Shown: piece after piece, positions 1 through 32,306 of the stretch
Layout of the letters: each line of letters starts with the position of its first letter
Position numbering within the stretch: position 1 is the first letter of the stretch
Assembly (NCBI GenBank): GCA_013151235.1
Contig: JAADIO010000026.1
Location: 1 to 32,306 of the forward strand
Direction of reading: 5' to 3'
DNA: 32,306 nt
Source: Deltaproteobacteria bacterium
GTDB lineage: Bacteria > CG2-30-53-67
Program-made: the position numbers and the translations under genes
The notes under the pieces: generated by a model
The model's input: only the letters and a program-made list of their open reading frames with translations
The model's database searches: none
What the model was told of the DNA's origin: nothing

Positions 1-271
1 CTGCGTGTTCCAGCGCTTCGATCGTCCGGGTATCCGCCCCCTTTGCGGCTTCTGCCCTTTCGTTATGGGAAAACTCCAGGTTGGTCCCGTCTAGGGGGAA
101 TCCGTCGAATTTCCGGGTGAGGTCGAAAAGAGCAGCGTCCCCTTCCCGGCTGACCCGGTCGAGGATCTTCTGTACGGTATCGAGGACCTGCGGCGGAATC
201 TCTCCACCCCGCCGTCGAAAGCGCCGAAGTTCCTCGTCGAATCCGGCGGCGGTTGCATCAAGTTTCTTCAT
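1..271 (-). CDS. hisD: Histidinol dehydrogenase, N-terminal part (cut by window edge)
   Basis: The first 90 codons of a leftward gene begin at the ATG whose first base is 271 and run off the window. HisD oxidises L-histidinol to L-histidine with NAD+, the last steps of histidine synthesis in the cytosol. The call rests on the N-terminal pattern FDEELRRF...REGDAALFDLTRKFDG at residues 11-57, typical of HisD; the catalytic and zinc-binding residues lie outside the window. An AAGGA Shine-Dalgarno-like run lies about 12 nt before the ATG. The gene follows dapA in the same direction, but a 179-bp MITE-like insertion now separates the two. Before that insertion the two genes would have been about 22 nt apart. 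Confidence 0.85.
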   Translation of the reverse strand, partial: MKKLDATAAGFDEELRRFRRRGGEIPPQVLDTVQKILDRVSREGDAALFDLTRKFDGFPLDGTNLEFSHNERAEAAKGADTRTIEALEHA

Positions 272-304
272 CTTGGAATAGGGTCCTTTCGCTTCAGATG
301 AGTT

Positions 305-483
305 GATGGTGTCGTAAAAAGTCACGAAGCCCTTCGACCCTTCGGCCGGCTCAGGACAGGCGTACTCAGGGCGAACGGTGTAAGTTATTGATATTCTGTT
401 CGTGTGGTTCGACCGGCTCACCATGCTCGGTAGCTTGTCGAACCATGAACGGAACCCGGAAAACGACTTTTTACGAGTTCATC
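305..483. mobile_element. MITE-like element copy 1, inserted at the 3' end of dapA
   Basis: The left end reads GATGGTGTCGTAAAAAGTC. The right end, read on the other strand, is GATGAACTCGTAAAAAGTC, so the termini are about 19-bp inverted repeats. A 7-bp direct repeat ATGAGTT flanks it (298-304 and 484-490), as expected of a target-site duplication. The interior carries the common CCGGCTCAGGACAGG / TTCGACCGGCTCACC type of dispersed repeat and no gene. Copies 2 and 3 are at 9105-9221 and 20404-20622. The dapA stop codon (471-473) lies inside the right terminal repeat. No transposase is present, so the element would be moved in trans. Confidence 0.8.
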
Positions 484-1355
484 ATGAGTTGATAACCTTT
501 CAATACATCCGTCAGCTTCTCCCGTGTCCCCTCTCCCATCGGGCAGAGGGGGAGCCGGAAGGTCTCTTCGCATTTCCCCATCAGGTGCAGGGCGGTCTTG
601 ACCGGCAGGGGGTTGGTCTCCAGGAACATGGCCCCCGTGAGATCGAGAAGTTTGTAGTGAAGCTTCCGGGCGGTATTGAGATCCCCCCGGAAGAAGGCGC
701 TCACCATCTCCGACATATCCTTCGGCGCCGTATTGGCGACGACGGAGATGACCCCTCGTCCGCCGATGGCGAGGGTCGGCAGGACGGTGAAGTCGTCCCC
801 CGAGAGGACGAGAAACCCCTCCGGGCTCTGATCGATGATCCGGCTGATCTGGTGCAGATCGGCCGAGGCCTCCTTGATACCGATAATCTCCCCGATCTTT
901 GAAAGACGCGCCACCGTCTCGGGCAGGATGTTCAGTGAGGTTCTCCCCGGCACGTTATAGAGGACGAGGGGGAAGGCGGTCTCTTCAGCGATTTTCCTGT
1001 AGTGCTGATAGATCCCCTCCTGGCTGGGCTTGTTGTAGTAGGGGGAGATGAGCAGCGCCCCGTCGGCGCCGGCCTTCTTCGCCGCCCGGGTCAGGTCGAT
1101 CGTCTCCGCCGTGGAGTTGGAACCGGTTCCCGCCAGGACCGGAACCCGTCCGTTGACCGCTTCCACGGTGATCCGGATCACCTCCTTGTGTTCCTCGTGG
1201 GTCAGGGTGGCCGACTCACCGGTGGTGCCGCAGGGGACGATCCCGTTGACCCCGTTCTCGATGAGAAAGGTGATCAGGCCGCGCAGGGCCTTTTCGTCGA
1301 TTGAACCGTCTTGCCGAAAGGGGGTGATGATTGCAGGGAGTGTGCCGTGAAACAT
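471..1355 (-). CDS. dapA: 4-hydroxy-tetrahydrodipicolinate synthase
   Basis: DapA condenses pyruvate with aspartate semialdehyde, the first committed step of lysine and diaminopimelate synthesis in the cytosol. At 294 aa it has the normal family length, and the TIM-barrel landmarks are intact: CGTTGES with Thr44/Thr45, YNVPGR with Tyr133, and GIKEAS with the Schiff-base Lys161, at the same positions as in E. coli. The ATG start has an AAGGAG site 7 nt upstream. It sits in a leftward run with dapF, which acts later in the same pathway. The last residues (MMNS) and the TAA stop come from the right end of a MITE-like insertion. Removing the element and one target duplication predicts an ending ...GYQLI followed by TGA. 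The change is at the extreme C-terminus and is probably tolerated. Confidence 0.97.
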   Translation of the reverse strand: MFHGTLPAIITPFRQDGSIDEKALRGLITFLIENGVNGIVPCGTTGESATLTHEEHKEVIRITVEAVNGRVPVLAGTGSNSTAETIDLTRAAKKAGADGALLISPYYNKPSQEGIYQHYRKIAEETAFPLVLYNVPGRTSLNILPETVARLSKIGEIIGIKEASADLHQISRIIDQSPEGFLVLSGDDFTVLPTLAIGGRGVISVVANTAPKDMSEMVSAFFRGDLNTARKLHYKLLDLTGAMFLETNPLPVKTALHLMGKCEETFRLPLCPMGEGTREKLTDVLKGYQLMMNS

Positions 1356-1379
1356 CTCTTCTCCTTTGTGATAAAAACT

Positions 1380-1805
1380 TTACGATTCTTTCAGGGTAAC
1401 CCGGATCCCTCCGATCCCCCAGGCGAAAAGGTTGTACGTTGATGCGGCGCAGAAACCGAGAAAGGCCCCGATCAGGCCGTAGAGCATCGGGATCAGGACC
1501 AGCGCGCCGATCCAGGGGATGGAGCCGAAGAGGAGAAGCCGGCTTTCGGGAAGGAGCGAAAGACCGGCCGCGCCTACGGCGGCGAACAAAATACCAAAGA
1601 CCAGGCCGATGACGGCATGAATCATGAAAGCAAATTTCACCAGGGACCAGACCCCGACCCGTTGAATCTCCGCAACGTGAAACGAAGCGGGAGGCGGAGG
1701 GACGGTCTTTCTCTCCGGTTCTGCTGCTCCGCAGTAGGCACAGTAAAGGGCCTTTGGTAACATCTCTTTTCCGCAGGCGGCGCAGTAGGCGGTTGGATCG
1801 GACAT
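1380..1805 (-). CDS. Zinc-ribbon membrane protein of unknown function
   Basis: This 141-aa protein opens with a short zinc ribbon, two CxxC knuckles (Cys8/Cys11 and Cys22/Cys25), followed by a Pro-rich linker (residues 36-41). Two hydrophobic regions follow, at about 50-86 and 92-128, suggesting two or more membrane segments. The C-terminus, YNLFAWGIGGIRVTLKE, resembles the YN...GGI.VTL ending of DUF3566 membrane proteins, so a relationship is possible but unproven. A GAGGAG site lies about 10 nt before the ATG. It lies between dapF (64 nt upstream) and dapA (24 nt downstream) in the same direction, so it is probably co-transcribed with the lysine genes. No catalytic motif is visible and its function is unknown. 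Confidence 0.75.
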   Translation of the reverse strand: MSDPTAYCAACGKEMLPKALYCAYCGAAEPERKTVPPPPASFHVAEIQRVGVWSLVKFAFMIHAVIGLVFGILFAAVGAAGLSLLPESRLLLFGSIPWIGALVLIPMLYGLIGAFLGFCAASTYNLFAWGIGGIRVTLKES

Positions 1806-1869
1806 TTCAGTTCTCTCCTCGCTCCCCCTTTTACGAAAGAGAGGAACAGATTTGCGTTACATTTCTTCT

Positions 1870-2697
1870 CTATCGTCGGATTTCAATGATTCCCCTAAAG
1901 ACCTCTTCCGCCGGGCCGGTGAGGATCACCCGGTTGTCTTCTCTCCAGTCGATCCGCAGCGTGCCGCCGGCGAGGTGTACCCGAACCTTCCTGCCTGTCC
2001 ATCCGTTCAGGACGGCGGCCACCGTTGCGGCACAGGCGCCGGTCCCGCAGGAAAGGGTCTCCCCCGTTCCCCGTTCCCAGACCCGCATCTTCAGCTCCCG
2101 GTCGTTGATCACCTGGACGAATTCTACATTTGTTCGGTTCGGAAACAGGGGATCGGTCTCGATGCAGGGACCGACCTTTTCCACCGGAAACTGTTCCAGG
2201 TCGTCCACACCGATGATGCAGTGGGGATTTCCCATGGAGACACAGGTGATTTTCCATTCCTTTCCGGAAAACTCCACCGGTTGTGAGATGACCCTGCTTT
2301 CCATGCGGACGGGAATTTGTGGACCGTCGAGGATCGGCTCGCCCATGTCGACGTCGACTTCCTTTTCCCGGATCACCGGGGTCATGATTCCTGCTGCGGT
2401 TTCCACGGTGAGGGTTTCTTTCGTTGTAAGATTGCGCTCCTTGAGGTATTTTGCAAAGCAGCGGATCCCGTTGCCGCACATCTCCACTTCGGAGCCGTCG
2501 GTATTGAAGATCTGCATCCTGAAGTCGGCCGATTCCGAGGGCCGGATCAGAAGAAGCTGATCCGCCCCGATCCCGAACTTCCGGTCACAGAGGCGGCGGG
2601 CCTGTGCAATCACCGGCGCAGGGTCGATGCTGCGGGCATCGATCACAATGAAGTCGTTGCCTGTCCCCTGCATCTTGGTAAAATCGATCTTGAACAC
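1870..2697 (-). CDS. dapF: Diaminopimelate epimerase
   Basis: DapF interconverts LL- and meso-diaminopimelate, giving the precursor of lysine and peptidoglycan. The 275-aa length is normal. Both halves of the two-base cofactor-independent active site are visible: MCGNGIRC with Cys74 and SCGTGACA with Cys217. The N-terminal KMQGTGNDFIVID signature is present. The start is a GTG at 2697 (residues MFKIDF) with a GGAGA site 4-5 nt upstream. It lies between rsmA and the zinc-ribbon gene in the leftward operon. Confidence 0.97.
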   Translation of the reverse strand: MFKIDFTKMQGTGNDFIVIDARSIDPAPVIAQARRLCDRKFGIGADQLLLIRPSESADFRMQIFNTDGSEVEMCGNGIRCFAKYLKERNLTTKETLTVETAAGIMTPVIREKEVDVDMGEPILDGPQIPVRMESRVISQPVEFSGKEWKITCVSMGNPHCIIGVDDLEQFPVEKVGPCIETDPLFPNRTNVEFVQVINDRELKMRVWERGTGETLSCGTGACAATVAAVLNGWTGRKVRVHLAGGTLRIDWREDNRVILTGPAEEVFRGIIEIRR

Positions 2698-2771
2698 GAT
2701 TTCTCCGGGCCTCCCGAATTCAAAAAACTATCATATTCTCTCCCGGAATCAAAGAGTTTTTGTGCCCGTCC

Positions 2772-3605
2772 TCAGTGCAGACACCGGGAAAGTTTGGCGA
2801 ATTCCTTGATGGAGAGGGTCTCGGCCCTTCTCCGGGGGTCGATCCCTGATGCGGCAAAAGCGGTATCGAGTTGTTCCGGGGAAAAGGAGCCGGCGCCGAG
2901 GAGAGAATTCCGAAGGGTTTTTCGCCGTCGGGCAAAGGCCGCACGTACAAAGCAAAAGAACCGCTCTGGGTCGGAAACCGCAACCGGGGGCTCTTTATGC
3001 CGGGTGAGGCGGAGCAGAGCGGAATCGACCTCCGGCACAGGGTAGAAAGCGGTTCTCGGGACGGCGTATACGATTTCCGCCGCCATATAATACTGAACGG
3101 CGATACTGAGGGATCCGTATTTTTTTGTTCCCGGTCCTGCGGCAATCCGTTCGGCTACCTCTTTCTGAAGCATCACCAGGATCAGGGAAAAACGCCGGAT
3201 CGACCGGAGCAGGTGCATCAGGATCGGGGTGGAGATATAGTAAGGAAGGTTGGCGATGACCTTCACTCCGGTTTCGGGGAGATCCCCCATATCGTATTTC
3301 AGGATGTTCTGATGAAGAAGGTTGAGATTTTTCCGGTCTTTGAAACGTTCGGCCAGGTAGGCGTAAAGGGCGGGGTCGATTTCCAATGCGATGACCTTTC
3401 CCGCCGAACGGGTCAGCGGGTCCGTTAAAATACCGGAACCCGCTCCGATTTCCAGAACCACGTCATCGGGCTGCACCGATGCCCGTGAGAGAATTTCGTG
3501 AAGGATTTCTTCTTCCCGGAGAAAATTCTGCCCCAGTCTTTTGTTGATGCGGAAGTGGAGTTGGCGAAGTTTTTTCGGGATTTTCATCATGAAATAACGT
3601 AACAT
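2772..3605 (-). CDS. rsmA: 16S rRNA (adenine1518-N6/adenine1519-N6)-dimethyltransferase
   Basis: RsmA (KsgA) uses S-adenosylmethionine to dimethylate two adjacent adenines in the 3' end hairpin of 16S rRNA during 30S maturation. The 277-aa protein shows KRLGQNFL near the N-terminus (residues 22-29), the SAM loop EIGAGSG at 52-58, and the catalytic NLPYYIS motif at 119-125. The C-terminal basic region FARRRKTLRNSL is typical of the family. Start choice is uncertain: ATG 3605 has GGGAAG directly against it, while two further ATGs (3590, 3587) give MMKIPKK or MKIPKK but lack a clear Shine-Dalgarno site. It is the first gene of the leftward run and diverges from the histidine kinase at 3745. Confidence 0.95.
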   Translation of the reverse strand: MLRYFMMKIPKKLRQLHFRINKRLGQNFLREEEILHEILSRASVQPDDVVLEIGAGSGILTDPLTRSAGKVIALEIDPALYAYLAERFKDRKNLNLLHQNILKYDMGDLPETGVKVIANLPYYISTPILMHLLRSIRRFSLILVMLQKEVAERIAAGPGTKKYGSLSIAVQYYMAAEIVYAVPRTAFYPVPEVDSALLRLTRHKEPPVAVSDPERFFCFVRAAFARRRKTLRNSLLGAGSFSPEQLDTAFAASGIDPRRRAETLSIKEFAKLSRCLH

Positions 3606-3675
3606 CTTCCCGATGAGGAGTCCAGTTTCATTCGTGAGCGGGAATCTCGTTCATGTAATTACGGATCGTTTTGTA

Positions 3676-3706
3676 TTGACAATAACTTCGTGGATCTGGT
3701 TATAAT
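3676..3706 (+). promoter_or_regulatory. Sigma-70-type promoter for the histidine kinase gene
   Basis: TTGACA at 3676-3681 and TATAAT at 3701-3706 are perfect consensus hexamers. The spacer is 19 nt, longer than the ideal 17. Transcription would begin near 3713, about 30 nt before the kinase ATG. The region is the 139-bp gap between the divergent rsmA and kinase genes; no equally good promoter was seen on the opposite strand. Confidence 0.6.
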
Positions 3707-3744
3707 AAAAGCATCACATCGCTCATCCACTCGGCCTGTTTACC

Positions 3745-4905
3745 ATGAAAAAATCAATCCGGATACTGATTATTCATTCCGATCCCGATATTTCGGAAAG
3801 TATTGCGCAGATGCTTGCCGGTGAAGGGTATGAGGTTCGGGACTGTCTGGAGAGTGACTGTGCCGTTGCCCTTCTTAAAAAGGATCTGTACCATTTTGTT
3901 CTGGTGAGTACGACCCTTCCTGAGGAGGTCCAGCTTCCGTTGATGGATTTTATTAAAAAATATTGCCCCGACACGATGACCATTCCGATCTCTTGGCATG
4001 CCGTGTTGAAATCGGCCGTGGAGGCCCTCCATACGGCGCCTCCGGATATCGGCAGCGGCAGTGTCAAGGCAATGAAGATGACGATCGAGCGGCTCTCCAG
4101 AACAATTCTGCGGCGGAACAGCGAAACGGAAAGCCGGAAAAAGGCGATGATCATGGCTCAGGACCTGCAGGAATCGAACCTGCGGCTCATGGAACTGGAC
4201 CGGAAAAAGACCAGCTGTCTTGCCGTGGCCACGCATGAAATGCGGACGCCCCTGACGATTATCAGCGGGTACATGCGGATGTTAATGGATGAATCATTCG
4301 GTCCTTTGAACGAAAAGCAGATTCACCTGATACAGGAGTCGAGGAATAATTGCGAGCGTCTTCTCGATCTGGTGAATTCCATGCTTGATCGTTGCCGGCT
4401 GGAGTCCGGGAGCATGGAGTATGACTTGCAGGAGGGGCCCTATCTGGAGTTGATTCACCGGGTGATGGGGCGAATGCAGCACTATATCGAAAAAAACGGT
4501 CTTTCGGTTCAGCTGGATCTTCCGGAGGAGGAGATTCGGATTCCCATTGACGAGAATGCCATTGAGCAAGCCCTGGTTAATCTTGTAACGAATGCCGTAA
4601 AGTTCACGACGGCACCTGGTGAGATTATCCTCCGCTGCCGCCTGCGTCCGGACGGTGTCTTGACGCAGGTGATCGATTCCGGGGTGGGGATTGACCCGGG
4701 TGAAATCGATCAGGTCTTCAACGAGTTTAACAAGGTCGGAAATAAGTATGGTGCGAAAAAAGGAGCCGGTCTGGGGCTTTCCATCTGCAAGAAGATTATT
4801 ACCTTGCATCGTGGCGAGATCTGGGTGGAGAGCGAACCTGGAAAAGGGAGTTGCTTTTTCTTTCTGCTTCCTCTGGGGGCAACGAACCGGGCATCTCGAA
4901 AGTAA
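3745..4905 (+). CDS. Soluble sensor histidine kinase with degenerate receiver domain
   Basis: This 386-aa protein has three parts. Residues 5-100 look like a CheY-type receiver: RILIIHSDPD at the start, but the usual phospho-acceptor Asp before the xxLP motif is Ser55 (VSTTLP), so it probably cannot be phosphorylated. Residues 150-220 form the HisKA dimerisation domain with phospho-His164 in ATHEMRTPL. Residues 265-378 are the HATPase domain, with N box (NLVTNAVKF), DSGVGI and GAGLGLSICKKI motifs. No membrane segment or signal peptide is visible, so it acts in the cytosol and its input is unknown. Its likely partner is the sigma-54 activator starting at 5184. No strong Shine-Dalgarno site precedes the ATG. 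Confidence 0.9.
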   Translation: MKKSIRILIIHSDPDISESIAQMLAGEGYEVRDCLESDCAVALLKKDLYHFVLVSTTLPEEVQLPLMDFIKKYCPDTMTIPISWHAVLKSAVEALHTAPPDIGSGSVKAMKMTIERLSRTILRRNSETESRKKAMIMAQDLQESNLRLMELDRKKTSCLAVATHEMRTPLTIISGYMRMLMDESFGPLNEKQIHLIQESRNNCERLLDLVNSMLDRCRLESGSMEYDLQEGPYLELIHRVMGRMQHYIEKNGLSVQLDLPEEEIRIPIDENAIEQALVNLVTNAVKFTTAPGEIILRCRLRPDGVLTQVIDSGVGIDPGEIDQVFNEFNKVGNKYGAKKGAGLGLSICKKIITLHRGEIWVESEPGKGSCFFFLLPLGATNRASRK

Positions 4906-4951
4906 TGGTTGTTTAGAAAGTTTGCACATTAGGAAATTAAATTCTCTTTTT

Positions 4952-4996
4952 GGGAAAATATTTTCCATAATTGGGAAAATATTTTCCTTTTTTTTT
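4952..4996 (+). terminator. Twin 14-bp palindromes plus T9 tract: terminator and/or operator pair
   Basis: The perfect palindrome GGAAAATATTTTCC occurs twice, at 4953-4966 and 4974-4987, each preceded by one further G. Their centres are 21 bp apart, about two helical turns. Nine T residues follow directly (4988-4996). Because each copy is self-complementary, the two copies can also pair with each other, giving a 14-bp stem and 7-nt loop followed by T9, the layout of an intrinsic terminator for the kinase gene. The same arrangement would suit two dimers of a DNA-binding regulator bound on one face of the helix. The sequence cannot decide between the two. Confidence 0.55.
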
Positions 4997-5094
4997 GTGG
5001 AGCGGAATTTTTTTCTACATGGGAGCAAAAATTTCGCTTGTTTTTCACAGAGTTAACATTTGTCAACTTTTATATTTTTTGTTACTTGAGTTTG

Positions 5095-5103
5095 TGTTAC
5101 AAT
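5095..5103 (+). promoter_or_regulatory. Candidate extended -10 promoter for the response regulator
   Basis: TGTTACAAT matches the extended -10 pattern TGnTATAAT with one mismatch. No good -35 hexamer lies 16-18 nt upstream, which extended -10 promoters can tolerate. It lies about 80 nt before the regulator start in a very AT-rich stretch (4906-5177). With the twin palindrome upstream, this suggests the regulator is transcribed separately from the kinase. Confidence 0.3.
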
Positions 5104-5183
5104 AACAAGATAAATGCTGTTATGACTTTGGTTTCTTCGGTAGGTTTTTTGTGATTCCTACTTAATAGATAGGGAAGATGTTA

Positions 5184-6641
5184 ATGATCGAGGATACCCG
5201 CATTCTGATCATCGATGATGAGATCGAAATCTGTAATTATCTGAAGACCCTGGTTTCCCAGTTCGGATTCCATGCCGACTTCGCGACAAACGGTCGAGAG
5301 GGGCTGAAGATGATTCAACGGGAAAAGCCGGACCTTGTGATTCTCGATGTCGTCATGCCCGGGATGGACGGGATCGAGGTTCTCAAGAAGATCAAAGAGA
5401 ACGGCATCGATACGAGTGTCATCATGCTTTCCGGTCATCGTCAGACGAGTACCGTCGTCGGGGCGATGAAGTTCGGCGCCGCCGACTTTCTAAACAAGCC
5501 TTTCGATCCTGATGAATTAGAGATTACCATCAACAAGGTGTTGGAAAAACGGGAACTCATCTCGGAGGTCAAACGGCTCAAAAAACAGGTGAACGACCAG
5601 ACCGGCGGCCAGATCCTTTTCGGTAACAGTGAGAAGATGGCGGCCATCAAGGAGGTTATCGATCAGGTGGCGGATACCGACATCACCGTCCTCATCCGGG
5701 GAGAAAGCGGTACCGGCAAGGGGTTGATCGCCCGTTTTCTCTATATGAATTCCACCCGTCAGGATCAGCACTTTGTCAAGGTAAATTGTGCGGCTCTGCC
5801 GGACGAACTGCTGGAGAGCGAACTCTTCGGTTATGAACGGGGGGCTTTTACGGGGGCTCACAAGAAAAAACCAGGGAAGTTCGAGTATGCCAATCACGGG
5901 ACGATTTTTCTCGATGAGATCGGGGAAATCCATCCTTCCCTGCAGGCGAAACTGCTCCAGGTCCTGCAGGATGGAGAATTCTCGCCCCTTGGGAGCGAGC
6001 GGGATGTACGGGTCGATTCGCGGGTGATCGCCGCAACGAACCGGGACCTGGAGGCAGAGGTTGCCAACGGGAAATTTCGGGAGGACCTTTATTTTCGTCT
6101 GAACGTCGTATCGATCCTGGTCCCTCCGTTGCGTGAACGGCTGGAAGAGATCCCTGTTTTGACGGAACATTTCCTGCAGAAGTATAATCTTAAATATAAC
6201 AAGTCTTGTCGGAATATTTCCAGCGAGACCCTGGATCGCTTCATGCGCTACGATTGGCCCGGCAACGTCCGGGAATTAGAGAATATGATCAAGCGGGTGG
6301 TGGTTCTCGGTAGCGAAAAACCGATTCTGACGGAATTCCGCCTGAAGGAAGAAGAGGGTCATGCAGCGGATCTTTCGGGAGACACGGCGTTGTATTCGGC
6401 GGGATCGGCAGCGCAGCGCCCCCAATCCTTTCTCGATGCTCTCCTGAACGGACAGGAGGAATATACACTGCGGGATGTCAGCAAGATCGCTTCAAAGAAG
6501 GCGGAGAAGGCATTGATTGAGCGGGTTCTCAAACAGACGAACTGGAATCGGAAAAAGACGGCGGAGATCCTGAAGGTCAGCTATAAGGCCTTGCTTTATA
6601 AGATTAAAGAGAATAAAATAGACAAATTTAACTCGTTATGA
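5184..6641 (+). CDS. NtrC-family sigma-54-dependent response regulator
   Basis: This activator drives RNA polymerase carrying sigma-54 after phosphorylation. Numbered from ATG 5184 (485 aa), the receiver domain covers about 3-120, with the acidic pair in IIDDE, phospho-acceptor Asp55 (VILDVVMPG) and Lys105. The AAA+ domain covers about 145-380: Walker A GESGTGKG (173-180), the sigma-54-contacting GAFTGA loop (220-225) and Walker B IFLDE (241-245). A Fis-type helix-turn-helix (NRKKTAEILKVSYKALLYKI) ends the protein. All active residues are intact, so activation is predicted to be competent. The in-frame ATG at 5178 directly abuts the AGGGAAG site (5171-5177), so 5184 with 6-nt spacing is preferred. 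Its position next to EPS genes resembles the PrsR regulators of XrtA loci. Confidence 0.95.
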   Translation: MIEDTRILIIDDEIEICNYLKTLVSQFGFHADFATNGREGLKMIQREKPDLVILDVVMPGMDGIEVLKKIKENGIDTSVIMLSGHRQTSTVVGAMKFGAADFLNKPFDPDELEITINKVLEKRELISEVKRLKKQVNDQTGGQILFGNSEKMAAIKEVIDQVADTDITVLIRGESGTGKGLIARFLYMNSTRQDQHFVKVNCAALPDELLESELFGYERGAFTGAHKKKPGKFEYANHGTIFLDEIGEIHPSLQAKLLQVLQDGEFSPLGSERDVRVDSRVIAATNRDLEAEVANGKFREDLYFRLNVVSILVPPLRERLEEIPVLTEHFLQKYNLKYNKSCRNISSETLDRFMRYDWPGNVRELENMIKRVVVLGSEKPILTEFRLKEEEGHAADLSGDTALYSAGSAAQRPQSFLDALLNGQEEYTLRDVSKIASKKAEKALIERVLKQTNWNRKKTAEILKVSYKALLYKIKENKIDKFNSL

Positions 6642-6688
6642 TTAGGTCGATTTTTGTTGTGGGAGCCTGCACAAAAGGAGGAAGAGTC

Positions 6689-7276
6689 ATGAAACGGATT
6701 CTGCTGTTGCTGATGGCCTGCGGGTTGGGGATCTGGGGATGTGCAACGACGGGGAGGACGCCGAAGGCCCCGACGGATCAACAGGCGGCGGTCACCGCTC
6801 CCGAGGAATATATCATCGGTCCGGAAGATATCCTTGTGATCTCCGTCTGGAAGGATGATACCCTGACGACGGAGGCGGTGGTTCGTTCCGACGGGAAGAT
6901 CTCCGTTCCGTTGATCAATGACGTTCAGGCAAGCGGGCTGACCGTTTTGCAGTTGAAGGATGAGATTACCAAACGCCTCAAGGAATTTGTCCCCGGTGTG
7001 GATGTGACGGTCATCGTTAAACAGATGAACAGCAACAAGGTCTACATCCAGGGGGAGGTGACCCGGCCCGGTCCCCAGGATTTCAACGGGGAGTTGACGG
7101 TCATCCAGGCCCTGGCACTGGCGGGGGGGTTGACCCCCTATGCGAAAGGAAGTTCGATCATTATTCTCCGGGCCGATGGGCAAAAGCGCCTGTTTAACTA
7201 CAACCAGGTCATCAAGGGGAAAAACCTGAAACAGAACATCCGGCTGCGGCGGGGAGATACGATCATTATACCTTAA
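6689..7276 (+). CDS. Polysaccharide export lipoprotein (Wza/BexD family)
   Basis: This protein would form part of the outer-membrane channel through which EPS leaves the periplasm. The preferred ATG at 6689 has AGGAGG 7 nt upstream (6676-6681) and gives 195 aa; an earlier in-frame ATG at 6638 overlaps the regulator and would hide the signal peptide. Residues 1-17 are a lipoprotein signal ending IWG-Cys18. A Poly_export domain follows (about 35-115, starting EEYIIGPEDILVISVW), then one SLBB domain (about 118-190, KVYIQGEVTRPG). Only one SLBB is present, so it is shorter than E. coli Wza and closer to the short export proteins of XrtA/PEP-CTERM loci. It starts 47 nt after the regulator. Confidence 0.93.
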   Translation: MKRILLLLMACGLGIWGCATTGRTPKAPTDQQAAVTAPEEYIIGPEDILVISVWKDDTLTTEAVVRSDGKISVPLINDVQASGLTVLQLKDEITKRLKEFVPGVDVTVIVKQMNSNKVYIQGEVTRPGPQDFNGELTVIQALALAGGLTPYAKGSSIIILRADGQKRLFNYNQVIKGKNLKQNIRLRRGDTIIIP

Positions 7277-7324
7277 TGACAGGGACTGCCTGTTAACGGC
7301 TCGCTCAATGTAGAGGAATAAAGA

Positions 7325-9088
7325 ATGGAACAACAGAATGTTATGGACATCAAGGATCTGGGGCGAATTCTCCGAAAACGAAAATGGACGATCCTGATTC
7401 CGGCGGTTTCCCTCTTTATAGTGATTGCCCTGGTTGCCTATCTGTTGCCGGCGATCTACAAGTCGGAGACGATGATCCTGATTGAAAACCAGAAGATCCC
7501 TACGGACTATGTCCAGTCCACGGTGACCTCGGAGGTGGAGGAACGGCTGAACGTCATCAATCAGCGGTTGATGAGCCGGACAAGGCTGGAAAAGATTATT
7601 AACAAGTTTAACCTTTATCCGGAATACCGGAAAGACTGGACGCGTGAAGAGATCATCAACAAGATGCGGGAAGATATCAATCTTGAAGTCGTCTCGGCGG
7701 AAGGGGTGGACAAGAAGAGTGGCAGGCCGGTGACTTTTACGGTGGCATTCAAACTCTCTTATGAGGGAAAAGATCCGGCCACCGTTCAGAAGGTTTGCAG
7801 CGAACTGGCCTCTTTCTATATCGAAGAAAATCTCAAGCTTCGTGTCGACACCAGTGCCATGACGACCCGTTTTGTCTCCGACGAGATGAAAAAAATGGAA
7901 GAGGAGATCCGGAAGGTCGGAAAGACGATTGCTGAATACAAAGAGAAACACCAGAACGAGCTTCCCGAACAGCTCATGGTGAACATGCAGAATTTAGACC
8001 GATATGAGCGGTATCTGGAGACGAATCACCGGGATCTGCAGAATGCGAAGTCCAGTCTTGTCTTTCTCCGGGGGCAGCTTGCGGAAACGGATCCCGATGC
8101 TACAATGATCTCCAGCTACGGCAAACGGGTCCTTTCTCCCAAGGAACAGTTGGAACTCGATCGGACCCAGTTGATCACCCTTGAGTCAAAACTTTCTCCC
8201 CATCATCCCGATGTCCTGGCCATGAAGAAAGAGATCGCCCGCCTGGAGAAGGAAGTGCAGACCGATGATGTGGACACCCTGAAACAGAGCCTTAGTGAAA
8301 AGGAGGCCGAACTGGCAACGCTTCGAGCCAAATACAGCGGGAAGCATCCTGATGTGATCCGTGTTTCCGGTGAAGTGCGGGATCTGAAAAACCGGATACA
8401 GCAGATTCGGAAGACCCAGGGTGGCGAGGCTTCCGAGTATGCCGTGGACCCGACCAACCCGGCCTACATCAGCCTGCAGACCCAGATCGAATCGAAGAAA
8501 CTCGAGATCGTCTCTTTGCAGCAGCAGGAAAAGCAATACAAGAAAGTGATCGAATTCTACCAGCAACGGATCGCAAATACTCCGACCGTGGAGAAGGCCC
8601 TGGCAGCGTTGCAAAGCGACTATGATGTGGCCCGGACCAATTACCAGGAACTGATGAACAAAGAAACCCAGGCGAAGATCTCCGAAAGCATGGAGAATCG
8701 CCAAGAGGCGGAGCGGTTTACCATTATTGATCCCGCCCAGCTTCCGGAGGAGCCCTACAAGCCGAACCGGATGGCGATTCTCTTCATCGGCCTGATCCTC
8801 GGGGTCGGTGCCGGGGCAGGCTCGGGTTTCCTTGCTGAATATATGGATCAGTCCTTCTCCAGCGTGGAGGATCTGCGGAGTTTCTCCGAATTACCCGTTC
8901 TGGCTGTAATCCCGAAGGTGGTGACCGGGGACGAGATCCAACACCGGAAGAAACGGCGCCGCATCCTCTTCGCCTCTTTGCTGATTATCCTCGTTGCGCT
9001 TTTAGTGGTGGTACAGATCTTCTTCTTTAAATTTGATATCTTTTTCATTAAACTTTTTCGGGAGGCTCGGAAGTTTCCCATCCAGTAA
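7325..9088 (+). CDS. GumC/Wzz-family chain-length determinant
   Basis: This inner-membrane polysaccharide co-polymerase sets chain length and links polymerisation to export. The 587-aa protein has a cytoplasmic N-terminus, TM1 at about 21-42, a long periplasmic region rich in coiled coil (about 170-450), TM2 at about 483-503, a cytoplasmic segment, and a third hydrophobic stretch at about 547-571. No Walker motifs are present, so the kinase is separate (gene at 10714). A helical unit with HPDV occurs twice, near residues 281-309 and 328-356 (SKLSPHHPDV and AKYSGKHPDV), pointing to an internal duplication. AGAGGA lies 7 nt before the ATG. The gene follows the export lipoprotein by 48 nt. Confidence 0.92.
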   Translation: MEQQNVMDIKDLGRILRKRKWTILIPAVSLFIVIALVAYLLPAIYKSETMILIENQKIPTDYVQSTVTSEVEERLNVINQRLMSRTRLEKIINKFNLYPEYRKDWTREEIINKMREDINLEVVSAEGVDKKSGRPVTFTVAFKLSYEGKDPATVQKVCSELASFYIEENLKLRVDTSAMTTRFVSDEMKKMEEEIRKVGKTIAEYKEKHQNELPEQLMVNMQNLDRYERYLETNHRDLQNAKSSLVFLRGQLAETDPDATMISSYGKRVLSPKEQLELDRTQLITLESKLSPHHPDVLAMKKEIARLEKEVQTDDVDTLKQSLSEKEAELATLRAKYSGKHPDVIRVSGEVRDLKNRIQQIRKTQGGEASEYAVDPTNPAYISLQTQIESKKLEIVSLQQQEKQYKKVIEFYQQRIANTPTVEKALAALQSDYDVARTNYQELMNKETQAKISESMENRQEAERFTIIDPAQLPEEPYKPNRMAILFIGLILGVGAGAGSGFLAEYMDQSFSSVEDLRSFSELPVLAVIPKVVTGDEIQHRKKRRRILFASLLIILVALLVVVQIFFFKFDIFFIKLFREARKFPIQ

Positions 9089-9104
9089 CGAAGAGTCAAT
9101 GTAT

Positions 9105-9221
9105 GATGAAGTCGTAAAAAGTCCACCTGTCCCTTCGATGGCTTCGGCCAGCTCACCATGCTCGGAAGCCTGTCGAACCATAGAATGGAACCCGGGGAAT
9201 GACTCTTTTTACGAGACCATC
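9105..9221. mobile_element. MITE-like element copy 2
   Basis: This shorter copy is bounded by GATGAAGTCGTAAAAAGTC on the left and, read on the other strand, GATGGTCTCGTAAAAAGAG on the right. AATGTAT flanks it on both sides (9098-9104 and 9222-9228). The interior again contains the CGGCCAGCTCACCATGCTCGG type of repeat. It fills most of the gap between the chain-length gene and the glycosylphosphotransferase and lies just before a candidate sigma-54 promoter. Confidence 0.78.
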
Positions 9222-9232
9222 AATGTATAGGC

Positions 9233-9248
9233 TGGACGGGCTTTTGCT
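9233..9248 (+). promoter_or_regulatory. Candidate sigma-54 promoter upstream of glycosylphosphotransferase
   Basis: TGGACGGGCTTTTGCT has the -24 GG (9234-9235) and -12 GC (9246-9247) exactly 10 nt apart. It matches TGGCACG-N4-TTGCW at TGG, the G at the seventh position and TTGCT, with mismatches in the CAC positions. It lies 42 nt before the ATG at 9290. A sigma-54 activator gene 2.6 kb upstream adds plausibility, but short motifs like this occur by chance. Confidence 0.35.
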
Positions 9249-9289
9249 GAAGTTGTGATGGATAAGAATTGAGAAGTGCCGGATGAACG

Positions 9290-10666
9290 ATGAAGTTTTT
9301 AAGATTTTCATTCCAGTCCAGAAAAATCCTCCTGTTTCTCTGCGAAGGGGGACTGATCTTTTCATCGGTCATGGCCGGGGTCTATCTGCGGTTGGGGACC
9401 TTTCAATACGAATCGGTGGTTCTCAAGGCATTCGTGACCGTTTCGGTCTGCCTGGTTTGTCTCTATTATACGGACCTCTACAATATCCGGATTATCCGGG
9501 ATTTACGGGAACTGTTGTTTCGCCTGATTCAGGCACTGGGGGCGTCGTCGATTCTTCTGGCCGGGATCTATTATCTTTATCCGCAACTCATCATCGGCAG
9601 AGGGATTTCCCTGATTGCAGCGGTCATTATTTTCTTTTCGATCTTCACTTGGCGTCTGCTTTACCGGTGGTTTCTCATGTCCCGGGGGATGGAGGAGAAT
9701 ATCCTCATTATCGGCACGACTCCCCTGGCCTTTGCCCTGGCCGGGGAGATCTCGACCCACAGGACCCTGGGATACCGGGTGATCGGTTTTATCGGAGAGG
9801 AAGCCGGTGTGTCGGTCGGAAATCCTGTGGAATTGCCGGTACTGGGGACCTGCAACGACATTCCGGAGGTTGTTAAGAAATACGCCATTAGCAGAATCAT
9901 TGTTTCCGTCAGTGAGCGGAGAGGGAAACTCCCGATGGATGTTCTTCTGAAATGCAAGATGGGCGGTGTGGAAATTGACGAAGGGGTCGGTTTTTATGAA
10001 TGGATTACCGGCAAGATTCTCGTGGACAAACTGCGACCGAGCTGGTTGGTTTTCTCCTCCGGATTCAAAAAGGACCAGCTGACCCGGGTCTCCAAACGAG
10101 TCAGTGAGATGATCCTTTCTTTCATGCTGCTCCTCTTTTTGATGCCGCTGGTGATTTTTATTGCCCTGTTGATCAAGATCGAAAGCCGGGGGCCGGTCTT
10201 CTTTAAGCAGGAGCGGGTCGGCGAACATGGAAGGACCTTTGTCCTCTACAAGTTTCGTTCCATGCGTGAGGATGCGGAAGAAAAGACCGGACCGGTATGG
10301 GCGGAAGGCGAAGACGGGCGGGTCACCCGGGTCGGGAAAATTCTACGGAAGATAAGATTGGATGAGATCCCGCAGTTATGGAATGTTCTCAAGGGAGATA
10401 TGAGCATTGTCGGTCCGCGTCCTGAACGGCCTTTTTTTGTGGAACAGCTCTCCCGGGAGATCCCCTTCTATAATGAACGACATTCCGTGAAACCGGGGAT
10501 TACCGGTTGGGCCCAGGTCCGTTATGAATACGGCGCCTCGGTAGAGGATGCGCTGGAAAAGCTGCAGTACGATCTTTTTTACATCAAGCATATGTCCCTT
10601 CTGCTTGACCTGGAGGTGATCATTGATACTTTAAAGGTGGTCTTTCTCGGTAGGGGAGCAAGGTGA
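9290..10666 (+). CDS. Polyprenyl glycosylphosphotransferase (EPS-initiating sugar transferase)
   Basis: This inner-membrane enzyme transfers a sugar-1-phosphate from a nucleotide sugar to undecaprenyl phosphate, starting the EPS repeat unit. The 458-aa protein has about four N-terminal membrane segments (roughly 10-130), a Rossmann-like middle part (about 135-260, starting [12 protein letters not shown]), another membrane helix (about 272-295), and the catalytic bacterial sugar transferase domain. Visible motifs are [32 protein letters not shown] and [10 protein letters not shown]. Its overall form matches the XrtA/PEP-CTERM-associated sugar transferases. The sugar cannot be read from sequence. 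ATG 9290 keeps the family frame; an ATG at 9283 is out of frame. Ribosome-binding sequence is weak. A second enzyme of this class is at 21319. Confidence 0.93.
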
Positions 10667-10713
10667 CGTCGAACAGGGATTGAATAGCAACCTCTTTTCT
10701 GGAGAATCAAGCG

Positions 10714-11520
10714 ATGAGCAAAATCGAAGAAGCGCTGAAAAAAGCGAAGCAGTCTCGAGAAAAAGGTGGGACCTCCGAGGTTCCGGCCTCGGAGGTATTC
10801 CTGGAAGGTTCGCCGGAGTACACCCGGACCCGCTTCCAGGAGGTCGATCCGAAACAGGTGGAGGCAAACCGGATTGTTACGTTATCGGGAGAGTCCACAC
10901 GCGTGACCGAGCAGTATCGTATGCTCCGTACCCAGATCCTCCAGAAAACCGAGGGGTGTGGGGATAACTGCCTCATGGTCACCAGTTCCGTCGATGGGGA
11001 AGGGAAGAGCACGACTGCAATCAATCTTGCCGTGGCCATTGCCAAGGAGGTCCATAAGACGGTGCTTCTTGTGGATGCCGACCTGCGGCGTCCGTCGATT
11101 CATAAATATCTCGGACTTACGCCGGAGCAGGGGCTGTCTCACTATCTTCTTGAGAGTGTTCCCCTGGAGGATCTCCTGATCCGGACCGGTGTGGAAAAGC
11201 TGAGCTTTCTGCCGGCCGGCAGTCCCATGGTCGATTCCACCGAAATCCTGCGTTCCACCCGGATGCAGGAGCTGATCCGGGAGGTGAAGGAGCGCTACAA
11301 GAATCGTTATGTGATCTTCGATACGACCCCGCTGCTGCAGACGGCCGACTCCTGTGTCCTTGCCCAGTTTATGGACGGAATTATATTTGTCGTCCAGGCG
11401 GAAAAGACCCCTCGCAAGGAAGTTGCCGAAGCCTTGAAACTGCTGGATGGACGGAATGTTCTCGGAGTGGTGATGAACAATCTTGCCGTGACGGAGAAGC
11501 ACTATCAATATGAGACTTGA
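10714..11520 (+). CDS. BY-type tyrosine autokinase of EPS locus (CpsD/Wzc kinase domain)
   Basis: This cytosolic 268-aa kinase works with the membrane chain-length protein to control EPS polymerisation through tyrosine phosphorylation. The motifs are Walker A SSVDGEGKST (91-100), Walker A' VLLVDADLRRPS (117-128), and Walker B VIFDTTP (about 200-206). The N-terminal MSKIEEALKKAKQ is typical of the EPS/PEP-CTERM-locus autokinases. The tyrosine-rich tail is very short, with only HYQYET at the end, so two tyrosines are candidate phosphosites. GGAGAA lies about 9 nt before the ATG, and the gene follows the glycosylphosphotransferase by 47 nt. Confidence 0.92.
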   Translation: MSKIEEALKKAKQSREKGGTSEVPASEVFLEGSPEYTRTRFQEVDPKQVEANRIVTLSGESTRVTEQYRMLRTQILQKTEGCGDNCLMVTSSVDGEGKSTTAINLAVAIAKEVHKTVLLVDADLRRPSIHKYLGLTPEQGLSHYLLESVPLEDLLIRTGVEKLSFLPAGSPMVDSTEILRSTRMQELIREVKERYKNRYVIFDTTPLLQTADSCVLAQFMDGIIFVVQAEKTPRKEVAEALKLLDGRNVLGVVMNNLAVTEKHYQYET

Positions 11521-11568
11521 CCGACATACTTACAGGGGTATGCTTGCCGAATAACAGAGGCGTGAGAG

Positions 11569-11581
11569 GGGGGCTTCCCCC
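11569..11581 (+). promoter_or_regulatory. GC hairpin just before the ATPase start
   Basis: GGGGG (11569-11573), a CTT loop and CCCCC (11577-11581) form a compact 5-bp stem 11 nt before the ATPase ATG. The purine-rich run GAGAGGGG, which would be its Shine-Dalgarno region, is partly inside the stem. The hairpin could hide the site or bring a distant site closer to the start. Confidence 0.35.
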
Positions 11582-11592
11582 ATGGATGTACC

Positions 11593-12738
11593 ATGTATAG
11601 TCAATTTTATAATTTCAAAGAGAAACCCTTTTCCCTGACCCCGGATCCGGAGTTTCTCTATCGGAGCCGGGCACACAAACGGGCGCTTGCCTACCTGGAA
11701 TACGGTATTCGGGATCCTTCCGGATTTACCTGTATTACAGGCGAGATCGGCGCCGGCAAGACCACGCTGCTGCGGGTTTTTCTCAACCAGATGGAGGGGC
11801 AGGTCCGGATCGCCAGGGTCTTTAATACCAAGGTGACCTCACGGCAGCTTTTAGAAATGATCCTCCAGGATCTGGGAGTTACCTGCAAGGGGATGAGCAA
11901 GACGGAGATGATCGATGCTCTGAACCGTCATCTGATTGAGACCTTTGCCGAAGGTGACCGGGTGGTCCTCCTGATTGATGAGGCCCAGAACCTGAACGTC
12001 GATCTTCTCGAAGAGATTCGTCTCCTGTCGAACCTGGAGACGGAAAAGGCCAAACTGCTCCAGATTATCCTGGTGGGGCAGTCGGAACTCCGGGAACTCC
12101 TCCAGTTACCGAAACTGGAACAGTTCCGGCAGCGGATCACGGTCAACTACCATATCCAGCCTCTCGATTCGGCGGAGACGACGGCCTATATCCACCATCG
12201 TCTCCGGGTTGCCGGGCGGGGTGAGCCGCTGGTTTTTCCCGGGGCGGTATTGAAGGTTATTCATCATTATTCGCGGGGGGTTCCCCGCCTAATCAATGTA
12301 ATCTGTGATGCCCTGCTGCTGTATGGTTTCGTGGAAGAGAAACCACAGCCCGATGAAGGGATGATTCGGGAGGTTGTGAAGGACCTGTTGCAGGACGGAA
12401 CTTTGAAGGATCCGGAGAAGATCCTTCGGGACAAGGAAGAGGCAGCGGCCGTCCGACAGGGTGCGGCCGGAATGCTCACGACCCTGCGGGAGAAAGTGCG
12501 GACCCTGGAACGGCAGCAGGAGGTTTTCGAAAAGACCCTGAAGGGGTTGGTCGGCAACAACCGGTTCCTTGAAGAAAAAAGCTCCGAGCTGCTCCGTCGG
12601 TTTGAAGAACTCCATCGCAGAGAACAGGCGCTGGCGGTGAAGCAGGAACAACTGAAACAGAAGGAAAGCGAATTGCTCCGGCAGGAAAACAGGTTACCCG
12701 GTTATCTGCCGATCATAGAAGGGGAAAAGCATGAGTAA
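11593..12738 (+). CDS. ExeA/XrtA-locus type AAA ATPase with C-terminal coiled coil
   Basis: This 381-aa protein starts MYSQFYNFKEKPFSLTPDP, the signature of GspA/ExeA-like ATPases and of the ATPase found in XrtA/PEP-CTERM EPS loci. Walker A is GEIGAGKTT (50-58) and Walker B is VVLLIDEAQ with Asp129-Glu130; a sensor-like VGQSELRELL and an RGVPRLINVICD segment follow. Residues about 295-370 are Glu/Arg/Gln-rich and predicted to be coiled coil. No membrane segment is visible. Its role in EPS loci is not established; a mechanical or assembly function at the envelope is the usual guess. It follows the BY kinase by 72 nt and its stop overlaps the next gene by 8 nt. Confidence 0.9.
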   Translation: MYSQFYNFKEKPFSLTPDPEFLYRSRAHKRALAYLEYGIRDPSGFTCITGEIGAGKTTLLRVFLNQMEGQVRIARVFNTKVTSRQLLEMILQDLGVTCKGMSKTEMIDALNRHLIETFAEGDRVVLLIDEAQNLNVDLLEEIRLLSNLETEKAKLLQIILVGQSELRELLQLPKLEQFRQRITVNYHIQPLDSAETTAYIHHRLRVAGRGEPLVFPGAVLKVIHHYSRGVPRLINVICDALLLYGFVEEKPQPDEGMIREVVKDLLQDGTLKDPEKILRDKEEAAAVRQGAAGMLTTLREKVRTLERQQEVFEKTLKGLVGNNRFLEEKSSELLRRFEELHRREQALAVKQEQLKQKESELLRQENRLPGYLPIIEGEKHE

Positions 12739-14053
12739 TGCGCAGGACCTGGAAAAGAAATTTAGGTACTCTATCCGTCAGGGAACGCTGCATGCCGGTA
12801 TCATCGGGCTGGGTTATGTGGGTCTTCCTCTGGCTATGGAGTTTGCCCGGGCCGGCTACCATGTGACGGGGATCGACCTGGACGATGAAAAGGTCCGCCG
12901 GATCCGGGCCGGCAAATCCTATATTCCCGACGTGGAGGGGCATGAACTCCAGGCGTTGGTCACGAAGGGGCGGCTGACGGCCACCACCGACTATTCCGTT
13001 CTGAAGGATCTCGATACCGTGAACATCTGCGTTCCCACCCCGCTCCGGAAGACGAAGGACCCCGACGTCTCCTACATCGTCAATGCTGTGGAGCATGTCG
13101 CACAATATTTGCACCGGGGTCAATTGATCGTTCTGGAAAGCACGACCTACCCGGGGACGACGGAGGAACTGGTGCTGCCGATGCTACAGGAGAAAGGACT
13201 GAAGGTGGGCAGCGACTTCTGCCTGGCCTTTTCACCGGAACGGGTCGATCCCGGGAATGAAAAATATCAGACCCGCAACACGCCGAAGGTCGTCGGCGGG
13301 GTGACCGGACGCTGCAACCGGATCGCTGCCGCTTTTTATGCAGAGGCGATTGACAGGGTGGTCTCCGTCTCCTCCCCGAGAGTGGCCGAGATGGTCAAGC
13401 TGCTGGAGAATACCTTCCGGAGCGTCAATATCGGGCTCGTAAATGAGCTTGCTCTCATGTGCGACAAGATGGGAATCGACGTTTGGGAGGTCATCGATGC
13501 AGCGGGGACCAAGCCGTTCGGTTTCATGCCCTTTTACCCCGGCCCGGGGTTGGGAGGACACTGTATCCCCATTGATCCCTTCTATCTTTCATGGAAAGCC
13601 AAACAGAGCGGTTTCGAGCCCCGTTTTATCGAACTGGCCGGGGAGGTCAACGGGAAGATGCCTCACCATGTGGCGACCAAGGTCATGGATGCCTTGAATA
13701 TGCATGAAAAGAGCCTGAAGGGGTCGAAGGTTCTCGTATTGGGTGTGGCCTATAAAAAGGATATCGACGACCTGCGGGAATCTCCGGCCCTTGATATCAT
13801 TAAACTTTTGCAGGACAAGGGGGCGAAGGTCTCCTTTTCCGATCCCTTTATCCCGAGAGTTGCCCTGGACGGGGCCCGGCCGCTTCGGTCCGTTGCGCTT
13901 AACCGGAAGATGATCGTCACCTATGATTGCGTCCTGATTATCACCGATCACAGCGCCATTGATTATCGGGAGATTGTGAAGGAAGCTAAATTAGTGGTGG
14001 ATACCCGGAATGCCCTCAAGGGAATTGCGGGAAAGAATATCGTTCGGCTTTGA
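12731..14053 (+). CDS. UDP-N-acetylhexosamine 6-dehydrogenase (WbpA/WecC type)
   Basis: The enzyme oxidises C6 of a UDP-N-acetylhexosamine to the uronic acid with two NAD+. The 440-aa protein has the NAD-binding GLGYVG motif (26-31), SPERVDPG (168-175) and the catalytic Cys278 in GPGLGGHCIPIDPFYLSW. That last motif, rather than GFGGSCFPKD, separates this subfamily from UDP-glucose dehydrogenases. UDP-GlcNAc is the more likely substrate (WbpA-like), with UDP-ManNAc possible. The start overlaps the ATPase by 8 nt, suggesting translational coupling. It gives an amino-uronate for the EPS repeat unit. Confidence 0.92.
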   Translation: MSNAQDLEKKFRYSIRQGTLHAGIIGLGYVGLPLAMEFARAGYHVTGIDLDDEKVRRIRAGKSYIPDVEGHELQALVTKGRLTATTDYSVLKDLDTVNICVPTPLRKTKDPDVSYIVNAVEHVAQYLHRGQLIVLESTTYPGTTEELVLPMLQEKGLKVGSDFCLAFSPERVDPGNEKYQTRNTPKVVGGVTGRCNRIAAAFYAEAIDRVVSVSSPRVAEMVKLLENTFRSVNIGLVNELALMCDKMGIDVWEVIDAAGTKPFGFMPFYPGPGLGGHCIPIDPFYLSWKAKQSGFEPRFIELAGEVNGKMPHHVATKVMDALNMHEKSLKGSKVLVLGVAYKKDIDDLRESPALDIIKLLQDKGAKVSFSDPFIPRVALDGARPLRSVALNRKMIVTYDCVLIITDHSAIDYREIVKEAKLVVDTRNALKGIAGKNIVRL

Positions 14054-14061
14054 AAGGTCTT

Positions 14062-14625
14062 ATGAAAAAAACAGTCGAAGAGGCGATGACCGGCCATCGG
14101 AAGATGGTCGAGGCCGTGAAGGGGTTGCAGGGAAAGATTGTGGAGGTCGCAGAGATCATTGCACGCTCCCTCCGGCAGGGAGGGAAGGTCCTGGTCATGG
14201 GAAACGGAGGATCGGCGGCCGATGCCCAACACCTTGCGGCGGAATTCGTCGGCCGGTTCCTCCGGGAGAGGAAGGCCCTTCCAGCGATCTCCCTGAGCAC
14301 GGATACATCAATCCTGACGGCGTTGGGGAACGACTACGGATACGACGCCGTTTTTCTCCGCCAGGTTGAAGCGCTGGCCGTGTCCGGGGATGTGGTGATC
14401 GGGATCTCGACGAGCGGCAACTCGGAAAATGTGATCCGTGCCCTGGAGAAGGCAAACAAGATCGGTTGTTCCACCATCGGTCTGGCCGGCGGAGAGGGGG
14501 GCGCCATCGCCGGTGCGGTTGATCTTTCCCTTGTTGTGCCTGTGCCGGATACGCCCCGGATCCAGGAGGGGCATATCCTGATGATCCATATCCTCTGTGA
14601 CCTGGTGGAACAGGAGTTTGTATGA
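14062..14625 (+). CDS. gmhA: D-sedoheptulose-7-phosphate isomerase (GmhA/SIS family)
   Basis: GmhA converts sedoheptulose 7-phosphate to D-glycero-manno-heptose 7-phosphate, the start of ADP- or GDP-heptose synthesis. The protein (187 aa from ATG 14062) shows the SIS phosphosugar fold: GNGGSAADAQHLAAEF with zinc-ligand candidates His57 and Glu61, LTALGNDYGYD, and GISTSGNSENVI. ATG 14062 has AAAGG 4 nt upstream; an in-frame TTG at 14050 overlapping the previous stop is the alternative (191 aa). The later heptose genes (kinase, phosphatase, nucleotidyltransferase) are absent, so they lie elsewhere, or it belongs to the related DiaA group. The EPS context favours heptose. Confidence 0.88.
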   Translation: MKKTVEEAMTGHRKMVEAVKGLQGKIVEVAEIIARSLRQGGKVLVMGNGGSAADAQHLAAEFVGRFLRERKALPAISLSTDTSILTALGNDYGYDAVFLRQVEALAVSGDVVIGISTSGNSENVIRALEKANKIGCSTIGLAGGEGGAIAGAVDLSLVVPVPDTPRIQEGHILMIHILCDLVEQEFV

Positions 14626-15572
14626 GAGTACTCGTGACGGGGGGCGCGGGTTTTATCGGATCGACCCTTGTGGATCGTCTTCTCGAACGGGGTGACTCCG
14701 TGATCTGTCTCGACTCCTTTGATGATTTCTACGATCCGTCCATCAAACGGTGCAACCTTGAGATGGTTTCCAACCATCCGGGATTTACCCTGCTTACAGG
14801 GGATATCCGGGATAATGCCGTGATGAAGAAGGTGATGGATGACCTCTCTTTTGATGCCGTCATTCACACGGCGGCCCGGGCCGGGGTCCGGCCCTCCATC
14901 GAACAGCCCGCCCTCTACGAGGATGTCAACATTAAAGGAACGATGAATCTTCTGGAACTTGCCCGGCAGGTGCAGCCTGCAAACTTTGTTTTTCTTTCTT
15001 CCTCCTCGGTCTACGGTGTGAACAGGAAGGTTCCCTTTTCCGAGACCGATCCCGTCGACCATCCGATCTCTCCCTATGCAGCGACCAAGAAAGCCTGCGA
15101 GCTGATCTGCCATACCTATCATCATCTTTACGGCCTCAACATCACCTGCGTCCGGCCCTTTACCGTTTACGGCCCGCGGCAGCGGCCGGAGATGGCGATT
15201 CACAAATTTACCCGGATGATCGACCGGGGCGAGACGCTCCCCATGTTCGGGGACGGAACCTCCCGACGTGATTATACCTATATCGATGATCTTGTGGACG
15301 GGATCCTGCGGGCGTTGGACCGCCCCCTCGGTTATGACGTCATCAATCTCGGAGAACACGACACGATTGCACTGCGGGAGTTGATCGCCCTCATTGAAAA
15401 GAATCTTGGAAAGAAAGCGCGGATTGAAAAGTTGCCCGATCAGCCCGGTGATGTGCCGGTGACTTATGCCGACATCACACGGGCGAAAGAAAAATTGGGC
15501 TACGCCCCGCAAGTCAAGGTGCCGGAAGGGGTTCGGAAATTTGTAGAGTGGTACCGGGAAAGAAGTGTATAG
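14622..15572 (+). CDS. UDP-glucuronate 4-epimerase (NAD-dependent SDR)
   Basis: This extended short-chain dehydrogenase is predicted to interconvert UDP-glucuronate and UDP-galacturonate. At 316 aa it shows TGGAGFIGS (6-14), the SSSS stretch at 126-129, and the catalytic Tyr152-xxx-Lys156 pair (PYAATKK). The segment AARAGVRPSIEQP resembles the AxAGVRxSIExP signature that marks UDP-glucuronate epimerases such as CapI/LpsL. The UDP-glucose dehydrogenase 10 nt downstream would supply its substrate. The start overlaps gmhA by 4 nt, with AGGAG 6 nt before the ATG. Confidence 0.85.
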   Translation: MRVLVTGGAGFIGSTLVDRLLERGDSVICLDSFDDFYDPSIKRCNLEMVSNHPGFTLLTGDIRDNAVMKKVMDDLSFDAVIHTAARAGVRPSIEQPALYEDVNIKGTMNLLELARQVQPANFVFLSSSSVYGVNRKVPFSETDPVDHPISPYAATKKACELICHTYHHLYGLNITCVRPFTVYGPRQRPEMAIHKFTRMIDRGETLPMFGDGTSRRDYTYIDDLVDGILRALDRPLGYDVINLGEHDTIALRELIALIEKNLGKKARIEKLPDQPGDVPVTYADITRAKEKLGYAPQVKVPEGVRKFVEWYRERSV

Positions 15573-15581
15573 GGAGGCGGT

Positions 15582-16883
15582 ATGCATATTGCAGTGATAG
15601 GAACAGGTTATGTCGGTCTTGTTTCCGGGACTTGCTTTGCCGAGTTCGGCATCAACGTGACCTGTGTGGATAACAACAGGGCGAAAATCGACGCACTGAA
15701 TGAGGGGAAGGTCCCGATTTATGAGCCCGGTCTGGAGGACATGGTCCAGAAAAATGTCCGGGAGGAGAGGCTTTTTTTTACTACGAACATCCAGGAGGCC
15801 GTGGAGAAGGCGTTGGTCATCTTCATTGCCGTAGGCACCCCCCAGGGAGACGGCGGGGCGGCCGATCTTTCCTATGTGGAAGAGGTGGCCCGGGAGATCG
15901 GGCGCTACATGAACGGGTACAAGGTGATCGTGGACAAGAGTACCGTCCCCGTCGGAACGGGGAAGCGGGTGGCGAACATTATCCGGGAGAACCAGACCGG
16001 TCACTACAGCTTTGATGTTGTCTCCAACCCGGAGTTCCTCCGGGAAGGGTCGGCCATCGAGGACTTCATGCGCCCCAACCGGGTCGTGATCGGGACCTCC
16101 AGCGACCAGGCCCAGGCGATCATGAAGGATCTCTACAAACCGCTCTACCTCATCGAGGCCCCCATGCTCTTTACCTCGGTGGAGAGCGCCGAGATGATCA
16201 AGTATGCCTCCAATGCCTTTCTGGCCACAAAGATCTCCTTTGTCAACGAGATCGCCAACCTCTGTGAGAAGGTCGGGGCCGATGTCCATCATGTGGCCAA
16301 GGGGATGGGGCTTGATGGCCGGATCAGCTCCAAGTTTCTCCACGCCGGCCCGGGGTTCGGCGGTTCCTGCTTCCCGAAAGATACGGCGGCACTGGCCCGG
16401 TTAGGCAAGAACCATGAAGTCGAGATGCAGGTGGTCCGGGCTGCGATCCAGGCCAATGAAAGTCAGAAGGAGAAAATGGTGGGAAAGATTACATCCGTTG
16501 TGGGCGACCTCGCGGGCAAAACCATCGGGGTTCTGGGACTCTCCTTCAAACCGAATACCGACGACATGCGGGATGCCCCCTCCCTGGTTATCATCAAGGG
16601 ATTACAACGGCAGGGGGCTTCGATCCGGGCTTACGATCCTGAGGCGATGGAGGCATCGAAGGCCTTGCTGCGCGAGATCGAATATTGTGGCAACCCCTAT
16701 GAGGTGGCGGACGGCGCCGATGCTCTGGTACTGGTGACGGAGTGGAACCAGTTTCGAATGCTTGATCTGGAAAAGCTCAAAGAATTGCTCAAATCGCCGG
16801 TCCTGGTCGATCTTCGGAATGTCTATGAACCGGAAACCCTCCGTGCTGCCGGGTTTACCTATACCTGTGTTGGGAGAGGCTGA
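15582..16883 (+). CDS. ugd: UDP-glucose 6-dehydrogenase
   Basis: The enzyme oxidises UDP-glucose to UDP-glucuronate with two NAD+. The 433-aa protein has GTGYVG (7-12), FIAVGTPQGDGGAADLSYV, STVPVGTG, and the catalytic Cys263 within GPGFGGSCFPKDT, the motif of true UDP-glucose dehydrogenases. A GGGAGG site lies a few nt before the ATG. It follows the predicted UDP-glucuronate epimerase, giving a two-gene uronate pair. About 200 nt of non-coding repeats follow. Confidence 0.95.
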   Translation: MHIAVIGTGYVGLVSGTCFAEFGINVTCVDNNRAKIDALNEGKVPIYEPGLEDMVQKNVREERLFFTTNIQEAVEKALVIFIAVGTPQGDGGAADLSYVEEVAREIGRYMNGYKVIVDKSTVPVGTGKRVANIIRENQTGHYSFDVVSNPEFLREGSAIEDFMRPNRVVIGTSSDQAQAIMKDLYKPLYLIEAPMLFTSVESAEMIKYASNAFLATKISFVNEIANLCEKVGADVHHVAKGMGLDGRISSKFLHAGPGFGGSCFPKDTAALARLGKNHEVEMQVVRAAIQANESQKEKMVGKITSVVGDLAGKTIGVLGLSFKPNTDDMRDAPSLVIIKGLQRQGASIRAYDPEAMEASKALLREIEYCGNPYEVADGADALVLVTEWNQFRMLDLEKLKELLKSPVLVDLRNVYEPETLRAAGFTYTCVGRG

Positions 16884-17018
16884 AGTTCTGAGGGGCGGAG
16901 GGACAAAGGCACAAAGGGGCAAAGGGACATGGGGAAAAGTCAAAGGCGAAAAGCATTCACCACGGGGGACACGAGGAGTCACGGGGGAAAAGATAAAATC
17001 AAGGTCAAAAGTGAAAAG
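16884..17018. repeat. Dispersed short repeats after ugd
   Basis: This gap holds two repeat types. One is a series of GGGACAAAGGCACAAAGG-like units (about 16895-16930). The other, CACCACGGGGGACACG...CACGGGGGAAAA (16958-16989), reappears as a similar run at 19421-19450. No ORF or RNA gene was recognised. Confidence 0.6.
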
Positions 17019-17048
17019 CGTCCCGGTTTACCCGGGACGGAAGTTGCT
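17019..17048 (+). promoter_or_regulatory. Candidate sigma-54 promoter overlapping a hairpin, upstream of galE-like gene
   Basis: CGGGACGGAAGTTGCT at 17033-17048 matches TGGCACG-N4-TTGCW at all but two informative positions. The GG (17034-17035) and GC (17046-17047) are 10 nt apart. It lies 38 nt before the epimerase ATG. An 8-bp inverted repeat, CGTCCCGG (17019-17026) and CCGGGACG (17032-17039), overlaps the -24 element; no T run follows, so it is not an obvious terminator. This is the better of the two sigma-54-like sites in the window. Confidence 0.42.
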
Positions 17049-17085
17049 GACCGCTGAGTGCTGAAAGCTTATATAAGGAGAAACC

Positions 17086-18015
17086 ATGGCCAAAACGTTA
17101 GTCACAGGTGGCGCCGGGTTCATCGGCTCCCATGTCGTGCGTGAGATGATTCAAAACGGTCTGGAGGTGGTGGTCGTGGACGATCTCTCTTCCGGGAAGA
17201 AGGAGAACCTTCCGGACGGTGTGAGCTTCCATGAACTCGATATCACCTCCCCGGAACTGGAAAAAGTCTTTGAATCGGAACGGCCCGATTATGTTCATCA
17301 CCTGGCCGCCCAGATCAGTGTGGCCGATTCCGTTCGGGATCCCCTCCATGATGCCATGGTCAATGTCGTCGGTTCCGTGAACCTGTTGCAGAACGCAGTG
17401 AAGTACGGCGTGAAAAAGTTCATCTTCTCCTCCTCCGGCGGGACCGTTTATGGCGCCACGGAACATCTGCCCGCGGTGGAGGAACTCCCCTTCTCTGCGA
17501 TGTCGCCTTACGGTGTGACCAAGATCTGCATGGAGTATTATCTTCCCTATTACCGGGCGGAGAAAGGTCTGAACTATACCGTGCTTCGATATTCCAATGT
17601 TTATGGACCCCGGCAGGATCCCCACGGCGAGGCAGGGGTGGTGGCCATTTTCTGCCGGACCATGTTGGACGGCCGGACGCCGACGATCAACGGTGACGGA
17701 AAATATATCCGGGATTATGTCTATGCCGGGGATGTGGCGCGGGCCAACTTTCTGGCTATTGAAAAGGGGGACCACGACTGCTTTAATATCGGCACCGGTG
17801 TCCGGACCGATGTGAACCAGCTCTATCAGGAGATTGCAGCGGTAATCGGTTTTGATCAGGCCCCTCCTCATGGGCCGCACCGGCCGGGAGATCTGCGGGA
17901 AAATTATCTCAATGCCTCCAAGGCATCACGTCTCCTCGGATGGGAACCCCGGATTTCTCTGAAAGATGGGCTGGCAAGGACGGTGGACTATTTTCGGAAT
18001 GGAGGTCGAAGTTGA
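17086..18015 (+). CDS. GalE-like NAD-dependent sugar epimerase
   Basis: This is a 309-aa extended SDR, most likely a UDP-glucose/UDP-galactose (or UDP-GlcNAc) 4-epimerase. It has TGGAGFIGS (7-15), HLAAQISVADSVRDP (72-86), SSSGGTVYG from residue 115, the catalytic Tyr142-xxx-Lys146 pair (PYGVTK) and RYSNVYGPRQDP. The last two resemble the short bacterial/archaeal GalE group rather than E. coli GalE. The acceptor sugar cannot be fixed from sequence; an epimerase or dehydratase of another UDP-sugar remains possible. AAGGAG lies 6 nt before the ATG. The next gene starts inside its last codons. Confidence 0.85.
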   Translation: MAKTLVTGGAGFIGSHVVREMIQNGLEVVVVDDLSSGKKENLPDGVSFHELDITSPELEKVFESERPDYVHHLAAQISVADSVRDPLHDAMVNVVGSVNLLQNAVKYGVKKFIFSSSGGTVYGATEHLPAVEELPFSAMSPYGVTKICMEYYLPYYRAEKGLNYTVLRYSNVYGPRQDPHGEAGVVAIFCRTMLDGRTPTINGDGKYIRDYVYAGDVARANFLAIEKGDHDCFNIGTGVRTDVNQLYQEIAAVIGFDQAPPHGPHRPGDLRENYLNASKASRLLGWEPRISLKDGLARTVDYFRNGGRS

Positions 18016-19385
18016 ATCGGGACGGAATCAATCCCGGGATCTTCCGGGCTTATGATATCCGGGGGATCGTGGGCAAAGACCTGGACGGCTCGGTTGCCGA
18101 ACGGATTGGCCGGGCCTACGGGACCTATGTTGCGGTAAAAGGGGTCCGGACGGTTTCCGTCGGCCGGGACGGCCGGCTGAGCTCGGAGGAGCTTGCTTCC
18201 TCCCTGATCGAGGGACTCTGTGCCGCAGGACTGGATGTGATCGATGTCGGACTCTGCCCCACACCGCTGCTCTATTTCTCCCTCTTTCATCTCCCCGTGG
18301 ACGGCGGGATCATGGTGACGGGCAGTCACAATCCCCCCGACTATAACGGATTCAAGATCTGTGTGGGCAAAGAGACAATCCACGGAGAAGAGATCCAGAA
18401 GATCCGGAAGGTTATTGAAGCAGGAAAATTTGAAGAAGGGAAGGGAAAACGGATTTCCGGCGAAATCATCCCCGACTATCTTGCTCATCAACGGAAGAGT
18501 TTCCAGGGGCTGACGGGCGGTCCCTCCCTTCGTGTTGTTGTGGATGCCGGAAATGGAACGGCAGCCACAGTGGCTCCGTCCCTTCTCTCGGATCTGGGCT
18601 GTGATGTGATTCCCCTCTTCTGCGAGATCGACGGGAACTTTCCGAACCATTTTCCGGATCCCACCGTTCCGGAGAATCTTGTTTCGCTGATTGCAAAGGT
18701 CCGGGAGACCTCCGCCGATTTCGGAGTCGCCTATGACGGGGACGCCGACCGGATCGGTATCGTCGATGATCAAGGCGCGATTGTCTGGGGGGACCAACTG
18801 ATGATCCTCTTCGGCCGGGAGATTCTGAAACGGACGCCGGGGGCTACATTCATCTCCGAAGTCAAGTGCTCCCAGGTGATGTATGATGACCTGAGGTCCA
18901 AAGGAGGCAACCCCATTATGTGGAAAACGGGCCACTCCCTGATCAAAAGTAAAATGAAAGAGACCGGAGCGGCCCTTGCCGGGGAGATGAGCGGGCACAT
19001 TTTTTTCGCCGACCGTTATTACGGCTATGATGATGCGATCTATGCCACCTGCCGTTTGGTCGAGATTCTGAAAGCGAGCGGCAGACGGGTCTCGGAACTT
19101 CTCTCGGATCTTCCAAAGACCTTTGCCACCCCGGAGATCCGTCGGGAGTGCAGCGAAAAGAAAAAGTTCGGGATCGTCGAGGCTGCGAAAGAACGTTTTG
19201 CAAGAGAGTTTGAGATCATTGATGTAGATGGGGTCAGAATCCTGTTTAAAGACGGTGCATGGGGTCTGATCCGTGCCTCCAATACGCAGCCGGTTCTGGT
19301 CCTTCGGTTCGAAGCAAAAAGTGAAGCAAGGCTCAAGGAAGTGCAAAACTTCGTGGAGGGAGAGCTGGAGAAATTGGAAAGATGA
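18012..19385 (+). CDS. Phosphomannomutase/phosphoglucomutase (ManB/AlgC type)
   Basis: The enzyme interconverts hexose 6-phosphates and hexose 1-phosphates (mannose and glucose), feeding GDP-mannose and UDP/dTDP-glucose synthesis. A TTG start at 18012, overlapping the epimerase stop by 4 nt and preceded by GGAGGT 5 nt upstream, gives 457 aa, the normal family length. The frame is open further upstream to an ATG at 17940, inside the epimerase, but that would add 24 unneeded residues. Motifs include the N-terminal FRAYDIRG, phospho-Ser105 in TGSHNP, the metal loop YDGDADR, GEMSGH and the phosphate-binding RASNTQP. It is the first step of the GDP-fucose route completed by manC, gmd and fcl downstream. 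Confidence 0.94.
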   Translation: MNRDGINPGIFRAYDIRGIVGKDLDGSVAERIGRAYGTYVAVKGVRTVSVGRDGRLSSEELASSLIEGLCAAGLDVIDVGLCPTPLLYFSLFHLPVDGGIMVTGSHNPPDYNGFKICVGKETIHGEEIQKIRKVIEAGKFEEGKGKRISGEIIPDYLAHQRKSFQGLTGGPSLRVVVDAGNGTAATVAPSLLSDLGCDVIPLFCEIDGNFPNHFPDPTVPENLVSLIAKVRETSADFGVAYDGDADRIGIVDDQGAIVWGDQLMILFGREILKRTPGATFISEVKCSQVMYDDLRSKGGNPIMWKTGHSLIKSKMKETGAALAGEMSGHIFFADRYYGYDDAIYATCRLVEILKASGRRVSELLSDLPKTFATPEIRRECSEKKKFGIVEAAKERFAREFEIIDVDGVRILFKDGAWGLIRASNTQPVLVLRFEAKSEARLKEVQNFVEGELEKLER

Positions 19386-19420
19386 AAAACCAAAGATGAA
19401 AAATCAAGATCAAAAGCACT

Positions 19421-19549
19421 CACCACGGGGAACACGGGGGCACGGGGAAAACCGGAAAAATGGAAAAACAGAACATCTGAAGCGCTCCTTCGCCTTGGGC
19501 TTGTCGAGGGGTGAACCGTTCATGGTTCGACAGGCTCACCACGAACGGT
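19421..19549. repeat. Dispersed repeats between pmm and nusG paralog
   Basis: CACCACGGGG with following ACACGGGGGCACGGGG units (19421-19447) repeats the sequence type seen at 16958-16989. Further on, ACCGTTC (19515-19521) and GAACGGT (19543-19549) bracket the widespread TTCGACAGGCTCACC unit that also fills the MITE-like elements. Confidence 0.6.
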
Positions 19550-19591
19550 CAATGGGGGGCCGAAAAAGCTTGAATCTCGGGATAGTGATTT

Positions 19592-20143
19592 ATGGATTCC
19601 ATGATCAAGATTGAAGAAAACAGGGAAAACACCGGGGATGTCTCCGGGAAGAACTGGTACGCCGTCCATACCCGTTCCCGGCACGAGAAAAAGGTCGATA
19701 CCGAACTGAAGGGCAAGGGAGTGGAATCTTTTCTTCCACTCTATGAAACCCTGAGTCGCAGACGGGACCGGAAAAAGGTGATCGATCTTCCCCTCTTTTC
19801 CGGATATCTCTTTGTACACATTGTGCCTGAGCGGGAACGGATTCTGGATGTTCTGAAGGTCAAGGGGGTCGTCCGGATTATCGGCAGAACGTCGACGGAA
19901 CTCCATGCCATACCGGAGGCGCAGATCGAAGCGGTCCGCAGGTTTGTTGAAAGTGATGTCCTGATCAGCGGGCATCCCTATATCAAGGAAGGAAGCCGGG
20001 TCCGCGTCAAGTGCGGCCCCCTGACGGGCGTTGAAGGGGTCCTGCAGGAGAAGCGGGGAAAGCACCGCCTGATCATCGCCGTTGACATGCTGCAGCAGGC
20101 CGTTTCCACGGAGATCTCCGTCGATGAGGTGGAGCCGGTGTAG
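19592..20143 (+). CDS. NusG-paralog transcription antiterminator (UpxY/RfaH-like)
   Basis: Specialised NusG paralogs bind RNA polymerase and let it read through long polysaccharide operons. This 183-aa protein has the NGN domain at about 20-115, opening with NWYAVHTRSRHEKKVDTEL and containing LFSGYLFVHI. A KOW-like segment follows at about 130-165 (IKEGSRVRVKCGPLTGVEG). Its place inside an EPS locus, rather than beside secE and ribosomal protein genes, argues for a locus-specific factor. An in-frame ATG at 19601 is an alternative start; GGGA lies about 9 nt before 19592. A classical RfaH ops element (GGCGGTAGCNT) was not found, so the recruitment signal is unknown. Confidence 0.88.
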   Translation: MDSMIKIEENRENTGDVSGKNWYAVHTRSRHEKKVDTELKGKGVESFLPLYETLSRRRDRKKVIDLPLFSGYLFVHIVPERERILDVLKVKGVVRIIGRTSTELHAIPEAQIEAVRRFVESDVLISGHPYIKEGSRVRVKCGPLTGVEGVLQEKRGKHRLIIAVDMLQQAVSTEISVDEVEPV

Positions 20144-20340
20144 TTGTCGGAAGATGGGTCCTCTCTTCCTTCCCCTTTGTAAAAGAGGGGAAGGAGGGAT
20201 TCTTCTTCTCTTGATTTCCCCTCACTCCCCTTCCGGAAGGGGGAAGCAAGTTGGAGGAGGTTGAGAGAACTTTCTTGTTTTTGTAACGCAGAGGGCGGAG
20301 CTGTATCAACGGGTTGCCTGTACCTGACTTTGTTCAGGAA
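20144..20340. repeat. GC-rich hairpin repeats after the nusG paralog
   Basis: This is the first part of the 563-bp gap between the nusG paralog and the sulfotransferase; no gene is seen. TCCTTCCCCT (20167-20176) pairs with AGGGGAAGGA (20186-20195) around a 9-nt loop. CCCCTTCCGGAAGGGG at 20227-20242 is a perfect 16-bp palindrome. ACGCAGAGGGCGGAG (from 20286) resembles the CGCAGAG repeat family found elsewhere. They look like dispersed repeats, but as the first RNA structures after an antiterminator gene they may also matter for transcription. Confidence 0.6.
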
Positions 20341-20349
20341 TGATTATCC

Positions 20350-20399
20350 TTGTATGCAACGTCCTAAATGATTGATCAGTTATTATTTTTGTATACAAC
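20350..20399 (+). promoter_or_regulatory. Pair of TTGTATRCAAC sites, possible operator
   Basis: TTGTATGCAAC (20350-20360) and TTGTATACAAC (20389-20399) are an 11-bp direct repeat with one mismatch. The second contains the perfect palindrome TTGTATACAA and the first is nearly so. Such sites resemble operators of dimeric regulators; which regulator, if any, is unknown. They lie just left of MITE copy 3, whose target duplication begins at 20398. Confidence 0.3.
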
Positions 20400-20403
20400 A
20401 CTT

Positions 20404-20622
20404 GATGGTGTCGTAAAAAGTCACGAAGCCCTTCGGCCGGCTCAGGACAGGCCCTTCGACATACTCAGGAGAGCCTTGTTCAGGGTGAACGGTGTAAGTT
20501 ATTGATATTCCCTTCGCATGGTTCGGCAAGCTTCTGAGCATGGTGAGCTCAGTCGAACCACATGCTCGGAAGCCTGTCGAACCATGAACGGAAGCCGGAA
20601 AACGACTTTTTACGACTTCATC
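20404..20622. mobile_element. MITE-like element copy 3
   Basis: The longest copy starts GATGGTGTCGTAAAAAGTC and ends, on the other strand, GATGAAGTCGTAAAAAGTC. ACACTT flanks it on both sides (20398-20403 and 20623-20628). The first and last 30 bases are nearly identical to copy 1. The interior is longer because the CTCAGG/TTCGAC repeat units are expanded. It occupies most of the second half of the gap before the sulfotransferase. Confidence 0.8.
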
Positions 20623-20706
20623 ACACTTGGAGAGATGATGAAAAATCTCGTTGATTGATTTTATTGTTATATCGCTGTTGCATCTTGACAAAGGAATAAC
20701 TCACAC

Positions 20707-21315
20707 ATGAATTTATTGAAAAAACCGAAGTACGGCAAACCGATTATTGTTGTTTCCGGTCTGCCCCGGTCGGGCACCTCGATGATGATGAAGATGCTTG
20801 AGGCCGGGGGCGTGGAGATCGCTTCCGACGGCGAACGGAAAGCCGACGACGACAACCCGAAGGGCTATTATGAACTGGAGCGGATTAAGGAACTTGATAA
20901 AGGCAAAGATAAAAGTTGGGTCAAGAATCTTCGGGGCAAGGCGGTGAAGGTAATCTCCTTCCTTCTCAAGGACCTGCCCGGCGAGCATTTCTACAAAGTG
21001 ATCTTTGTGCGTCGGGACCTGAAGGAGGTCATGGCCTCCCAGAACAAGATGCTCGTGAATCGGGGTGTAGATTTTGATCCTTCCTATGAAAAGAAAATGA
21101 TTGCGAATTATGAAAAGCATCTACATCAAGTGGAGCAGATACTGAAAGGGGATGACCGGTTTGATGTGCTCTATCTAAGTCATCGAGAGATCTTGAACGA
21201 CCCTTTAACGTCGGCCAAGGCCATATCATCTTTTGTGCAAGACGGGCTGAATGAAAAAGCCATGGCCGGGGTCGTCGACACAGCACTCTATCGGAACCGT
21301 AACGGAGTGATTTAA
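20707..21315 (+). CDS. PAPS-dependent sulfotransferase family protein
   Basis: Sulfotransferases move a sulfuryl group from PAPS to an acceptor hydroxyl or amine. This 202-aa protein has the 5'-phosphosulfate loop GLPRSGTSMMMKML (from residue 18) and a 3'-phosphate-binding segment VRRDLKEVMASQ (101-112) with Arg102/Arg103 and Ser111. It is shorter than many family members, but both PAPS contacts are present. No signal peptide or membrane segment is visible, so it probably works in the cytosol on a nucleotide sugar or lipid-linked intermediate. The acceptor is unknown. Next come a glycosylphosphotransferase (3 nt away), a PAP phosphatase and a PAPS synthase, which together strongly support a sulfation role. 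AAAGGA lies about 12 nt before the ATG. Confidence 0.82.
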   Translation: MNLLKKPKYGKPIIVVSGLPRSGTSMMMKMLEAGGVEIASDGERKADDDNPKGYYELERIKELDKGKDKSWVKNLRGKAVKVISFLLKDLPGEHFYKVIFVRRDLKEVMASQNKMLVNRGVDFDPSYEKKMIANYEKHLHQVEQILKGDDRFDVLYLSHREILNDPLTSAKAISSFVQDGLNEKAMAGVVDTALYRNRNGVI

Positions 21316-21318
21316 AAG

Positions 21319-22767
21319 ATGCTGCGTGAACGTGCTCGGATGGTGACGAGGATCTCCGTTATTACGGACGTCATCATTGAACTTGTTGCCTTCTATCTGG
21401 CCCACTGGGTTCGGAATACCTTTCTCATTGGTCTGGCCTGGGAGGTTATGGGGAAGGTTTATGTCGTCCATGAGCGGGAACTGGCGAGCCAGGACCTCTG
21501 GCTGCTGGTCATGATCATTCCCTTTTCCCTCTATCTCTTTCGCCATTACGGGGCCTACGAATCGGCCCGGCTGAAGAGTTTCGGGATGGTGATGAGCGGA
21601 TACCTCTCGGGGATCCTCGCGATGCTGATTTTCCTCGTATTGATGCACGATGTTTTTGTTCAGTTGAGAATCAGCCGTCTTCTTTCCGTCCTTTTTCTCG
21701 GATTCACTGCATTGTTGATCGCCATCAAGGAACAGGTTCTTTTCTTCGCGATGCATCATTTCCGGGGGATGGGGTTTAATTTTCGGAATGTTCTGATTGT
21801 CGGGAGCGGTCCCCGCGCCATGGAGGTGGTGGATGCACTGAAAGAGCATCCGGAGTGGGGGCTCAGGCTGGTCGGTTTCGTCGACCCGGATCCGAATCGT
21901 GTGGGGAAAGAGTATGGAGGCCATGTTGTCGTGGGGAGTGTAGATGATTTGCCGCAAACACTTGACGAGAACGTGGTGGATGAAGTTATTATCGCCATGC
22001 CGAGAAGCTGGTTCCAGCTTGTGGAAAAGGTCCTTCGCACCTGCGAGACCTCGGGGATTCGTGCCCATCTCCGATTTGATCTTTTCAATCCCAAGATCGC
22101 CAAACCGGTCTTTCACGACCTCTTCGGGTTTCATCTCCTCTCCTTCGAAACAACCTCCATGCATGATATTCAATTACTGGTCAAGCGCGGGTTCGATGTG
22201 GGGGCCTCCCTGATCCTCATTCTTCTTTTCGCACCGCTGATGATCGCGGTTGCCCTGCTCGTAAAACTAACTTCGCCCGGTCCGGTCTTCTTCAAACAGG
22301 AACGGATGGGGTTGAATGGGCGGCGCTTCATGATGTACAAGTTTCGCTCCATGTATGTTGATGCGGAAGAGCGTCTGACCGAACTGGAGGATCAAAACGA
22401 AATGACGGGACCGGTCTTCAAAATTTCCGACGACCCGCGTGTGACCCCCGTCGGTCGTTTCATCCGGAAGTTCAGCATCGATGAACTTCCCCAGCTTTTT
22501 AACGTCTTCAAGGGGGAGATGTCTCTCGTTGGTCCCCGTCCTCCCGTCTATCGGGAAGTTGTCGAATACCAGCGATGGCAGCGTCGCCGGCTTTCCATGC
22601 GTCCCGGAATCACCTGTATCTGGCAGGTTAGCGGCAGGAACGATATCGATTTCGAGGAGTGGATGGAACTCGATTTGGAATACATCGACAACTGGTCTTT
22701 CTGGCTCGACCTGAAACTTCTCTTCAAGACCATCCCGGCGGTCCTGGCCGGGAAGGGGGCGCACTGA
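21319..22767 (+). CDS. Second polyprenyl glycosylphosphotransferase (WcaJ-like)
   Basis: This 482-aa enzyme is predicted to load a sugar-1-phosphate onto undecaprenyl phosphate. It has four to five N-terminal membrane segments (about 10-150), a CoA-binding-like Rossmann segment ([18 protein letters not shown]), a further membrane helix, and the catalytic C-terminal domain. Motifs are [34 protein letters not shown] and [16 protein letters not shown]. The last two make it more like WcaJ/CpsE-type (hexose-1-P) enzymes than the one at 9290, but specificity is an inference. It starts 3 nt after the sulfotransferase stop. Two initiating enzymes in one locus imply either two polymers or one redundant enzyme. 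Confidence 0.93.
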
Positions 22768-22776
22768 AAACCTGCT

Positions 22777-22806
22777 CACCGCAAAGGAGCAAAAGACGCA
22801 AAGGAA
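22777..22806. repeat. CACCGCAAAGG-type dispersed repeat supplying a ribosome-binding site
   Basis: CACCGCAAAGGAGCAAAAGA and the following CGCAAAGGAAA are a variant of the CACCGCAGAGACGCAGAGG family also seen at 23598-23625 and in inverted form around 29581-29676. The final AAAGGAAA is the only Shine-Dalgarno-like sequence near the cysQ ATG at 22817. Confidence 0.55.
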
Positions 22807-22816
22807 ACCATAAATT

Positions 22817-23590
22817 ATGAATATAGAAATAGACAAAGTTTGCAGTATTGCCGTTGAAGCCGGTCATGCCATCCTTGAGGTCTATCAAAAGGATTTTGAC
22901 GTCGAATACAAGGATGATTATTCTCCCCTGACCGAAGCGGACAAGGCCTCCCATCAGATTATAGAAAGAGAGCTGTTAAAACGCTATCCGGAGATTCCCG
23001 TTCTTTCCGAAGAAGGGAAGGGAATCCCCTACCCGGAGCGGAGGAACTGGGAGCGTTTCTGGCTGGTCGATCCGCTGGACGGAACCAAGGAATTCATCAA
23101 GCGGAATGGTGAATTCACCGTCAATATCGCCCTCATTGAAGGGTATCGCCCCGCAGCCGGTGTGATCTACATTCCCGTTGAGGACCGCCTCTTCTACGGG
23201 ATCGTGGGGGAGGGGGCCTGGTCCCGGAATGGAGACGGGGAGACCGTTCCCATCCATGTCCGGGAAAGCCCGTCGGAGAACGGGCTTGTCGTTGTACAGA
23301 GCCGTTCCCATCCATCGGAAGCGCTCCGGCATTATCTGGGGAAGCTGAACATCAGGGAGTCGATTGCCAGAGGGAGCTCCCTGAAACTCTGCGCCGTCGC
23401 CGACGGAAGTGCCGACATCTATCCCCGTCTCGGCCCGACTTGGGAATGGGATACTGCCGCCGGTCATGCCATCGTCGAGGCAGCGGGGGGACACGTCGTG
23501 GACCTGAAGAAGATGCCTTTACGATACAATAAGGAAGTGATCAAGAACGACCACTTCATCGTTGTCTCGGATCTGGGGTTGATGCCGTGA
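22817..23590 (+). CDS. cysQ: 3'(2'),5'-bisphosphate nucleotidase (CysQ type)
   Basis: CysQ hydrolyses 3'-phosphoadenosine 5'-phosphate (PAP), the by-product of sulfotransferases, to AMP and phosphate. The 257-aa protein is an inositol-monophosphatase-fold enzyme with the metal sites VLSEEG (62-67) and DPLDGTKEF (85-93), and the C-terminal WEWDTAAGHA motif. PLTEADKASH near residue 37 is also typical. DGTKEFIKRNGEFTVNIALI is the CysQ subfamily form. Its location between a sulfotransferase/glycosylphosphotransferase pair and a PAPS synthase fits PAP recycling. Confidence 0.94.
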   Translation: MNIEIDKVCSIAVEAGHAILEVYQKDFDVEYKDDYSPLTEADKASHQIIERELLKRYPEIPVLSEEGKGIPYPERRNWERFWLVDPLDGTKEFIKRNGEFTVNIALIEGYRPAAGVIYIPVEDRLFYGIVGEGAWSRNGDGETVPIHVRESPSENGLVVVQSRSHPSEALRHYLGKLNIRESIARGSSLKLCAVADGSADIYPRLGPTWEWDTAAGHAIVEAAGGHVVDLKKMPLRYNKEVIKNDHFIVVSDLGLMP

Positions 23591-23597
23591 GGTATTT

Positions 23598-23625
23598 CAC
23601 CGCAGAGACGCAGAGGGCGCAGAGA
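23598..23625. repeat. CACCGCAGAG-type dispersed repeat
   Basis: CACCGCAGAGACGCAGAGGG followed by CGCAGAG occupies the start of the 94-bp gap between cysQ and the PAPS synthase gene. It belongs to the same family as 22777-22806 and the interrupted copy at 29581-29676. Confidence 0.65.
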
Positions 23626-23684
23626 AGATCAACAACATAGCAAAAAACAAAGGATGAACAAGAGCAAAGGGAAAAGGATATTTT

Positions 23685-25412
23685 ATGACTCATGTAAACG
23701 AACCCTACGGCGAAACACTGATCAATCTTCTTGAAAACCCTGACCGGGTGCGGGAGCTGAATGAACTCGGCAAGACGATTCCCTCCCATACCCTGACCCA
23801 TCGTCAGATTTGCGACCTGGAACTTCTTCTGAACGGGGGACTGTCGCCTCTCCGGGGGTTCATGTTGCGGGAGGAATACGAATCGGTATTGGAGGAGATG
23901 CGTCTTGACGACGGTAAGCTCTGGCCTGTGCCGATAACCTTGGATGTCCCCGATGCCCTGGCCGCTCAGGTCGAACCGGGAGGAGAACTGGCCCTGCGTG
24001 ATTCGGAAGGATTCATGGTTGCCGTCCTCCGGGTGGAAAGCCGCTGGAAGGCGGATCGGGAGAAAGAGGCAAAGCTTCTCTTCGGGACGGATTCAAGGGA
24101 TCACCCAGGCGTCCGCTATCTTCTGGAAGAAGTGAACGACACTTATATTGGGGGACGGGTCGAGGGCATCCAGCTTCCCCTCCATTATGATTTCGAGACC
24201 CTGCGTCATACTCCTGCCGAACTGCGTGCGGAATTCGAGCGTCTTGGCTGGCGCCGGGTTGTCGCCTTTCACACCAGCAAACCGATGCACCGGATCCACA
24301 GGGAGATTACCCTGAAGGCTGCGCGGGAGGCCAATGCACACATTCTGATCCATCCGGCGGTCGGAATGACCAAACCGGGCGATCTCCATTATTATGCGAG
24401 AGTCCACTGTTACGAGGCGATTCTGCGGCACTATCCCCACAACTTGGCGGTCCTTTCACTGCTCCCGGTTGCCGTCCGGATGGCCGGTCCCAGGGAGGCC
24501 TTAATGAATGCCATCATCCGCAAAAATTACGGCTGCTCACATATCATCATCGGTCCGGAACATGCAGCGCCGCCGAATCTTCGCGACGGGGAGAAACGGT
24601 TTTATCCTGCATACGCCTCGCAGGAGATTGTCCGAAAACATATGGAAGAGATAGGGATTGAAATGATTCCTGTTCGGGAGATGCGGTATGTGCCGGAGAC
24701 CGGCACCTTCCTCCCCCTGACCCGGATTGAGCGGGAGGGCAAAACAGGCCTCGTTTTTACGGACAAGCGGCTCCGGGAAGATCTTGCCTGCAATCGAAAA
24801 ATCCCGGACTGGTTCTCTTATCCCGATGTTATTGAAAGACTCCGCACGGTTTATCCTCGACGAAGCAAACAAGGGCTGACCCTCTTTTTTACCGGCCTCT
24901 CCGGAGCGGGGAAGTCGACCCTGGCCAAGATCCTTTATGCGAAATTTATTGAAGCCGGCGGCCGACCGGTCACGTTGCTGGACGGGGATATCGTTCGACG
25001 CAATCTTTCGAGCGAACTCGGATTTTCCAAGGCACACCGGGATCTGAACATCCAGCGAATCGGATTTGTGGCCGGAGAGATTACGAAAAACGGCGGAGTC
25101 GCCATCTGTGCCCCGATTGCTCCTTATTCAGCAATGCGCAGAGCCGTGAGGGAATTGATCGAGCAGCACGGCGCCTTTATCGAGATCCATGTTGCAACCC
25201 CGGTGGAGGTTTGCGAAGGCCGGGACCGCAAAGGGCTTTACGCCAAGGCGAGGGCCGGACTGATCCCGGCGTTCACCGGAGTCAGCGATCCCTATGAAGT
25301 GCCGGAGACCCCTGAGATTCGTATTGACACGACCGACACTTCTCCCATGGAAGCCGCCCAGGAGGTTTTTCTCTACCTCATTCGGGAAGGATATATCGAT
25401 ACGGAGGGGTGA
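23685..25412 (+). CDS. Fused ATP sulfurylase-like / APS kinase (PAPS synthase)
   Basis: This 575-aa fusion should make PAPS from sulfate and ATP in two steps. Residues 1-385 are the ATP sulfurylase fold (PUA-like start, LSPLRGFM at 53-60, VRMAGPREAL at 264-273). Residues 395-570 are APS kinase with P-loop GLSGAGKST (404-412), LLDGD, LGFSKAHRDLN and CEGRDRKGLYAKARAG, all close to consensus. The sulfurylase active site is unusual. The normal QxRNPxHxxH motif is HTSKPMHRIH (196-205), keeping both histidines but losing Gln, Arg and Asn. The normal GRDHA is GPEHA (290-294). Sulfate activation by this half is therefore uncertain. AAAGG precedes the ATG. It closes the sulfation module. Confidence 0.88.
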   Translation: MTHVNEPYGETLINLLENPDRVRELNELGKTIPSHTLTHRQICDLELLLNGGLSPLRGFMLREEYESVLEEMRLDDGKLWPVPITLDVPDALAAQVEPGGELALRDSEGFMVAVLRVESRWKADREKEAKLLFGTDSRDHPGVRYLLEEVNDTYIGGRVEGIQLPLHYDFETLRHTPAELRAEFERLGWRRVVAFHTSKPMHRIHREITLKAAREANAHILIHPAVGMTKPGDLHYYARVHCYEAILRHYPHNLAVLSLLPVAVRMAGPREALMNAIIRKNYGCSHIIIGPEHAAPPNLRDGEKRFYPAYASQEIVRKHMEEIGIEMIPVREMRYVPETGTFLPLTRIEREGKTGLVFTDKRLREDLACNRKIPDWFSYPDVIERLRTVYPRRSKQGLTLFFTGLSGAGKSTLAKILYAKFIEAGGRPVTLLDGDIVRRNLSSELGFSKAHRDLNIQRIGFVAGEITKNGGVAICAPIAPYSAMRRAVRELIEQHGAFIEIHVATPVEVCEGRDRKGLYAKARAGLIPAFTGVSDPYEVPETPEIRIDTTDTSPMEAAQEVFLYLIREGYIDTEG

Positions 25413-25418
25413 AATTTA

Positions 25419-25751
25419 ATGAAATCTCAGGAAACGGGAAAAGAAATCATTAACGACATTGTTCAGCGGATTGTTAGACAGTTCCGTCCTGAAAAAATCA
25501 TACTCTTTGGTTCTTATGCAAAAGGTGATGTCAATCCTGACAGTGATGTTGACTTATTAGTCATATTGCCTATTGAGGGTTCCCGTCGGAGGAAAACGGT
25601 CGAAATAGATTTGGCTCTTGTAGGGGTAGAACTTCCGGTGGACCTGATTGTTGTAACTCCCGAGGAGGTCGAGAAATATCGTAACAAGATTGGTACGATT
25701 ATAAGGCCTGCAATGAATGAAGGTGAGGTTCTCTATGAGCGAACAGCATAA
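25419..25751 (+). CDS. MNT-type minimal nucleotidyltransferase (partner of HEPN protein)
   Basis: This 110-aa protein is a minimal DNA-polymerase-beta-fold nucleotidyltransferase. The GSYAKG loop is at 31-36, the metal-binding Asp43-x-Asp45 pair is in DSDVDLLV, and a third Asp75 is in VDLIVV, so the catalytic triad is complete. In known MNT-HEPN toxin-antitoxin pairs (MntA/HepT) the MNT protein neutralises the HEPN RNase by adding AMP; that role is inferred here. It starts 6 nt after the PAPS synthase with GGAGGGG upstream, and the HEPN gene begins within its last 17 nt. GC content, counted in sampled lines, is about 37-47% against about 57% in neighbouring genes, which suggests recent acquisition. 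Confidence 0.9.
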   Translation: MKSQETGKEIINDIVQRIVRQFRPEKIILFGSYAKGDVNPDSDVDLLVILPIEGSRRRKTVEIDLALVGVELPVDLIVVTPEEVEKYRNKIGTIIRPAMNEGEVLYERTA

Positions 25752-26142
25752 GGATCTTACAATTATTATAAGTTGGATCGAAAAGGCCGAGAACGACCTT
25801 CGGAATGCTGAGCATACACTGAGTATGGAAAAGAACTGTCCTTTCGATACAGTCTGTTTCCATGCACAACAATGTGCCGAAAAATACCTGAAAGGATTGC
25901 TGGTTTCTGTTTCTGCGGATTTTCCTAAGACCCATGACCTGCGACTTTTATTACAATTGGCTCGATTAAAGGTACCCATTGATGTCGAGATGAAGAGACT
26001 ATTGGTTTTGAACCGATATCCTATTGAGGCACGCTGCCCTGGAGAGTGGGAACCAATTACACGTTCAGAAGCAGAAGAGGCCGTAAAAATTGCTCGGGAA
26101 GTTCGGAAAAGTATCAGAAGACATATACCACAAATCACATAG
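25735..26142 (+). CDS. HEPN-domain protein (putative toxin of MNT-HEPN pair)
   Basis: This 135-aa all-helical HEPN protein (PF05168-like) has family landmarks CFHAQQCAEKYLKGLL (41-56), FPKTHDL (63-69) and NRYPIEAR (93-100). The C-terminal helix contains Arg124-KSIRR-His130, which fits the Rx4-6H RNase motif of HEPN toxins, although many PF05168 members lack RNase activity. ATG 25735, after GGTGAGG at 25722-25728, is preferred; an in-frame ATG at 25717 would extend it by six residues. It overlaps the MNT gene by 17 nt, so the two are translationally coupled. Base composition is as AT-rich as its partner. Confidence 0.87.
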   Translation: MSEQHKDLTIIISWIEKAENDLRNAEHTLSMEKNCPFDTVCFHAQQCAEKYLKGLLVSVSADFPKTHDLRLLLQLARLKVPIDVEMKRLLVLNRYPIEARCPGEWEPITRSEAEEAVKIAREVRKSIRRHIPQIT

Positions 26143-26200
26143 AACACATTTTTTGCGGCATTGACCCCGTCTGGGTTTTAACATCCGAAAGGATCTTCAA

Positions 26201-27070
26201 ATGAAAGGTATCATCCTGGCCGGGGGTTCCGGCACACGGCTCTATCCCATCACCCGGGCCGTCAGTAAACAGCTTCTTCCCGTATACGACAAGCCGATGA
26301 TCTATTATCCTCTTTCCACGCTCATGTTGGCGGGACTGCGGGAGATCCTCGTCATATCAACACCGCATGACCTTCCGAACTTCGAGCGGCTCTTAGGCGC
26401 CGGCGAACAGTGGGGGATAGATCTGCACTATGCCGAGCAGCCGGAGCCGAATGGACTGGCCGAGGCCTTTCGGATCGGAGCGGACTTCATCGGAGGTCAA
26501 CCCAGTTGCCTGATCCTCGGGGACAATATTTTCCATGGACAAGGTTTGAGCCGGGTGTTGCAACAGTCTGCTCAACTCACGGAAGGGGCACGGGTTTTTG
26601 CCTACTGGGTGAAAGATCCGGAACGTTATGGTGTGGTAAAAATTGATGAGCAAGGCCGGGCGACGAGTATTGAGGAGAAGCCGAAGAAACCTAAATCCCA
26701 TTTTGCCGTGACCGGGCTTTATTTTTACGATCATGAAGTCGTCGAGATTGCGCGGGGGCTTTCACCCTCATTACGGGGAGAACTGGAGATCACCGATCTC
26801 AATCTTGTATATCTCGAAAGAAAGCAATTAACTGTGGAAAAACTCGGCCGCGGTACAGCCTGGCTCGATACGGGCACTCACCAGTCCCTGCAGCAGGCCT
26901 CCACCTTCATCGAAACCATCGAGGCCCGCCAGGGATTGAAGATCGCATGTATAGAGGAGATCGCATACCGGATGGGTTATATCGAAGCCGAAGCACTTGA
27001 GGCTCTTGCAAAACCGCTCTGCAAGAATGATTACGGGAAGTACCTGCTCCAGATTCTTCGGGAAGAGTGA
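26201..27070 (+). CDS. rmlA: Glucose-1-phosphate thymidylyltransferase
   Basis: RmlA (RfbA) makes dTDP-glucose from dTTP and glucose 1-phosphate, the entry to dTDP-L-rhamnose and related deoxysugars. At 289 aa it has the normal length and motifs: GGSGTRLYP (8-16), [42 protein letters not shown]. The short form with [11 protein letters not shown] is the RmlA type rather than the long RmlA-like regulators. AAAGGA lies 7 nt before the ATG. rmlB, rmlC and rmlD are absent from the window, so the later steps must be elsewhere or this gene serves another dTDP-sugar. Confidence 0.95.
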
Positions 27071-27132
27071 ATATTATGATTCCGGAAACATTGGAATCAA
27101 AGGAAGAACTAATCCTCAGATAAAGGAATCCC

Positions 27133-28551
27133 ATGACCCTCTACCCCGTCATTCTTGCCGGAGGTTCCGGCACCCGGCTCTGGCCGATGTCGAGGGAGTT
27201 TTATCCCAAACCGATGCTCCCCCTCCTCGGTGAGAACACCCTGTTGCAGGAAACGGTCAGACGGCTGGATGGAATCCAAGGAATTGCCGGCCCGCTCTTT
27301 GTCTGTAACGAGGAACACCGGTTTCTTGTCGCCGAACAGGTTCGGAAATCCGGTCGGGAACCTGCGTGCATTCTCCTGGAACCGAAGGGACGCAACACCG
27401 CACCGGCCCTGACCCTTGCAGCCCTCTTTCTTCTGGAGCAGGATCCGGAGGCTATGATGGCCATCATGCCGGCGGATCATGTTATCGCTGGACGAAAAAA
27501 ATTCTGTGATACCGTTCGGCAGGGACTTCCTCTTGCAGAAAAGGGAGAACTGGTCACCTTTGGTGTTGTTCCTGAGCGCCCCGAAACCGGATACGGCTAC
27601 ATCCGTAAGGGAAAACCGGTCAAGGGTACAACCGCATCGAAGGTCGGCGAATTTGTAGAAAAACCGGACCTTCAGAAGGCGGAAGAATATCTGGCGGCCG
27701 GGGAATATCTTTGGAACAGCGGGATCTTTCTGATGAAGGCCTCTCGCTGGATCGCAGAACTCAAACAATATCGCCCCGATATAGAAAAGATGTGCCGGAA
27801 GGCTTCGGCCCGAAGTCACCAGGACGGAGATTTCTATCGTGTCGACAAGGAGGCATTTCTCTCCTGCCCGAGTGACTCCATCGACTATGCCGTGATGGAA
27901 AAGACCGATCGGGCAGCCGTCCTTCCTCTTGATGCCGGATGGTCCGACGTGGGGGACTGGTCCTCGCTTTACGAAATTGCTGAAAAGGACGAACAGGGAA
28001 ATGTCCTCCGGGGGGATGTGGTTGCCCTGGATACGCGTGATTCCCTGCTGATGTCTCAGAGTCGTTTTCTGGCAACGGTCGGGCTGGAGAAAATGGTTGT
28101 CATCGAAACGGCCGATGCCGTTCTTGTGGCCGACAAGAAAAAAGCACAGGATGTAAAACAGGTCGTCAAGTGGCTCAAGGAAAACAAACGGGAGGAATAC
28201 AGGATCCACCGCAAGGTCTATCGGCCCTGGGGGGCCTACGAAGGAGTCGATGCCGGAGAACGGTTTCAGGTCAAACGCCTCTCCGTGAAACCCGGAGCAC
28301 AGCTTTCTTTGCAGAAGCATTATCACCGTGCCGAACACTGGATCGTCGTCCGGGGAACGGCACGGATCACCGTCGGGGAGAAAGTGTTCGTTCTGACGGA
28401 AAACCAGTCGACCTATATCCCCCTGGGTGAGATGCACCGCCTTGAAAACCCCGGGACCATCCCCCTGGAAATCATCGAGGTCCAGTCCGGAAGCTACCTC
28501 GGCGAAGACGATATAGAACGCTTCGCCGATGTTTACGATCGATGTGATTGA
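27133..28551 (+). CDS. manC: Mannose-1-phosphate guanylyltransferase / mannose-6-phosphate isomerase
   Basis: This bifunctional enzyme (type II PMI-GMP) isomerises fructose 6-phosphate to mannose 6-phosphate and makes GDP-mannose from mannose 1-phosphate. The 472-aa protein has the nucleotidyltransferase loop GGSGTRLWP (10-18), MPADHVI, FVEKP near 174-178, and WNSGIF. The C-terminal cupin PMI domain has QKHYHRAEHWIVV with metal ligands His396 and His398, and EVQSGSYLGEDDI. The usual PKQF after the loop is PKPM here, a mild variation. It supplies GDP-mannose to gmd, and the phosphomannomutase at 18012 supplies its substrate. AAGGAA lies 5 nt before the ATG. Confidence 0.95.
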   Translation: MTLYPVILAGGSGTRLWPMSREFYPKPMLPLLGENTLLQETVRRLDGIQGIAGPLFVCNEEHRFLVAEQVRKSGREPACILLEPKGRNTAPALTLAALFLLEQDPEAMMAIMPADHVIAGRKKFCDTVRQGLPLAEKGELVTFGVVPERPETGYGYIRKGKPVKGTTASKVGEFVEKPDLQKAEEYLAAGEYLWNSGIFLMKASRWIAELKQYRPDIEKMCRKASARSHQDGDFYRVDKEAFLSCPSDSIDYAVMEKTDRAAVLPLDAGWSDVGDWSSLYEIAEKDEQGNVLRGDVVALDTRDSLLMSQSRFLATVGLEKMVVIETADAVLVADKKKAQDVKQVVKWLKENKREEYRIHRKVYRPWGAYEGVDAGERFQVKRLSVKPGAQLSLQKHYHRAEHWIVVRGTARITVGEKVFVLTENQSTYIPLGEMHRLENPGTIPLEIIEVQSGSYLGEDDIERFADVYDRCD

Positions 28552-28586
28552 AAGAGTGAGATGTTTCTTTTCGGGAACCTGCAGCG

Positions 28587-29477
28587 ATGAATCCCATGCT
28601 TAAAAACGTAGAAGGAACGCTCCTCGGAGCACTTCCCATTATCGGTGTCGGCATGAAGGGGGTGGTCCTTTTCGGTTCCTCCGTTCGGGGAGATCCGTCG
28701 GAAGACTCCGACATTGATCTTCTCATCGTTCTGGAACCGCTGGACAGAAACCGACGCAGCCGAAGAGAGACCTATGTCCGGATCAAACAAACCTTGAATT
28801 TGTCTCGTCCTCTCGACCTCCTGTTGTATGAGAAGAGGGAATGCCTGTACAATTTTCGAAACCATAATCCTCTTTTCCTCGATATTGCCACGGAGGGGCT
28901 TGTACTGTATGATCCGGAAGGTTTCCTGAAACGAGAAATGGATACAACCCGGGAATACATCGCCCGAAAAGGGCTTGTGAAACAGGACGATGGTTGGGAC
29001 TTCCCCGTGGATTATCGAAAGGTCTCCAGCCTTTCAAAGGTCAGCAATCGTGACTTTGTTATAGCATGGTTGACGGATTCTCAGCGTGACCTTGCGTCGG
29101 CCCGAAAACTGCACGACGCGTCGCTCTGCGAGAAGTCGATCTATCATTGCCAACAAGCCGTTGAAAAGGCCTCCAAGGCGGTCCTGCTTTGCTGGGGAAC
29201 ATACCGCAAAACCCATTTTACGGCCGGGATCCTGCGGGCCGAAGTCGCCGGGCAGAAGATGCCGGAATCGCTCCGGAATGATCTCAATCGGATCTCGGAA
29301 TATGCTGAACTCATGGAACCCGAGATCAGTCTTGCACGATACCCAGGAATGCATGAAGGGGGACTATGGGTTCCATCAGAGGAATATGGCGAGGAGGATT
29401 CGTCGGACGCAATCGACAAGGCGGAAGAAGTCCTGAAGATTGCCGATAAATTTGTAAAGTGGTGGTTCAAATCATAA
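28587..29477 (+). CDS. Fused nucleotidyltransferase (MNT)-HEPN protein
   Basis: This 296-aa protein joins both halves of an MNT-HEPN system in one chain. The N-terminal nucleotidyltransferase (about 20-110) has GSSVRG (30-35), Asp42-x-Asp44 in EDSDIDLL, and Asp77 in RPLDLLL, so the three acidic residues are present. A linker of about 50 residues follows, then a HEPN domain from about 155 to 290, with CQQAVEKASKAVLL and YRKTHFT resembling the split HEPN protein at 25735. No clear C-terminal Rx4-6H RNase motif was found; ARYPGMH fits the spacing but sits in a loop. It begins 35 nt after manC. Its GC content is closer to the locus average than the split pair. Function unknown. Confidence 0.85.
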   Translation: MNPMLKNVEGTLLGALPIIGVGMKGVVLFGSSVRGDPSEDSDIDLLIVLEPLDRNRRSRRETYVRIKQTLNLSRPLDLLLYEKRECLYNFRNHNPLFLDIATEGLVLYDPEGFLKREMDTTREYIARKGLVKQDDGWDFPVDYRKVSSLSKVSNRDFVIAWLTDSQRDLASARKLHDASLCEKSIYHCQQAVEKASKAVLLCWGTYRKTHFTAGILRAEVAGQKMPESLRNDLNRISEYAELMEPEISLARYPGMHEGGLWVPSEEYGEEDSSDAIDKAEEVLKIADKFVKWWFKS

Positions 29478-29503
29478 TGGATTTGCTTTAGAGTTCTTTA
29501 ATG

Positions 29504-29680
29504 TAGTTGTTCTTCTCTGTGATCTCAGTGTACTCAGTGGTGCGAAGCTTTTGACTTTGCTTTTGCCCAAGAATTGATTTCCTCCGCGTCCTTTGCCTGC
29601 CTGTGCGGGTGCCCCGCACCTGTCTGCGTGCGGGCTGCCCGCACAGGCAGGCGCAGACAGGCGCCTCTGCGGTGGAAAAA
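29504..29680. repeat. Dispersed repeat interrupted by a 66-bp palindromic cluster
   Basis: The gap between the MNT-HEPN gene and gmd holds an inverted copy of the CACCGCAGAG family: CCTCCGCGTCCTTTG (29581-29595) and CGCCTCTGCGGTG (29662-29674), split by 66 bp. The insert (29596-29661) has nested inverted repeats. The outer pair is GCCTGCCTGTGCGGG (29595-29609) with CCCGCACAGGCAGGC (29638-29652). A second pair is CCTGTCTGCG (29619-29628) with CGCAGACAGG (29652-29661). A third is GTGCGGG (29603-29609) with CCCGCAC (29613-29619). The upstream 29513-29545 segment (TCTGTGATCTCAGTG) is another common repeat type. Confidence 0.7.
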
Positions 29681-29700
29681 CTTGACCAAGGGAGACCCTT

Positions 29701-30786
29701 ATGAAAACAGCATTAATCACCGGGATCACCGGCCAGGACGGCGCCTACTTGGCGGAATTCCTGCTGAAGGCAGGCTACACGGTCCACGGAATCAAGCGTC
29801 GGGCCTCCCTCTTCAATACCGACCGGATCGACCACCTCTACCGGGATCCGCACGACAAGGAGAGCCGCTTCCACCTCCACTACGGGGACCTGACCGACTC
29901 CACCAATTTGATCCGGATTATCCAGGAGACGAAGCCCGACGAGATCTACAACCTTGCCGCCCAGAGTCACGTCCAGGTCTCCTTCGACACCGCCGAATAT
30001 ACCGCCAATGCCGATGCACTGGGGACCCTCAGAATTCTGGAGGCCTTGCGAATCCTGGGAATGGAAAAAGCGGCCCGATTCTACCAGGCCTCCACCAGTG
30101 AACTCTTCGGTCTCGTGCAGGAAGTGCCGCAGAAGGAAACGACCCCGTTCTACCCCCGGAGTCCCTATGCTGTGGCCAAGCTCTATGCTTACTGGATTTG
30201 CAAAAACTACCGGGAGGCCTACGGGATTTACGCCTGTAACGGAATTTTATTTAATCATGAATCACCCCTTCGGGGAGAAACCTTCGTTACCCGCAAGATC
30301 ACCCGGGCCGTGGCCCGTATTTATCTCGGACTGCAGGAGAGGCTTTATCTCGGCAATCTGAACGCCAAACGGGACTGGGGGGATGCCCGGGATTACGTGG
30401 AAGCGCAGTGGAAAATCCTGCAACAGCCCGAACCGGACGACTACGTGATTGCCACGGGCGAGCAGCACTCCGTCCGGGAGTTTGTCGAGCTTGCCTTTCA
30501 GGAGGTCGATATAAAGATCAAATGGGAAGGGAGAGGGGTCGATGAAAAGGGGATTGACGATAAGAGCGGCAAAGTCCTTGTTGAAGTTGATCCCCGTTAC
30601 TTCCGCCCCACCGAAGTGGAAAGCCTTCTCGGTGACCCTACAAAATCGAGGGAACAACTCGGATGGATTCCGAAAATTACCTTTGAGCAAATGGTTGCCG
30701 ACATGGTGCAATACGATCTGGAAGAAGCAAAGCGGGATGAACACTGCAAGAAAGGCGGATTCCGGATCTACAGCCACCATGAATAG
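29701..30786 (+). CDS. gmd: GDP-mannose 4,6-dehydratase
   Basis: Gmd converts GDP-D-mannose to GDP-4-keto-6-deoxy-D-mannose, the branch point to GDP-L-fucose and GDP-rhamnose. The 361-aa NADP-dependent SDR has [11 protein letters not shown] (7-17), [12 protein letters not shown] (84-95), the catalytic set Thr132/Glu134 in STSELFG, and Tyr156-xxx-Lys160 in [23 protein letters not shown] is diagnostic of Gmd. GGGAG lies about 7 nt before the ATG. The reductase/epimerase fcl follows after a 463-bp repeat-rich gap. Confidence 0.97.
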
Positions 30787-31021
30787 ATGAGGGAATGATA
30801 TTTTGTTCTCCCTCGTCTCTGAAGGTGTTTGTGAAATGGTCCGGGATGGGATTTCGAGACAAGAGGACCACCCCTCACCTCGATCCTCTCCCCTGGTATT
30901 GGCCGTTTGATCGGCTTAAACCGTTCAAGCGGTTGAAACGGTTTGGTCCTCCCCTTTGGGAAGCTTGCCGAACTACATGCCCGGAAGCCGGTTGCGCCAC
31001 GCGAACGGAATGTCAATCACT

Positions 31022-31120
31022 TACACCGTTCGCCCTGAGCCGGTCGAAGGGTGGACGGAGACCGGACGGAATGCCGAAGGAGTGGATGGGGCTTTGAAGT
31101 ATCCGCCCCTCTTCCGGGGT
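31022..31120 (+). repeat. 99-bp direct repeat, copy A (left of fcl)
   Basis: From TACACCGTTCGCCCTGAGCC to CTTCCGGGGT, this segment matches 32208-32306 base for base except for four substitutions, with no gaps. The two copies lie on the same strand on either side of fcl, 1,186 bp apart. It includes the widespread CGTTCGCCCTGAGC...TCGAAGGG unit. Confidence 0.85.
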
Positions 31121-31213
31121 GGCCCGGTTGCTCCTTCTCCCCGCTGGGGAGAAGGCCGGGATGAGGGGGGACCCTGGAAGCTATCCTTGGCAAGGTGAGC
31201 CAAAAGCAGACTT

Positions 31214-31229
31214 GACCCCTCTTGGGGTC
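31214..31229 (+). terminator. Small hairpin followed by GTTTT, upstream of fcl
   Basis: GACCCC (31214-31219), a TCTT loop and GGGGTC (31224-31229) make a 6-bp stem followed by GTTTTCC. It ends 20 nt before the fcl ATG. It could be a weak terminator or attenuator, or simply a repeat remnant. Confidence 0.3.
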
Positions 31230-31249
31230 GTTTTCCGGGGAAATGTAAC

Positions 31250-32191
31250 ATGAACCTTGCACCGGATTCCAAAATCTACATCGCAGGCCACCGGGGCCTC
31301 GTCGGCTCCGCCATCGTGAGAAGGCTCGAAAAAAGCGGCTATCATAACCTCCTTACACGGACCCATCATGAACTCGACCTTACCGACCCGAAGGTCGTCC
31401 TTGATTTTTTTGACAAGGAGCGTCCGGACTATGTATTCCTGGCCGCGGCAAAAGTCGGCGGGATCCACGCAAACAACACCCGGCCGGCCGACTTTATCCG
31501 GGACAATCTCTTCATCGAGCTGTCCATAATAGATGCCGCGTACCGTACGGGAACGAAGCGACTCCTTTTTCTCGGTAGCTCCTGCATCTACCCGAAGATA
31601 GCGCCCCAGCCGCTTAAAGAAGAATACCTCATGACCGGTCCCCTGGAGCCGACCAACTCCGCTTACGCATTGGCCAAGATCGCCGGGATCGAGATGTGCA
31701 AGTCATACAACCGCCAGTACGGAACGCGATATCTTCCCGTAATGCCGACGAACCTCTACGGTCCGGGCGACAACTTTGACCTCGAAAGCTCTCACGTCCT
31801 GCCTGCTCTCATCCGGAAATTCCACGAAGCCAGAATCGGTGGGGCCAAAACCGTCACCATCTGGGGAACGGGAACGCCCCGTCGGGAATTCCTCCATGTG
31901 GACGACCTGGCCGATGCCTGTGTCTATCTCATGGAAAATTATAATGGAACCGATCTGATCAATATCGGGACCGGAGAGGACATCACCATCCGGGAATTAG
32001 CGGAAATGGTAGGGGTGGTCACAGGCTTCGAGGGAAAACTGAAATTCGATCCTTCCAGGCCCGACGGCACACCCCGGAAACTCCTTGATGTATCAAGATT
32101 GAACTCAATCGGCTGGAAAGCAGGAATCGGCCTGGCGGAGGGAATCCGGGCAACCTACCAGTGGTACCTTGATCAATCTCCGGAAGAATAA
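31250..32191 (+). CDS. fcl: GDP-L-fucose synthase
   Basis: Fcl (WcaG) epimerises and reduces GDP-4-keto-6-deoxy-mannose to GDP-L-fucose with NADPH, finishing the pathway begun by gmd. The 313-aa SDR has [13 protein letters not shown] (13-25), [12 protein letters not shown], the catalytic serine region GSSCIYPK (Ser110/Ser111), Tyr139-xxx-Lys143 in YALAK, and [13 protein letters not shown], all characteristic of the family. GGGGAAA about 9 nt before the ATG is the likely ribosome-binding site. The gene is bracketed by the 99-bp direct repeats at 31022 and 32208, an arrangement that could permit its loss by recombination. Confidence 0.97.
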
Positions 32192-32207
32192 TCTTTTTTC
32201 CTTCATC

Positions 32208-32306
32208 TACACCGTTCGCCCTGAGCCGGTCGAAGGGTGAACGGAGACCGGACGAAACGCCGAAGGAGTGGATGGGGCTTTGAAGTATCCGCCCCGCTTC
32301 CGGGGT
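32208..32306 (+). repeat. 99-bp direct repeat, copy B (right of fcl, reaches window edge)
   Basis: This is the second copy of the 31022-31120 segment, differing at four positions. It starts 16 nt after the fcl stop. The repeat may continue beyond the window, as the match is still running at the last base; copy A is followed by GGCCCGGTTGCTCC. Confidence 0.85.

Follow-up and report, generated by a model that had tools for sequence, protein, structure and literature searches.

The dapA-hisD junction

The analysed window, a stretch of 32,306 nucleotides from an uncultured Deltaproteobacteria bacterium, opens with the start of hisD and the lysine gene dapA, both on the minus strand, and a short element lies at their junction. 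The features are as follows.

1..271, minus strand: start of hisD, cut by the window edge, with its ATG at 271-269 (Pfam Histidinol_dh, E=5.2e-9)
294..296, minus strand: putative ancestral dapA stop TGA, stranded behind the element (empty-site ending GYQLI-stop; YGLI-stop in G003 and G005)
298..304, no strand: first ATGAGTT of the target-site duplication (elsewhere, the MITE copies are flanked by 6-7 bp ANNNNT duplications of their own)
305..483, no strand: MITE copy of 179 bp without transposase (terminal inverted repeats, BLAST copies and termini genome-wide)
305..323, plus strand: left terminal inverted repeat GATGGTGTCGTAAAAAGTC
465..483, minus strand: right terminal inverted repeat GATGAACTCGTAAAAAGTC, which holds the dapA stop
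471..473, minus strand: present dapA stop TAA, within the terminal repeat of the element
471..1355, minus strand: dapA (4-hydroxy-tetrahydrodipicolinate synthase), 294 aa, ending in GYQLMMNS (Pfam DHDPS, E=2.9e-103, residues 2-286)
484..490, no strand: target-site duplication ATGAGTT, copy 2
9105..9221, no strand: second MITE copy, 117 bp, with duplication AATGTAT at 9098-9104/9222-9228
20404..20622, no strand: third MITE copy, 219 bp, with duplication ACACTT at 20398-20403/20623-20628

A sequence-only reading of this DNA had placed a MITE-like insertion at 305-483, flanked by ATGAGTT on both sides. Direct reading of 298-490 confirmed both flanks and all coordinates given there. The terminal inverted repeats are 19 bp long and imperfect and follow the pattern GATG-NNN-TCGTAAAAAGTC, with 16 fixed positions. 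Around the element the 10-mer ATGAGTTGAT occurs twice on the plus strand; since other copies fix the ends at GATG...CATC, the duplication comprises 7 bp and the extra GAT belongs to the element end.

On the minus strand, the end of dapA reads GGT TAT CAA CTC AT/G ATG AAC TCG TAA, where the slash marks the element boundary. When the element and one duplicate are removed, dapA ends in GGT TAT CAA CTC ATC TGA (...LTDVLKGYQLI-stop), followed by 22 nt to the ATG of hisD; the predicted empty allele at the junction reads AAAGGTTATCAACTCATCTGAAGCG. This is the ending with a TGA at 296-294 that the same reading had proposed. Its further claim, that the GYQLMMNS ending takes its TAA from the right terminal repeat, agrees with the position of this codon (473-471) inside 465-483. 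As both the element status and the stop position were upheld, a mobile element does supply the stop codon of dapA. The altered end lies outside the DHDPS domain, because this domain spans residues 2-286. In a same-genus genome hisD opens with the identical MKKLDAT. The claim that the element split dapA from hisD stood only in part. The spacer lengthened from 22 nt to 199 nt and is hairpin-forming, but the genes are still adjacent and co-oriented and no recognised terminator lies in the spacer, so that 'split' is too strong a word.

The core of the MITE contains REP-like TTCGACAAGCTCA palindromes. REP and BIME elements, which are moved by RAYT, are short palindromes that lack both terminal repeats and target-site duplication, whereas the element at 305-483 has clear termini and duplications, and its family carries the inverted repeats of the MITE class. 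At 30956-31100 of the window, a REP-like core (translating as TVRPEPVEG) is found without MITE termini, perhaps as a solo core repeat.

Copies of the family and the junction in relatives

The copy census was based on pattern searches, BLAST searches and individually read stretches. About 40 copies were detectable by BLAST in the genome, the closest being 93-95% identical over the full length. A terminus pattern search allowing up to 2 mismatches gave 177 matches across the genome, while the reversed pattern, used as control, gave 3; this suggests approximately 85-90 MITE copies. Six of the termini lie in the window, where 0.31 were expected. The copies are dispersed over many contigs, measure 104-329 bp and contain no transposase gene; the copy at 9105..9221 is situated 16 nt behind a chain-length-determinant-like ORF.

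Exact duplications flanked 49 of 62 copies when copies and flanks from three genomes were read, 43 of them 6 bp and six of them 7 bp long. The duplicated target conforms to ANNNNT, with A as first base in 88/98 and A or T as second base in 90/98 cases (both sides read). Each copy carries its own, different 6-7 bp duplication, and these private duplications rule out that the 7-bp flanks at dapA are part of a conserved longer repeat, a possibility raised by the sequence-only reading itself. Altogether, inverted repeats, private duplications and dispersed copies identify 305-483 as a MITE-like insertion, and thus as a mobile element.

Termini were also counted in other genomes, with 171 in G001, 77 in G002 and 41 in G004, while the pattern search gave essentially none in G003 and G005, which represent a third genus of the family, or in the outgroups. 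In G001 most of them belong to an element of 153 bp whose core is unrelated. The termini are thus common to several MITE subfamilies whose cores differ. In G001, termini of the 153-bp subfamily are located approximately 115-140 bp from the starts of many contigs (e.g. C2, C6, C9, C13, C16), so MITE copies appear to break this assembly.

The dapA-hisD junction was then compared among relatives, as an empty site there had been named as support for the insertion. The dapA product ends in DYQLLR in same-genus G001 and in YGLI in G003 and G005 of the same family, and it has a 12-residue extension in G004. The MMNS ending is absent from all relatives' dapA compared; had all of them carried it without the repeats, this would have spoken against an insertion. 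In G003 and G005 the junction consists of YGLI, TAA, about 25 nt and hisD, a compact order that is nearly the reconstructed empty arrangement. A same-species empty site was not found in a contig scan, which gave distant relatives only and from which the species' own records were perhaps excluded. The G001 junction (L032) lacks the element and contains a different repeat of approximately 210 bp, of which several near-full-length copies with 88-92% identity exist in G000 and G001. The G004 spacer (L033) holds another repeat cluster, rich in GGGTTCAAG, for which about 100 matches were found. The junction thus took different repeats in three lineages and is compact in one.

With the element family, the duplications, the empty architecture of relatives and the altered stop as observations, the origin of the present arrangement is almost certainly the insertion of a non-autonomous MITE at ATGAGTT over the last codons of dapA, with a 7-bp duplication and an altered stop. 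The element would have been moved in trans by a transposase, landing on ATGAGTT at the end of dapA. There, the second entering frame would have turned I-stop into M-M-N-S-stop and left the old TGA stranded.

No autonomous partner was found, as PF01609 and NF033593 matches in four genomes were without convincing paired termini. Two candidates were rejected: an IS1182-family element (L151) is nested in a MITE and has its own inverted repeats (523-555/2293-2325), and one end of a 1.9-kb terminus pair (L189) lies inside a different transposase-like frame, the pair being supported neither by an inverted repeat search nor by a duplication. Viral contigs bearing the terminus showed no pair of transposon length, and there was no plasmid match.

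Stop codons supplied by the element ends

Genes were called around the 49 complete copies in the genome using a home-made codon-frequency score trained on the confident genes of the window. None of these copies interrupts a gene, and 32 of the 45 copies with both neighbours callable lie between co-oriented genes (hand count). The stop of the upstream gene is supplied by the element, in full or in part, in 7/49 complete copies, or in eight when one lacking a clean duplication is included. Besides dapA, the stop of the neighbouring gene sits at offset -2 in seven copies, made of a host T and the GA of the element. One of them (L246) was left aside for want of a clean duplication. At four others (L022, L024, L026, L222) the empty site already reads TGA, so the stop was regenerated; in the relatives read, orthologues of the L026 dehydrogenase have their stop directly behind DSRIx or DNRIx. 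At L249 an empty-site TAA is now TGA. The tetrapyrrole methylase/HemD fusion at L030 lost five residues to the element stop: its orthologue in G001, ending in EAIQEYFGAIRSKPHI-stop, matches the reconstructed EAIRKYFAEKQSNQKI-stop in length. Stop supply is therefore a habit of this MITE family and not an accident.

The MITE at L151 (G004 contig C150, 499-2424) lies directly behind a peptide deformylase-like gene. The stop of this gene is T/GA, the empty site TAA, and the duplication has one mismatch.

The sequence of the ends accounts for these stops. When GATGNNNTCGTAA follows a T, frame one gives TGA, frame two reads xxG-ATG-NNN-TCG-TAA and frame three is open; thus, two of three entering frames stop within 13 nt, at both element ends. 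Additionally, GA stood directly outside the duplicated target at 17/98 junctions, more often than the 8.6% seen at control offsets (post hoc test, p=0.004). Since most such sites are not in-frame stops, this mild target preference is not survivorship alone but acts alongside selection against insertions in genes.

Whether the ends are adapted to stop codons, with GA termini and a T^GA preference that make gene ends safe sites, is an idea that would add to the insertion explanation and not replace it, and we regard it as unlikely. The GA enrichment at host junctions that are mostly not in-frame stops, together with four copies exactly at host TGA stops, is in line with such an adaptation. However, the enrichment, roughly two-fold, was calculated with the data already in view, selection removing intragenic insertions predicts the same pattern, and many transposons have target sites similar to their own ends. 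More tentatively still, the ends could be built-in stop cassettes which, with the T^GA preference, allow self-healing transposition onto TGA. If true, the stop would be regenerated and the element would spread through compact operons at almost no coding cost.

Altered gene ends of this kind are already known from several systems. In Coxiella burnetii, QMITE1 and QMITE2 are located at the 3' ends of functional genes and alter C-termini, QMITE2 contributing the last 33 residues of enhC in one strain (PMC5896051). The present family resembles them in both respects; host and element are unrelated, and the comparison is one of descriptions, not of sequences. The enhC stop is just downstream of QMITE2, whereas here the stop is either part of the terminal repeat or formed at the junction. 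Likewise, the enterobacterial repeats RU-1, RU-2 and RU-3 replace the normal stop of an amidase gene at its 3' end, and an L-threonine 3-dehydrogenase gene is another with RU at its end (PMC2759123). Through the open frame of RU-1, the amidase gains about 35 residues (PMC2759123). The replaced stop at a gene's 3' end is shared, but the present family adds little to proteins, because within 13 nt a stop is reached in two of the three frames. According to the review PMC10969869, Chunjie of Geobacter uraniireducens is a multi-copy MITE whose copies measure 178-235 bp and bear conserved terminal repeats and duplications; one of them lies in an operon, the structure of which was left undisturbed according to the title given for Chen et al. 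2008. By description only, it is like the present family in being multi-copy, in its terminal repeats and duplications and in having a copy in an operon. The same review describes Rickettsia palindromic elements as short repeats tolerated in protein genes, where they form in-frame fusions; unlike these, the present family alters the gene end and interrupts no gene. The phenomenon is thus known from QMITE, RU and Chunjie, and the detail added here is a MITE family with terminus-encoded stops and repeated stop regeneration.

The dapA-hisD junction offers a clean, testable case in which a transposable element makes up part of a biosynthetic gene's coding end while relatives keep the empty architecture. 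With at least six other genes ended by the same family, it shows that such elements can occupy operons almost harmlessly, which bears on how MITEs can become numerous in bacterial genomes that are densely packed with genes.

Expression of dapA and hisD

The dapA gene most likely stays functional, as the change is beyond the conserved domain of the enzyme. The start and ribosome-binding region of hisD lie outside the element, where AAAGGA (reverse of 285-290) is found just upstream of the start codon. From this arrangement, dapA and hisD are probably still co-transcribed.

That the insertion separates the two genes functionally, being polar, or that a frame in the element gives hisD a new start, appears improbable. 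The lengthening of the spacer and an ATG within the element (424-422) that is in frame with hisD would fit such an effect. Against it, a scan of 200-600 detected no terminator- or promoter-like site, hisD has its start and AAAGGA outside the element, and in G001 and G004 the junction accommodates other repeats. An origin of the inverted repeat as a native, immobile dapA-hisD attenuator or terminator is refuted: its position between two genes and an RNA fold better than that of shuffled sequences (-67.3 kcal/mol, z -4.25) might suggest one, but the approximately 40 BLAST copies, 177 termini and private duplications, the compact element-free junction of G003 and G005, the missing terminator-like site and the element's lack of an Rfam family match leave it next to no probability.

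Arrangements such as the inserted MITE at dapA also matter for annotation, since element-derived C-termini get taken as native by automated pipelines. The hisD frame is open upstream into the element (window 2-424, minus strand, with the in-frame ATG at 424-422); therefore, gene callers may wrongly extend hisD.

Follow-up and report, generated by a model that had tools for sequence, protein, structure and literature searches.

Polysaccharide clusters that contain both PAPS genes and sulfotransferases are already known from Cobetia and Vibrio. In Cobetia marina KMM 1449, the capsule of which was shown chemically to be sulfated, the cluster resembles the locus described here in carrying APS kinase, CysQ and sulfotransferase genes. 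It differs in using CysD with a CysN/CysC fusion and an ABC-transporter (kps) capsule, and neither XrtA genes nor a degenerate ATP sulfurylase (Sat) fusion is reported in the accessible part of that paper, to which this comparison refers (PMC11766843). The sulfated capsule cluster of Vibrio sp. KMM 8419 also differs, having a CysNDC-type supply and a kps transporter (PMC11641403). The synechan (xss) cluster of Synechocystis is likewise a sulfated-EPS cluster with genes of Pfam sulfotransferase families, but it is cyanobacterial and has two sulfotransferases, and the main text of its description nowhere uses the word PAPS (PMC8205485).

Two described enzymes parallel the APS kinase of the locus. 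In the two-domain APS kinase of Thiobacillus denitrificans (PDB 3cr8), a sulfurylase-like domain with an altered QxRN motif, reported to be inactive, is joined to an active kinase; the substitutions are other than those found here and the second His of HxxH, kept here, is lost (Gay et al. 2009, as cited in PMC13213808). In Entamoeba histolytica, an inactive sulfurylase-like domain is fused to the APS kinase and enhances it, while a separate ATP sulfurylase starts PAPS synthesis; this enzyme, unlike the present one, is eukaryotic, mitosomal and dimeric (PMC13213808). The new element is an XrtA-type locus, in a candidate phylum, whose sulfate supply is probably split.

Layout of the locus

The stretch analyzed (the window) comprises positions 1 to 32,306 of contig JAADIO010000026.1 of a Deltaproteobacteria bacterium. 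The following features were assigned.

6638 to 12738, forward strand: XrtA-type EPS export and assembly core (TIGR03007 chain-length protein, TIGR03018 tyrosine autokinase, TIGR03015 ATPase)
9290 to 10666, forward strand: first initiating transferase, XrtA/PEP-CTERM type (TIGR03013, 502 bits, cut-off 393)
12731 to 19385, forward strand: sugar supply, namely nucleotide-sugar dehydrogenase, SIS protein, SDR, TuaD-like UDP-glucose dehydrogenase, GalE-like SDR and phosphomannomutase/phosphoglucomutase (profile matches)
19592 to 20143, forward strand: UpxY/RfaH-like NusG paralogue (NF033644, 132 bits)
20707 to 21315, forward strand: compact PAPS-dependent sulfotransferase, 202 aa (Pfam Sulfotransfer_3/_1, motifs, AF2 model, Foldseek)
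21319 to 22767, forward strand: second, initiating polyprenyl-phosphate sugar-1-phosphate transferase (TIGR03025, 441 bits, cut-off 296; PF02397)
22817 to 23590, forward strand: CysQ, 3'(2'),5'-bisphosphate nucleotidase (PAP phosphatase; TIGR01331; best solved match 3b8b CysQ)
23685 to 25412, forward strand: APS kinase with N-terminal ATP-sulfurylase-like domain (PRK05537, 825 bits, cut-off 669)
26201 to 32191, forward strand: sugar supply, namely RmlA, ManC (TIGR01479), Gmd and Fcl (profile matches)

The initial annotation had described four adjacent genes as an EPS sulfation module, and both their coordinates and, by profile matches, their identities were borne out: sulfotransferase, second initiating transferase, CysQ and ATP sulfurylase-APS kinase fusion follow each other on a single strand, with intergenic gaps of 3, 49 and 94 bp. 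CysQ passed the TIGR01331 equivalog model (305.6 bits against a curated cut-off of 228.8). PAPS genes and a sulfotransferase thus lie together in one glycan cluster. The XrtA/PEP-CTERM EPS markers TIGR03007, TIGR03018, TIGR03015 and TIGR03013 all scored above cut-off, and the export protein of the core was related to TIGR03027 with a score under that family's cut-off. An exosortase (PF09721) is encoded elsewhere in the genome (contig C32), by a match to exosortases generally that does not distinguish the XrtA subtype.

The sugar genes that had been noted nearby were also found, with two UDP-sugar dehydrogenases and SDR epimerases in the window, and Gmd and Fcl, the latter at 499.5 bits marginally below its cut-off of 500. 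Gmd and Fcl indicate a capacity for GDP-fucose only, and a fucoidan-like composition is speculation. An unrelated nucleotidyltransferase-HEPN gene separates ManC from Gmd. No elongating glycosyltransferase was identified in the window.

Synteny of sulfotransferase, CysQ and APS kinase persists in the EPS loci of relatives, while the initiating transferase was found after the APS kinase in one genome (G003) and after RmlA in another (G004). These three syntenic genes are the core of the block and the initiating transferase is a variable passenger. The NusG paralogue lies 5' of the block in every relative whose contig reaches that far (L118, L119, L121, L123). Comparison of the 563-bp gap between it and the sulfotransferase gene among relatives did not reveal clear conservation, an Rfam search of the window gave no RNA element matches, and promoter and terminator scans gave site numbers not above those in shuffled sequences. 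No exact end overlap of 12-300 bases was found between the window contig (C26) and contigs C24 or C28.

The ATP sulfurylase-APS kinase fusion

The fusion comprises an ATP-sulfurylase-like domain (aa ~1-390) and an APS-kinase domain (aa ~396-548), its closest solved structures being 1i2d, 3cr8 and 2gks. The kinase motifs are intact, with the P-loop GLSGAGKST at 24894-24920 and the DGD motif DGDIVRR at 24981-25001. In the Sat half, QTRNPMHRAH is changed to HTSKPMHRIH (24270-24299) and GRDHAGP to GPEHAAP (24552-24572). The sulfate-binding signature is thereby lost, the Gln and Asn of QxRN and both sulfate-site arginines being replaced, and the HxxH pair is kept as HRIH (aa 202-205). In our own mapping, S198 and P291 would correspond to human R421 and R522, for which sulfate contact was proposed from docking (PMC11697783). 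The Gln, Asn and arginines were kept in every stand-alone Sat examined and in nearly all other fusions. The altered motifs are the same, or almost so, across four genomes belonging to two genera, all of which have lost both arginine positions and retain the kinase motifs. On these grounds, the ATP-sulfurylase half has probably lost its catalytic activity.

A separate canonical Sat with intact motifs (contig C55, 120310-121479) is present in the apr-qmo locus, in this genome beside a QmoC-like gene; in four relatives a canonical Sat is no farther than about 5-8 kb from aprA. AprA is present in the genome as well. Judged from its motifs, the fusion would thus be of the T. denitrificans/Entamoeba type, with a degenerate Sat-like domain, an intact APS kinase and a separate Sat. 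A second Sat was found in 6 of 6 genomes with a degenerate sulfotransferase-linked fusion against 0 of 5 with a canonical linked fusion, a contrast that spans three independent lineages only. Most planctomycete fusions are canonical, and only two degenerate ones, too few for a rule, had a sulfotransferase within 1.5 kb. For the altered planctomycete fusions L184 and L194, no second Sat was present among the few candidates scored.

A genuinely bifunctional PAPS synthase serving this EPS alone, with a Sat half still active despite a divergent site, is an unlikely reading of the fusion. Such activity would agree with the retained HxxH pair, with the PRK05537 score well over cut-off and with the HTSKPMHRIH segment, which does not vary among the four genomes, so that the site is constrained. 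Against it stand the replaced residues, kept in stand-alone Sats and nearly all other fusions, the existence of the separate Sat, and the divergence of the Sat half, which is 2.1-3.3 times as fast as that of the kinase half (about 1.3-2.2 in most canonical fusions). Nor is the PAPS supply dedicated to the cluster, as had been proposed initially, because the genome has no other strong APS kinase and the fusion must serve six sulfotransferases, three of which are encoded in another Wzx/Wzy cluster (contig C24).

The sulfotransferase and its relatives

The sulfotransferase passed the Pfam cut-offs for Sulfotransfer_3 (35 bits) and Sulfotransfer_1 (30 bits). The 5'-PSB loop GLPRSGTS (aa 18-25) and the 3'-PB residues R103 and S111 (a spacing of 8) were invariant across 39 relatives from many phyla, and the PAPS site is intact as judged by these residues. 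Glu56 and Glu58, also invariant, are candidates for the catalytic base. A sulfotransferase fold is predicted for this 202-residue protein: the AF2 model had a pLDDT of 86.6, the top PDB matches in Foldseek were the PAPS sulfotransferases Teg12, Teg14, StaL and SULTs, and sulfotransferases made up nearly all 45 PDB matches with E <= 0.001 (query TM about 0.43-0.59).

It is rather unlikely that PAPS is made here for a sulfotransferase with a target other than the EPS (a lipid, PEP-CTERM protein or small molecule) and that only linkage places its gene in the locus. In favour of this reading, the solved structures closest in fold are sulfotransferases for glycopeptide antibiotics and small molecules, and relatives in Anaerolineae and Deltaproteobacteria also occur in unrelated contexts. 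About 70 of the 77 loci of relatives in other phyla are without an APS kinase in the available stretch and have varied neighbours, so that EPS need not be what the family modifies. A universal linkage of sulfotransferase and PAPS genes was dropped, most of the wider relatives not being beside PAPS genes; some in Planctomycetes and Anaerolineae adjoin PAPS-synthase fusions. The position in the EPS locus, however, is conserved in three genera, and in G004 EpsI-like and exosortase genes then follow, the exosortase two genes after the sulfotransferase. Anaerolineae relatives are found in glycan clusters after a nucleotide-sugar dehydrogenase and a PAPS-synthase fusion, and in a sister family the CysQ-fusion pair lies in the same kind of EPS cluster with a different sulfotransferase swapped in. 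These observations argue for EPS as the acceptor.

A proposed split route of sulfate activation

The block is best explained as a module for glycan sulfation within an XrtA-type EPS locus, the sulfate being activated by a split route; to this reading, as a whole, we assign a probability of about 0.6. APS would be formed by the separate intact Sat, with AprBA, of the dissimilatory sulfur pathway; this origin is the most likely because that Sat lies in the apr-qmo locus, and the APS step for this glycan cluster is thus probably supplied from outside. The fusion would act as an APS kinase only, converting APS to PAPS, with its ATP-sulfurylase-like domain as a structural or regulatory remnant. The sulfotransferase would pass the sulfuryl group of PAPS to a hydroxyl group, either in the EPS repeat unit or in its lipid-linked precursor, CysQ would clear the inhibitory PAP, and the same PAPS pool would also feed the five further sulfotransferases of the genome. 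The earlier suggestion that the module makes PAPS, uses it and removes PAP is retained for use and removal, but formation of APS by the fusion itself is improbable. A sulfated product of the locus is likely, if unproven.

APS kinase and CysQ are common in assimilatory sulfur metabolism, but their chance placement as assimilatory genes beside a sulfotransferase is highly improbable, since block synteny is conserved and, of the eight genomes of the phylum, seven have no PF01507 protein (PAPS reductase or CysD) and the remaining one has no APS kinase. As this genome encodes no PF01507 protein (CysH or CysD), its PAPS does not go into assimilatory reduction.

A quite doubtful extension of the split route is that the altered Sat-like domain may be a sensor or docking domain (for APS, PAPS or the dissimilatory Sat), tuning EPS sulfation to dissimilatory sulfur flux; if so, respiration and matrix sulfation would draw on, and compete for, the same APS.

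The altered Sat motifs point to a sequence-based rule by which annotated 'bifunctional PAPS synthases' that probably perform the kinase step only may be recognized. Most descriptions of sulfated exopolysaccharides in bacteria concern cyanobacteria and certain marine proteobacteria. This range would be broadened by a sulfation module that is conserved in an XrtA-type EPS locus in a candidate phylum carrying genes of dissimilatory sulfur metabolism, and matrix chemistry would be tied to sulfur respiration via one common intermediate, APS.

The sulfation block and its relatives

The draft genome (G000; 2.62 Mb, 99% complete) carries the block on contig C26, which is entirely the window. The four adjacent genes claimed in the initial annotation were all present, each with its family above the curated cut-off:

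20707-21315, sulfotransferase (Pfam family)
21319-22767, sugar-1-phosphate transferase
22817-23590, CysQ
23685-25412, ATP sulfurylase (Sat)-APS kinase fusion

Gaps between them were 3, 49 and 94 bp, in gene order. Sugar-nucleotide genes lie on both flanks, within an XrtA-type EPS locus (matches to TIGR03013, TIGR03007, TIGR03018 and TIGR03015). From an UpxY/RfaH-like gene to the sulfotransferase, 563 bp have no assigned gene (20144-20706) and contain a 15-pair terminator-like hairpin (20164-20198). A nucleotidyltransferase-HEPN fusion gene (28587-29477), with ManC on one side and Gmd on the other, showed 97% identity to its copy in the related genome G005, versus 85-90% for neighbouring genes.

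In relatives, the sulfotransferase-CysQ-fusion core is conserved and the initiating transferase is mobile. The order in G003 is sulfotransferase-CysQ-fusion-initiating transferase-RmlA. In G004 the genes fall on two contigs: in the first, the sulfotransferase precedes an EpsI-like protein and an exosortase, and the second has CysQ-fusion-ManC-RmlA. Two contigs also share the genes in G005, as sulfotransferase-initiating transferase and CysQ-fusion-RmlA-ManC. In the sister family (G007), an EPS cluster encodes a fusion and a CysQ-like phosphatase alongside glycosyltransferases, a Wzy_C ligase and a Sulfotransfer_3 protein other than the one described here; the Sat motifs of this fusion (TTRNP/GRDYAGP) are less altered than those of G000-type fusions.

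Members of the sulfotransferase's family are compact, at ~200 residues, and occur in MAGs that carry the labels Chloroflexi, Planctomycetota, Deltaproteobacteria, KSB1 and others. Across 39 family sequences, neither GLPRSGTS nor the R103/S111 pair varied, and the AF2 model of the sulfotransferase (pLDDT 86.6) matched Teg12, Teg14, StaL, SULT and Stf0 structures. Outside the phylum, the gene directly adjoins a Sat-APS kinase fusion at seven loci (five Anaerolineae/Chloroflexota, two labelled Planctomycetes). At most other loci no PAPS gene was seen and neighbours were mixed; the acceptor is therefore not readable from the family. At 13 loci from Deltaproteobacteria and other MAGs (L018, L020, L038, L040, L043, L047, L048, L057, L058, L076, L077, L080 and L087), a neighbouring protein reads, by our reading of its sequence, as a type I phosphodiesterase/nucleotide pyrophosphatase. 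One relative in a record titled Klebsiella pneumoniae (L026, CAMAXZ010000002.1), probably a mislabelled MAG, clusters with Deltaproteobacteria-like sequences.

Altered Sat domain and source of APS

In the block's fusion, HTSKPMHRIH replaces the Sat signature QTRNPMHRAH and GPEHAAP replaces GRDHAGP, with the HxxH pair retained. G000, G005, G004 and G003, from genera g1 and g3, share these changes (second motif GPEHASP in one), and in all four the kinase P-loop and DGD motifs are unaltered. R421 and R522 of human PAPS synthase, which adjoin sulfate by docking (PMC11697783), would correspond to S198 and P291 by our own mapping on motif position. Among these four proteins, the Sat half diverged faster than the kinase half by a factor of 2.1-3.3; for canonical fusions this factor was mostly 1.3-2.2 (near-identical pairs set aside). 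The Thiobacillus denitrificans enzyme (PDB 3cr8) likewise has an altered Sat motif, and it is described, like its Entamoeba counterpart, as an APS kinase whose sulfurylase-like domain is inactive (PMC13213808). The block's fusion is thus probably an APS kinase only, its Sat half presumably lacking activity. Of the PAPS synthesis ascribed to the block, the kinase step stands on intact motifs; with its Sat motifs altered, however, its own formation of APS has probably been lost.

One further Sat, with canonical motifs, is encoded on contig C55, adjoining an iron-sulfur protein that we read from sequence as QmoC-like. AprA scored above cut-off in all eight genomes of the phylum, and in four (G001, G003, G004 and G005) aprA and the stand-alone Sat share a contig, ~5-8 kb apart. 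Together these point to APS obtainable from the dissimilatory pathway, whichever direction it runs. This candidate phylum, CG2-30-53-67, is listed among dsrAB-bearing genomes (PMC10591310).

A second canonical Sat accompanied the degenerate sulfotransferase-linked fusion in 6/6 genomes (four of the phylum, two Planctomycetes) and was found with the canonical linked fusion in 0/5 (Anaerolineae/Chloroflexota; Fisher p = 0.002, with only three independent lineages behind the contrast). Fusions were mostly canonical in 392 genomes from the planctomycete's phylum; four were altered (L180, L182, L184 and L194), two of them sulfotransferase-linked. Scoring of just three candidates in each of the L184 and L194 genomes yielded no second Sat.

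Use of PAPS

PF01507, the Pfam family that includes CysD and PAPS reductase, had no match in G000 or six of the seven other genomes; in the exception, G001, no APS kinase was found. Assimilatory reduction through its usual enzymes is therefore not what the PAPS is made for. G001 has both an EPS-locus sulfotransferase and the PF01507 protein (L136, L123); its EPS contig stops just past the sulfotransferase.

The supply had been thought dedicated to the EPS cluster. G000, however, encodes six PF00685 sulfotransferases, three of them on contig C24 (L091:778-9290), where they alternate with glycosyltransferases, next to genes for a polymerase of Wzy type and a flippase of Wzx type. Since this cluster lacks an APS kinase of its own, the supply is shared. 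Its product may be a more heavily sulfated polysaccharide than that of the window's locus. On contig C40, a sulfotransferase domain lies in an open frame of >1300 residues (L093:6477-10571), followed by a frame of 2466 codons.

Comparison with known systems

PAPS genes and sulfotransferases lie inside polysaccharide clusters in Cobetia marina (including CysQ; PMC11766843) and Vibrio sp. KMM 8419 (PMC11641403), and both capsules are sulfated and chemically characterised (same sources). The synechan cluster contains sulfotransferases (PMC8205485), and its paper was the sole match, in the literature searched, joining exosortase, sulfotransferase and exopolysaccharide. The suggested fucoidan-like product found no support beyond GDP-fucose capacity. 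The block is a real, conserved and functionally coherent sulfation module, and a sulfated product of the locus is likely; what is new relative to Cobetia, Vibrio and synechan is its setting in an XrtA-type locus of a candidate phylum, and a split supply in which one Sat domain is probably dead.
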